From NCBI GenBank assembly GCA_021464245.1, contig JADCRB010000036.1, positions 4,793,539 to 4,857,538 of the forward strand: a stretch of 64,000 bases of DNA, given 5' to 3'. Positions within the stretch are counted from its first letter, which is position 1, and the number at the start of each line of letters is the position of its first letter. Origin of the DNA: Carallia brachiata. Lineage: Eukaryota; Streptophyta; Magnoliopsida; Malpighiales; Rhizophoraceae. Shown piece by piece: positions 1 through 64,000 of this stretch. Under the pieces are notes generated by a model that searched no databases, was not told the origin of the DNA, and worked only from the letters and a program-made list of their open reading frames with translations. The position numbers and the translations under genes were made by a program.

Positions 1-326
1 TGAGGTTAAAATTCTCCAACTGTGTAAACGGTCTTAAATACAAACAAAAACAAAGAGTGAGAAAAAAAAAGAATAAAGAGAATGTATAATTGAAAGCAAA
101 GAAGAACACCATTCTCTTTTATTCTTTTTTTTTTAATAAATGAAAGAAGAATAAATTGAAAGCAAACACACAAATCAAACGCAGAATTCCTAACGTGGTG
201 GCGTAGGTACCCCTCTGCTGCCTATAAGTTTTAACAAAACAAATCAGACCAAACGCGTCAAAGGAAAAAAGACATTAATGGGGTCCGCCTTAGCTAATTG
301 CATGTGTGTATGTATATATTTAGTTA

Positions 327-499
327 GAGTAATGCTATATATCTCATTATGAAATATTTTAAAATATATAATTATAGAAAGAGTAGTTAATTTTTTTAAC
401 ACCGTTAAATCAAAAAAGAAAAAAAATTAACGATTATTTTCATAATTATATATTTCGAAATATTTCATAACACAATTTTCGAAATATTTAGTATTACTC
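327..499. mobile_element. 173-bp MITE, Mutator-like, flanked by 9-bp TSD
   Basis: The element starts GAGTAATGCTATATATC and its other end, read in reverse complement, starts GAGTAATACTAAATATTT, so it has terminal inverted repeats. Most of it folds back on itself through a shared AAATATATAATTAT block. It is flanked by ATTTAGTTA (318-326) and ATTTAGCTA (500-508), a 9-bp target-site duplication with one mismatch. Copy B has a single ATTTAGCTA at 55839-55847 with nothing inserted. The 9-bp TSD suggests Mutator-type transposition. It encodes nothing. Confidence 0.85.
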
Positions 500-508
500 A
501 TTTAGCTA

Positions 509-1549
509 CACGTATGTTCCCTTAATTCCCCTGCTACAATTATATATTTTTTTGATAACGTACAGTTTTAAATTTTGGGCCAAAGATACCTCGTTGGCAT
601 GACACACTGATAATGATGACAATAATTATAATAAGATCCATATCATATTACAATTAATGCACCAATCAAAAAACATAAGTATTATATAATGAAAAGAACG
701 CGGTTTCTTGGCATAAGACTTGCCAAAAAAGTTACATTTATATATTGGGGTAAGAAAAGAAACCGAAAGCTGCGTGCATTTAGCCTTGTAGCAGCCTGAC
801 AGGGGCATCAAGAGAGAAATCATCCATCCTTGAACAATTAAGCTTCTGCATATGTTGTTCTACTTTTGTCTATAAGAGTTTAATATATGATTTACACCAC
901 ATATCTCTCTCAATAATTTAAACTTTTATGTTAATTTATTTTTTGACAGGATATTGCAATTTTATGCCTAAATGTTCTTAAGTTCGAATCTTACTACCTG
1001 CATGTAATTCTGAATTTCTATAGCTACGGTGAGCCTGTCTTTTGTTCAACCTTTCAATCCAATGAACTTTTGCATTACGGGAAAGAGTTTAATATATGAA
1101 AGCAAAGAAAGAGTTTAATATATGAGCATGTGTAAGAGTTTAAGAAAAAGAAAAAGAGTTTAATATATGAGCGTCTCTTTTAATAGTTCAAGTTTTTGGA
1201 CAGATTAGTTTCTGGACAGATACAGAAACTAAAATAATAACTGGAGGCAGCAAAAATGGATCATCGGAACTAAGAAGAAAAAGAAGAAGAAAAAGAAGAA
1301 GAAAAAGAAGAAGAAGAAGAAGAAGAATGAGAAGACCAGACTGTCGAAATAGGAGCGATGCTGGTCTGCTCTTAAACATGAGTGATGAAACTAAAATAGG
1401 AGTATTTATGTGTTTGTTATGAGTTATGATAAAAACTGCGAATGATCAAAGACTCGAAAGTATATATATTGATATTGATATATGAGACTATAGAGGGAAG
1501 AAGAATCTATTGAAACTGATCAATTTATAACAAGACAGCGAGTACGCAC
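509..1549. other. Intron 1 of NAC copy A (visible part), noncoding
   Basis: By alignment with copy B, everything from the left edge to 1549 is the first intron of the minus-strand NAC gene; exons 2 and 3 lie off the window. It holds a purine-rich (AAG)n tract at about 1273-1327 and a short stretch near 990-1010 with a tRNA B-box-like sequence, but no supportable coding region. Confidence 0.7.
1273..1327. repeat. (AAG)n purine-rich simple repeat
   Basis: Interrupted GAA/AAG repeats within NAC intron 1. The matching tract in copy B (about 56611-56637) is roughly half as long, so it has changed length since the duplication. The leucine/phenylalanine ORF read from its other strand is an artefact. 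Confidence 0.85.
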
Positions 1550-1718
1550 CAGGAAGCTGCCATGGTTCGCATGTATGGAGATCAATTTCGACCAAGGTTC
1601 CCTTCAAAGCTTCCTCATTTGTGACCTTGTTGTAGAGGTAATGACAGACGAGCTCCTCATCACTGGGGTGAAACCTAAAACCGGGAGGCAACGTTGCTCC
1701 AATTTCCCTAAGCCCCAT
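1550..1718 (-). CDS. NAC-domain transcription factor, copy A, exon 1 (rest off-window)
   Basis: NAC proteins are plant-specific transcription factors that bind DNA as dimers in the nucleus. The exon encodes 56 residues starting [20 protein letters not shown], which is NAC subdomain A ([15 protein letters not shown]), followed by the start of subdomain B ([14 protein letters not shown]). It ends CCTG with a GTGCGT donor at 1549-1544 in phase 1, exactly as in copy B. I start at the ATG at 1718; the frame is open further upstream but only from a TTG. The peptide is identical to copy B's exon 1. The family resembles the Arabidopsis ANAC074 type (from memory, not searched). Exons 2 and 3 should lie left of base 1, so integrity of this copy cannot be judged. 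Confidence 0.92.
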
Positions 1719-1854
1719 TTTTGGTTGTCTTTCGAAAGGCAAATTTTGGGTGGATTAATTATATGATCGATAACAAATAATTGTTTAGGGTGTGGTAGGC
1801 AGAAAGGATGTATTTGAAAGAAAGCTTTTGCTTCTTTGTTTAGTTGGCATGTGA

Positions 1855-1861
1855 ATTTATA
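1855..1861 (-). promoter_or_regulatory. TATA box of NAC copy A
   Basis: On the minus strand TATAAAT lies 137 nt upstream of the ATG, giving a predicted 5' UTR of about 105 nt. The same motif and spacing occur in copy B. A pyrimidine-rich (CT)n tract on the sense strand lies immediately upstream. Confidence 0.65.
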
Positions 1862-1865
1862 ATGG

Positions 1866-1880
1866 GAGAGACTAGAGAGT

Positions 1881-1912
<32 letters not shown>

Positions 1913-1916
1913 TGGG
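1866..1916. repeat. (GA)n microsatellite next to the NAC TATA box
   Basis: A GA run, CT-rich on the coding strand, directly upstream of the TATA box of NAC copy A. Copy B has a shorter, interrupted version at about 57177-57212. Pyrimidine tracts are common in plant core promoters, so the length difference may matter for expression. Confidence 0.85.
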
Positions 1917-3764
1917 GAGTTGGTGTCGTGCATGTAAACAGTTACGATGACAAGTGGCCTTGTCGATTGGCAATTTCTTAGGATATTTGATCTCTCTAGT
2001 TGGTAGGGGCCAAGCATGCTGGTGTAGCTAGTTAGTTAAAAACATGAAGTTTCAAGAAAAACCAAAGTTACAAGAAATCTTCGGGGTGCTGTGAATGTGT
2101 GAACCAAAAGACCCCTTTCTATTTACAACAATCGACAAATTGTTTTTCATTTATGTAAATTAATTGAACAACTTTATGAAGATCATCATCCCTTCTTGGA
2201 TATGGGTAGCGAAAATTGCCACGGATATTCAACTTTGTGAACATTCGGAGTGGCAATTGGATGAAGACAATCACATCTGTCCAACGTTTTTGTTCTTCCA
2301 CTGAACAAATATGCTTTACATTTGATTATTGACTTCTTTTTTTTTTTTCTTAATAGGATATTGAACCTTTTCTTATTTTACTAATACTTTACCTGTAATT
2401 GAATTATAATAACTAGACAACTTTTGGAAGCCTAGGGTTTCTCATCAATTTGCTTTACAGGCAAAGATAATCTGGACCAAAAAGACATTTGCCATGAAAG
2501 ATAGTATGATTACTTCTTAATGGAACGCAGATAAGATAAGAAGAGAAAGATTCCTGTAATTAATTACATATATATCTTTCAGTACTGAAAGTACATGTAA
2601 ACTATTATGTCTGTTACATTATACATTATTTATTAGTTGGGGTTACAAAAACAATGTTATGATTAAGAATTTTTTATTTTATATGGAAATTCAAGGCCAT
2701 AGATGCTTGGCCAACAACAAAATTAATTAAGCTGAATCCTCATGATACAATTTCTCGGATCATTCCATCAGCGAGCGGGAACATCTCGTTTTGATCGATA
2801 GAAAACAAACAGACAAAGCGTCGTGGAGCTCGTGAACGTTTATTTGATTGATCTGAGACTCAACGTGCGGACAGATGGAGAAAAAATCAAGTAAATTAGC
2901 TGGAATAATTGCCGACTACAATAGACAAGTATGGATAATACTCCCCAAACTAAAGATGATATTTTACAGACTTACTACATAAGATTGCACCACTTTACAG
3001 TATTCAAAGAGCGAGTACTATTACATTCAACTAATAGAGTTAGAAAAGTACAATTTTGGGGACTTATATAGGTCAGAATTACTTTTACAATTAAATAATA
3101 TTAGATAAAAAATTAATTTTACTGAATGACTTAATAAACTCAAACCCATGACTAATGATATACAAATAAATTCTCTAACTATTACACTATAATAATTGAG
3201 TGAATAATTGAGTGATTTGTTCAATTTTTGATCATAGAAGAATGTTTTTGGAAGGATAAGCAAATGTGGGCCCTACTGATTTTCTTCGGTATGGGGCCGT
3301 ACGCTAATGATGAAGGATATAATTTAGGCCTATCAAGCATTGAAGTGCTGCTATTAATTAGGCGATTTTTTGTTTCCACACGAGCTATGCTAAGGAAAGA
3401 GGCTATAATAATGGTGAATGGGGACAAATTGACATTTTGTCACAATATGTATCATCTCAGGCGATAATAAATAGAATGGGACATTGTGGACGATGACTGG
3501 ACATTAGCCATCATGCGTCACGTCTGTATATGCCTTTGAAATAATGGAGCCCATTTAATTTCCATCGATCTCTCTTGTCACAAAAAAAATAATAATAATA
3601 CTGCTAAATTTTCATTCATCTGTCGCTACAAAATGAAAGTGACAGGAAAACCTAAAGTTAAACAAATATAAGTGTCAACCCCAGGCTAAGATTACCCTTT
3701 CAATAGCTAATCACAGGGAGGAAGGAAAACTTGCACAACATGTCAAACAAGGCAGATATTAGAG
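1917..3764. other. Noncoding DNA upstream of NAC copy A
   Basis: Collinear with about 57213-59040 in copy B. ORFs at 2119-2301 and 3221-3467 have counterparts in B, but these show frame-breaking indels and match no protein I recognise. I treat the region as promoter and intergenic sequence. Confidence 0.6.
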
Positions 3765-3943
3765 ACAGACAACAATTTAGATGGATTTCAAAGTAGATCT
3801 TATGGTTTAGGCTACAAGTTAGATTTTATTTATTGTTTCTTTGTTTCTCATCTTCTTCGCTCTTTTTGTGCTTGGGGATCATGGGAGGCAGTTCCTATGT
3901 TCAGGTTCGAAATTGGGCCCTAGGCTGTGCTAAGGTTAGGATT
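3765..3943. repeat. Dispersed repeat, member 1
   Basis: A block containing CAGGTTCGAAATTGGGCCCT recurs in copy B (about 59041-59160, with about 95 bp missing) and, inverted, at about 30150-30430. The GGTTCGAAATTGGG core resembles a tRNA B box, so a SINE-like origin is possible, but I see no clear A box or tail. The LINE inserted at its right end. Confidence 0.65.
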
Positions 3944-5723
3944 TTTTTTGATAAGTCAGGTGTGTATATTTTATTGAATGTACGAGTTGTACAAAAGTCA
4001 ATCACCACTCATCAGGGACAATGGTGTGGGAATCGTTCGAAAGATTATACATCAACATAAGTCAAAGAAGATTGCAATACAACACCTGATAAACAATTAT
4101 ATTAAAAAGAATTGATCACTGGAGATGAGGATTGATAAATAAGAGAAGATGGAGACCCTGGTAAAATGAGATGCTCACACTACAAAGGACTCGCCGAAAT
4201 GAGGAGGGATTGTCCGTGAAAGGGGAGGTCAATGTCTACTGCTTTGAGCCAAGAATACATTCGAGCAAAAACAACATCTTGGAGTGTAGACCATTTTATT
4301 TCTGCAGCCTGAAAAATCTTCTTATTTCTTTCTAACTATAAGGTCCAAAGCAGAGCGAAAAACAACGATGTCCAGGCTTTGTTAGTGTCCTTCCCACTCA
4401 CAAAACCGTTCCATTGTAAGAAAAGATCTATGAGAGAATTAGGAACACACTGGCTAAAACCCCACCAATTAATAATGGAACACCATAGTCTCCAAGAGAA
4501 TTTGCAATGAATGAAAAGATGGAGGCAAGTTTCAATGGCTTCATCGCAGAAATAGGAATGGCTCTATTGCTCCACAATTATTCCTCTTTTGAGTAATGCA
4601 TTTCTGGTGCATATTCTATCTAAGAAAGTCATCCAGGCAAATACTTCCACTTTTGGAGGTGCTAAACCAAGCCAAACCTTGGGAACAAAGCTTCTAGGCC
4701 ATGAAGAATGCTTCAAAATTTCTGTATAAAATGATATAGCACTATAGTCACCTGATTTGTTTAAAGCCCAAATCAGAGAGTCTTCGATAGAAGGAGAGGG
4801 ATGAGCTGAATCAACGACTGCTAGCAAATCATTCACCATAAAAATTTCCCAATCTAAAAGATCACGCCGCTAAATTAGATTCCAGCACCATTTTCCATTG
4901 GACCACACACTGCACTCCCCAATAGAGATTTCCTTATTCATTGATAATGCCAAAAGCTGTGGAAATCTAGACCCAAGAGTAGAATCTCCTATCCAAAGGT
5001 CCAACCAAAATTTAATATGCTTACCATTGCCAAGTGAGGTTCGAACTTCACATTCCACAATCCTTCTGGTGGTGTCATTAGAGTTGGCTGATTTAATGAT
5101 GTCTCCCCACAGTCTAGAAGTATTATTAACACCAAATACTGGCCACCAACAGGATGAGGTATTTTTATATTTGGAGTCTATAAGTTGCCTCCATAAAGAG
5201 TCTTTCTCCTTTGCATATCTTCACATCCATTTAAATAGCAATGCTTGATTTTTAGGCAGCAAAGATCCCATCCCAAGGCCCCCCCTCTTTCTTTGGCTTA
5301 CAAATAACATCCCAACTAATCATACATAGTTTTTGTTTCTCTACATTGCCACTCCAAAAGAAGCGTCGTTGCAAGAAAGTAATTTTCTTGGCCACAGATC
5401 GAGGAACTTGAAAAATTGAAAGGTAATATAGTGGAAGAGAGGACAACGCCGTTTTGATGAGTGAGCCTTCCTACACTGGACAATAATTTCCTTTCCAAGT
5501 AGCCAATCTACTTCTGATTTTTGCAATGATGGGGTCCTATGTGGCTTTCTTTCGGGGGTTGGCTCCTAGTAGGATTCCAAGGTATTTGATGGGGAGGTTC
5601 TCCACTTTGGTTCTAAGAGTAATAGTCATTGAAGCCAACCAATTTGTGTCAAGGTTGATTCCTACGATTGAAATTTAAAGAAATTTACTTTTAATCCAGA
5701 AGCTAGCTCAAAACAACGAAGAA
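3944..5723 (-). mobile_element. 5'-truncated L1-type LINE retrotransposon
   Basis: The insertion is flanked by a perfect 15-bp direct repeat, GCTAAGGTTAGGATT, at 3929-3943 and 5724-5738; copy B has it once. On the minus strand the element ends in a short poly(A) (T run at about 3942-3949). The 5' portion, including endonuclease and most of RT, is missing, which is normal for LINEs copied by target-primed reverse transcription. What remains is the RT C-terminus and a zinc-finger region. Confidence 0.93.
4380..5450 (-). pseudogene. LINE RT C-terminus and zf-RVT region, broken
   Basis: Reading 5'->3' on the minus strand: QVPRSVAKKITFLQRRFFWSG is the typical post-RT segment of plant LINEs. It is followed after a frame break (near the G run at 5278-5283) by the block with SLGNGKHIKFWLDLWIGDS, then DSLIWALNKSGDYSAISFYT and PPKVEVFAWMTFLDRI. 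The last two are hallmarks of the zf-RVT domain that follows RT in plant L1 elements. Several frame breaks show it is dead. Confidence 0.88.
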
Positions 5724-6318
5724 GCTAAGGTTAGGATTGTTTCACCTAATTTTATCAAATCAAACAAAAACTTGTGAAACATGTAACTGGCTAGATGCTG
5801 GGTCATTTTTCCGTAAAGGATGATTATCAAATATGCATGAACCTTTACATTTGGATTTGGGGCGTGGAAGCACAATGGGGAAGCGACAAAAGTTATTAAA
5901 TTTCAGTTGGTTGTGGTCCTGTCGGAATAAACCGAGAGATATTTAATGCTCCCCTTTATGTATATTATCAGCACATTAATTATACGGAACTGAACTTGGT
6001 TTGGTGATCAATATATATCAGTTTGAGAAGGTTCAGAATTTCAAATCTGCTCATAATTAATTGAGACATATATTATACAATTGAGCAACAATGATTGAAA
6101 GAACAACGTGTAAGAAAAAGAAGGGCCTATCCGGTTTGATTTTTAGTTATGAATTATTAGGTGTAAGTTAGGTAACGTTAAAGTGATATAAATTATTGAT
6201 GAATTTAAAAAATAAAAAAAAAATAAATAAATTATTACATATTATCGGTTGAATTGTATGTTAACTTGTATTTTCTTAAATTATACTTGTATAGTGGTGG
6301 CCAAATTATTATTAGTTA

Positions 6319-6505
6319 CCGGGATTTTGGTTCAGGGCCGGCTAAAGGTTTACTTTCATGAACCACGATTCATGACCATCCCGAGAAAGGAAAAGATACA
6401 AATGATAGTTGAATTGTACGTTTAGGGTTCTTTCCAAGGTGGGAATTTTTTGTTGGGTGCGTGTGTTTTTTTTCTGTTATATGAAGAGTGACAGCTTGAT
6501 ATTCC
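6319..6505. other. Block inverted relative to copy B
   Basis: The sequence beginning CCGGGATTTTGGTTCAGGGC here matches the reverse complement of 59759-59943 in copy B, while the flanks on both sides keep the same orientation. The block has therefore flipped in one copy since the duplication. Confidence 0.85.
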
Positions 6506-7086
6506 TCTTTCCAGGCCACCATTACCTTTAGCACCATTCTAACATTCTTGCTTGCTGAACGTACTTTTACTTGGGTTACCTTTACTAATCATGTACTCTT
6601 TTTTTGGGACATACTATTTGCGACTTACAAAACGACACTTATTCCACCAATCAACATTAAAGTTTAAACCATAATTTTATTTTTTTTTAAGGAAATTTTA
6701 AACCTCAATTAACTTGCAAATATACGTATCCTAAATTCCTAACTAGTAATTATACCACTAATTTAAAAATATGTAAATATGCTGAATTATTACCTAACTC
6801 TTACTTCAAATGGTGTAATAAAGATTACAAAAAAGTTTGATAATCATATGTTGGTACACATACATGATATACATATTATGACGAATTTGATCATTTTTAC
6901 AATAAAATTAATAAAATATGATGTAAAAATTAACACGTTATTTTTTATTAAAAAAATAATAAATATAATTATAGAAATAATCAAGTTCATCACAAAAAAA
7001 TACACTTTATATATATATATATATAATTTGTATATCAATGTATATGTATCAAATCAAGCCCTAAAGATTATATATGATTCGTTTTA

Positions 7087-7330
7087 TGCTGTGATTGGAT
7101 AGTAGGATTTTAGATAGAAAGTAAATAGAAAAGAAAATGAATAGAAAATAGTATAGTAATAATGATGTTATAATTGATAAAAAATAATGATTAAAAAATT
7201 GTGAAAAAAATTAATAATAATTTACAAAAAAATAAAACATAATTATGTAAATTGATAAAAAATTAATAAAAAAATAAAAATAAATTTTTTTTATTTTCCT
7301 GTCATTTTCATTTAAAAATTCCCAATCATT
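7087..7330. mobile_element. MITE-like insertion specific to copy A
   Basis: Ends with complementary TGATTGG / CCAATCA motifs, and is AT-rich and self-complementary inside. Copy B reads straight across (CGTTTTAGTGATATA near 60231), while A has TTTTA on both sides. The inverted ends are short, so hAT-like origin is only a suggestion, and the exact ends are uncertain by a few bases. Confidence 0.6.
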
Positions 7331-7862
7331 ATAATTTTAGTGATATCCCTTCGAAAATTGAACCTATATAACTAAACACGCACGTGGGGCCCAGATGATT
7401 AGGCAGTGTTATGCACGCTATCGTGCAAAGTCATGACAAATCAGCATGGCAATGCGACTACGCTACCCCATAAAATCAGGACAAATCAGCAAGGAATTTG
7501 GAGCCTCGCGTGGCATTCTCTTATGCTCCTTGGAAAGTAGTTCTTAATCGGCAAGCGTTGTCATCGAAATCATTTCTGTGGCCCACAACAGATGATTTTC
7601 GCAATTTATCGATCCATGCGTATCTCTATTATATTATTTCAATGATTGTCGTAAGATTTGCAGCGTCAAATTTGATCATCAGAATCATTTTTCATTTTTT
7701 ATTTCAACAAGTTGTAACCATTTTTACTACTGGCCCAAATAAGCAGTTACTTGCCACCGTTTATGTAGTTTCGACAGCGAAGAGGTTCGCTTTTCGTTGG
7801 AGAGATCATGAATTCAATGACTTGTTTGGTTTGCAAGAAAATTATAAAAAAGAAAAGAGTTA

Positions 7863-8195
7863 GAAAAAAAATATTATTATTACATTTTTATTTATTCATA
7901 ATTTTTTATTAATGTAAATAATATTATTTTTTCATAATTTTTCTTTTCACAAATTATTATTTATTTATCTTTTATTATTTTTTTCTCATAATTTTCTCAT
8001 TAATCTAAACAACTTACTTTTCTCACAATTTTTTCTCTCATAAATTACTATTTATTTTTCTTTCCCATTATTTTCTTTCTCATAATTTTTTAATAAATTT
8101 AAAATAACTTTATTTTCTTACAACTTTCTTTCTCATAACATTATTTTTCACACTTTCTCACAAAACGAAATACACTATAAGTTCTTATCAAGTTA
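7863..8195. repeat. AT-rich repeat shared by both copies
   Basis: A run of TTTTTCTCATAATTTT-like units, also present in copy B at about 61090-61400 with many changes. It predates the duplication. It may be a degraded MITE; no coding capacity. Confidence 0.45.
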
Positions 8196-10079
8196 AACGG
8201 TAAAATTAAACATATATTGGTTTTGTGGAGTCGCGACCCGTTTGGTGACTTTTTTGAGCTCGTCGGATTCACTCCATGACGGGTTTAGTGTAGATAGTTT
8301 GGTTCACTTTGTGTGTTGATCCAATTTAATTTTTCCTAACATATAACTACTCATATATTTACTCATTTCTTTCAAAAAAAAAATATCACTCATAGCATTA
8401 ATTTTGTTCTTTTTTTTTTTCCAAAAAATGGGGAATTAAGGGTGACACTTTCTGTTAGTAAGGACTCCAATGATTGCACTGCAAAATAAGTTGGATTGTC
8501 TATATTGAACAATTGAGGAAGCAGACTAACTATCCAACAAACGTCACTGAACCCTTCAAAACTCTTCAGAAGTAAAATTTGTTTATTCTTAAGGATTTGA
8601 ACTTATGACTTTATAATACAAATAAAATTTTATAACTACTAGGTCGGTACATTCATATTATCATAACAAAAGGAGCGGATGATGAAAAATGGTAGCCCAT
8701 AACAATTAATGCCGCACTCGAATTCGACAACTTTAATTTTAGATATGTGTTTGATATCTATAATTTTTATCTCCATTTTTTTTTAACACAAAAGCCCGAG
8801 CGCACGTGCACTTGTTAGATACACATTTTGTTAGACTCATTATGTATAATTAATGAAGTAATTTTTTTATTAACAAAAATACCTTGTAATATATGATATA
8901 ACAATAAAATATCACCTTTTTAACTATTATCTTGATTTGTGTGTTTTTATATATATATATTAATTGTGTATAATATGTATAATAGAATGTGTGTCCATGT
9001 AGATTTTTTGATATGCAAAATGCAGGCCCCCATTGGATGGCACTTCTCGTTTTGCTTGTTATATAAAATTATATTTGTTTTCTTGGGATGGCATAATGGA
9101 GGGGACGAAGCTGTGCAAACCCTGAACCCCATGTATGCTGGGTAATCATGAATCCATGATAAATCGCTGGTAAATACTCTTTTATCTTTTTGCCTCTTAT
9201 GGTCAACGAAACCAAATATGAAAAGAATCAAACAACAATGAACCAGCTATGCACGATCGACCTAAATTCTCTAGTGGAAACAAATGATATCAAATTAAGA
9301 TGGAAAACAGAGAGGAAATGAGGGGCCATTCATGTGACTAGGAATTCTCTCCGAAGCCGCAGCACTAAGAAGTGAATGAATGGGAAAAAGAAAATCAATA
9401 ACATTTGTTGACGTTTTTCCACAACTTGTATTAGTCATGATATTTAAAAAATGGGGTTAAAAACAAGCCATATTATAGCATTTGTTAACATTAATTACTC
9501 TCGTGGCCTTACTTCACTAAGTGTGTCTATGACTGAGCGATTCACTATCGCGTAACACACTTTTATTCTTCCTAAAGATTGCTGGCCTTGTGGATCAAGT
9601 GTCGTGTATCCTTACTCCTTACGGAGAGTATCTATTTTAACTCATCTAATTATATGAGTAAAGTATACTTAATAGACTAAAATTATGGGGCAACCAGTTG
9701 TTTATTTAAATAACCGGTTGCCCACTCATGCTCTTTTTCCTTTTTTTTTTTTTTTTTTGGCTTTTCTTTATTATGTTCGGCTGCCTGCCCCTCCTTTTTT
9801 CTAAGGTTTTTTCTTGGCATAAATTCCACTCGCTGTGTTTAATTCCATTTTTTTGAAAATTTATCTACAATGTTTTTTCTTTAGAATTCACTTTTTATAT
9901 TCACATCGACAACATTTTCCTTTTTTTTTTTGTTAGTTTGTTATTAACTTTGATACGTGGTGGTCCAATCAACGTTATATGTCGTCTAAGTTAGACACCA
10001 CATTAATATAAACTGATGACGAGATACAAAATAATTTTTTTAAACATGCTAATTTTCAAAACATCAAAAGAAAAAGGTT

Positions 10080-10334
10080 TCAATGATTTCTAAAAACATA
10101 AAAAGTTAGACAACAGAGGAAAAGGATCCAATGCCAAGTCCGGCCGTCGTATTGCCACTCGAAGACATTCTGAATGCACCAAAGGAAAGGAGAGACGAAT
10201 GCCTTGTGAATCTTGAAGCCTAGACTGGAACGTAACTTGCGACAGACTTTAAATGCTATTTTGCGTCCCAAGGCCTCCTGCTTGTTGTCACAAACTATGA
10301 AGCGTACTTGTCGTTGTCCATCGTCGTGCCTCAT
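10080..10334 (-). other. GC-richer open frame inside the MULE, possibly captured
   Basis: An 84-codon open frame on the minus strand in a segment clearly richer in G+C than the surrounding AT-rich element. I recognise no domain. It is noted because Pack-MULEs carry host gene pieces of this kind; it may equally be chance. Confidence 0.25.
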
Positions 10335-10789
10335 TACATGACGTGTTGATCAAATTCATAGATTTGTCCCACTGGTTTTTTTTTTTCGAATCCATTGTCT
10401 TTCGAATTTTTTTTTAAAACTTATTAAGTTTTTATAAATTATTAAAACTTTTTCCTTTTAATTTTTTTAAAAATTAGCATTTCTGAAAAAATATGTACAA
10501 AAAATTATTTTGTACAACATCATCAACTTATATTGACATGACATCTAATTTGGATGACGTGATGTTGACTGAACCAGCACGTATCAGACTTAATAATAAA
10601 CTAACGAAAATTGGTGAAAAAAAGTTGACGATGAGAGCGTGAAGCGTGAATTAAAAAAAAAAATTGTTTGTGAAATTTCTAAAAAGATTAAACATGGTAG
10701 ATAAAATCTATAATTCTTTTTTTTTTTATTGTGTTTCACACCAAGCATTGCTATTTTTTTTAGTTTCAAAAGATTAATTTTCTTTTTAA

Positions 10790-11510
10790 AGACTCAACTT
10801 TTTAGTTTTAAATACCAACAACTCAAATATTTAAAATTATGTACAAATATTTGAAATTTAAGTAAAAGTACACTCAAATTTTAATTTTAACTACCTGATT
10901 ACTCGAATTTTGAACTCATGAATAAGTATTCGAAATTTGAGTAGAAGTATATTTAAATTTTTAGTACTTTTGTTCAAAATTTTAGTTTGAAGCACTTAAC
11001 TACTCAAAATTTTAAAATTATGTACAAATACTCAAAATTTAAGTAAAAGTAGACTCAAATATTTTGTAATTGCACTCAATTTTTAGTTTTAAGCACTTAA
11101 CTATTCAAATTTTTAAAATTATATACAGCTATTCAAAATTTGAATAGAAGTAAATTCAAATTTTTAATACTTCTACTCAAATTTTTAGTTTTGAGCATAT
11201 TACTATTTAAATTTTAAAATTATATATAAATATATCAAAATTTAAATAGAAGTAAACTTAAATTTTTAGTTATTCTATTCAAATTTTTAGTTTTAAGCAC
11301 CTAACTGCTCAAAATTATAAAATTATGTACAAATACTTAAAATTTGAGTATAACTAGACTCTAATTTTTAATATTCTTACTCAAATTTTTAATTTTGAGT
11401 ACCTGATTATTTGATTTTTAAATTATGTATAAAAACTCAAAATTTCAATACAAATACACTCAAATTTTTAGTATTTATACGTAAATTTTTAATTTTGAAC
11501 ACTTAGGGGT
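10790..11510. repeat. Tandem array of about seven 101-bp units
   Basis: The phrase TTTTTAGTTTTAAGCACTTA and variants recurs near 10796, 10885, 10983, 11085, 11187, 11289, 11388 and 11488, giving a period of about 101 bp. Each unit also carries an AAAATTATGTACAAATA-like block. The array lies wholly inside the MULE-like insertion. Confidence 0.85.
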
Positions 11511-12332
11511 GTTTGGTTAACTTTTGAAGGGGTACATTTACGTTTCATTTTCAAAAAGTAGGAAGATAGGTGTTTGGTAAATATTTTAGTATTGCTGTTT
11601 AATTCTGCTTATTTCCTTATTTAACTTCTTAATAGCAGCTGATTGGAAAGCAGTTTCGGACTACTTTTTGCTACTTTTTGGATTACTTTTCACTTTTAAA
11701 TATTAATAATAATTTATATGGACTAAATTACCCTTAAAGAATATTTATATAATTTTACTATTATTTTTTTTACTTGACACATGAATTAGATATGTTAATT
11801 TATTTTATTAGTATTTATATAATTTCAATAATTTTTTTTCAAGTATTCTTAAATAATATTTTTTCACTTCAATTTTTTTTAATATTGACATTTATGAAAA
11901 AAATTTCAAACAAAAATTTTTATTATTTAATAAAAATTAATATTTTTTTAAAAAATTAAAAATTATATAAAATAATTCTCAATATTATTTATAAAATATT
12001 ATTCTGAAATATAAAATTATAAAATATAAAAATAAAATTTTTAATATGGTATATCTATACAAATTATATATTTAAATTAGACATTTTATTATTCAACAGT
12101 AACAACAAATATAAAATTAACTAAATATTTCATTAATTTTATCAGCAATTAGTAACAGTAAATAAGAATCAGTAATTAGCAATCAACAGCAATAATCAGT
12201 AATAATAATCAGTAATAGTAACATTTAACAGTTAATCTAAATAGACATTTATAAAGGTATCTCACTTATTTCAATATAAATTTATTATATTCATATTTTA
12301 AGTGAGTACAAATAGCATGTAACCTCCTTACG

Positions 12333-15300
12333 AAATACCATGTTTGTGGACTCAAGTCGGTTTTGCTTGAATCAGAACATGATTGCTCATGTATGGAAGA
12401 TAACGTATCCGTGCAATGGCCATTTTCTGACATAGAAGGTTTTTTTTTTTTTGAAAAAACTTTTGAAAATGAGCTGCTGACAAACAAGTAAATGAAATGA
12501 CTCGTTACATGCCATTTCGAGTTTATAGGATAATTAATGCTCCAAACATATATCAATCACTTATGTCTATGTATACGTGTCCACCACGTATATCAAAAAA
12601 TTTAGATGCATATGTTAATTTTAATATATAATTCACTTTTTGTCTCACTTAGCAGTTTATATTTTGGGTGAAATAATTCCTTTGACAACGAGGACGCCGA
12701 TCTAATACCAATTAATTGTTGTCGATGATCAGCTGGAAGGAATAATCAAATCACTATACTCAACAATGCGCGCTTATTCGGCCTTAAAAAAAAAATATGT
12801 TAGGTAAGATCTAAGATCTTGCTTCTTCCAACGTTTCTCCAGTACAATGTCATTATGTCTTTGCTGGGTGAAGATAGGCTATGAATTTAATATATAACTA
12901 GTTTGTAGCCCGTATGATGCATGAGATTTTAAATTTTGTTTCTAATAAGAGTACATTGATAATTTAATTAAATATGTTCATCAAGATTACATACAGCTGC
13001 ATAATAAAATAGAATAAGGATTGAAGGATTGCGTAAAGACCATTGACAACGTATCCTTAGATCTTCAAATTGGATAAAAACAAAACATGGAAGTTATTTG
13101 CAGATATGCTCCATCTGGGATAGTTGGTGTAGACTTGGACTTTGTTAAGTTATTGTGAAAGTGTTTATATATAAAAAAAAGAGAAAAAATTAGACTTTTG
13201 AAAAAACATTGTCTGATTTTTGTGTCTGAATGCAATAAAATTTTATTTTTTTACAACTACATTGATACTTTGTGAAATAAAAAAATTAAGTTTCTTTTTT
13301 ATTTCACATTTTATCAATACTGTTACAAAAAAATAAAAATTTATTACAATTCGAACAAAAATTCTGATAAATTTTATTTGGAAATGTAATGACTCCCTAA
13401 AAAAATAAATAAGAGACCTTAAAAATGATAATTTTGCCACATAAACCTTTTTGAACTCCAAAATAAAGGAGAAGACAGTTGAAACTTTCTCTCTCTTTTT
13501 TTTTTAATGTAAATTAATATATTATTATAAATAGATAGACGTGGGTATAAAAGCACTGGCCCTGTTAAACAGAAAAAGGCACTGGTCATGCAAGTTGCTG
13601 TGTACATTCTTTGCTAAAAGAAAAGAGTCACATTATCAAAAACATATTGGAGCAAACAGTATCAGGGCCGTGAAAAGAATAGCTAGATAAGCTTCGTTGT
13701 CAACAAAGCTAATATAGGATGTGCATAATTTAATCGTAGTGTAGGCTGCCAAGCCATCAAAGGGAATTTTCAACAGTGCCTTTGAAAGCTGATTTGAGTA
13801 CGATGGCAATTATGATTGGATACAAATTAATTATTTGCGGGACACAATTTGAAAATAAATAATTTTAGGTCATTTTCAAGTTAAAATAAATTTATAAATG
13901 TAACCACATCAAAAGATTCGGTTGATAACTTGGAAACGCTGTTAAATACAAGTACAAGCATCCTTGATCATGCAGGCCTTTAATAACAATAGCATATTGA
14001 ATGTACAATTTTAACTATGACTGAGCCAGCGTGGTTGTAAACAGTAGATAGCAAGTCTCATCACTATGTCCCCGAAATGGACTCTCATAAACAAAGAGCG
14101 GATATATACCTAAATAGGAGATTATCACTCTAATAAATGACAAGAATTACTTTTATATTTGAAACAGATAAATTTAGTATACATAACTTTAAAAAAAATA
14201 TATAAAAGTAAATAAAAATCACTTCATGTCGATCAAAGAAAACCGAATATATATGAAAATCACTTTCTAGTCTGCAGTTAGTTTTTGGGACAACGTTTTT
14301 GGGACAACCATAACTAATCTTATGTATAGCAGTCATGTTGCCTAGTAACTTTCTTTGACTTGCATTGTTTGTTTCCTTGAATTTGGCTTTAATTTTCGTT
14401 TTAACCTGTCAATAATAAATTTAAGCTAGACACATCAAGAAAATAATGGAGAGTAACCTTACTCTGGCTAATTATCAAGTGTCACCTATACGTCAGCACC
14501 AGTAATGGACTAATAGTAGTCGAAGAAAGTGATCCGTTAAACTCATACACCAGCCACCTAAACGGTAATTTGATGGTTATTTGGTGCACCTTCTCCTTCC
14601 ACGATTCGGGTATAAATTTCCTTAGCGATGCTGCCCCAATATTTAGAATTTAATATTGAGAGTGCATTATTAGAATTTAGATTTATTAATATTATAATAA
14701 GTTATGGTAAAGACTCATTTGAATTTATCAGTATTTTGACGGTGGGTCTGTTTCTATAAAGATGATTGAATAAGAATTATTGAATGAAATATTCAAAAAA
14801 ATTATTTTGATCTCAACTTATAAATTAAATAATTAATACATTCACAATAAATTTTTTTTAATATAAAAAAAAAAAAAGCTCATACACCATGATCAAAATG
14901 ATTGGTACATTAATAGACACTATTGCGCTCATCCTGTCAATTTGCTATTTCTCTGTAGAACTGGCCTACCACGCATCATCTCTCCCCATAATTTATTCCA
15001 GAATCGGAGAGAGCTAGATTATTAGTTGGCTTAATGTGAGTCAAAAACTTCAGGGCTTTCATTGGACTCTTCATTTGTCTTAACACAAGCTTTCTGGAGA
15101 CCACGTTTTCTATGGTGGATAACATCGGACCCTTGCTTTTCAACTGCCGTCTCTAGGAGTCTAGGGAAGAAAACTGGCCATTGTCTCGGGACCATACACG
15201 ATCAATCATGATAAGATTGAAATGCATAAATGAAAGCGATTACGGAATAATCATCGCTACTTGTTCACATACCAAGTTAACTCATATCATATAAGAAGAA

Positions 15301-15847
15301 GCGAAAAAAAAAAAAAAAAAAAAAAGACCCAGTTGAATTAAAATAGAATAATAAGTTAGATTTGTGTAATTTAAAAAAATATTTATCAAAAAAATTAAAT
15401 AAGTATAACAAGTATTAAGATTGAACTATTAGTTTGAGAAATTACAAACTCCTAATAAAGAGTTACTTCTTACCCTCTCCCTATTTTCATAATGGGTTCA
15501 ATCTTGAGTTTCAAATTTAATGACTTTAATATGACCACAAGCCATCTCGTGTTAATTAACATGCACGCATAGGTTCATCTTATACCTATTTAAGTTCCTA
15601 TCCCTTTCCTTGTATATTTGTTTGTTGCATGATTGAGGAAGGGATGTGCAAACAAAAAAAATCGATGCGTGTTTAATTCTCTTTGCTTTTATCCGACGTA
15701 TGTACAATCAAGTAAGAGAGTTTCGGACCCAGGGCACACGCATGAAACCATCAAATTACGTAAGTAAAATTAATAAAGTTTGTTCTTAGTTAATAAACAT
15801 GGTGAATTAGCGAAGTGACACCGTCGGGTTCAAGTTGAAGGTATAAT
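12333..15847. other. AT-rich intergenic DNA, no gene seen
   Basis: The first part (to 13486) is the continuation of duplication copy A after the MULE; the rest is unique in this window. Short ORFs are shadows of A- and T-runs. No splice-linked coding exons or RNA genes were recognised. Confidence 0.6.
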
Positions 15848-16641
15848 TGTAACGGGTAAATTTTGAGTCTAAAATAATTAAACTCAAAAATATAAAAATA
15901 AATTACAAATAAAAATTTAAAATAAAAGAAAATTTACGTGGGTCGATTTCCGTAAATCTTCCGATTAGTGTTCCTTTTTTGACTCCGTCAAGGGCTGCAC
16001 GAGCTTGATCTTGACAGAAATAATTTCCACAGCTTTATCTTAAACTGGGTAGATTGAAACCAGATCTGATTTGGACGTTTTGACTACGGTTAAGAACTGC
16101 AGAGACCTGATCTGACCGATCTGACTTAATTTCACAAAAGGTCGAAGAGACTTGTTCTCGGATGAGCTGCCTGGATTTTACTGAGGGCCGTATGAGACTT
16201 AATCTCAACCCGATTTGTAATATTTTGATATTTTCAGATCTATATTCTCATAGATTTAAATTAGAGCGATCGGAGAATATAAATCTAAAAATAATTTTAG
16301 AAATGGAAACAAAAATTTTTTTGGGGTTTACCCCTGAAATATCTCTCAAAAAGGAGTTAGGAGAGTATACTGCAGAGTAAAACACGTAAGAAAAAGAGAA
16401 ATTTTCTTGAAAGATTTTCAAAATTTTTTTTTCTCTCAAATTCTCTGAATTTTTCTATTTACAGATTTGCTGAATGTGTTTTGAACTGAGGGTAGGGGCC
16501 TATTTATAAGGTTCCTTTCCCATGTGAACATCACATGGGAAATGAATCTTTTAATTATTTTTTTTCCTTGGTCGGCGTTGCCGACTTTGAAATCGGCAAC
16601 TCCGATTTTGACTTTTCTTCTCTTTTTTTTTTTCATTTACA
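15848..16641 (-). repeat. Element 1, 3' LTR
   Basis: Matches 25252-26045 with visible substitutions and small indels, so the insertion is not brand new. It is followed internally by the polypurine tract. Confidence 0.93.
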
Positions 16642-16660
16642 AATGCCCCACTTCAAGGGT
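16642..16660 (-). other. Element 1 polypurine tract
   Basis: On the sense (minus) strand the bases next to the 3' LTR read GAAGTGGGGCATT, a purine-rich primer site for plus-strand DNA synthesis. Element 2 has the same with one more G at about 34938-34956. Confidence 0.75.
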
Positions 16661-17129
16661 CGGTAAGGAAGAATTTTACAGACATGATCCGCACCGAGTC
16701 TTGAAGTTCAGTTTGAAACTTGAGATATCCTGATGACCATTGAATGTTGAAGCCTTCTATCTCCGACTAGACCTGCTTTTGTTGGATCTAACAGGAAACA
16801 GATACGATCCTGAGAAAGTTAGCAGCCCAACCAATATAAAAATTGAAGTCTTGGCTGCAGGTGAGTTCGAGCTTCCATAGCTCGCAAAGGCTGGCAAAGT
16901 TCTTTGAAGTTCCAAAGCTCTGGTGAGGATGATCCGGTAGGCAAAGAACTTGAACCTCCCCAAGAGGAAGGCCCAGCACTTTGGAACTTCAAAACCGGCA
17001 CACACAGAGACTGACTGTAGTGATGATTCCCAAGTCTGCTTCGACGTAAGGAGAGTAGTTGGAACTTCCCTGTACGTCGCCGCATCCAAAGGAAGATTAG
17101 GATAATTGCAACGTCTCATCCCTCTGTGG

Positions 17130-17725
17130 TAGATGTGAACTAAGGAGAGTAGTTGGAACTCCATGACACTGATGGCGTTAGGGATCCCTCGAGGAAGACT
17201 ACTCCTTCTTTTCTTAGCTCGTGCGCTTCCAATTTCTTGATCAAAGAACTTCCTAGGACAAGTGCATAGACTAGCAATTTTCTTTTGAGAGAAGAAGAAC
17301 TGAGGGGTGAGTATTATGACTCGGACCTGCAGAATATATATACATAACATACAGAGTTTTTTTTTTTTTTTGAAAAGTCAAAAAGAGGTACGCAGAATCG
17401 AGTAGGGTCATCCACGTCTCTTTCCTGCATAAGAGACAAAAGAGGCAACGGCTGACGCGTGTCACGAAAGTCGTTACCGTGTGTTGCAGAAGTCGTTGCC
17501 GTGTGCTGCAAAAGTCGTTACCGTGTGCTGCCAAAGTCGTTGTACCTTATCTTGTCGGCCGTCCTAGCGGGGCCCGAGGCGCAGCTCCAAGTCAAGCTCG
17601 ACCTCGTCTGGTGGGCCGATGATGTTGATTCGACGTCGCTTTCCGGCTGGTTGATGCTGCCGGAATATTCTGGAAAGAGAGGCAAATTTTCGCCGGAATG
17701 ATTCCTTTCTGCTAGAAAAAGTCCT
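17130..17725 (-). other. Element 1 segment of about 600 bp missing from element 2
   Basis: Element 2 jumps from CTCATCCCTCT directly to a sequence like ACTTAAGTA, whereas element 1 has about 600 bp between them. It contains three units of a roughly 24-bp tandem repeat, GTCGTTACCGTGTGCTGC, at about 17468-17542. It could be an insertion in element 1 or a deletion in element 2. No domain recognised. Confidence 0.75.
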
Positions 17726-17820
17726 CCTATACTTAAGTACCTAGGAGGGATGAACCTTTGACTGACTCCATAAGACCACCAGGACCAGTACGCATGCTCC
17801 CACAGGCTACTGCTTTGATG

Positions 17821-18300
17821 TTATAGCCTGAAGAGACCATTTAGTGGTAGAACTCGGACCTGCTTCATTTGAGGCGAAGTTGTACCGGTGGGATCTACCA
17901 TTGGAACGGCAGACTGTTCTTTGGAAAAAGCAGCTCTCAGTCCTGGTTTCTTCCTGCTTCTCCGATTCTGGAACCAATAAAACACATTTTTTCTTTCGAT
18001 TGCCCCGAGTGGACGCAATCGTGAGACAAGTTGGTAAATCTAAGATGCATTAGGCATAATACCTCCATTGTTGTGGAAGACTTTCTCCAAAATTTGCAGT
18101 TGTGCCATAGTTGGTTGCCACCTTGTGCGGGGTGACCTTTCTTCTCCCTTATCTTGAGGTTCTGAACTGGTTCCATCTTTCTTGTGGCAGAGGAGCAGAG
18201 GTCTGGTATGTGGTGAAGATCGGTTGAGACTGGTACTATGTTTCAAACTCAAACCCTCCGTCGCTTTTATATTTTTTGGCCGTTCACAGTTTATACTCAT
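17821..18300 (-). pseudogene. WUSCHEL-type (WOX) homeobox ORF inside element 1, one nonsense codon
   Basis: WOX proteins are plant homeodomain transcription factors that control stem cells and organ growth. This ORF lies in sense orientation between integrase and the 3' LTR. From an ATG at 18300 the frame runs 86 codons, reaches TAG (18042-18040) in the homeodomain, and then stays open to 17821. Homeodomain span is about 18129-17944: RTRWQPTMAQLQILEKVF (helix 1), the longer WOX-type loop, then NVFYWFQNRRSRKK (helix 3, with invariant W, F, N and R). At the stop position element 2 has CAG, so one C-to-T change explains it. The first ATG overlaps a TATA-like motif, so the true start is uncertain. 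No intron interrupts the homeobox. Confidence 0.88.
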
Positions 18301-18304
18301 GCGG

Positions 18305-18500
18305 GTTAGGAGTTGGATTGGATTTTGAACTTGGGTTCTGGACTGTGTTTGGAACTTGGAATTTTTAGGTCGAGTGTTTGGGCTTTGGATTGGATTTGGG
18401 TCGAGTGTTTGGGTTTTGAACTTGGACTTTTGGATTTGGGTCGGGTGTTTGGGCTTGGATGTTTGGGTTTTGGATTTGGATTTTTGTTTGGACTTTCAGA
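18305..18500. repeat. Imperfect minisatellite upstream of the homeobox ORF (element 1)
   Basis: Repeats of TTTGGGTCGAGTGTTTGGG alternating with TTTGGATTTGGA, with unit lengths of roughly 30-40 bp. Element 2 has its own version at about 36010-36240. It lies just 5' of the homeobox ORF on the sense strand. Confidence 0.8.
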
Positions 18501-18606
18501 TCGGGACTTCCGAACTTTTTTTTTGATTTTTTTTTCTTTTTTGATTTTTTTTCTAATTTTTTTCTTCTTTTTTTTCTATTTTTTTGATTTTTTTTTAAAA
18601 AAAAAA
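18501..18606. repeat. T-rich low-complexity tract (A-rich on sense strand), element 1
   Basis: Long T runs broken by GA and C, between integrase and the minisatellite. On the sense strand it is poly(A)-like, perhaps a remnant of a captured transcript's tail, which is inference. Confidence 0.75.
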
Positions 18607-18655
18607 CATATTTACACAAATACTGTTTCAGAAATTTACCATTGATCGGGCCGAT

Positions 18656-19624
18656 TCAGACGCCTTCTTGGTCTGACAGCATGTAAGCGTTGTGAGTATA
18701 GGCCTCCTGCACTAAGTATGGCCCGTCCCATTTGGAAGTAAGCTTGTCACCAGGCCGATGCTTCATGTTGATGGGCCGTCGCACTGCAAGAACAAGGTCT
18801 CCAACTTGAAAAGATCGAGGGCGGACCCTGCGGTTGAACGTGTTGGTGAGCCGAGCTTGGTAGCACTCAAGTTGCTGTTGTGCTTCGAGCCTCCTTTCAT
18901 CGAGGGCTTCTAACTCATCCAGACGTAGGCGAGTATTTTCCTCCTGTGTGAGTCCTTCCAGAATAGCCATGCGCAGAGATGGAATCTGTTTCCAACGGCA
19001 GTATTGCTTCGACACCGTAGACAAGTGAGTATGACGTCGCCTGTGTTGGAGTCCGGTAAGTTGTACGATACGCCCATAATGCCTCCAGAATTCTGTCATG
19101 CCAATCTCTTTTGGATTTAGAGACTACTTCCGCAATAGGTTGCATAAGGTCTTGTTGAATGCTTCAGCCAAGCCATTTGCTGGGGCATTGTACATGGATG
19201 ACTTGTACTGCTTGAACTTGAATTTCTCGCAGAGCTTGTCAATCAAGCTGTTGTAGAACTGCTTGCCATTATCAGTGATGATGAATCGAGGGACTCCATA
19301 GCGATAGATCAGCTGAATCCGGATGAAATTTGCAACATGTTCTTTCTTTACCTCTCTAAGTGGAATAGCTTCGGCCCATTTTGAGAAGTAGTCTGTTGCT
19401 GCGAGGATGTAAAGGTGACCCAGGGATGACTTTGGCAAGGGCCCCACTAAGTCAAGACCCCAAGCTTCAAAGGGCCAGGATGAGACAGTTGGATGCAGTG
19501 GCTCCGGTGGTTGATGTATGTAATTGACGTGAAATTGACAAGCTTGACAAGTTTTAGCAAACTCAATGGAATCACGTACCATGGTTGGCCAGTAGTATCT
19601 CATCCTTCTGAGTTGGAAGTGCAA
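18656..19624 (-). pseudogene. Integrase, element 1 (frame broken)
   Basis: Integrase inserts the DNA copy into the host genome. An N-terminal zinc-finger part ends CQACQF. The catalytic core has D in GLDLVGPLPKSS, D in ITDNGKQF and E in NGLAEAFNKTL, with exactly 35 residues between the last two (the DD35E pattern). The C-terminal part has the RSFQVGDLVLAVRRPIN and SKWDGPYLVQEAY motifs typical of Ty3/gypsy integrases. The frame shifts around 19130 and again near 18990. Confidence 0.92.
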
Positions 19625-19903
19625 CTTAGGCCCCGATTGATGTCCGCCACAAACACCTGAATGTGCTTCACGAGAGCTTGTTTTGCCTCTTCATTGTCTA
19701 GGCAGCGAAGCAAAACTCCATCAAAAGATCTTCGATACAGAGCATCCTTGAGATATATGAAGCGGGGAGCTCGTCGTTGAATTTCTGTCTTATGACGACA
19801 ATTTTCAGGCAGCTTCCCGTACTGTAGGTAGTGAATGATTGGTTGGCGCCAATCCTCGTCCTCCGCGAGACGTACAGATACATCGTTGGCTGCTGTAGTT
19901 TCT

Positions 19904-20347
19904 TCATCCTTTCTGTGGCACTATCCATTTCTGGCATACGGCAACAACTGTAGCCTGGATTTCTGATTTTGCAAGAGAGGTGGTCAGGTTAGTCAACGCG
20001 TCTGCCCGAGTATTTTCTCGTCGGGGCACATGCTCCAAGGTGATGCTTTCAAATTTATCCATTAGCTGTCGAGCACGTTGATGGTAAGACACAAGATCCT
20101 CTTTCTTCACGTCATACAACCCTGTAAGTTGGTTGATAACGAGCTGGGAATCTCCATGAACTTCTATAGTTGGAATCTTCATATCGACATTCATTTGAAG
20201 ACCAATGATTAAAGCCTGGTATTCAGCAACATTATTTGAACATAACTCACCGAGAATGATAGCATATGGTAGTATTTGTCGTTGAGGAGTGACAAACACT
20301 ATGCCGGCACCAGCACCATCACGCCTTGCTGCACCATCAAAGAACAT
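19904..20347 (-). CDS. Second RNase H domain (aRH), element 1
   Basis: A complete RNase H fold of the RVT_3 type: FFDGAARRDGAGAG (first Asp), NNVAEYQALI (Glu), HGDSQLVINQL (Asp) and ENTRADALTNL (Asp), so the catalytic acidic set is intact. It sits between the degenerate first RNase H and integrase, the arrangement of the Tat lineage. It removes RNA from the RNA/DNA hybrid during reverse transcription. Confidence 0.9.
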   Translation of the reverse strand: MFFDGAARRDGAGAGIVFVTPQRQILPYAIILGELCSNNVAEYQALIIGLQMNVDMKIPTIEVHGDSQLVINQLTGLYDVKKEDLVSYHQRARQLMDKFESITLEHVPRRENTRADALTNLTTSLAKSEIQATVVAVCQKWIVPQKG

Positions 20348-20419
20348 CGTCCATGGTGGTGTGTCTCAATGTAAAAGACCTCTTCATCTGGAAGATCATC
20401 TGTGAACTCCCAATCTGAC

Positions 20420-21932
20420 GGAATAGGGTGATCTGCAAGGAAGTCTGCTAGAGCTTGTCCTTTGACTGCTTTTTGAGGCACGTAGACAATGTCGTAGCTT
20501 TGTAGGATTACTGCCCACTTGGCAAGTCGTCCTGACAAGATTGGTCTAGATAAGATATATTTGACAGGATCAGCTCTGGCAATGAGACGTACCGTGTGAG
20601 CTTGCATGTAGTGCCTCAGCTTGTCAATGGCAAAGAACAGTGCTAGACATGTCTTTTCAATGGGCGAATAACTCAGCTCCGGACCGTTTAGTGTTCTGCT
20701 CAAGTAGTACAGGGCAACTTCCTTTCCCTGCTCGTTTTCCTGTGCAAGCAAGGCTCCCAAAGATCTTTCCTGCGCTGCAATGTAGAGAATCAACGACTTT
20801 CCTTGAATTGGAGCTCCTAGGACCGGTGGATTGGAAAGGTACTTCTTTATGCTCTCAAAGGCTTTGCTGCAAGCTTCGTCCCACTCGAAGTTGACATCCT
20901 TCTTCATCAACCGATGGAAAGGTTGACATCTCCCAGCTAAATTGGAGATGAAACGGCGAATGTAGGCCAGCTTTCCTTGTAGACTTCGCAGCTCGTGCAG
21001 GTTTTTAGGTTCAGGCATCTTTTGAATTGCCTCAACCTTTGACTGATCAACTTCGATTCCACGATGGCGCACCACGAACCCAAGAAACTTTCCTGATGTG
21101 ACACCGAATGCGCACTTGAGAGGGTTCATTTTGAGCTGATGCCTCCGAAGTCTTTCGAACACTGTCTTGAGATCCTCGAGGTGGTCTTTGCGCTTCTTAG
21201 TCTTTACAACTAAGTCATCAACATAACATTCTACAATCTTGTGCAGCATGTCATCAAAAATTTTTTGCATAGCACGTTGATAAGTGGCGCCAGCATTTTT
21301 AATCCAAACGGCATAACTTTGTAGCAGTATATACCTTTTGGGGTGCGGAATGCTGTCAACTCCTCGTCTTCTGGTGCCATTCTGATTTGGTTATAGCCTG
21401 AAGAACCATCCATGAAGGACAATGCTTCGTGACCCGTTGTTGCATCGACTGTGATCTCCGTTATGGGCAACGGAAAGTCATCTTTCGGGCAGGCCTGTTA
21501 AGATCTCGAAAATCAACACATACCCTCAACTGTCCATTCTTCTTTCTTACCGGGACAATGTTGGCAATCCACGTTGGGTAGGTGACCTCTCGGATGAAGC
21601 CGCATTGATCAGCTTGTTACCTCCTCCTCGATTTGTGGAATGAGTTCCGGGCGGAACCGTCGTTGTGGCTGCTTGACAGAACGAACACCCTTCTTTACTG
21701 CTAGACGATGCACCGCAATTTTCGGGTCAAGTCCAGGCATTTCTTTGTAACTCCATGCGAACACGTCCCTGTATTGACTTAATACCTGAACATATTCTTG
21801 CTCTTCTTCTGCAGTAAGTAAAGCACTTACAAATGTAGGTCGAGGATCTTCCGGAGAGCCAAGATTGACCTCCTTGAGTTCATCAACAGTTGCTTGGCCA
21901 CCATCTTCAAGTTCCGGGGGAGCCTCCTTCAC
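20420..21932 (-). pseudogene. Reverse transcriptase and first RNase H, element 1 (frame broken)
   Basis: RT copies the element RNA. It begins with the conserved stretch around YRDVFAWSYKEMPGLDP and KQPQRRFRPEL, then EALSFMDGSSGYNQIRMAP, FRTPKGIYCYKVMPFGLK and the active-site ECYVDDLVVKT. The following RNase H has LYIAAQERSLGALLA, where the usual first Asp is replaced, while IEKTCLALFFA and RADPVKYIL remain. It is therefore probably inactive, as expected when a second RNase H has taken over. Single-base losses relative to element 2 break the frame near 21600, 21490 and 21297. Confidence 0.93.
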
Positions 21933-22789
21933 TTCACCATCTGATGAGTCGACTCAGCCTCCTCGCTAATTGTGACATGAAATGCAGAACCTCTGACTTC
22001 ACCTTCTTTGTTTGACTGGATAAGCCTGTCTTGTTTGGTGGTGGTGGTGATGGCACGTGCATCAGCTGCTCGGCTTCGGCTCTTTAGCGTGATCCGCACA
22101 GGTGACTTCTCCTGATAGCCTAAGCCAGGTCGGGACTGTGATGTTTGAGAAGCGGCGCCATGTGTGGACGGCAGCGTACCCATTGTGCTCGGGTTTGAGA
22201 AGTCATAGCCCGCCTTTGCCAAAAGCTTGTATGCATTAGGATCAAATCCTTCATGTGTTCTTCTTTCTGGAAGTGAGCCGCCTTCGACTGCCCCCGTGTG
22301 TGGTTTGACGAAGCCTTTTAATGGTTTTGAAGACAAAACCGGCTCAATCTTTGGTATCGGCAGAGTGTAAGTCTCCTTCAGGTTGTGCAGCTCCTTTGTT
22401 TTGGGTTGGCTATGTCCTTGCTCCTGTTTAGAATCAATACAATAAGAGAAAGGGGGTTGACCTTCTGAGCGTCGTGACTTCGGCACATAGCGTAGGACTG
22501 GAGTGGAGCTTGAAGATGCAACATCCTTCGGACGAAGTTCAGCAGGCTGTGGCAGCTTTTCATTTGTTGGAGCCTGGGGTTGGGCATTGGCAGGTTCTTC
22601 GACAGCTTTTCCCTTTTTGTGGATGCCCCCAGTCCAAGTAGCTTTTGATGGAATGATCTCCGGATTGTCTGTGTCGGTGTAGAAGACTGCATCCGCCAAA
22701 TGTGATTCAGCATCATCGAACGGCTTTAAGTCAGCATTGACCTTTTGAACGCCACCATTGTAGTACTTGAAGCACTGATGCAGGCTTGA

Positions 22790-23170
22790 GAGCACAACTC
22801 CATTTCCATGAATCCACGGTCGTCCTAGCAACATCTTATATGTGGTACGTGCATCATCACGTGAAATAGAGTGCTAGAAGTGAGATTACCGATAGTTAGC
22901 TCCAAGCGAATCATCCCAATTGCTTTCTGTCCTCCTTGATTAAAGCCATGAATCATCAAGCGGCTGTCTGATAATTCATCAATGCCGCCGAGCTCCTTTA
23001 TGGTGGATTTTGGGATAATATTGACTGCCGAACCATCGTCGATCAGAATACGTCGGACCTTCTGTCTCTCACATAGCCTGATACATACAGCGGCCGATTG
23101 TGGGGTTTGGACCCCAGCAGGAGATCCTCATCTGAAAATGAGATAGCAGAGTAACATCCGACGTGATTTT
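22790..23170 (-). pseudogene. Aspartic protease region, element 1
   Basis: Retroviral-type protease that cuts the polyprotein. The active-site motif reads RILIDDGSAVNIIP at about 23025-23060, the D-[TD]-G-[SA] site with Asp in the second position. KMLLGRPWIHGNG (about 22825) is the downstream flap/C-terminal signature. The frame is broken relative to element 2. Confidence 0.85.
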
Positions 23171-23374
23171 GGGCCGTGTTGCTCCGTGAGTTAGAATCAT
23201 TTGATGGCTGTGATTCAGCTGAGGTCTGGAGAGTATTGCTGACTTGATTTTGCCACACTTCTGTTGATTGCAAAGCTATAAACAGCTGAGGGTTAGCGAG
23301 AAGGGTTTGGAGAGCTTCATATACCTTCTCCGTTGTCGACTTTTTGTTGTCGAGCGGCTCCTCCTTACGGTGTG

Positions 23375-25055
23375 TCACTCTTCTGATGGTTTTGAAGTGA
23401 TGGTGGTCTGGTTTGCCGAGGTTATGCCTTCCTGGTCCAGAATGATTTTATTCTGGCTTTTGAGCTTCATGATTAGCTCCTTCAGGACGAAACACTTCTC
23501 GGTTGGATGACTTACTATCCGGTGATATTTGCAGAATCTCGGATCGCTGACTCGATCCTTTTCATTCGGCCGCTTGCACTCTGGGAGTTCGATCAGCTTC
23601 GCCTCCAAGAGTTGTCAAGAATGTCGGGGACGTCTGAGTCGGGAATGGATACTGCTTTGCTCCAAGCTCGCAATGTCACCTTCCGCCTTTGTTTTGGCTG
23701 AGTTATTTGGGTCGGAGGATTTACCTTAGCTTTGGCGCCCACTTTTACTGGTGCGGCTTCAACAGTCATCACTTCTTTCCTTTTCCGGAGCTGTTGGGTT
23801 TCTTAATCTCCCTTCTGCCCCCTTGCTGGTCCAACTGGATGGGAACCGTGCCTCCGGAAGTCTGGATGCTTATCTCCATATCATGTGCGCGGGTCGCCAG
23901 TTCTTCGAAGTTCGGGGTTTGACACCCTGCAGGATGTATAACAGCTCCCAATGCATTCCCTGGATGCACATCTCTACGGCAGAAGTCTCCGTCAGGCGAT
24001 CTTTGCAGTCCAAGCTGAGGGCACGCCATCTGTTGATGTATTCGACAACGGGCTCTCCTTTCTTTGTTTGGTGCTGGTAAGCTCCATCATACTTACCGTC
24101 CTTCGAGTGCTGAAAAATCTGTTGAGGAACTCTCGTTGTAGCTGTTCCCAACTGTCGATCGATTCTGGTTCAAGATTTATGAACCAGGTGAAAGCGGTCT
24201 CCCGAGTGAACGAACAAACTGCTTCACCAAGAGATCTCCGTAAGTCCCTGCGTTGTTGCAGGTTTCAACGAAGTGGGCGATGTGCTGTTTGGGATCGCCT
24301 CGTCCGTCGAATTGTTGAAATTTGGGCGGCTGGTAGCCCAAGGCATGTTGAGACTTTCGATCCGTCTGGTGTACGGTTTGACGTACATCTGTGATCCTTG
24401 GAAGAGTTGTTGCAGTCGGATCGTATTGGCTATCATTTCCTGCAATTGTTGAACAGATAGCGAAGCTACAGAATTTGAGGGTGGCAGCTGTGTAGAACTA
24501 CCTGGTCGCTTTTCTGCAGGAAGACGTCGGCTGGTGTGGCTTCTGGAGTGAAACCGGGTGGATATGGTTGCTCCTCGCGGATTTCGGGATCAATTGGATC
24601 GGGGCTTTTCCTTTGAGAGCGGCGATCTGTTGATCTTTTTCCTCCACGACTCTGATCAGCTGCAAAATTTTGTTCTCCAATTGAAATCTTTCCTCTGTGC
24701 TGGTTGTGTTGGTCATCATGACGGCAACAGATGAGGCTCCGGGAAAGACTGGGGGAGAAACTCTTCTGATTCCTTGTGATCTACAGAATGAGTTGATTCT
24801 GTTGAGCAGGCTTCGTCGTGTTGCCCCCGACTTCGATCGGGGTGGGTGATCGACTCCTCCATGCGGCAAGAGAGTCAGGGGAGAGATCCTGTTGTGGCAG
24901 CTGTGGACTCTCCTTTCGATATTTTTCGGGTTTGGACGGCAAGAAATTGTGTCCGTCCCCGGGTTTCTGGACCTGCGTACCCAGGTAGGGTAGTTGATGC
25001 AGGCAATGGAGCCGTTGCCTTCTTTGGTAGCAGTTGTACTCCTTTTCGGTGCCAT
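23375..25055 (-). pseudogene. Gag polyprotein, element 1 (frame broken)
   Basis: Structural protein of the virus-like particle. It starts MAPKRSTTATKEG at 25055. The retrotransposon gag domain can be followed through frames near 24445-23870, by comparison with the better copy in element 2. The C-terminal part has DPRFCKYHRIVSHPTEKCFV, a Cys/His motif typical of Tat-type gag-protease junctions. Multiple frameshifts. Confidence 0.85.
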
Positions 25056-25079
25056 TTGATGTGCTGAACACCTGTAAAA

Positions 25080-25202
25080 TTTTTTTTTTTTTACTTTTTA
25101 CTTTTTACTTTTTTTTTTTTCTTTTTTTTTTCTTTTTTTTTTTTTTTTTTTTTTTTTTCTTTTTTTTTCGGCTCTTTTTTTTTTTCCTTTTTTTTTTTTT
25201 TA
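25080..25202. repeat. T-rich low-complexity leader tract, element 1
   Basis: Long T runs between the primer-binding site and gag; A-rich on the sense strand. The counterpart in element 2 (42818-42994) is longer and contains TTTTTAC units. Confidence 0.85.
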
Positions 25203-25227
25203 AGGAACAAGAGATGGGAGGTGAAGA

Positions 25228-25245
25228 TTCCCACCGAGCGTGCCA
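25228..25245 (-). other. Primer-binding site, element 1
   Basis: On the sense strand TGGCACGCTCGGTGGG follows the 5' LTR after six bases. It begins TGG, the complement of a tRNA's CCA end. I have not assigned the tRNA. Element 2 has the same site at 43030-43047. Confidence 0.8.
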
Positions 25246-25251
25246 AAAATT

Positions 25252-26045
25252 TGTAAAGCGTAAATTTCGAGTCTAAAACAATTAAACTCAAAATACAAAA
25301 ATAAATTACAAATAAAAATTGTAAAAAAAAAAATTTACGTGGGGTCGATCTCCGTAGATCCTCCGATTAGTGTTCCTTTTTTTACTCCGTCAAGGGCTGC
25401 ACGAGCTTGATCTTGACAGAAATAATTTCCACAACTTTATCTTGAACTGGGTAGACTGAAATCGGATCTGATTTGGACGTTTTGACTACGGTTAAGAACC
25501 GCAGAGACCTGATCTGAGCCGATCTGACGTAATTTCACCGAGGGTCGAAGGGACTTGTTCTCGGATGAGCTGTGGATTTTGCTGAGGGCCGTATGAGACT
25601 TAATCTCAGCCGGATTTGTAATATTTTGATATTTTCAGATCTATATTCTCATAAATTCAGATCTAGGGCGATCGGAATATAAATCTAAAAATAATTTTAG
25701 AAATGGAAACAGAAAATTTTTTGGGGTTTACCCCTGAAATATCTCTCAAAAAGGAGTTAGGAGAGTATACTGCAGAGTAAAACACGTAAGAAAAGGAGAA
25801 ATTTTCTTAAGAGATTTTCAAAATTTTCTTTTTCTTTCAAATTTTCTGAATTTTCTTATTTACAGATTTGCTGAATGTGTTTTGAACTGAGGGGCAGAGG
25901 CCTATTTATAGGGTTTCTTGCCCATGTGAACATCACATGGGAAAGGAATCTTTTAATTATTTTTTTTCCTTGGTCGGCGTTGCCGACTTTGAAATCGGTA
26001 ACGCCGATTTTGACTTTTCTTATCTTTTTTTTTTTTTCATTTACA
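25252..26045 (-). repeat. Element 1, 5' LTR with promoter
   Basis: Sense-strand TATA box TATAAATA at 25910-25903, inside CCTATAAATAGG. Upstream of it in U3 are two inverted repeats: arms CCCATGTGA / TCACATGGG (25921-25941), and a longer palindrome around CGGCGTTGCCGA (about 25976-26007). Confidence 0.93.
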
Positions 26046-26253
26046 ACAATTATACGCATAATCACCTACAACTTATAATTGATTACAAATTTTTATAATG
26101 ATTACTAAAATCTTAATAATATATTATATTATAAGAAAATAATCAACAATTATATATACATTAGATATTTGAATAAATTAAAAATTAGAAGTAAAGAATT
26201 ATAATGAATAAAATTTAATAACAAAATGAATAAATAAATAAAATGATATCAAT

Positions 26254-26675
26254 TGTCTGAAATGTGCAAATGCACTGTCCTTAAAGATAGTTTCCGTCAT
26301 CGTCAATAAGTAGTCTCAGTGCATCAGGTTGCAGCGACTATCCTCCCAGGATACGACAGGCTTTCTCACTAATGTGCACTTCAAATAGAGTGAGGCTACA
26401 GAAACAGTTTGTCTTTTGATTAATCGAGCAAAATAAGTCTTTTTACAAATACGTATGGTGGAGACACACCTATACCTCTCATAATCTTTCAAAAGATAGA
26501 TGAATGGTCTCTTTATATAATAGGTTTTGTTTTATATCTCATAAGTAAGAATAATGTTAAATAAAGTTTCTCATAAATTATAATTGTTAATAACGGCCAA
26601 ATATATAAAGACACATAATGACTAGTTAACGGTTAAATAACGGCTATACAACGGCTAATTTGACCAAATCTTACA
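26254..26675 (-). mobile_element. Probable solo LTR of a copia-type element
   Basis: Read on the minus strand it starts TGTAAGATTTGGTC, has a TATA-like TTATATAAAGAG in the middle, and ends AGTGCATTTGCACATTTCAGACA-like with terminal CA. AACCGTTA and CTTTAAGGACAGTGCA blocks resemble plant copia LTRs. No internal region and no clear TSD, so this is tentative. Confidence 0.45.
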
Positions 26676-28425
26676 TGTGATAATTAACTTTTTAAAATAT
26701 AATAATATTTTACAACATATATTACTCCGCTTATTAATCTAATATTATTATTTTGCCATTTGATTGTAGCAAGAGATTATCCAATACACGTTGTGATTTT
26801 TTTTTTTTTTTGAAGAATAAAACTGGGCAAATGAAAAACAAACTGTGTTTCGGTAGTTGAAAACTTCGACTTCTATTTTTAAAATATTTATTTATTTTGG
26901 TCGAGAATAAAATTTAGAGTTAAGAAAGGTGTCTTATCTTAGGGTCAGGAGTGCTTACAGACTACTAAATATTTATAATAAAATTTACAGTAATACGTAT
27001 GTGACTACAAAAGACTCCAATAATAGTTAGCGGAAATCAAATTTGAGAGAGAACATATCAAAAATCGAATCTTTAACCATTGAATAAAAGAAAGAATATA
27101 AAATTATAAAAAATAATAGAGTTATTCCAGTTTAGTAGTATACGGCCTATTTTAACAGTCAACTAACACACCAAATTAGAAGATTCTTTACATCTATTTT
27201 TGATCCTATAGCAACTTCAAGTCAATGTATGCACCTACTCAAGTCTAAGAATAAATGAAATATCGTTTTAAGAGATTACGGTGTGCAGTTATTCTTCATG
27301 CTCTCGCTACAGTTTGTCGTAGAGCTAATTATCAAGTTACACTATATTTTAATGGTTATACACAGAACTAAAATAGTACTCAACCAAAATCGATGTTCTT
27401 GCAATTTTTAAAACGGATGCTACTGGTACCAAAAAGATCGTAACATTTTTTTTTTTAATCATAAAGACATGTATAATAAGATCAAATGAACCCAACTTAG
27501 AGAAAGTCATTAGAGGCACCTTACAGCTAGAGTCACAACTTTGTTTTACGTAATACAGCTAAAAGTTCAAACGCCCATAACTGTTTCCAACTGGTTAACT
27601 GATGTCACCTCTGCTTAACTTTTATAGTGCATGTGAGGAATTTTTGGCTCCTTCTAATAAGCCCTGTAGAAAGAATTGTTCTGCCATCTGACAGAACCCA
27701 AAATCTTTACTTAGCTCCCCTAATGTCACTTGCTTAAAAGAAGAGAGCATGCCAATAATTGAACAAGGCTGCTCATTTTGTACTCTTGTTTATAGATCTT
27801 ATTAAGTAAACTTCCAAATAGGGCATGATGATGCATGATCAGGGAACGGGAAAAAAGTAGGGCATCAGTTGCGTTTTCGTGCTTAAAACGTTATCCTTAA
27901 CATGCTAGAAATACCAAATATGGAAAAATATATACACTTCACCAACATTGCTACATCTATTAGCTGTTACAATATCCACAGGTATGTCTAGTAGCTAATA
28001 TATTATCCTAAATTCTTCCAATAGAAACCAGAAATTTTCTAGTGCGACAAATCAATTAATTAATTACGTAAAGCATAAAATCAACGGCTAAAGTCGACAC
28101 AAGTTCCACGTTGCTTGAGCTTTTAGGGAATGTAGCAAACCGCAGTGCAACGATTTCTTCACCTCCTCTCGGCCCCACAAGTTACAAAATTGAATCATCG
28201 AATTGGAAATTATCAGTTCAAATCTTTGAAGTAAATGGATGAATTTATGAAATATGTAAGTCAATTTCCAGTATGTAGCTGAGACCAAATACACATCCCA
28301 AAAATCCAAAAAACCGAATTCATTCCTAATACTGATAGGGATATGTATTACGCATTTGTTTAAAATATTTTGCTGATGATTCTAAATTAATTGTCTATAC
28401 ACTTGAAGAAGCTTAATTTACTAGT

Positions 28426-28560
28426 ACAGAAAATTATGTGTTATTTTCACGGGAAGGTTCGTACGTTAATGACATTCTTAATTACTTAAGAACTGGGTCA
28501 CGAGTCCTGGCTATCCCAGCTAAGTGGCATATTCTAATCGTTGCTGCCTTTAAATACGCT
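28426..28560 (+). pseudogene. Possible BTB/K-tetramerisation domain fragment
   Basis: The plus frame reads YVLFSREGSYVNDILNYLRTG. This resembles the core of T1-type BTB domains (pattern YVFIDRDG..F..ILN.LR.G), which assemble proteins and recruit cullin-3 ligases. No start, no upstream exon and no continuation is evident. It may be a captured or degraded piece; the match is short. Confidence 0.35.
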
Positions 28561-30149
28561 CTTAGAGATTCCCCAATCCCATCTTTTGATGGTTCAGTTT
28601 TGCAATTTTGCCATCCCAAACAGAAAGCCCAACTGAAGGTCCTAACTCTTTTATTAATTCTTTTTTTTTTGAACTGAAAGTCCTAACTCTCTTTAAACTG
28701 GTTATAAATTTGTAAGTGCCATTCACATCGTTTTAAGAGAAACCGGAGAATCGAAGAGCCTGTTTTGTGGCTTTTCTGCTCTCAATTTTCATTTCTATTT
28801 TTACCTTTTATTTTTTATTTTTATATAGAAAAATTGGAGAATAAAAAAAAATGTTCATTATGAGGACACAAAATAGATTTAATATGTTCGTTAGTAAGTA
28901 TTTAAAATAGATATAAAAAAATTTATATTTTAAATTTTCAAAAAATAGAAAATATAGTAAGTATCACTTGATCTTAGCCAAATGGCGGAGAAAGTTATAA
29001 AAAATATGTCAAGTTTGAGTCACTAGTCGCCACCTTTACCCACGCCAACAGATAAATTCAACTTGTTTCAAATTGGATCTATTTCTCTGTGTCAATAAGT
29101 GAGAGAAACTAGGGAAAATCTAATGCCGTGATTTGAGGCGAATCTCGAAAACGTGATTTAAGATTTTCAAATTGGAAAGACAGGGTTTCCAAATTTTGGA
29201 AGGAAAATGGTATGTAACTATATATATATATAACAATAAAATACTATAAGTTATTATATGATTAAAATTTTAAAAAAAAGATAAATTATTAAATAAACTG
29301 TATTATAATTTTATTATTATTTAAAATTAAAATGTATAGTAAAACTAATTTTCTAATTATCCAAAACCAAAAAAAAAAAAAAAAAAAGAAAAGTTGTGTT
29401 ACTAGAAAACAATATACAACTGTTACTTTTAACATAAGATTTTTCGAGAACTCGGTCAGAATCTAGCAAACACGGGCCGAAATATTTTAAAATCCCGAAT
29501 CTAACATTTTTTTTATCGAAAAAAAAATTTATCATGAGTATATCAATTATCGAATTTACAGGTTAGACTGAATGTCACCCATTTTATACTTATTTAACCT
29601 CACTCATAGGAAGAGACTTACAACCTGAATATTGTTAAGGCCGAGCGTGATTCCTCAAACTAGCTACGATGGTTGCCGATTTTGGAACTAAGAGCGCACG
29701 GAAGACTTCGAGAGTCATTACTCTACAGACACAGCTGCTTGAATTTGAACTCGGATCGTGAGTAGAGAAATCACGCTAGTTGACCAACTAAGCTACCATC
29801 TCAAGTGGTCTCAAATCCAACATGAAATTCCCAAAAACCGCCCTCAAAGCTCAAGTTTTCAAATTTGAATCCTAAATCCTAGGAGATTTGAGTCCTAAAT
29901 CATGGGAGATTTCAGTTCTAAATCCGGAGGGACACCACCCTCTCCTCCCCTCCTCCCCACCAAAAAAATACATCGGGGGGCCCAAACTTCCAACTATGAC
30001 CTCAAGAAAGTCACATCGTGTGAATCTGAAGGCCAGATATCAAAAGGAACGAAGGAAGTCTTGAACTCTAAACTTCAAATCATTAATTTCAACTAGCTGC
30101 TCAAAAAAAAAAAAACCAACTAGGCAGCAAAGATAAAAGAACCCCTACT

Positions 30150-30430
30150 GTGTTTGACTCATTGGTATGAGGGAAGAAAATTTGGCATTCGTTTCTTTGA
30201 CTTGATAAAAGTAGGTGATTGGTGAAAGAGTCACAACCTTTGCACAGCCTAGGGCCCAATTTCGAACCTGAACATAGGAACTGCCTGCCATGATCCCCAT
30301 GTACAAAAAGAGCGAAGAAGATGAGAAACAAAGAAACAATAACTAAAATCTAACTTGTAGCCTAAACCATAAGACCTACTTTGGAACCCATCTAAATTGT
30401 TGTCTGTCTCCACATGAATCCAATGAGGGT
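30150..30430. repeat. Dispersed repeat, member 3 (inverted)
   Basis: The reverse complement of the block at 3765-3943, sharing the AGGGCCCAATTTCGAACCTG core and the flanking CTACAAGTTAGATTTTA-like stretch. It extends further on one side, matching sequence that follows the repeat in copy B. Class unknown. Confidence 0.65.
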
Positions 30431-31959
30431 ATAACAAAAGGGTAGCCCCCCGGCCTCTGCCGAGGGTACTAAGTTCAAATGTCCAACACAAAATACAAAA
30501 CCTAATCGCATGAAATTATTTACTGACCACTTGGTTATGGTGATCGAATAAAGTACAGGCCGGTGACAAATTGAAGCTGTTGAAGACTTCCCTCTGCTCT
30601 AAGACGGAGCACACAGAGCAATTAATGAGGTCACACAGATACTTCAATATTCTTTTGCCTCCCTGATCCCCCAGATTAAGTCTCGAGATAAAAACAAATG
30701 CTATTCTGACATGACACCGTATTGTGCAAAATAATTGGACAAAACAGTGACAACTACACAGCTCACAAACTCGCTAGAAATATTGGTATGCCATTTGTTG
30801 ATATAAATTGCCTCTCCTGGATTATTTTACACAATTAGGTATTTTATTTTTGGAAAAGTTATAACCAATCTCACAGGCCTTGAATTTTTTGTTTCCTTTT
30901 TCCTAAAATGATTAACATTAAATTTAAAGTTTATAGCCATCAAGGAACTGACTAAAAACATATCAATTTATGACCCCGCCACACACATCATTTTTATGAA
31001 ATCAATTACAATAGAAAACTAGAAATGCATAAGTGCACACAACATGGAATCAGCAATTTCGCATGCATTACATCATTGAAACTTAGAAGAAAATGGGCTT
31101 TGCAATCCAAATATTTCAATGGCAATGATGCAAATAGTATTCACAACAAATGTTACTAAAGCATGTAAGATCTGATTAGGAGTTCGTGTCAGAGGGCCTT
31201 ATATCACATCATTTCACTCTGTTAAATAGCCTTGTAATCAAGTACCAGAATATATCCACATTTTGAGCCTTTGTGTCTATATGCCTATGTCCATTCTACG
31301 TTTATAATGCACGTCTGAGATGGGTATGGTCAGGAATATGAAGAGTTGATGTGCCCATCATAGCAAACAAAAATTGCTCTCTTGTTTGGACTTCGACACA
31401 AATTGAACTTGCATGAGATTAAGTATTCTAGTGATTCAATGCTCTGAGAAATCTTACAACATGGATAATCACAAACTGAAGTCACATTATAACAGATAAA
31501 CAAAGCTATAGAATAGAATGAAAATATCTGACAATGCTGGTAAATAAGTCACATTGTTTTAATTTTGTTTATGCTGATACATGAATGCTTGCTTTATTCT
31601 CTCTGCAAACCTGGTAAAATACATAATTATGTAAAAAATTAATGATTTACAACGCATGCCAAACACTGAAAAGGACAATTTGAAGCCATATGTAAAGTTA
31701 TTTTGAAGATTGACAACCAATGAGTACAATAAAAGCCAAATGAAGCAATGATTGAGTCCTAAATTTTACTACTTTGTAACCCAAACAACTAAGTCCATTG
31801 GTGTCATCTCGAAAGATTGAATCAGAAGAAAATTTCTAAAACAGCTAATGAGGTAAGAGACTTATTGAGTTAAGCCTTACTCAACTGAACTTCATTGGAC
31901 CTTTTATTGCAGGAATCACAATCATAACAAATGATTAATACTACCTTTTGAATTGATAA

Positions 31960-32520
31960 TTGTAAAAAAGCGTAGGCCTAACAACTTAGATGGATCATAA
32001 GAGGGAAGAACCAAGCAATATTAAATAGTTTTTTAAACACCACATCTTATCTAAAATCTTAAAGTTTAAGTTATGAATTTTCTAATCACATTTATATGTT
32101 ACTTTACTTCTACCTTCTTTTTTAATATGAGATTTATATATCTTATACATCAACGCATCCCCTCACGAGAAAGTCCAACTCATCTGAATTAGACCTAACT
32201 CACCTGGGGCTGGTTCTAATTCACCATTAAATATGAAGGGAAGTGAGATTTGACCTCTAATACCATATAAAGATTTGTAAAAGCGTAAATGTAGTAACTT
32301 AGATAAATCACATTAGGGAAGAAGTACATAATACTAAATAAATTTTTAGATATCATATCTTATCTAAAATTTTAAAATTTAAGTTATGAATCTTCTAACT
32401 ATATTTATATGTTACTTTACTTTTACCTTCTTTTTCAATATAAGATTTATATATCTTATACTTTAATACGCCTCCTCACAAGAAAGTCTAACTCACTTTG
32501 ATTGAACTCAGCTTACTTGG
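31960..32520. repeat. Two-unit tandem repeat, about 300-bp units
   Basis: Both units carry CACATCTTATCTAAAATCTTAA-like, AGTTATGAATCTTCTAA and TATGTTACTTTACTTCTACC blocks followed by a CCTCACAAGAAAGTC-like end; units start near 31960 and 32272. Noncoding, diverged, origin unknown. Confidence 0.75.
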
Positions 32521-34121
32521 ACTGAAAATATAAACAAACAACGAAAGTTTAATATAAGAAAATTGATGGTTATAAACTCGCGAGTACTTGATGGCCAATG
32601 CTAGGTTCCTGCTTGGAGTAAATAAAATATGCTCTGAACCACTCGAAAACTTTAATAATATCTTGCTTCTTTTCATCCATTATTTTCACAATACATTCTA
32701 TCTACACTTTTTTTTTTTTTTGATAATAATCTGAAACCATCTCTGTATTCTGTACGGTTATGAATTTTAAATTCTGGTTGAATCGACGGGAGCAAAACCC
32801 TAATCTCGGTGTGGTGGTGAGCCACTTTCCTAAAAATCTATCCGTTGGCGTCCCGCTCAGTTTTTTTTAACACAGAGGTCCTATTTCCTTTCTAATTGCA
32901 ATGACACGCTGTTCGCTGTTTGCGCAAGGAGAAAAAAAAACGAAAAAACAAAATAACTAAAAAAGCCGTAATTGGTCGAAACATAAACAAATGCAAATCA
33001 TCTTAATTATTATAAGGCTTGGGGTTTTGCTTCAATGATAACGAAATATGTGGTTTATTGTAGTGAGCAAAAATTCAAACTCTCGGTTACTCTCTACTTA
33101 TTTTTTCTTTTTGCGACTATGATGACTCTTTAAAAAGAGAAAAAAAAATCTTCCTAGTTATTATTACCAGGTAAATCCCGCTTGAATTCCCCATTTTCCC
33201 AAATTGTTTCAAATTACAAAAAAAAAAAAAAAGAAGAAAAAGAAAAGAATAAAAAAGGAGCGTAACTCATAAAAATTCACCGGCGCAATAGCTATTTGCC
33301 ACCTAAAAGAAAGCAACTGGAGCGACAAGAAATCTCGTCGTTTGATTTGCTTTGAAAAGGGCATCATTACGTTTTCAAGAAAATATTTACTCGAATTTTT
33401 ATCCGAATTGTAATAAAAAAAATCTTCAATTTTTTACAACCGTATTAATAAAATATAAATAATACTTTTATTTTGTTATTTTCAGAAAATATTGACGCAG
33501 TTACAAAATAATGTAAATTAAATATAATTCGGACAAAAATTCGGATAGTTTTGTCCAAAAGTATACTTTTTTCCTTTTGAAAATGCTTGTGAACTTTCCT
33601 GGAGAGTTTGTAAACCTCTTTCTATTATCAGTGATTGTTATTTTTATTTACCTTTTTATAAATATAATTTATTCATAATTATATATTATATAAATTTATT
33701 TTTATATATTTTTATTTCATATAAATTTTAATTATTATATAATTTAAAATTATGAATAAATTATATTTACTAAAAAAAATAATTCTAATTAGACTTCTCT
33801 TATCTTAATGAGTCAATTAGCTCACACACCTTCTTCCCTTTTCCACTCTCTCTCTCTCTCTCTGTCTCTCTCTTTATCTTGATAACAAGGTCTCATTGGT
33901 CGTTTATCTGATAACAAGGTCTTTTTCCCTCACTTTTTTCCCTGTAGATAAATGCAAATCCCAATTCTACTAGGATTAGACAATATGCATTTTCCACAGA
34001 AAGGCAAACAAATCTCTTTTGTTTTTCTTGCCTTCGTTAATTAATAAACAATCGAATGAAACTCCTAAATCTGGCATTTTGAATGCCAAAAAAGAGGACG
34101 GTACATATAACATAACAGAAA

Positions 34122-34937
34122 TATAAAGCGTAAATTTCGAGTCTAAAATAATTAAACTCGAAAATACAAAAATAAATTACAAATAAAAATTTAAAATAAA
34201 AAAAAATTTATGTGGTTCGATCTCCATAGATCCTCCGATTAGTGTTCCTTTTTTTGACTCCGTCAAAGGCTGCACGAGTTTGATCTTGACAGCAGTAAAT
34301 TCCACAGGTTTTTCTTGAACTGGGTAGACTGAAACTGGATCTGATTTGAACGTTTTCACTATGGTTACGAACCGCAGAGAGCTGATCTGAGCCGATCTGA
34401 CTTAATTTCATCGAGGGTCGAAGAGACTTGTTCTCAGGTGAGCTGCCTGGATTTTGCTGAGGGCCGTATGAGGCTTAATCCCAGCCAGATTTGTAGTAAT
34501 TTGATATTTTTAACTCTATATTCTCAGAAATTCAGATTTAGAGCGATCCAAGAATATAAATTTAAAAATAACTTTAGAAATGGAAACAGCAAATTTTTTG
34601 GGCCTTACCCCTAAAATATCTCTCAAAACGGAGTTAGGAGAGTATACTGCTAAGTAAAAGTACGTAAGAAAAGGAGAAATTTTCTTGAGAGATTTTCAAA
34701 ATTTTCTTTTTCTCTCAAATTCTCTGAATTTTTCTGTTTACAGATTTGCTGAATGTGTTTTGAACTGGGGGGCAGGGGCCTATTTATAGGGTTCCTTTCC
34801 CATGTGAACATCACATGGGAAAGGAATCTTTTTAATTTAATTTTTCTTTAGCTGGCGTTGCTGATTTCAAAATCAGCAACGCTGGCCTTTGACTTCTATT
34901 TTTTTTTTTCTTTCTTTCTTTAAAAATGATGTTTACA
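34122..34937 (-). repeat. Element 2, 3' LTR
   Basis: Pairs with 43054-43834. It retains the complete U3 palindrome (GGCGTTGCTGATTT / AAATCAGCAACGC type) that is half-deleted in the 5' LTR. The polypurine tract GAAGTGGGGGCATT lies immediately inside. Confidence 0.93.
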
Positions 34938-35414
34938 AATGCCCCCACTTCAAAGGTTGGTAACGAAGATTTTTACAGAAATGATCCGCACCGAGTCTTG
35001 AAGTCCAGTTTGAAACTTGGAAATGTCCTGATGAACATTGAATCTTGGAGTCTTCTATCTTTGACCATGCCTACTGTTGTTTGATCGCAATAGGAACCCG
35101 ATACGATCTTGAGAAAGTTAGCAGCCCAGCCAATATAAAAATTGACCTTCTGGCTCCAGGTGTATTCGAGCTTCCATAGCCCGCAAAGGATTTTTATATC
35201 TCTTAAAGTTCCAGAGCTCTGGTGAGGATGATCCGGTAGGCAAAGAACTTGAACCTCCCCAAGAGGAAGGCCCAGCACTTTGGAACTTTAAGACCTGCGC
35301 ACAGAGAGACTGACTGTAGTGATGATTCCTAAGTCTGCTTCGACGTAAGGAGAGTAGTTGGAACTTCCCCGTACATCGCCGCATCCAAAGGAAGATTAGG
35401 ATAATTGCAGCGTC

Positions 35415-36000
35415 TCATCCCTCTACAAGACTTAAGTATCTATGAGGGATGAACCCTTGGCTGACTCCGTAAGACCGCCAGGACCAGCGTGCATGCTCCC
35501 ATGGGCTACGGCTTTGATGAACATACCGTGGAGAGACTATTGTGGTGGAAGAACTCGGACCTGCTTCATTTGACGGCGAAGTCGTACTGGTGGGATCTAC
35601 CATCGGAACAGCAGACTGTTCTTTGGAAAAATCAGCTCTCAGTGCTGGTTTCTTCCTGCTTCTCCGATTCTGGAACCAATAAAACACATTTTTTCCTTCG
35701 ATTGCCCCGAGTGGGCGCAATCGTGAGACAAGTTGGTAAATCTGAGATGCATTAGGCATAATACCTCCATTGTTGTGGAAGACTTCCTCTAGAATTTGCA
35801 GTTGCGCCATGGTTGGTTGCCACCTTGTGCGGGGTGACCTTTCTTCTCCCTTTCTTGAGGTTCTGCAACTGGTTCCATCTTTCTTGTGGCAGAGGAGCAA
35901 AGGTCTGGTGTGGTGAAGATCGATTGAGACTGATGCTGAGTTTCAGACTCAAACCCTCCGTCGCTTTTATATTTTTGGGCCGTTCACAGTTTATACTCAT
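35415..36000 (-). pseudogene. WUSCHEL-type (WOX) homeobox ORF inside element 2
   Basis: The homeodomain frame is open from about 35900 to 35415. The homeodomain (about 35831-35646) has RTRWQPTMAQLQILEEVF (helix 1), then SQIYQLVSRLRPLGAIEG, then KNVFYWFQNRRSRKK (helix 3). The GAIEGKNVFYWFQN block is close to the WOX signature, and the spacing is longer than in ordinary 60-residue homeodomains, as in WOX proteins. After it come a Ser/Thr/Pro-rich stretch and a stop at 35415. The ATG at 36000, shared with element 1, is out of frame here because of a 2-bp deletion near 35910. With no downstream partner ATG obvious, the start is uncertain. Not antisense: same strand as gag-pol. Confidence 0.9.
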
Positions 36001-36009
36001 GCGGGCCAG

Positions 36010-36240
36010 GAGTTGGATTGGATTTTGAACTTGGTTTCTGGACTGTGTTTGGAACTTGGAATTTTTGGGTTTTGGGCTTTGGATTGATTTGGGTCGAGTG
36101 TTTGGGTTTTGGATTTGGATTTGGATTGGGTCGAGTGTTTGGGTTTGACTTTTGGATTTGGGTTGAGTGTTTGGGTTTTGGGTCGACTGGGCTCAAGTGT
36201 TTGGGTTTGGACTTTCGCTTGTTTTTCAGATCGGGACTTG
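36010..36240. repeat. Imperfect minisatellite upstream of the homeobox ORF (element 2)
   Basis: GGGTCGAGTGTTTGGGTTTT and GGATTTGGATTTGG blocks repeated with unit lengths of about 30-40 bp. The arrangement differs from element 1, so the array has been evolving since the copies separated. Confidence 0.82.
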
Positions 36241-36355
<115 letters not shown>

Positions 36356-36361
36356 ACATAT

Positions 36362-37402
36362 TTACACATAATACTGTTTCAGAAATTTACCATTGATTGG
36401 GCCGATTCGGACGCCTTCTTGGTCTGACAGCATGTAAGCGTTGTGAGTGTAGGCCTCCTGCACTAAGTATGGCCCGTCCCATTTGGAAGTAAGCTTGTCA
36501 CCAGGCCGATGCTTCATGTTGATGGGCCGTCGCACTGCAAGAACAAGGTCTCCAACTTGAAAAGATCGAGGCGGACCCTGCGGTTGAACGTGTTGGTGAG
36601 CCGGGCTTGGTAGCACTCAAGTTGCTGTTGTGCTTCGAGCCTCCTTTCATCGAGAGCTTCTAACTCATCCAGACGTAGGCGAGCATTCTCCTCCTGTGTG
36701 AGTCCTTCCAGAACAGCCATGCGCAGGGATGGAATCTGTGTTTCCAACGGCAGTATTGCTTCGACACCGTAGACAAGTGAGTATGGCGTCGCCTGTGTTG
36801 GAGTCCGGTAAGTTGTACGATACGCCCATAATGCCTCCGGAATTCTGTCATGCCAATCTCTTTTGGATTTAGAGACTACCTTCCGCAACAGGTTGCATAA
36901 GGTCTTGTTGAATGCTTCGGCCAAGCCATTTGCTGGGGCATTGTACATGGATGACTTGTACTGCTTGAACTTGAACTTCTCGCAGAGCTTGTCGATTAAG
37001 CTGTTGTAGAACTGCTTACCATTATCAGTGATGATGAATCGAGGGACTCCATAGCGATAGATCAGCTGAGTCCGGATGAAATTGGCAACATGCTCCTTCT
37101 TTACCTCTCTAAGTGGAATGGCTTCAGCCCATTTTGAGAAGTAGTCGGTTGCTGCGAGGATGTACAGGTGACCCAGGGATGACTTTGGCAAGGGCCCCAC
37201 TAAGTCGAGACCCCAAGCTTCAAAGGGCCAGGATGAGACAGTTGGATGCAGTGGCTCCGGTGGTTGATGTATGTAATTGCATGAAATTGACAAGCTTGAC
37301 AGTTTTAGCAAACTCAATTGAATCACGTACCATGGTTGGCCAGTAGTATCCCATCCTTCTGAGTTGGAAGTGCAACTTAGGCCCGATTGATGTCCGCCAC
37401 AA
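36362..37402 (-). pseudogene. Integrase, element 2 (frame broken)
   Basis: The catalytic core is intact in one frame: GLDLVGPLPKSS (D), ITDNGKQFYNS (D) and NGLAEAFNKTL (E), then LWAYRTTYRTPTQATPYSLV. The C-terminal SFQVGDLVLAVRRPIN and SKWDGPYLVQEAY blocks are in a second frame (36616-36362). The zinc-finger part is disrupted near 37300, where the CQACQ motif of element 1 is lost by a frameshift. Confidence 0.92.
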
Positions 37403-37689
37403 ACACCAGAATGTGCTTCAGTGAGAGCCTGTTTTGCCTCTTCATTGCTAGGCAGCGAAGTAAAACTCCATCAAAAGACCTTCGATACAGAGCATCCTTG
37501 AGATATATGAAGCGGGGAGCTCGTCGTTGAATTTCTGTCTTATGACGACGATCTTCGGCAGCTTCCCGTGCTGTAGGTAGTCAATGATTGGTTGGCGCCA
37601 ATCCTCGTCCTCCGCGAGACGTACAGATACAGCGTTGGCTGCTGTAGTTTCTTCATCATCCTTTGTGGCACTATCCATTTCTGGCATAC

Positions 37690-38097
37690 GGCAACAACTG
37701 TAGCCTGGATTTCTGACTTTGCAAGAGAAGTGGCCAGGTTAGCCAACGCGTCTGCCTGAGTGTTTTCTCGTCGAGGCACATGCTCCAAGGTGATGCTTTC
37801 AAATTCATCCATTAGCTGTCGAGCACGTTGATGGTAAGGCGCAAGGTCCTCTTTCTTCACGTCATACAATCCTGTAAGTTGGTTGATGACGAGCTGGGAA
37901 TCTCCATGGACTTCTATAGTTGGAATCTTCATATCGACAGCCATTTGAAGACCAATGATCAAAGCCTGGTATTCAGCAACATTATTTGAACATAACTCAC
38001 CGAGAATGATAGCATATGGTAGTATTTGTCGTTGAGGAGTGACAAACACTATGCCGGCACCAGCACCATCACGCCTTGCTGCACCATCAAAGAACAT
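37690..38097 (-). CDS. Second RNase H domain (aRH), element 2
   Basis: FFDGAARRDGAGAG, NNVAEYQALI, HGDSQLVINQL and ENTQADALANL give the four acidic positions in order, all present. It is continuous in frame with the preceding connector, which includes the SDWEFTDDLPDEEVFYIE linker. Tat-lineage hallmark. Confidence 0.9.
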
Positions 38098-38258
38098 CGT
38101 CCATGGTGGCAGTGTCTCAATGTAAAAGACCTCTTCATCTGGAAGATCATCTGTGAACTCCCAATCTGACGGAACAGGGTGATCTGCAAGGAAGTCTGCT
38201 AGAGCTTGTCCTTTGACTGCTTTTTGAGGCACGTAGACAATGTCGTAGCTTTGTAGGA

Positions 38259-39935
38259 TTACTGCCCACTTGGCAAGTCGTCCTGACAAGATTGGTCTAG
38301 ATAAGATATATTTGACAGGATCAGCTCTGGCAATGAGACGTACCGTGTGAGCTGCATGTAGTGCCTCAGCTTGTCAATGGCAAAGAACAGTGCTAGACAT
38401 GTCTTTTCAATGGGCGAATAACTCAGCTCCGGACCGTTTAGTGTTCTGCTCAAGTAGTACAGGGCAACTTCCTTTCCCTGCTCGTTTTCCTGTGCAAGCA
38501 AGGCTCCCAAAGATCTTTCCTGCGCTGCAATGTAGAGAATCAACGACTTTCCTTGAATTGGAGCACCTAGGACGGTGGATTGGAAAGGTACTTCTTTATG
38601 CTCTCAAAGGCTTTGCTGCAAGCTTCGTCCCACTCGAAGTTGACATCCTTCTTCATCAACCGATGGAAAGGTTGACATCTCCCAGCTAAATTGGAGATGA
38701 AACGGCGAATGTAGGCCAGCTTTCCTTGTAGACTTCGCAGCTCGTGCAGGTTTTTAGGTTCAGGCATCTTTTGAATTGCCTCAACCTTTGACTGATCAAC
38801 TTCGATTCCACGATGGCGCACCACGAACCCAAGAAACTTTCCTGATGTGACACCGAATGCGCACTTGAGAGGGTTCATTTTGAGCTGATGCCTCCGAAGT
38901 CTTTCGAACACTGTCTTGAGATCCTCGAGGTGGTCTTTGCGCTTCTTAGTCTTTACAACTAAGTCATCAACATAACATTCTACAATCTTGTGCAGCATGT
39001 CATCAAAAATTTTTTGCATAGCACGTTGATAAGTGGCGCCAGCATTTTTCAATCCAAACGGCATAACTTTGTAGCAGTATATACCTTTTGGGGTGCGGAA
39101 TGCTGTCAACTCCTCGTCTTCTGGTGCCATTCTGATTTGGTTATAGCCTGAAGAACCATCCATGAAGACAATGCTTCGTGACCCGTTGTTGCATCGACTG
39201 TGATCTCCGTTATGGGCAACGGAAAGTCATCTTTCGGGCAGGCCTTGTTAAGATCTCGAAAATCAACACATACCCTCAACTGTCCATTCTTCTTTCTTAC
39301 CGGGACAATGTTGGCAATCCACGTTGGGTAGGTGACCTCTCGGATGAAGCCGCATTGATCAGCTTGTTCACCTCCTCCTCGATTTGTGGAATGAGTTCCG
39401 GGCGGAACCGTCGTTGTGGCTGCTTGACAGAACGGACACCCTTCTTTACTGCTAGACGATGCACCGCAATTTTTGGGTCAAGTCCAGGCATTTCTTTGTA
39501 ACTCCATGCGAACACGTCCCTGTATTGACTTAATACCTGAACATATTCTTGCTCTTCTTCTGCAGTAAGTAAAGCACTTACAAATGTAGGTCGAGGATCT
39601 TCCGGAGAGCCAAGATTGACCTCCTTGAGTTCATCAACAGTTGCTTGGCCACCATCTTCAAGTTCCGGGGGAGCCTCCTTCACTTCACCATCTGATGAGT
39701 CGGAATCAGCCTCCTCGCTAATTGTGACATGAAATGCAGAACCTCTGACTTCACCTTCTTTGTTTGACTGGATAAGCCTGTCTTGTTTGGTGGTGGTGGT
39801 GATGGCACGTGCATCAGCTGCTCGGCTTCGGCTCTTTAGCGTGATCCGCACAGGTGACTTCTCCTGATAACCTAAGCCAGGTCGGGACTGTGATGTTTGA
39901 GAAGCGGCGCCATGTGTGGACGGCAGCATACCCAT
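38259..39935 (-). pseudogene. Reverse transcriptase and first RNase H, element 2 (frame broken)
   Basis: Frames at 39935-39297 (VFAWSYKEMPGLDP, RRFRPELIPQIEEEV), 39163-38567 (MDGSSGYNQIRMAP, YKVMPFGLKNAGATYQ, ECYVDDLVVK) and 38543-38259 (LYIAAQERSLGALLA, IEKTCLAL). The RT catalytic YVDD is intact. The first RNase H lacks its first Asp as in element 1, so this is a family trait and not a local mutation. Confidence 0.93.
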
Positions 39936-40160
39936 TGTGCTCGGGTTTGAAAGTCATAGCCCGCCTTTGCCAAAAGCTTGTATGCATTAGGATCAAATCC
40001 TTCATGTGTTCTTCTTTCTGGAAGTGAGCCGCCTTCGACTGCCCCCGTGTGTGGTTTGACGAAGCCTTTTAATGGTTTTGAAGACAAAACCGGCTCAATC
40101 TTTGGTATCGGCAGAGTGTAAGTCTCCTTCAGGTTGTGCAGCTCCTTTATTTTGGGTTGG

Positions 40161-40922
40161 CTATGACCTTGCTCCTGTTGACCTTCTGAGCGTCGTGACT
40201 TTGGCACATAGCGTAGGACTGGAGTGGAGCTTGAAGATGCAACATCCTTCGGACGAGTTCAGCAGGCTGTGGCAGCTTTTCATTTGTTGGAGCCTGGGTT
40301 GGCATTGGCAGGTTCTTCGACAGCTTTTCCCTTTTTGTGGATGCCCCCAGTCCAAGTAGCTTTTGATGGAATGATCTCCGGATTGTCTGTGTCGGTAGAA
40401 GACTGCATCCGCCAAATGTGATTCAGCATCATCGAACGGCTTTAAGTCAGCATTGACCTTTTGAACGCCACCATTGTAGTACTTGAAGCACTGATGCAGG
40501 CTTGAGAGCACAACTCCATTTCCATGAATCCACGGTCGTCCTAGCAACATCTTATATGTGGTACGTGCATCAATCACGTGAAATAGAGTGCTAGAAGTGA
40601 GATTACCGATAGTTAGCTCCAAGCGAATCATCCCAATTGCTTTCTGTCCTCCTTGATTAAAGCCATGAATCATCAAGCGGCTGTCTGATAATTCATCAAT
40701 GCCGATGCCGAGCTCCTTTATGGTGGATTTTGGGATAATATTGACTGCTGAGCCATCGTCGATCAGAATACGTCGGACCTTCTGTTCTTTCACATAGCCT
40801 GATACATACAGCGGCCGATTGTGGGGTTTGGACCCCAGCAGGAGATCCTCATCTGAAAATGAGATAGCAGAGTAACATCCGACGTGATTTTGGGCCGTGT
40901 TGCTCCGCTGAGTTAGAATCAT
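40161..40922 (-). CDS. Aspartic protease region, element 2
   Basis: One open frame covers RRILIDDGSAVNIIPKSTI (active site), the RLMIHGFNQGGQKAIGMIRL core and TYKMLLGRPWIHGNG. The upstream GCYSAISFSDEDLLLGSKPH stretch is typical of Tat elements. Probably part of a gag-pol polyprotein; it starts here only because a frameshift separates it from gag at about 40920. Confidence 0.87.
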   Translation of the reverse strand: MILTQRSNTAQNHVGCYSAISFSDEDLLLGSKPHNRPLYVSGYVKEQKVRRILIDDGSAVNIIPKSTIKELGIGIDELSDSRLMIHGFNQGGQKAIGMIRLELTIGNLTSSTLFHVIDARTTYKMLLGRPWIHGNGVVLSSLHQCFKYYNGGVQKVNADLKPFDDAESHLADAVFYRHRQSGDHSIKSYLDWGHPQKGKSCRRTCQCQPRLQQMKSCHSLLNSSEGCCIFKLHSSPTLCAKVTTLRRSTGARS

Positions 40923-41329
40923 TTGATGGCTGATTCAGCTGAGGTCTGGAGAGTATTGCTGACTTGATTTTGCCACACTTCTGTTGATTGCAAAGCTATA
41001 AACAGCTGAGGGTTAGCGAGAAGGGTTTGGAGAGCTTCATATACCTTCTCCGTTGTCGACTTTTTGTTGTCGAGCGGCTCCTCCTTACGGTGTGTCACCT
41101 CTTCTGATGGTTTTGAAGTGATGGTGGTCTGGTTTGCCGAGGTTATGCCTTCCTGGTCCAGAATGATTTTATTCTGGCTTTTGAGCTTCATGATTAGCTC
41201 CTTCAGGACGAAACACTTCTCGGTTGGATGACTTACTATCCGGTGATATTTGCAGAATCTCGGATCGCTGACTCGATCCTTTTCATTCGGCCGCTTGCAC
41301 TCTGGGAGTTCGATCAGCTTCGCCTCCAA
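40919..41329 (-). CDS. Gag C-terminal Cys/His region, element 2
   Basis: Contains DPRFCKYHRIVSHPTEKCFV, a CX2H...H...C arrangement that replaces the classic zinc knuckle in Tat-type elements, followed by a charged linker. The frame meets the protease frame with a shift. Confidence 0.8.
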   Translation of the reverse strand: MEAKLIELPECKRPNEKDRVSDPRFCKYHRIVSHPTEKCFVLKELIMKLKSQNKIILDQEGITSANQTTITSKPSEEVTHRKEEPLDNKKSTTEKVYEALQTLLANPQLFIALQSTEVWQNQVSNTLQTSAESAIK

Positions 41330-41498
41330 GAGTTGTCAAGAATGTCGGGGACGTCTGAGTCGGGGAATGGATACTGCTTCTGCTCCAACTCTCGCAATGT
41401 CACCTTCCGCCTTTCCTGTTGTTTTGGCTGAGTTATTTGGGTCGGAGGATTTACCTTAGCTTTGGCGCCCACTTTTACTGGTGCGGCTTCAACAGTCA

Positions 41499-42796
41499 TC
41501 ACTTCTTTCCTTTTCCGGAGCTGTTGGGTTTCTTAATCTCCCTTCTGCCCCCTTGCTGGTCCAACTGGATGGGAACCGTGCCTCCGGAAGTCTGGATGCT
41601 TATCTCCATATCATGTGCGCGGGTCGCCAGTTCTTCGAAGTTCGGGGTTTGACACCCTGCAGGATGTATAACAGCTCCCAATGCATTCCCTGGATGCACA
41701 TCTCCACGGCAGAAGTCTCCGTCAGGCGATCTTTGCAGTCCAAGCTGAGGGCACGCCATCTGTTGATGTATTCGACAACGGGCTCTCCTTTCCTTTGTTT
41801 GGTGCTGGTAAGCTCCATCATACTTACCGTCCTTCGAGTGCTGAAAAATCTGTTGAGGAACTCTCGTTGTAGCTGTTCCCAACTGTCGATCGATTCTGGT
41901 TCAAGATTTATGAACCAGGTGAAAGCGGTCTCCCTGAGTGAACGAACAAACTGCTTCACCAAGAGATCTCCATAAGTCCCTGCGTTGTTGCAGGTTTCAA
42001 CGAAGTGGGCGATGTGCTGTTTGGGATCGCCTCGTCCGTCGAATTGTTGAAATTTGGGCGGCTGGTAGCCCAAGGGCATGTTGAGACTTTCGATCCGTCT
42101 GGTGTACGGTTTGACGTACATCTGTGATCCTTGGAAGGATGTAGCTTGTTGCAGTCGGATCGTATTGGCTATCATTTCCTGCAATTGTTGAACAGATAGC
42201 GAAGCTACAGAATTTGAGGGTGGCAGCTGTGTAGAACTACCTGGTCGCTTTTCTGCAGGGAAGACGTCGGCTGGTGTGGCTTCTGGAGTGAAACCGGGTG
42301 GATATGGTTGCTCCTCGCGGATTTCGGGATCAACTTGGATCGGGGCTTTTCCTTTGAGAGCGCGATCTGTTGATCTTTTTCCTCCACGACTCTGATCAGC
42401 TGCAAAATTTTGTTCTCCAATTCTGAAATTCTTTCCTCTTGCTGGTTGTGTTGGTCATCATGACGGCAACAGATGAGGCTCCGGGAAAGACTGGGGGAGA
42501 AATCTTCTGATTCTCTGTTGTCTGAATGAGTTGGATTTTTGAGCAGGCTTCGTCGTGTTGCCCCCGACTTCGATCGGGGTGGGTGATCGACTCCTCCATG
42601 CGGCAAGAGAGTCAGGGGAGAGATCCTGTTGTGCAGCTGTGGACTCTCCATTTCGAATTTTGTCGGGTTTGGACGGCAAGAAATTGTGTCCGTCCCCGGG
42701 TTTCTGGACCTGCGTACCCAGGTAGGGTAGTTGATGCAGGCAATGGAGCCGTTGCCTTCTTTTTGTGGCAGCAGTTGTACTCCTTTTCGGTGCCAT
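41499..42796 (-). pseudogene. Gag polyprotein, element 2 (N-terminus shifted)
   Basis: Starts MAPKRSTTAATK at 42796, then shifts frame. The gag domain itself is one good frame, 42184-41600: PPKFQQFDGRGDPKQHIAHF, AFTWFINLEPESIDSWEQL, EFLNRFFSTRR and QRKGEPVVEYINRW. These are the standard motifs of the plant retrotransposon gag family. It forms the particle that packages element RNA. Confidence 0.9.
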
Positions 42797-42817
42797 TTGA
42801 TGTGCTGAACACCTGTA

Positions 42818-42994
42818 AAATTTTTTTTTTTTTTTTTTTTTTACTTTTTTTTTTTACTTTTTTTCTTTTTACTTTTTTTTTTTTACTTTTTTTACTTTTT
42901 TTTTTACTTTTTTTTTTTACTTTTTACTTTTTTTTTTTACTTTTTTTTTTTTTTTTTCTTTTTTTTTTTCTCGGCTCCCCTTTTACCTCTTTTT
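42818..42994. repeat. T-rich low-complexity leader tract, element 2
   Basis: T runs with interspersed TTTTTAC units between primer-binding site and gag. Longer than the counterpart in element 1. Confidence 0.85.
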
Positions 42995-43029
42995 TTTTTT
43001 TTAAGGAACAAGAGATGGGAGGTGAAGAT

Positions 43030-43047
43030 GTCCCACCGAGCGTGCCA
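43030..43047 (-). other. Primer-binding site, element 2
   Basis: TGGCACGCTCGGTGGGAC on the sense strand, six bases after the 5' LTR. Complementary to a tRNA 3' end that I have not identified. Confidence 0.82.
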
Positions 43048-43053
43048 AAAATT

Positions 43054-43834
43054 TGTAAAGCGTAAATTTCGAGCTAAAACAATTAAACTCGAAAATACAA
43101 AAATAAATTACAAATAAAAATTTAAAATAAAAGAAAATTTACGTGGGGTCGATCTCCGTAGATCCTCCGATTAGTGTTCCTTTTTTGACTCCGTCAAGGG
43201 CTGCACGAGCTTGATCTTGACAGAAATAATTCCACAGCTTTTTCTTGAACTGGGTAGACTGAAACCGGATCTGATTTGGACGTTTTGACTACGGTTAGAA
43301 CCGCAGAGACTGATCTGAGCCGATCTGACTTAATTTCACCGAGGGTCGAAGAGACTTGTTCTCGGATGAGCTGCCTGGATTTTGCTGAGGGCCGTATGAG
43401 GCTTAATCCCAGCCGGATTTGTAGTAATTTGATATTTTTAACTATATTCTCAGAAATTCAGATCTAGAACGATCCAAGAATATAAATTTAAAAATAACTT
43501 TAGAAATGGAAACAGCAAATTTTTTGGGCTTTACCCTTGAAATATCTCTCAAAACGGAGTTAGGAGAGTATACTGCTAAGTAAAAGCACGTAAGAAAAGG
43601 AGAAATTTTCTTGAGAGATTTTCAAAATTTTCTTTTTCTCTCAAATTCTCTGAATTTTTCTGTTTACAGATTTGCTGAATGTGTTTTGAACTGGGGGGCA
43701 GGGGCCTATTTATAGGGTTCCTTTCCTATGTGAACATTACATGGGAAAGAAATCTTTTTAATTTAATTTTTCTTTGGCCGGCGTTGCTGATTTTGACTTT
43801 TTTTTTTTTTTTTTCTTTAAAAATGATGTTTACA
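43054..43834 (-). repeat. Element 2, 5' LTR with promoter
   Basis: TATAAATA at 43714-43707 on the sense strand. The short CACATG palindrome upstream carries two changes, and the longer U3 palindrome has lost one arm (near 43783-43795), in contrast to the 3' LTR at 34122-34937. Confidence 0.93.
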
Positions 43835-43987
43835 AGAAATTCACTTAAAAACATTGATACAATAAATTTTACATTAAGAAGTAACATAAAACGCACAGAG
43901 CGCTGCATGAAACTTTGAAGGAACTCCGCATTCGTGCATTTATTTCCTTAGTACGAACATATAGTGGAGATCTGAAGGTTATTAACC

Positions 43988-44622
43988 TTAAATTCCTGGG
44001 GTGCCCTTAATGCAAACCCATTGACCAATAAAGAGGTTGTCGCAGTCAATATTTGGATTGATTCCATAAAATGCTGCAAGCGACCCCGCATTATTAATTG
44101 CAACGTCGTAGCAGATGTCTCCTCTCTTTATTCCAATCGCCTGGCTACAGGTAGCGCTAACACCGTCTTTAATTCCTGGTGTTGGTGGCCTTGCACTTGC
44201 AGCTCCAACTGAACATTCATATCAACACTAAATTAATTAACAATAATAGCCAAACAAAAATAATAAAAACTCTTTAAAACCAAATTAAGATCACATTACT
44301 AAAGTTTTTCGACTTATAACTAACGTTGTTGAAGTATAAAGTCATAGTTTAATAAAATGTATATATCTAACGTGACTTATAATACTTTTAGTATTTTTAC
44401 AAACTTAAAATTTTTAAGTGAATTTAAGATTTTAAAATTTCATTTGATAAAATTCAGGAAGTTCTAAGCCATACATTTTGCCGGTGCAAGCTCAAAAATC
44501 CCATCCTAGCTAGTATCTAAAGTATATATATGTTGCAACTGACCTGGGCTGATCAATTCATTTTCGAAAATGCAGACAATGAGAAGAAAAGCGAGAACTG
44601 TTTTGGTGTTAGCAGCAGCCAT
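43988..44622 (-). CDS. Small secreted LysM-domain protein, intact, two exons
   Basis: LysM domains bind N-acetylglucosamine polymers such as chitin or peptidoglycan; small plant LysM proteins of this kind are secreted. Exon 1 is 44622-44544 (26 codons plus 1 nt, donor GTCAGT), exon 2 is 44208-43988 (acceptor TTCAG). The product is 99 residues. MAAANTKTVLAFLLIVCIF is a signal peptide. The single LysM reads CSQAIGIKRGDICYDVAINN then FYGINPNIDCDNLFIGQWVC, with the GD.C, NP.I.C and L..GQW.C motifs of the plant family. The four Cys can pair. Splice phase, start, stop and TATA box all agree, so I consider it functional. The exons were too short to appear as long ORFs. Confidence 0.92.
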
Positions 44623-44726
44623 AAGTATCGCAGGTGAAGCGCTGTTTATTATCTTTCTGTAATGCTAGTCCGTTTGTTGGAGCTCTTTGTTCTTCCTGAT
44701 GAGAAACTTCACTTAATCTCGCACCC

Positions 44727-44734
44727 ATATATAG
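44727..44734 (-). promoter_or_regulatory. TATA box of the LysM gene
   Basis: CTATATAT on the minus strand, about 105 nt upstream of the ATG. The 5' leader GTTTCTCATCAGGAAGAA is shared with the pseudogene copy at 47.8 kb. Confidence 0.7.
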
Positions 44735-47318
44735 CGAAAAACGTAATGCACGAGACAAATCAATTCGTGGGGTCAGAAGCATTCTATTTTTAGAACATAT
44801 AGAGCCGGCCAAATTAATTTTGCACATCGTTTTTTCAGTTTGTCCTTTATAAACGTTGGACACCTCACAATCACAAAGAATGTTTTTTCTTTTTTCCAAA
44901 GAATTTTAAAAGCCTATATAATAGTTGTGAACGATAAAATAAATTTATTTAATAATCCAACTATTTTACTTTTTCCTAAATTTTTAGTAACTTGTTACTT
45001 AACCGTGCAAAAATTACATAAAACATTTTCAATTTAAATAACATTAAGTTTCACTTAAATGGTTACTCAAATCAAATATTTTTTTTATGCAAATCTTGCC
45101 TACTAATATCTTCATAAAATATCCCTGTACTAGAACTTAACTCGTTCAAATAAAAACAGTTAAAGGGAAAAGGAGGATACTCAAATGGTTAGGAGTTCCA
45201 ATTTGTGTTCTTACTTAATTAGAGGATACATACATAGGAGTTTGAGTAATTTTTTTTAGTAAAAGATTTTAATATCAAAATGAGACAAACAAATGGCATC
45301 GTAAGTTCACTCAATTAAAACCTCTGCAAAATGGTGCTTTTTTATTGTTATTATTTTTTTTTTTTATCAAAGTTCAAATATGGTTTCGTTGGAATTAGAG
45401 AAGTAATTTTCATCGTACAAACAAGGATGAGCATTTCGCACATTGTGTCGTTCCCCAACGTTAAGATAAAAGACAAGATCGAGAATATGCCACCTAGGAA
45501 ACTCCTGTATGATGCACGTTTTCTTTTTAAAGAAGTATATAATTATTTATTTTTTGGCACAGCTAATACTTTTGTTCATGACATCTTGTTGTCAAAGGAA
45601 AAAATACCGCAGGAAAAACAAGAACGCAGCTGCGGAGGTTATCCTAACCATAAGGGCAAACTTGAAAAGGAGCCAATTTAAGAAGCAAAATTGATGATAA
45701 TGGCATTCAAACCAAATGGAGATCAGTCGAAGAATTGAGGACTTTCCTTCAGTCGAGTTTAAAAGACATAAAACTACTTTAAAAAGTTATTAGATTGATG
45801 AGAAAATTATGAGAAAAAAAATGATGAAAAAATGATGGAAAAGAACATTTAAAAAAAATTGTAAAAAAAAAGTTGTGAGAAAAAGAGTTATTACATTATG
45901 ATAAAGTTGCAAAAAGAAATTTAAGAAAATAATAAGTAATAGTGATATTCTTTTATTTTTTTCTTTTCTCATGGTTTTCTAACTTAACCAAACAGAGCAT
46001 CAAAGTTATATACCTACAATTAGTTTGGTCCAGTTTTCAACTCACAAAAAAAAAAAAAAAAAAAAACTCTTGGAAAAGAACAATTTTAAAATTTTTTAAT
46101 AACTAATCCATGACCCCTTGAACATGGTCGTGTTTCATTGAATTTGAATTTTGACGGTTTAGTGTGAGTAATAAAAACTTAGACTGAGATTTGCGTATTC
46201 GAATTTTAGATTTTACTTATAATTAAAAACTCTCTTGCAACCAATTGGACTAACTTATCGGAATATATATATTTATGATCTTTTTTTTTTCATCAATTAA
46301 TTAACCAAGCATATGTACCGAAAGGAAATGTTTTCTTTCTTATGTCTTAATCAAAGGTTCTATTGTCAAAATTTCCTCAATTTTTAATGTTTGGGATGAG
46401 GGAGAATGGGAAAGAGAGTGAAAAGGGGTGAGAGACAGGAAGGATGAGAGAGAAAAGAGTGAAAAGGAAGACGAAGAGAAAGAGAGAGAGAGTAGGAGAG
46501 AGAGAGGGGCGGCAGAGAGAAGCAACAGAGAGAAGGAATTCTTTTATAATATATGTACCTAACATAAAAAATATTTTTTAAAAAAAAATTTCGATGCCAA
46601 CCAAACAACAAATTTAATAATTTATTCTTTTAAAAAAATATATTTTCACTTAGAAATTATTTTCTACAACAAACTAGCCTCAAATGTCAATTTTCAAATA
46701 TATATATATCTATATATATATATATATATATATAGTTTTTTCAGTGGACAATTAACACAATTGGTTAAAGTCTGAACAGAAAGCCTACCAAAAAAAAAAA
46801 GCCCCGTCTGAAACGAAAGACACCATCTGATGCGAACTTGCCGATGTACCGCATCAGTTTTAAAGCAATAATACATACGAAAAAGTTTTAGGATTACAGA
46901 TTATTGAGAACATTGATATTTTTTGGATGCTAAATTTAGTGTTTGGATACTACCACATATAATATGGACATGCTACGGAATCCAGAATGGCATTTGCTTT
47001 CCCATTGCAAAGGCAGGTAGGCTTACATAACACCGAAACTCTGAAAGGTGCTAATATAACTGAAAATTAACTTGAGAACATTAATATTTTTTCATTTTTG
47101 TTAAAAAGTAATTCACGTACAAACAACTACACGAAGACTTTATTATTATTTATTTTATAAATCCAGATCCAAGATTTGAACCTGATGCTAAAACCAGAGT
47201 CAAGCTACCCTTTTATTAGACTATGCCACTAACGGAAAGTACATGATAACTTTGCAATCAAACTCCTTATTCATGACCATATTTCCTTAATGCGCACGGA
47301 GCCGAACTTCAAGCAACC
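44735..47318. other. Intergenic DNA between the two LysM copies
   Basis: AT-rich. Contains a purine-rich tract (about 46390-46530), an (AT)n run (46702-46732), a polyA run near 46045 and a possible tRNA-derived stretch near 47165-47230 (GATTTGAACC followed by ACTATGCCACTAA). No gene recognised; the ORF at 45331-45681 has no similarity I know. Confidence 0.55.
46390..46530. repeat. Purine-rich GA/GAAA simple repeat
   Basis: About 140 bp of nearly pure purine on the plus strand (GAGAGA, GAAAGAG, GGAAGG). It yields long Ser/Leu-rich ORFs on the other strand, which are artefacts. Confidence 0.85.
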
Positions 47319-47751
47319 TTAATTCCCTGGGATGCCTTTAATATGCAAAGCCATTGACCAACAAAGCTTTGCGCAGTCGACATTGGGATTGATTCCATAA
47401 AATGGGAAAGGGGTATTTGTGTATTGCTGTGCAATATTATAGCAGATGTCTCCCCTGTTTAATTCCAATCACCTTGTTACAGATGGCAGCGCGAGGAGTT
47501 GTTAGTGGCCTTGGGCTCCAGCTGTTCTATCAACACCAAATCACAAACACCACCATATATTAAGATCACATATGCCTAATGATTAAATTAGTGGATGTAT
47601 TGAATTCAATAAGAAATCACAAGGTCTAGAAGTCATTTTCACCTCTTAGCTTGTAGTTAAAGTATATTTGAACTTACCAGGAATTAATCCAATTTTCAAC
47701 AATGCAGACAATGAGAAGAAGAATGACCATTGTTTTGGTGTTGGCAGCCAT
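47319..47751 (-). pseudogene. LysM-domain protein, second copy, frameshifted
   Basis: Exon 1 (47751-47678) still encodes a signal peptide, MAANTKTMVILLLIVCI, with a good donor GTAAGT. Exon 2 (about 47540-47319) aligns along its length with the intact gene, but has an extra G in the KQGD motif, a 2-bp loss in the LFVGQW motif and a 2-bp gain just after, plus a frame break before the domain. It is a dead tandem paralogue. Promoter TATA and 5' leader are still recognisable. Confidence 0.88.
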
Positions 47752-47866
47752 ATCTATAACTTGTTGGAGCTTGTTGCAGCTAGCACTGTTTCTTTTCTTT
47801 CTCTAGTGCTAGCTTGTTGGAGTTCTTTCTTCTTCCTGATGAGAAACTTTCCTAACTGATCTCCCC

Positions 47867-47874
47867 TATATATA
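47867..47874 (-). promoter_or_regulatory. TATA box of the LysM pseudogene
   Basis: CTATATATAG on the minus strand at the position equivalent to that in the intact gene. Confidence 0.65.
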
Positions 47875-47879
47875 GTGAA

Positions 47880-50001
47880 AACCTAATGCATAAGATAAAT
47901 TAAATTGTGGAAGTAGAAAATTCTGGGACATTAGACATTAGATCCGTCTAATTGTTGGCTAATAGCTGCCCTACCTACTAAATAGGATAAATTTTTTAGC
48001 TTTGGAATGGAATTTTCGGAATCGTTAATATTAAGAAATAAGATCAAGATTATCTTGGGGGCTTTATATTAATTTGATCCCAATAAACGCTATAAGCAAC
48101 AAAGATATCCCCACACGGCCAAACGGACGGGAAAATATGCACCAAAGGCAAGACAAACAAACGAATTCGAATAATCGATAGAATATTAGTACTTTTGCGC
48201 AAGTGCATTCGTCCAATGTGCAGCATTTCGTTTTCCATTTGTAATCTCAGCAATTAATATAAAAAGTAACATTGTTATGGAACTTGTGTTCAACGTTGTA
48301 AACTTAAACTACCAAGTGATAAAATCCGTAGACATTGTGTGTCACGCTAGCTCATTTTATGTCAGGCACAATTTATCTTGAAGTTATGTTAAATTGATTA
48401 ATAGCTCAAACAACGTGATTAAATAGGCACAAATGCAAGGGAACCACAGTTATCTAAGCAATAAGACAAACAAATGACCAAAGAAACATCATAATTTGTG
48501 ACTTCATCACATACGTCCTTTGAACGTAAACAAGAACAAGCAGTTTCTATTGCGCCTGCTCTTTCATGTTATTAATCATGTTTGTTGATAATTTTGAATC
48601 AAATATAGGCGACTAGATGTAAACGGATTAATAAATCGTTTGATCAAAAAAGAAATTTAAAACTGGCTTAATTAGTATGATCTCAAGCTAATTCTTATGA
48701 CCAGCGATTCAATCATTTCTATTCATGGAGGACCACTACACGCTTTTTACGAAAAGAAATTTAAGGCAAATTTAACCAAATGAAAAAGCCAACTATTATT
48801 TGCTTGCTCCTTGAATTAAGCATGCAATGCATGTCCCATCATTGACGCTCAACATCCAATAATTAAGATTAGAGCACAACAACATAACAACACATACAAA
48901 GAGGAACTTGGTAGCAATAAGACGACAATAAAATAATTTTCTACATTCCACTCCATTTATTCATGAAACCAAATACAATTTGATTGATTACTCCTTAAGT
49001 ATTACTATCCATTTTTTTCTTAAATAAATAAACGCTTCTTTGAAGTATAAAGGGGTGTCCGAAGAGGCAATCGTTTGGTTAATTGTTTCTTAAGATGTTA
49101 TTCAAATGTCAACTTGGCCATAAACACCTGTTGATTTGGTTTTTGGATAGAAAATTTCGTGCGAAAAACTGCCAAGATTTGAAGCAAATCCTCTATGCCC
49201 CCATTAACTATTTTTCCGGAACATTTTCTTTTTTGTTACTAACAGTTGATCCAGGTTTTCAGCATATTAACGTACCTGTACAGACTACAGGATTTTCTAT
49301 AGTTGACGGCTTGTAACAATGACCGCAGAAGAGCTACTACAGAAAAGGTAACTCAATAGCTTGTTAATCAGTGGAGCTTCGTCAGTACCATGGTTAACAC
49401 TTAAACGCCTAGAACGCAAAGCGAAGAATAAATTTGGGGGAAAAACATACTATCCCATGAAAATCCAGCCAATGCAGTTGGTAGCTCATACCATATTCAA
49501 ATACAGCAACCATTACACCAGTACATGGCAAGGATAACATGGTAAACACAAGAGGACAGTAAAGTAATTTGTCTACATTAGCATCATTTATCTGTAACCA
49601 AATATAATTAACACGATTGATCCATGATTTTTGTTGCTCTCCAAAATGTTGCTACCTCGCTTTTCTCATTCAAATATATAAAGGTAAGTGTACTCCAATC
49701 ATATGCATAAGCATAATGGGTAGATAGGCATAATAATCAAAATCAAGTGGTTTAGACAGTTTCTAATATCTAGAAGAGTCCACTATGTCATTCTTTCTTT
49801 CCACTGTTCATACCACGAAAAATTGGTAAAAAGTACAACAATAAGGAAGCCTAAGTACGGTAAGATGTTTTTTTTTTCCACTTCTAGTAAAGATTTGTTT
49901 GTCCCAGAATTCTTAGCAGGTGAAGATAATCTGCTCAAGAGCTTTGTGGTTTGTGTATGGTAAACTGCCTGCATGAGAGGGAATTACCTCAATTTTCTAG
50001 C
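47880..50001. other. Intergenic DNA, no gene seen
   Basis: AT-rich, with small ORFs on both strands that I do not recognise. Its right end may belong to the mobile element proposed to carry the gene fragments at 50.0-51.5 kb, but I could not find element ends. Confidence 0.5.
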
Positions 50002-50573
50002 TCAACCTAACAGAAGATACTTAATGCTCCTCAGGCAGATTTCAACTTCGTGGATGTTGAGGCCATGTGGGAGTAATCTGTGTCCGACAAACATTAGAAA
50101 AGCTCCTAAGAAGCCAAGGGCCTTCAACGTTGTGAAAAGATTTAACTGTTCAAAAATAATAGGTATGTTAATACAACTGGCATGTAAGATTATATTTGAA
50201 ACCAAACTTGGATGCTCATTCTACACCCAATGACAATGCATATGAGAAAGGAAATCGAAGGCTGACGACTCAAGCTAAAAGAAAAGTGCAACCATAGTCC
50301 TCGAAGACATTTCCTATGGAGCAGCGCGTTTGGATTGCAAAGTCACTTATCAAACGTGAGGCAGGAACAGAGTTGTTAGTGCAAAGTAGCAATATGACAT
50401 CAGTTCTCGTACAAAAGATAGTAAATAAAAAGCACAAAACTAAAAATAATTACCTTCGGCCAGAAAAGCACGTAAAGCAACAGAACTCCTGCAATGCCAA
50501 GACGGAAAATGCCAAATGTGGCAGGCACAGATGAAGGTGGGAAGTTGTTCAGGTTCACACCTAAATGTAGCAG
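50002..50573 (-). pseudogene. Ribophorin II (OST subunit) C-terminal fragment, two exons
   Basis: Ribophorin II is a membrane subunit of the oligosaccharyltransferase that N-glycosylates proteins in the ER. Exon a (50573-50454, 40 codons, phase 0) reads LGVNLNNFPPSSVPATFG then LGIAGVLLLYVLFWPK. Exon b (50145-50002) reads LNLFTTLKALGFLGAFLMFV then GHRLLPH, followed by a divergent tail and a stop. The LFW.KL.LFTTLK..GFLG.F..F.GHR pattern is the C-terminal membrane pair of this family. Splice sites are intact, but upstream exons are absent: 48 bp away the sequence becomes another gene on the other strand. So this is a fragment. Confidence 0.82.
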
Positions 50574-50621
50574 CTGCCAAAAGGAAAGGGGATGTCAACA
50601 CATTTCTCAATTTCCCTTTAG

Positions 50622-51446
50622 ATAACCTCCGTCGAAGGCAACGCCCTCGCCGCGGTCTCCGATATGAACGTGCATTTGCCGCTGGAGAGGGAATTGTGCC
50701 CCTTCTATTCGGCTCCCGTGACTTCCACCGCTAACCAGATGGTGTTCGGGGAAACGGTGGCGATCGCCCTCATGGGAGCCAGAAACCTGACCAAGGAAGA
50801 GTACGCCGCCAACCACCCACCGGAAGGATCGGGAAGAGCATAATTTTCAAGGTCTCTTTTTTCCGTCTCATATCATTCTTTTTTCTAAGTTATTTTTCGA
50901 TACATTGTTACTCGATCTGTTTTGTTCTGTATTAGTGTTTTTAAGTTGATTTAAACCTATTTATTAAGTTGATTTTTCATATACTTTGTATGATTGAGAT
51001 TAGAATTAAGCAATGCGCCTGCATAATTAAGCGGATGTGATGGTTTGGTTATTAGTGCTTTTCTTGATTGTCACCGTATGTTGAGAAATGGATGCTTTCT
51101 TGATTACATGTTCTTAAAGATAATTTGGCAATGAGCTATAGTACTCTGGAAGATCTTGAGTTTGAGTCCGTGTTGAGTTGAGTTCGAGTTTCATTTGGAG
51201 TCAATTAACTACTCAAAAAAAAAAATGCAAATTTTTGTTGGTTGCCAAAAGAAATGCTATATATGTGTGCAGGTAAAAGATGTAATGAAGAAGCAAGAGG
51301 AAATTCCAGTTTGCAGAGAAGGAGATCTGATAATGGATCAACTAGTTGAACCAACAAGCAAAGGATGTGGTTGCCTGCTAGTAACAGACGAAGAATATCA
51401 CCTGATCGGGACGTTTGCAGATGGCGATCTTCTCAACAGTATCTAA
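50622..51446 (+). pseudogene. KpsF-type arabinose-5-phosphate isomerase fragment, two exons
   Basis: These enzymes interconvert ribulose-5-phosphate and arabinose-5-phosphate; they have a SIS domain followed by two CBS domains. The first exon (50622-50851) encodes [40 protein letters not shown] and [11 protein letters not shown], the end of the SIS domain. A 1-bp loss then breaks the GRIGK motif. The second exon (51273-51446) encodes [20 protein letters not shown] then [10 protein letters not shown] and GTFADGD, the first CBS domain, before a premature stop. N-terminal SIS half and second CBS are missing. Intron present, so it was moved as DNA. The intron holds a SINE-like stretch (51125-51225). 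Confidence 0.85.
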
Positions 51447-53118
51447 ATAAAAGTACAGGACTGCACCATAATTGGTTTTAAGTGCTCTGTTTTACCCGGG
51501 CTTCGAAGTGCCAAAACCCATTCAGGCCCAAGACCAATCATTTACTGGACTTTTTACCCAATTGAGAATTCATTGCTGCAGCTCTAACTTGCCTGGGCCT
51601 ATCAAGCACACTGAACGTCCTTCAGGCATCCATGCATCGGAGTTCAGAAAAAATTATGCCCAACGATGCCGTTAAAATTCTGCTGTTCTAGCTTCTCCTC
51701 CTCAGGGGTGTGGGCATATTGGTTTGAATGACATGTGTGGGGTGGCTCTACCCCGTTCTGTAGCCACCTTGGCTGGGCTTTGTACCTCTTTCTTTACCCA
51801 AAAAAAACAAAAAGCCCAACCATGCAGTTTAACTTCTGCTGTTCTTGCTGTTCTTCGAAACATCTTGTCAACCTACCCAAAAAAGTTACAAATGCAGCGA
51901 GAATCCCTCCACATAATTTTTCCAAAAAATGAATAAATGTTTATCCGTCTTCAACGTTGAAGAGCTAGCACATCATTTTTGTGGGCCTCAATATATCATT
52001 CATCTGGTTTGTATAATATATATTTTTTCTTTATTTGTTTTCTTGACAAAAACCACTGAAGCAATAGTCAATTAATCTAACGATCTCAATGTTCACGAGC
52101 AAATATACTAGCAAAACAGTAAAATAGAAGCCGAAAGAAGACATGCTTTGTATACTTGAAGAGTAATCTAATTATTAAATCGTTTATATGAAAATTTTAG
52201 TCAAATTATAGCCAGCCACTGCCAGTAGTTAAAAACAACCGATTTCTATGTCTCCACTTTGCACAGGCTCTACTTTCCTGGGTCTTTTTACTTCTAGCTT
52301 CCACTTTATCTATGGCCCTCAAATTATTTCGCAGGCTTAATTATATGTTCTTGGAGAAGCTAGCAAAAGCAGCATATAAGAAAAAACCAAAGGAAAGTGG
52401 GAGAGAAAAAAAGAAAAGACTGTCTTGATGCCACTATATAACTAGAATGAATATATTTTTTTTTTGTACAAATTGTTGAGAATGATTGCTGTCATTTTGC
52501 CTTTTACTGCAATCTTTTTTATGTATTAGTTTAAAGTAAAAGTATTGTGTAATGCTTATGTAATTAAGCAACCATTTTCCTTTTACAAGTTCAAAATACT
52601 TTAAATTTGAATTTATTTTGACTTTAAACTTTATATTCCCACTTTTGTTAAACATTTCCCTGTATAAGAGACTTTGATAATTAATGAAAGTAGAAAGAGA
52701 ACTCTTTTTTCTCTTCTCCTTGCTGCATTCCAGCAAGTTCTCTACAACCTTTCTTATATTTTCTTAGTTTCAGAACTCTTTTTTCTTCATTTCAAATAGA
52801 AAGTTTTGCTGCAATTTTCTGTAGCAAGCACTCAAAGGCCTTCTCTACTTTTCTGCAGCTTCTTTCTTTTGATCTTTTGGTTCTTTACCTTGCATCAACT
52901 AAGAACTTCATCTTCTAAACATGCCTAAAAACCATCACAAATTGGAAATAATAAATACAAAAAAAAATACATAAATCCCAATCATAAACTTAATATTGGT
53001 CTCCCCAACATTTGTTTAATGTTTGAGTTGTCCTTCAAATCCAAACACCACAAGTAAACAACAATCAACAAAAGGGTATTCAAATGTATGTTCAAAAGCT
53101 GGCAAATTAACAGCAGTT
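51447..53118. other. Intergenic DNA downstream of NAC copy B
   Basis: Contains a stretch near 51700-51810 (ACCTCTTTCTTTACCC followed by an A run) that looks like the 3' end of a LINE; not certain. The remainder is AT-rich with no recognised gene. The right end includes the 3' UTR of the NAC gene. Confidence 0.5.
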
Positions 53119-56100
53119 TCACGGGAAAACCATGTTGTTATCAATCTCGAATGTCAAAGCTTGATAGATTGAAGAACCTTCATCTCCCAGGCTATTTTCT
53201 TCCAAGTCCACGTCCTCCCACATGAACCCATACTCATCATGGTCCCCTTTGGAGCTGAAACCACTGATGGGGTTGGCGTGGCTTTCCTGCGAAAGCTGAA
53301 GAAGGTTTGGCAAAGAGCTTTGCGAGTGAGGGAGGGTTGAAGACAAAGAGGGCATTTGCTGAAACCCACAATGTAGACTCCGGTCAGTTGATGAGGGAGG
53401 AGATGCTGATACATTTGAAGGGGCACCAACTGTGGTCTCAAACTTGAATTCAGGGCTGAATTTGGTGGAAGTGCTGTTATCTTCGTTGCCTTTGTGAAAT
53501 ACTCTACACAAAACCCAATCCTCCTGTGATGACCCAAAACCAGCAAAAGGTTAAGCAAAAAAATGGTGTAAAAGTACTTGTATAAAGGAGCTGTTCACTA
53601 CACTAAATTTAGGTAACAAATATGTGCATGCAAATAAAATTAAATTCCATTATTATTCTTCTGGGGCCATCTCTTTCTAAAAAATTACTAAAACATGACA
53701 ATCACTACTAACTAATGAGGTGCTAACATGAATGTTACAGGTTTACAATACAAGTGGACAGCTTGCATGACCGCTTTTCTTATTTTCCTTAATTTGGGTG
53801 TTTTTTCAGAGACCATATGTAGTAATTGTTGGGGTCAAACCCATTTTAGTTGACTAACGGAAAATTTCTCAACGGTAAATACCCTGGGAGGCATATGTGG
53901 GGTCTCAAGCCGAAATTCGTGCATGATCCAACCAGTTTTGATTCCATTGGGAGCTCTGTTTCGGTAGAACACCAGGGTTTTTCTCATCCCCACGATCTCC
54001 CGCGTTGTGGGGTCCAGCACCGTACGGTCCTTTCCGGTGGCTTTCCAGTACCCAGATGAGGTTGCACGATTGGTTCTGAATCCAGTCGCGCATACTTTCG
54101 ATCTCGGAAACTGAAGAAATACCACTCGTTCGAGTTGAGCTTTGCCACCTCTGGAAAATTGCACCAACCATTGATGGGTCAGGTTTTTTCACAGATTGAT
54201 TAACTATGGAAAAAATTAGAGTTATGGACAAAAAAAATGTGTGAAAAGGCATCTAATTAGTCATATTCAATATATAACTGATTAAATTATAAATATAATT
54301 AAATATAAGAAGAAAATATATATATATATATATTTTTTTATATTTAGTTACACTGACAATTAAAATAAATTATATTAAATCTGATTAATTATATTTAAAT
54401 TTTTTGAAATCTCTTTTTCTCCGAAAACGTAACAGTGCTCATTAACCATTTAACTGTCAGATAAAATAAGGCAAACCTTACGTGAACATAAACCAACTGG
54501 GAAAAAATTAGATATATGCGGGTTGGGTTTGCGGTGTGAAAGAGGGAAAAGTTGCAAGTCTAGAGTGGCATCTATACACTTTATAAAAGAAAAGAAAATG
54601 TGATGTACATATGGTTAAATAAAGTGTGAACAATCTGCATAGGTGTAGCCGGATTTATAGGGCTATGTCTGCTCCCTTCCATAATAATAACATTTATAAT
54701 TACTGGGTCGAAACTATAATACTGGGATTGGGTGGGGCCAAGGTCAAATTTGTTACAGGGCGTAACTGAAAATTGAAATAAACACTCTTACCCAAAACGA
54801 TTGAGATAAAGATAAGAAGGAAACCTTTTCTAACCGAATTTGAGACGTGGGCAACACTAACTAACTTTATTGAAAATATTCAGATGCAATAAAATGATTT
54901 CCCTTTTTTTTTGGGGCTTTATAATATGCCTCCTTAAGTTTTCGTAGAGGTAAAATTAAATTATTTTGTGTCTCAAGCGTGTTTATAATTAAATTAAAAT
55001 TAAATTTTCGTAGGGGTTTATAATATGGATCGGTAACCCTTTTATCAAATGAAAGCGTGTCTCATATGACTTTAAGGTCGTTTGTGGTGGCCTCCCAACC
55101 TCTTAAGTGCTTAATTTCTACTTGATATGTTTCTCTGCCATTCTAAAAACATAAAAAAGCCTTGGACTGTATGGAACTTTTTCGAATTAAGGCAAGTAGT
55201 GCCTCGGAGAAAAGCAAATGAAAACACAGCACAGCTCTATATGGTTTGTGACTTCTGCTGTACGGTTTTCTTTTGTAACGAAGAACGATGTCAATGGCTA
55301 GCCAGCCATGATTGGCCCATTGTTTGACTCCTGTCTCGTGAGAAAACAGAACCCCAAGAATTCGTGGCTGAGAAAAAATGACTTGATCCACAGAGTCTAC
55401 TTATAGAAGGCATCCTTATCCTTATCCTTATCGTTTATTTAACTTCAATTCTGAGACTCATCTAATTTGAGATGCATGTAATTGTAATACTAGTTTATCT
55501 ATGCATTGGACTTATATTCACATAACCCAATTGACAAGTGTGAAATTAAGAATCTCCAACTGTGAAAACGATCTTAAATACAAACAAAAACAAGAGTGAG
55601 AGAAAAAAAAAAAAAAGCAAAGAAGAACACCGTTCTCTTTTATTCTTTTTTTTTTCAATAAATGAAAGAAGAACAAATTGAAAGCAAACACACAAATCAA
55701 ACGCAGAATTCTTAACGTGGTGGCGTAGGTACCCCTCTGCTGCTTATAAGTTTTAACAAAACAAATAAGACCTAACGCGTCAAAGAAAAAAGACTTTAAT
55801 GGGGTCCGCCTTAGCTAATTGCATGTGTGTATGTATATATTTAGCTATACGTATGTTCCCTTAATTCCCCTGCTACAATTATATATATTTTTTTATAACG
55901 TACAATTTTAAATTTTGGGCCAAAGATACCTTGTTGGCATGACACACTGATGACGATGACAATAATTATAGTAAGATCCATATCATATTACAATTAATGC
56001 ACCAATCAAAAAATAAGTATTATAATGAAAAGAACGCGGTTTCTTGGCATAAGACTTGCCAAAAAAGTTACATTTATATATTGGGGTAAGAAAAGAAACC

Positions 56101-57026
56101 GAAAGCTGCGTGCATTTAGCCTTGTAGCAGCCTGACTGGGGCATCAAGAGAGAAATCATCCGTCCTTGAACAATTAAGCTTCTATATATGTTGTCCTACT
56201 TTTGTCTATAAGAGTTTAATATAGGATTTACGCCACATATCTCTCTCAATAATTTAAACTTTTATGTTAATTTATTTTTTGACAGGATATTACAATTTTA
56301 TACTTAAAGTGTTCTTAAGTTCGAATCTTACTACCTTGCATTTAATTCTAAATTTCTATAGCTACGGTGAGCCTGTTTTTTGTTCAACCTTTCAATCCAA
56401 TGAACTTTTGCATTACAGGAAAGAGTTTAATATATGAAAGCAAAGAAAGAGTTTAATATATGAGCATGTGTGAGAGTTTAAGAAAAGAAAAAGAGTTTAA
56501 TATATGAGTGTCTCTTTTAATAGTTCAAGTTTTTGGACAGATTAGTTTCTGGACATATACAGAAACTAAAATAATAACTGGAGGCAGCAAAAATGGATCA
56601 TCGGAACTAAGAAGAAAAAGAAGAAGAAGAAGAAGAATGAGAAGACCAGACTGTCGAAATAGGAGCGATGCTGTCTGCTCTTAAACATGAGTGATGAAAC
56701 TAAAATAGGATTATTTATGTGTTTGTTATGAGTTATGATAAAAACTGCTGAATGATCAAAGACTCGAAAGTATATATTGATATTGATATATGAGACTATA
56801 GAGGGAAGAAGAATCTATTGAAAATGATCAATTTATAACAAGACAGCGAGTACGCACCAGGAAGCTGCCATGGTTCGCATGTATGGAGATCAATTTCGAC
56901 CAAGGTTCCCTTCAAAGCTTCCTCATTTGTGACCTTGTTGTAGAGGTAATGACAGACGAGCTCCTCATCACTGGGGTGAAACCTAAAACCGGGAGGCAAC
57001 GTTGCTCCAATTTCCCTAAGCCCCAT
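53119..57026 (-). CDS. NAC-domain transcription factor, copy B, three exons, frameshift in exon 2
   Basis: Nuclear plant transcription factor. Exons: 57026-56858, 54150-53883 and 53523-53119; introns of 2707 and 359 bp with GT-AG ends. Subdomains in order: [15 protein letters not shown] (A), [14 protein letters not shown] (B), [19 protein letters not shown] (C), [20 protein letters not shown] and [20 protein letters not shown] (D), then [14 protein letters not shown] and [12 protein letters not shown] (E). The C-terminal activation region is Ser-rich and ends DNNMVFP. Without the lesion the length would be 279 aa, normal for the family. In exon 2, near 54086-54093, GCGCG stands where GCG is expected, shifting the frame by 2 and leading to an early TGA. 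Everything else is intact, so recent loss or an assembly error are both possible. Resembles ANAC074-type NACs (memory only). Confidence 0.9.
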
Positions 57027-57162
57027 TTTTGGTTGTCTTTCGAAAGGCAAATTTTGGGTGGATTAATTATATGATCGATAACAAATAATTTTTTAGGGTG
57101 TGGTAGGCAGAAAGGATGTATTTGAAAGAAAGCTTTTGCTTCTTTGTTTAGTTGGCATGTGA

Positions 57163-57169
57163 ATTTATA
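57163..57169 (-). promoter_or_regulatory. TATA box of NAC copy B
   Basis: TATAAAT on the minus strand, 137 nt upstream of the ATG, the same spacing as in copy A. Next to it a shortened, interrupted GA tract (about 57177-57212). Confidence 0.65.
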
Positions 57170-59040
57170 ATGGGAGAGACTATAGAGAGAGAGAGATTAG
57201 AGAGAGAGATAGAGTGGGGGATTGGTGTCATGCATGTAAACAGTTAGGATGACAAGTGGCCTTGTCGATTAGAAATTTCTTAGAATATTTGATCTCTCTA
57301 GTTCTTGAGGGCCAAGCATGCTGGTGTAACAAGTTAGTTAAAAACATGAAGTCTCAAGAAAAACCAAAGTTACAAGAAATCTTCGTGGGTGCTGTGAATC
57401 TGTGTGAACCAAAACACCCCTTTCTATTTACAACAATCGACAAATTGTTTTTCATTTATGTAAATTAATTGAACAACTCTATGAAGATCATCATCCCTTC
57501 TTGGAAATGGATAGCGAAAATTGCCACGGATATTCAACTTTGTGAACATTCGAAGTGGCAATTGGATGAAGACAATCACATCTGTCCAAAGTTTTTGTTC
57601 TTCGAACACTAAACAAATATGCTTTACATTTGGTTATTGACTTCTTCTTTTTTTAATAGGATATTGAACTTTTTTCTTATTTTACTAATACTTTACCTAT
57701 AATTGAATTATAATAACTAGCCAACTTTTGGAAGCCTAGGGTTTCTCATTAATTTGCCTTACAGGCAAAGATAATCTGGACCAAAAAGACATTCGCCATG
57801 AAAGATAGTATGATTACTTCTTAATGGAACGCAGATAAGATAAACAAAGAAGAGAAAGATTCCTGTAATTACATATATATCTTTCACTATTTAAAGTACA
57901 TGTAAACTATTATGTCTGTGTTACATTATACATTATTTATTAGTTAGGGTTACAAAAAGAATGTTATGATTAAGAATTCCTTATTTTATATGGACATTCA
58001 AGGATATAGATGCTTGGCCAATAACAAAATTAATTAAGCTAAATCCTCATGATACAATTTCTCGGATCATTCCATCGGCGAGCGAAAACATCTTGTTTTG
58101 ATCGATAGAAAACAAACAAACAAAGCGTCCCAAGCACGTGAACGTTTATTTGATTGATCTGAGAATGAACAGGTGGACAGATGGAGAAAAAATCAACAAG
58201 TAAGGATACTCTCCAAACTCAAAAAATAGTAAGGATGATATTTTACAGACTCATTGAATAAGATTACGCTACTTTATAGTATACAAACAAGTACTATTAC
58301 GTTGAATTAATAGAATCAGAAGAGCATAATTTGGAAACTTGCAAGAGTCACTGAACTATTCTCACAACTCAACAAGATTAGATATACGTTTAATTTTACT
58401 GAACGACTTAACGAGCTCTGAACTTATATCCCATGATATACAAACGAATTCTCTAATTAGTAGACTGTAATAATGGGTGATTTGTTCAATTTCTGATCAT
58501 CATAGAAGAATATTTTTGGAAGGATAAGAAAATGTGGGCCAAGCTGATTTTCTTCGGTATGGGGCCGTCCGCTAATGATGAAGGACATAATTTAGGCCTA
58601 TCAAGCATTGAAGTGCTGCTATTACTTAGGCGATTTGTTCGTTTCCACACGGGTAATGCTTGGGAAGAGGCAATAATAATGGCAAATGGGGACAAATTGA
58701 CATTTTGTCACAATATGTATCATCTCAAATGATAATAGTTAGAATGGAACATTGTGGACGATGACTGGACTTGGGCCATCATGGGTCACGTCTGTATGTG
58801 CCTTTGAAATAATGGAGCCCATTTAATTTCCATCGATCTCTCTTGTCACAAAAAAACAAAAAAAAAAACACTTATCAAAAACAAAAAAAATAATAACAAT
58901 GCTGCTAAATTTCCATTCATCTGTCGCTACAAAATGAAAGTGACAGGAAAACCTTAAGTTAAACAAATATACGTGTCAACTCCATGTTAAGATTACCCTT
59001 TCAATAGCTAATCACAGGGAGGAAGGAAAACTTGCACGAC

Positions 59041-59160
59041 ATTGTTTCTTTGTTTCTCATCTTCTTCGCTCTTTTTGTACTTGGAGATCATGGCAGGCAG
59101 TTCCCAAGTACAGGTTCGAAATTGGGCCCTAGGCTGTGCTAAGGTTAGGATTGTTTCACC
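59041..59160. repeat. Dispersed repeat, member 2
   Basis: Matches 3836-3943 of copy A, with about 95 bp missing upstream. It continues uninterrupted across the point where the LINE sits in copy A, with a single GCTAAGGTTAGGATT. Confidence 0.7.
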
Positions 59161-59758
59161 TACTTTTATCAATCAAATAAACAAAAACTTGTAAAACATG
59201 TAACTGGGTAGTGGGTAGATGCTGGGTCATTTTCGCCGTAAAGGATGATTATTAACTATGCATGAACCTTTACATTTGGATTTGGGGAGTGGAAGCACAA
59301 TGGGGAAGCGACAAAGTTATTAAATTTCAGTTGAATGTGATCCTGTCGGAATAAACCGAGAGATAATTAATGCTCCCCTTTATGTATATTATGAGCACAT
59401 TAATTACACGGAACTGAACTTGGTTTGGTGATCAATATATATCAGTTTGAGAATGTTCAGAATTTCAAATCTGCTCATAATTAATTGATACATATATTAT
59501 ACAATTGAGCAACAATGATTGAAAGAACAACGTGTGAGAAATGTGGTCAAAAAAAAAAAAAACAACGTATGAGAAAAAGAAAGGCCTTTCCGATTTGACT
59601 TTTAATTATAAATTATTAGGTGTAATTTAAATAACACTAAAATAATATAAATTGTTTAATAAATAAATTTAAAAAAATAATAAAAATAAATAATTTTTAT
59701 ATATTATTAATTAAATTAAATATAAAATAAATAATTTATTACATATTATTAATTGAAT

Positions 59759-59943
59759 AGAATGTCAAGCCGTCGGTCCTCATATAACATCATCAACCCA
59801 CGCACCCAACAAAAAATTCCCACCTTGGAAAGAACGCTAAACGTACAATTCGACTGTCATTTGTATCTTTTCCTTTTTCGGGATGGCCATGAATCATGAT
59901 TCATAAAAGTAAACCTTTAGCCGGCCCTAAACCAAAATCCCGG
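59759..59943. other. Block inverted relative to copy A
   Basis: Reverse complement of 6319-6505; the reading AAACCTTTAGCCGGCCCTAA here corresponds to the opposite strand in copy A. Flanks are collinear. Confidence 0.85.
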
Positions 59944-60659
59944 TTCTAACATTCTTTCTTTGGGAGTGTACTTTTACATGGATTACCTGTACAAGTCATG
60001 TACTCTTTTTTGGGACATGCTATTTATGACTTACAGAACGATGCTTGTTTGCTGATCAATTTTAAAGTGTAAACTATAATTTTAATTTTTTAATAAAAAT
60101 TTTAAACACAATTAACTTGCAAATATATGTATCCCAACTAGTAATTATACCACCAATTTAAAATATGTAAACATATTAAATTATTACTAAATTTTTACTT
60201 TAAATACTGTAATGAAAATTATACATGACTCGTTTTAGTGATATATTTTCAAAAATTGGACCTATATAACTAAACACGCACGTGGGGCCCAGATGATTAG
60301 GCAGTGTTATGCACGCGATCGTGTAAAGTCATGACAAATCAGCATGGCAATTCGCTACGCTACCCCATAAAATCAGGACAAATCAGCAAGGAATTTGGAG
60401 CCTCGCGTGGCATTCTCTTACGCTCCTTGGAAAGTAGTTCTTAATCGGCAAGCGTTGTCATCGAAATCATTTCTTTGGCCCACAACAGATGATTTTCGCA
60501 GTTAATTGATCCATGCGTATCTCTATTATATTATTTCAATGATTGTCGTAAGATTTGCAGTGTCAAATTTGATCATTAGAATGATTTTTCATTTTTTATT
60601 TCGAGAAGTTGTAGTCAATTTTACTACTGGCCCAAATAAACAGTCACTTGCCACCGTTT

Positions 60660-61010
60660 GAGTGCCTCTGGAAGTGAGTGAAAGGGTGGAGAAAAGAAAA
60701 GAAAATAAAGAGAAAATAAAATTATTTGAAGTTGTGAAAAAAATGAAGAGAATAAAAGTATGGTAAAAAGAAAAGTAAATAATAATTTGTGAGAGAAAAA
60801 GTGAAGAGAAAATAAAATTATTTACAATGATAGAAAAATGAAGAAAAAGAAAGTATAGTGAAAGAAAAAATAAATAGTAATTTATGAAAGAAAAGGTGAA
60901 AAAATAAAATTATTTGAAATGGTGTAAAAAGTGAGAAATATATAAATAGTTGATTATATTTTTCTTTCTTCTCCCTTTCCATCGCACAACAAACACAACC
61001 CTTTATATTG
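60660..61010. mobile_element. Insertion specific to copy B, MITE-like
   Basis: About 345 bp, purine-rich (GAAAAGAAAAG, GTGAAGAGAAAATAAAATTAT repeated), between GCCACCGTTT and TGACGTGAAGAGG. Copy A reads straight across at about 7757-7780. Ends are not sharply defined; internal units of about 75-90 bp repeat. Class uncertain. Confidence 0.55.
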
Positions 61011-64000
61011 TTCTGACGTGAAGAGGCTCGTTTTTCGTTGGGAGATCAATGGATTTAATGACTTGTTTTGGTTTGGCAAGAAAACTATGGAAAAGACAGA
61101 TTTAGAAAAAAATTATTATATATTTTTATTTTTTTATAATTTTTTTATTAATCTTAAGTAATATTTTTCTCACAATTTTTCTCTTACAATTATTACTCAA
61201 TTTTCTTCTTATCATTTCTTTCTAATAATTTTCACATTAATCCTAATTTATGTTTTCGTTACAACTTTTTCTCTTATAAATTATATTCATTTTTCTTTCT
61301 CATCATGTTTTTCTCACAATTTTCTAACAAATAAATACTTTATTTCTCACAATTTCTTTTTCATAACTTTCTTTCTCACACTTTCTACAAATCAAACACA
61401 CTATAAATTCTTATCAAATTAAACGATGAAGTTAAACGATACTAATTTTGTGGAATTGCGCGGTTTGTGACGTTTTTTGAGCTCGTCGGGTTCACTCCAT
61501 AATAGGTTTAGTGTAAATAGTTTTTACCTTGTGTGTTGATCCGCGCAATCTTTCCTACTAGTTCTGTAAAATACCACTCATAGTTACTTATTTTTTTCAA
61601 AAACAAAAAAAACAATCTCAGTCATAGTATCAATTTTTTTTTTTTCAAAATATGGAGAATTAAAAGTGACACCTCACAGTCCTATTAGTAAGGACTTCAA
61701 AGCTTGCACTGCAAAATAGGTTAGATTGTCTATATTGAACAATTGAGGGAGCAAACCTTAACTATCGGACCCTTCAAAACTCTCCAGAGGCAAAATATGT
61801 TTAGTCTTATCAATTACTTTGAGGGTTTGAATGTATGACCTTATGATACAAATAAAACTTTATAACTGCTAGATTGCAATGATCGTAGATACATTCATAT
61901 TATCATATCAAAAGGAACGGATGATGAAAGATGGTAGCCCATAAAAATTAATGCCACACTTGAATCCGACAACTTTAATTTTAATATGTGTCTCATATCA
62001 TAATTTTTATCTCCATTTTTTTTTTAACACAAAAGCCCGAACGTGCGCTGCACTTGTTAGATACACATTTGTTAGACTCATTATGTATAATTAATGAAGT
62101 AATATTTTTATTAATAAAAATACCATGTACTATATTATATAATAATAAAATATCACCTCTTTAAATATTATCTTGATTTGTGTGTTTTTTTTATATTAAT
62201 TATGTATAATAGGTATAATAGAAGGTGGTGTCCATGTAGATTTTTAGATATGCAAAATGCAGGCCCCCATTGGATGGCACTTCTCGTTTTGTTTGTTATA
62301 TATGATTATATTTGTTTTCTTGGGATGGTATAATGGAGGGACGAAGCTGTGCCAACCCTGAACCCCATATAAGCTGGGTAATCATGAATCCATAATAAAT
62401 CGCTCGTAAATACCCTTTTATCTTTTTGCCCCTTATAGTCAACGAAACCAGATATGAAAAGAATCAAACAAGAAAGAACCAGCTATGCACGATCGACCTA
62501 AATTCTCTAGTGGAAACAAATGATATCAAATTAAGATGGAAAACAGAGAGGAAATGAGGGGCCATTCATGTACTAGGAACTCCCTCTGTGCCGCAGCACT
62601 AAGAAGTGAATGAATGGGAAAAAGAAAATCAATAACATTTGTTGGACGTTTTTCGACAATTTGTATTAATCATGATATTTAAAAGATGGGGTTAAAAAAA
62701 GTCATATTATAGCATTGTTGACGTTAATGACTCTCGTAGACTTACTTCAGTAAGTGTGTCCTATAGCTGAGTGATCTAATATCGCGTAACACACTTCTAT
62801 TCTTCCTAAAGATTGCCGGCCACGTGGATCAAGTTTCGTGCATCCTTACTCCTTACGAAATATCATGTTTTGTGGATTCAAGTCCCTTTCGCTTGAATCA
62901 GAGCAAGATTACTCAGTATGGAAGATAACGTATACGTGCAATGGCCATTTTCTGAAAGAGAAGTTTTTTTTTTTTTTTGGGAAAAAAGTTTTGAAAATGA
63001 GCTGCTGACAAAAAGTAAATGAAATGACTCTTTACATGCCATTCGAGTTTAAAGAATAATTAATGCTCCGAATATATATCACTCACTTATGTCTCTGTAG
63101 GGATGTCCACGTGTATCAAATATTTAGATGCATAAGGTAAATTTAATATATGATTCATTTTTTTGTCTCATTTAACATTTATAATTTTGGGTGAAATAAT
63201 TCCTTTGACACGAGGACCCCGATCTAATATCAATTAATGGTTGTTGATGATCAGATGGAAGGATAATCAAATCGCTATACTCAAGAATGCGCGCTTATTC
63301 GGCCTTAAAAAAAAAAAAATTGTTAGGTAAGATCTAAGATTTTGCTTCTTCCAACGTTTCTCTAGTACAATGTCATTATGTCTTAGTATATGAAGATAGG
63401 CGATATGAATTTACTATATAATTAGTTTGTAGCCCGTCTGATGCATGAGATTTAAATTTTGTTTCTAATAAGAGTACATTGATATTTGAATTTAAATATG
63501 TTCATCAAGATTACATACAGCAGCATAATAAAATAGAATAAGATTGAAGGATTGCATAAAGACCATTGACAACAATCCTTAGATCTTCAAATTGGATAAA
63601 AAACTAAACATGGAAGTTATTGGCAGACATGCTCCATCTGGGATAGTTGGTGTGTAGACTTGGACTTTGTTTTAAGTTATTATGAAAGTATTTATATAAA
63701 AAAAAAATTTAGACTTTCAGAAAAAAAAAATTGCCCAATTTTTGTGCCCGAATATACCAAAATTTCATTTTTTTTGTAACCGCGTTGATACTGTGTGAAA
63801 CAAAAAAATAAAGTTATTTTTTTTATTTCACATTTATTAATGCTATTGTAGAAAAATAAAGGTTTTGTTACAATTTAGGTAAAAATTCAAAAAATTTTCT
63901 AAAATGTAATAGCACCCTAAAAAAAATTAATTAATTAAAATGAGAATTTTGCCACATAAGCCTTTTTGGACTCCAAATGAAGGAGAAAACAGTTGAAACT

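What the first reader, a model, noticed from the sequence alone, without database searches (positions are those of the whole stretch)
35646..35831. A WUSCHEL-type homeodomain carried by a Tat Ty3/gypsy retrotransposon
Seen: in both elements a sense-strand ORF between integrase and the 3' LTR encodes a WOX-like homeodomain, with RTRWQPTMAQLQILEEVF, the long WOX-type loop, GAIEGKNVFYWFQN and RRSRKK. Known: WOX factors control meristem and organ identity; Tat elements often carry extra ORFs in this region, usually without known function. I know of no report of a homeobox there, though my knowledge is limited. Inference: a host WOX coding sequence was captured, without introns in the homeobox, by an ancestor of the family. 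The element could express or titrate a developmental regulator.
Basis: partly seen in the sequence, partly recalled or inferred. Interest (0 to 1): 0.95.

Follow-up and report, generated by a model that had tools for sequence, protein, structure and literature searches.

The report
WUSCHEL-like gene inside a plant retrotransposon
A numerous family of plant jumping genes carries its own version of WUSCHEL, the switch protein that keeps plant stem cells in their stem-cell state, with both the DNA-binding part and the repressor tail motifs, which raises the question whether the jumping gene uses a developmental master regulator for itself.

Summary
The homeodomain is real: Pfam E=1.6e-12 at window 35649-35831 (-), closest to WUSCHEL by sequence and fold. 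It lies in sense between integrase and 3' LTR of a Tat-type Ty3/gypsy element. Neither window copy is whole: one has a stop inside the homeodomain, the other lacks ~600 bp with the C-terminus. The held host genome (337.5 Mb) shows more. 150 places score; open copies encode a ~207-aa protein with homeodomain, WUS-box (TLPLFPEY) and EAR-like end. Eight of 8 loci fetched by integrase hits carry the gene; 1 of 8 is open throughout. WUS's base-reading residues are kept; dimer residue F101 is not (36 of 36). Shared homeodomain variants are depleted of amino-acid changes against an LTR-derived neutral spectrum, modestly (p=0.036 and 0.017, uncorrected); the C-terminus is not. LTR pairs differ by 0.2-1.6% in six other copies, so the family moved recently. 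Strong WUS sites are not enriched in the LTRs. Seven aimed literature searches found no homeobox in a plant LTR element. Best reading: an element-borne WUS-type DNA-binding repressor acting in trans; function untested.

The parts
34124..43835 (-). Element E2, Tat-type Ty3/gypsy LTR retrotransposon carrying the homeodomain ORF
   Evidence: Self-comparison: 8.4 kb alignment, 94% identical to E1, LTRs at both ends. Domains gag, protease (below Pfam cut-off), second RNase H, integrase from E2; RT and first RNase H from E1
34124..34938 (-). 3' LTR of E2
   Evidence: 31 substitutions in 779 aligned bases against the 5' LTR; TTTCT flanks both ends if the terminal ACA has decayed (read by eye)
43053..43835 (-). 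5' LTR of E2
35415..35942 (-). Accessory ORF of E2 (175 aa, stop to stop, no ATG before the homeodomain, lacks WUS-box and EAR-like end)
   Evidence: missing stretch relative to E1 17126-17730
35649..35831 (-). WUS-type homeodomain in E2
   Evidence: Pfam PF00046 E=1.6e-12; WUSCHEL 6ry3 E=1.9e-18, ungapped alignment
36064..36211 (-). Minisatellite-like array between integrase and the ORF in E2
36517..37470 (-). Integrase core region of E2
   Evidence: Pfam rve E=7.8e-11
37543..38373 (-). Second RNase H (RVT_3), hallmark of Tat
   Evidence: Pfam RVT_3 E=3.3e-25
41603..42454 (-). gag of E2
   Evidence: Pfam Retrotrans_gag E=2.3e-15
15847..26046 (-). Element E1, second copy of the same family
   Evidence: LTRs 15847-16642 and 25251-26046, 48 substitutions in 789 aligned bases
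17947..18129 (-). Homeodomain of E1, interrupted by an in-frame stop
   Evidence: position from the register of repeat D11
17521..17820 (-). E1 frame with the WUS-box segment (NLPLFPEYSGSIN)
20302..21390 (-). Reverse transcriptase and first RNase H of E1
   Evidence: Pfam RVT_1 E=5e-15, RT_RNaseH E=2e-23

Best explanation
A Tat-type Ty3/gypsy family took up the coding sequence of a WUS-clade WOX gene, most simply as spliced RNA, and has kept it as a sense accessory gene between integrase and the 3' LTR. Open copies encode a ~207-aa protein that starts MEPVAEPQ..., folds into a WUS-type homeodomain and ends in a WUS-box and an EAR-like motif. Mechanism (inferred): after expression from the element, perhaps from a spliced or subgenomic RNA, the protein enters the nucleus, binds TGAA/TAAT-type host sites through the retained base-reading residues, probably as a monomer because the dimer residue F101 is replaced, and recruits TOPLESS-type co-repressors through the C-terminal motifs. 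Acting in trans on host genes, as a partial WUS mimic or competitor in meristem cells, it would favour copies that reach germ-line precursors. Shown: gene, architecture, linkage to the element, recent movement, modest homeodomain constraint. Inferred: expression, binding, co-repressor recruitment, benefit to the element.
For: Homeodomain; fold model of one open copy (mean pLDDT 91-95 over residues 21-70, the rest low), with all 11 PDB matches at E<=0.001 being WUS or STENOFOLIA chains, 1.1-1.6 A to the four TGAA-bound WUS chains. Contact residues after PMC7203112 (passages): R38, W39, I66, K82, N83, N90, R100 in 36 of 36 ungapped homeodomains (of 40 loci), Q89 and R94 in 35 of 36, Y86 in 31, F101 in 0 of 36. 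Of 71 distinct loci (69 score-ranked, plus E1 and E2) 44 are open from homeodomain to WUS-box, 31 of these with TLPLFPEY, and 40 to the EAR-like motif; 41 have the MEPV/MKPV start in frame. Linkage: 8 of 8 loci fetched downstream of integrase hits. Selection: shared homeodomain variants N:S 0.67 (4:6) in 10 loci not chosen by ORF score, against 2.53 expected (p=0.036), and 1.32 (29:22, p=0.017) in 69 ranked loci; whole-ORF shared variants 1.56 against 2.47 in the 69 (p=0.005) while singletons there are 2.58, i.e. neutral. Recent movement: LTR pairs differ at 2/859 to 11/677 sites in six copies.
Against: No constraint is detectable on the C-terminus with the WUS-box and EAR-like motif (all variants N:S 2.85 in the 10 loci and 2.33 in the 69, against 2.08; shared variants in the 10 loci even 15:2). 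The p-values are uncorrected for the 24 tests made, and variants were counted against one copy, not an ancestor. Whole-ORF shared variants in the 10 loci miss significance (1.55, p=0.06), and their singletons are also low (1.80, p=0.047), which a source-lineage effect alone does not predict. Shared-versus-singleton contrasts are not significant by Fisher's test (p=0.16, 0.22; 0.70). Only 1 of 8 integrase-found loci is open throughout. No WUS motif is enriched in the LTRs. No expression data. The homeodomain carries NVFYWFQNR, the signature of the intermediate, not the modern WOX clade (PMC6788696).
Confidence: 0.55

Rival explanations
1. Passenger: the family picked up a WOX coding sequence by chance and it has been copied along without function, as reported for other transduced fragments.
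For: Only 1 of 8 integrase-found loci open throughout; C-terminus at neutral N:S; E1 and E2 both broken; uncorrected p-values near 0.02-0.04 for the homeodomain.
Against: It is present in 8 of 8 such loci and in subfamilies differing at dS about 0.4 in the homeodomain; base-reading residues nearly invariant in 36 score-ranked copies; homeodomain N:S below neutral in both samples; 44 of 71 loci (69 of them score-ranked, so favourable) open to the WUS-box.
Confidence: 0.27
2. Auto-regulator: the protein binds its own LTRs or internal sequence and tunes transcription of the element, like an accessory transactivator of a retrovirus.
For: Accessory genes in this position act so in retroviruses (comparison made in PMC7264820, passages). 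Tandem repeats lie next to the ORF. E1 and E2 each hold one TCACGTGA and one TTAATGG, at matching internal places.
Against: TGAATGAA, TCACGTGA and TTAATGG are absent from all 8 LTRs tested (only about 0.0-0.2 each were expected, so absence alone says little), and TGAA and TAAT are at shuffled levels; TGAATGAA is absent from all of E1 and E2. The protein's own preferred site is unknown, and helix 3 differs from WUS.
Confidence: 0.09
3. Integration guide: the homeodomain tethers the integration complex to chosen chromatin.
For: A predicted DNA-binding protein encoded next to integrase; DNA-binding functions are suggested for Retand accessory ORFs (PMC11963269, passages).
Against: The ORF is separate from integrase and keeps repressor-type motifs; no insertion-site bias was tested.
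Confidence: 0.06
4. Coincidence: a host WOX gene that happens to lie between the LTRs in this window.
For: None beyond the similarity to WOX genes.
Against: The same ORF sits downstream of integrase in 8 of 8 fetched loci, and similar ORFs score at 150 places; nine host WOX loci lie elsewhere and differ.
Confidence: 0.01

Closest known systems
Phalaenopsis Ogre-like (Tat) Ty3/gypsy elements with a 2-ODD m6A demethylase ORF (PMC9289625; passages and section 12 read)
   Same: Tat-lineage element with an additional ORF encoding a captured, conserved host-type protein, kept through several rounds of replication
   Different: An RNA demethylase, not a transcription factor; activity shown in vitro there, nothing biochemical shown here
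Additional ORFs of Retand, Grande and RIRE2 between pol and 3' LTR (PMC7264820, PMC11963269; passages read)
   Same: Same place in the element; some predicted to bind DNA or found in the nucleus
   Different: Those named there are antisense, several with a TRP28/transposase-28 domain; here sense with a WUS-type homeodomain
YgdH/LONELY GUY domain in Citrus and B3 domain in Aegilops gypsy consensuses (PMC9289625 section 12)
   Same: Developmental-regulator domains carried by gypsy elements
   Different: No homeobox named in that section; the paper's full chart of rarer domains was not open to me
WUSCHEL and the modern WOX clade (PMC7203112, PMC6788696; passages)
   Same: Homeodomain with the WUS loop length and base-reading residues, WUS-box, EAR-like end
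   Different: About 50% homeodomain identity, NVFYWFQNR instead of NVFYWFQNH, F101 lost, continuous ORF, multi-copy and element-borne
DNA methyltransferases captured by retrotransposons of dinoflagellates and charophytes (PMC5890265; search listing with start of abstract only)
   Same: Capture of a nuclear regulator by retrotransposons
   Different: Enzyme rather than transcription factor; other hosts
P0107, unnamed 201-aa protein from a 1094-bp ENA contig
   Same: Same layout: homeodomain of WUS length, TLPLFPVH, VDLELRLGSS; homeodomain identity to the element ORF 42-50%, to host WOX 31-39%, to Arabidopsis WUS 38%
   Different: By substitution score it is hardly nearer to the element ORF (146-149) than to WUS (145); setting and organism unknown; R94 replaced by L

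Membership tests
Tat lineage of Ty3/gypsy | RT with RNase H plus a second RNase H before integrase | tested here: met
   RT_RNaseH and RVT_3 both above Pfam cut-off (the two ORFs come from E1 and E2 of one family). That this marks Tat is stated in PMC9289625 (passage)
Tat lineage of Ty3/gypsy | RT phylogeny inside Tat | not tested
   No reference RT set was fetched
LTR retrotransposon | TG...CA LTRs, polypurine tract, 5-bp target duplication | tested here: met
   TGTAAACA...TTTACA ends and GAAGTGGGGGCATT before the 3' LTR; GTAAA (C92) and GTGGG (C81) duplications, none for C86, others not readable (read by eye)
WOX, modern (WUS) clade | WOX homeodomain | tested here: met
WOX, modern (WUS) clade | WUS-box T-LX-LFPXX (PMC9781121, passages) | tested here: met
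   TLPLFPEY in 31 of the 44 distinct loci open that far, of 71 examined; absent from the E2 frame
WOX, modern (WUS) clade | NVFYWFQNH signature (PMC6788696, passages) | tested here: not met
   The residue after WFQN is R, Q or (rarely) other, not H, in the copies printed; mostly NVFYWFQNR
WUS/WOX5 subclade | WUS-box together with EAR motif L[DE]LRLS or L[DE]L[ST]LN (PMC6788696) | tested here: inconclusive
   ELDLELHL/ELDLELRL in 38 of the 40 loci open that far, of 71 examined; general EAR form met, exact subclade form not
WUSCHEL orthologue | Nests in the WUS clade of a homeodomain tree | tested here: not met
   Five element rows form one fork (94/100) on a long branch outside the WUS fork (98/95); 64 columns, so weak
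WUSCHEL-type DNA binding | Base-reading R38, Q89, N90, R94 | tested here: met
   36, 35, 36 and 35 of 36; binding itself not tested
WUSCHEL-type DNA binding | Cooperative dimer via F101 | tested here: not met
   A, T or D in 36 of 36
TOPLESS-recruiting repressor | Binding to TOPLESS | not testable with these tools
   Motifs only

The most novel reading that the evidence does not exclude
A plant retrotransposon family uses its own WUSCHEL-type repressor as a developmental effector: it alters meristem or stem-cell state, or blunts WUS-linked defences there, so that new copies enter the germ line. It would be the plant counterpart of a retrovirus carrying a captured growth regulator, and the orphan P0107 would suggest that such element-borne WUS proteins exist in more than one lineage.
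Probability: 0.2. Interest if true: 0.97.

Novelty: new variant of a known kind. Interest (0 to 1): 0.82.

Why it matters
Accessory genes of plant LTR elements are common but mostly of unknown function. Here one has a precise, testable identity: a stem-cell transcription factor with its DNA-contact residues and repressor motifs. In Arabidopsis, shoot stem cells are the route to the germ line and many LTR families are transiently expressed there (PMC7560203, passages), so an element-encoded WUS-like protein makes the question whether retrotransposons manipulate plant meristems directly testable. It also warns that homeobox surveys of such genomes may count element copies as WOX genes.

Tried and rejected
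LTR auto-regulation by known WUS sites: no enrichment. Relatives in IMG/VR and in one prokaryote genome collection: none. A close relative in the protein collection: none found; the hits listed are ordinary WUS/WOX proteins of many plants, plus the orphan P0107 (6 hits of 36 candidates; 636 hits, only the best 120 listed, 7994 candidates scored; 4 hits of 393 candidates, one of them the query). Host WOX9/11/13-type genes and distant element ORFs in the own genome: not completed. Species of the host: not identified. First selection estimates (homeodomain dN/dS 0.15-0.33 at dS above 0.1; ORF 0.38-0.45) came from copies ranked by protein score and are biased low; I replaced them by the nucleotide-level count with an LTR-derived neutral spectrum and a sample not chosen by ORF score, which is weaker. 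One search's tree is too short (64 columns) to name the donor gene.

Rows dropped: 4 of 40 loci without an ungapped homeodomain; 16 of 40 not open to the end; 11 loci that repeat a place already counted, before the count of 71 (still holds them). In one search my own check line for the WFQN position used a wrong offset (it printed 0); it is not used.

Full report
What is in the window. Two copies of one LTR retrotransposon family lie on the minus strand, E1 at 15847-26046 and E2 at 34124-43835. In sense order the family has gag, protease (below Pfam's cut-off), reverse transcriptase with RNase H, a second RNase H, and integrase (the RT/RNase H reading is from E1, the others from E2). The double RNase H marks the Tat lineage of Ty3/gypsy; an RT tree was not made. 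The LTRs run TG...CA. In two other copies of the family 5-bp target duplications can be read (GTAAA, GTGGG), in a third not.

The homeodomain. The ORF at 35415-35942 (-) scores 47.5 bits against Pfam Homeodomain (cut-off 22.9). Two solved sequences match: WUSCHEL (1.9e-18) and STENOFOLIA (4.7e-16), and only WUSCHEL aligns without a gap, because the ORF shares the one-residue-longer WUS loop. A fold model of an open copy from the same genome gives three helices with mean pLDDT of 91-95 over residues 21-70, and the 11 structural matches at E<=0.001 are all WUS or STENOFOLIA chains. The rest of that model is of low confidence (mean pLDDT 61 overall).

Both window copies are broken. E1 has a stop inside the homeodomain. 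E2 has no ATG in frame before the homeodomain and lacks a stretch of about 600 bp (E1 17126-17730) that in E1 holds the WUS-box segment. The window alone therefore understates the gene.

The family in its genome. The genome of the window is held (337.5 Mb, 164 contigs). A search with the ORF scored the 150 best of 2638 first-look candidates; 135 of the 150 have no stop inside the match. In 40 fetched loci the longer copies run on to GETLPLFPEYSGS and end in DEVELDLELHLGPR. The first is a WUS-box (T-LX-LFPXX, PMC9781121, passages), the second an EAR-like [LVI]-X-[LVI]-X-[LVI] motif. Counting 71 distinct loci (69 score-ranked, plus E1 and E2), 69 have no stop in the homeodomain stretch, 44 are open as far as the WUS-box (TLPLFPEY in 31), 40 as far as the EAR-like motif, and 41 have the MEPV/MKPV start in frame, in the context AAGATGG in the 4 printed. 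These counts are favourable, since copies were ranked by protein score.

A check not chosen by the ORF. I searched with the C-terminal part of integrase instead (151 matches, 150 scored of 2365 candidates) and fetched the stretch downstream of 8 of the listed hits (16 had been asked first). I picked them by eye down the list; none of the 8 is among the ORF hits listed, so they lean towards poorer ORF copies. All 8 carry the WOX ORF; one is open throughout, the others have stops or frame breaks. The gene is thus a regular part of this family, and most of these copies are decaying, as expected for a retrotransposon. More distant Tat families were not examined.

Residues that matter. In the WUS structure paper (PMC7203112, passages) R38, Q89, N90 and R94 read bases, K82, N83 and Y86 hold the backbone, and F101 serves dimerisation; [quoted passage not shown] Among 36 ungapped homeodomains (of 40 loci) R38, K82, N83 and N90 are invariant, Q89 and R94 are kept in 35, Y86 in 31, K92 is replaced by R in 35 and R96 by K in 32; F101 is A, T or D in all 36. 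The prediction is a TGAA/TAAT-type binder that works mainly as a monomer.

Selection. Pairwise dN/dS falls from about 1 between near-identical copies to 0.15-0.33 between distant ones for the homeodomain (31 distinct sequences) and to 0.38-0.45 for the whole ORF (24 open copies). Because these copies were ranked by score I built a control. The substitution spectrum of eight LTR pairs predicts N:S of 2.53 (homeodomain), 2.08 (C-terminus) and 2.47 (ORF) under neutrality. In 10 loci not chosen by ORF score (the 8, E1 and E2) shared homeodomain variants show N:S 0.67 (4:6, p=0.036) and all homeodomain variants 1.46 (p=0.023); whole-ORF shared variants 1.55 (p=0.06) and singletons 1.80 (p=0.047). 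In 69 ranked loci shared variants show 1.32 in the homeodomain (p=0.017) and 1.56 over the ORF (p=0.005), while ORF singletons show 2.58, the neutral value. The C-terminus is not below neutrality in either sample (2.85 and 2.33; shared 15:2 in the 10 loci). These p-values are uncorrected, and variants are counted against one copy, L017. Fisher tests of shared against singleton variants are not significant. I read this as modest evidence for constraint on the DNA-binding part and none yet for the repressor motifs beyond their presence.

Age. Counting substitutions only, LTR pairs differ at 2/859, 4/723, 8/928, 10/857, 12/917 and 11/677 sites in six copies, 31/779 in E2 and 48/789 in E1. The six come from ten copies chosen among high-scoring ORF hits; for the other four no full LTR pair was found in the fetched pieces. 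The family moved recently; I give no absolute date.

Origin. In the own genome nine WUS-clade WOX loci were seen: two WUS-like, two WOX1-like, two WOX4-like, one each resembling WOX2, WOX3 and WOX5 (subclade names are my reading of the homeodomains). In both WUS-like genes the homeodomain and WUS-box stretches lie 0.8-0.9 kb apart, more than the protein between them needs, so at least one intron is inferred, while the element ORF is continuous. Five element homeodomains form one fork (94/100) outside the WUS fork (98/95), on a long branch. By score the nearest are WUS proteins (up to 53% identity); the WOX3-like host gene reaches 55% identity but needs a gap and scores lower. The combination of a WUS-length loop, WUS-box and EAR-like end points to the WUS/WOX5 side of the family; the NVFYWFQNR string is that of the intermediate clade (PMC6788696, passages) and may be a later change. 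The donor is unresolved and the capture may be old.

A possible second case. A 201-aa orphan protein from a 1094-bp ENA contig, P0107, has the same layout (homeodomain, TLPLFPVH, VDLELRLGSS). Its homeodomain is nearer to the element ORF (42-50% identity) than to host WOX genes (31-39%) or Arabidopsis WUS (38%), but by substitution score the difference to WUS is slight (146-149 against 145). A search with it found three other proteins, all at 43% identity or less over half the query or less. Its setting is unknown and its branch too long to place.

How it most likely works. The 8 LTRs tested hold none of the strong WUS sites (TGAATGAA, TCACGTGA, TTAATGG; few were expected by chance), and TGAA or TAAT are at shuffled levels; E1 and E2 each have one TCACGTGA and one TTAATGG in the internal part. 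Self-activation through known WUS sites is therefore not favoured, though the protein's own site is unknown. A DNA-binding repressor acting in trans on host genes fits the parts best. In Arabidopsis, shoot stem cells are the way to the germ line and LTR elements are transiently expressed there (PMC7560203, passages), so a WUS-like protein could pay off for an element. This step is inference.

Literature. Ten searches were made, seven of them aimed at a homeobox or accessory ORF in an LTR element. Neither their listings nor the passages I read of papers on accessory ORFs show a homeobox in a plant LTR element. The closest case is the m6A demethylase ORF of orchid Tat elements (PMC9289625). That paper screened 121 genomes and names other captured domains, but its full chart of rarer domains was not open to me, and most subscription papers are not held, so a prior mention cannot be excluded.

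Noticed in passing
window 500-3741 with 55839-59042; 7756-9623 with 60998-62857; 12324-13486 with 62849-64000: A second set of direct repeats (84-90% identical) flanks the two Tat elements on either side, probably another repeat family or a duplicated block.
   Followed up: no
window 10792-11505: Tandem-repeat-like block with offsets of about 80-100 bases seen in the self-comparison.
   Followed up: no
L038, L042, L045, L048, L099: A diverged subfamily of the ORF (FYNDGGIVPNSTQILQ..., NVYFWFQNRRHRE) that keeps the base-reading residues; homeodomain dS about 0.42, dN about 0.145 to the main group, from one distinct sequence against 30.
   Followed up: partly
P0107 (protein collection, 1094-bp ENA contig): Orphan protein with the same homeodomain, WUS-box and LELRLG layout, possibly a second element-borne WUS-type gene.
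   Followed up: partly
L084 (3' region of the C104 copy): The fetched 3' region aligns to the 5' LTR in two places, suggesting two adjacent LTR stretches with an N in the assembly.
   Followed up: no
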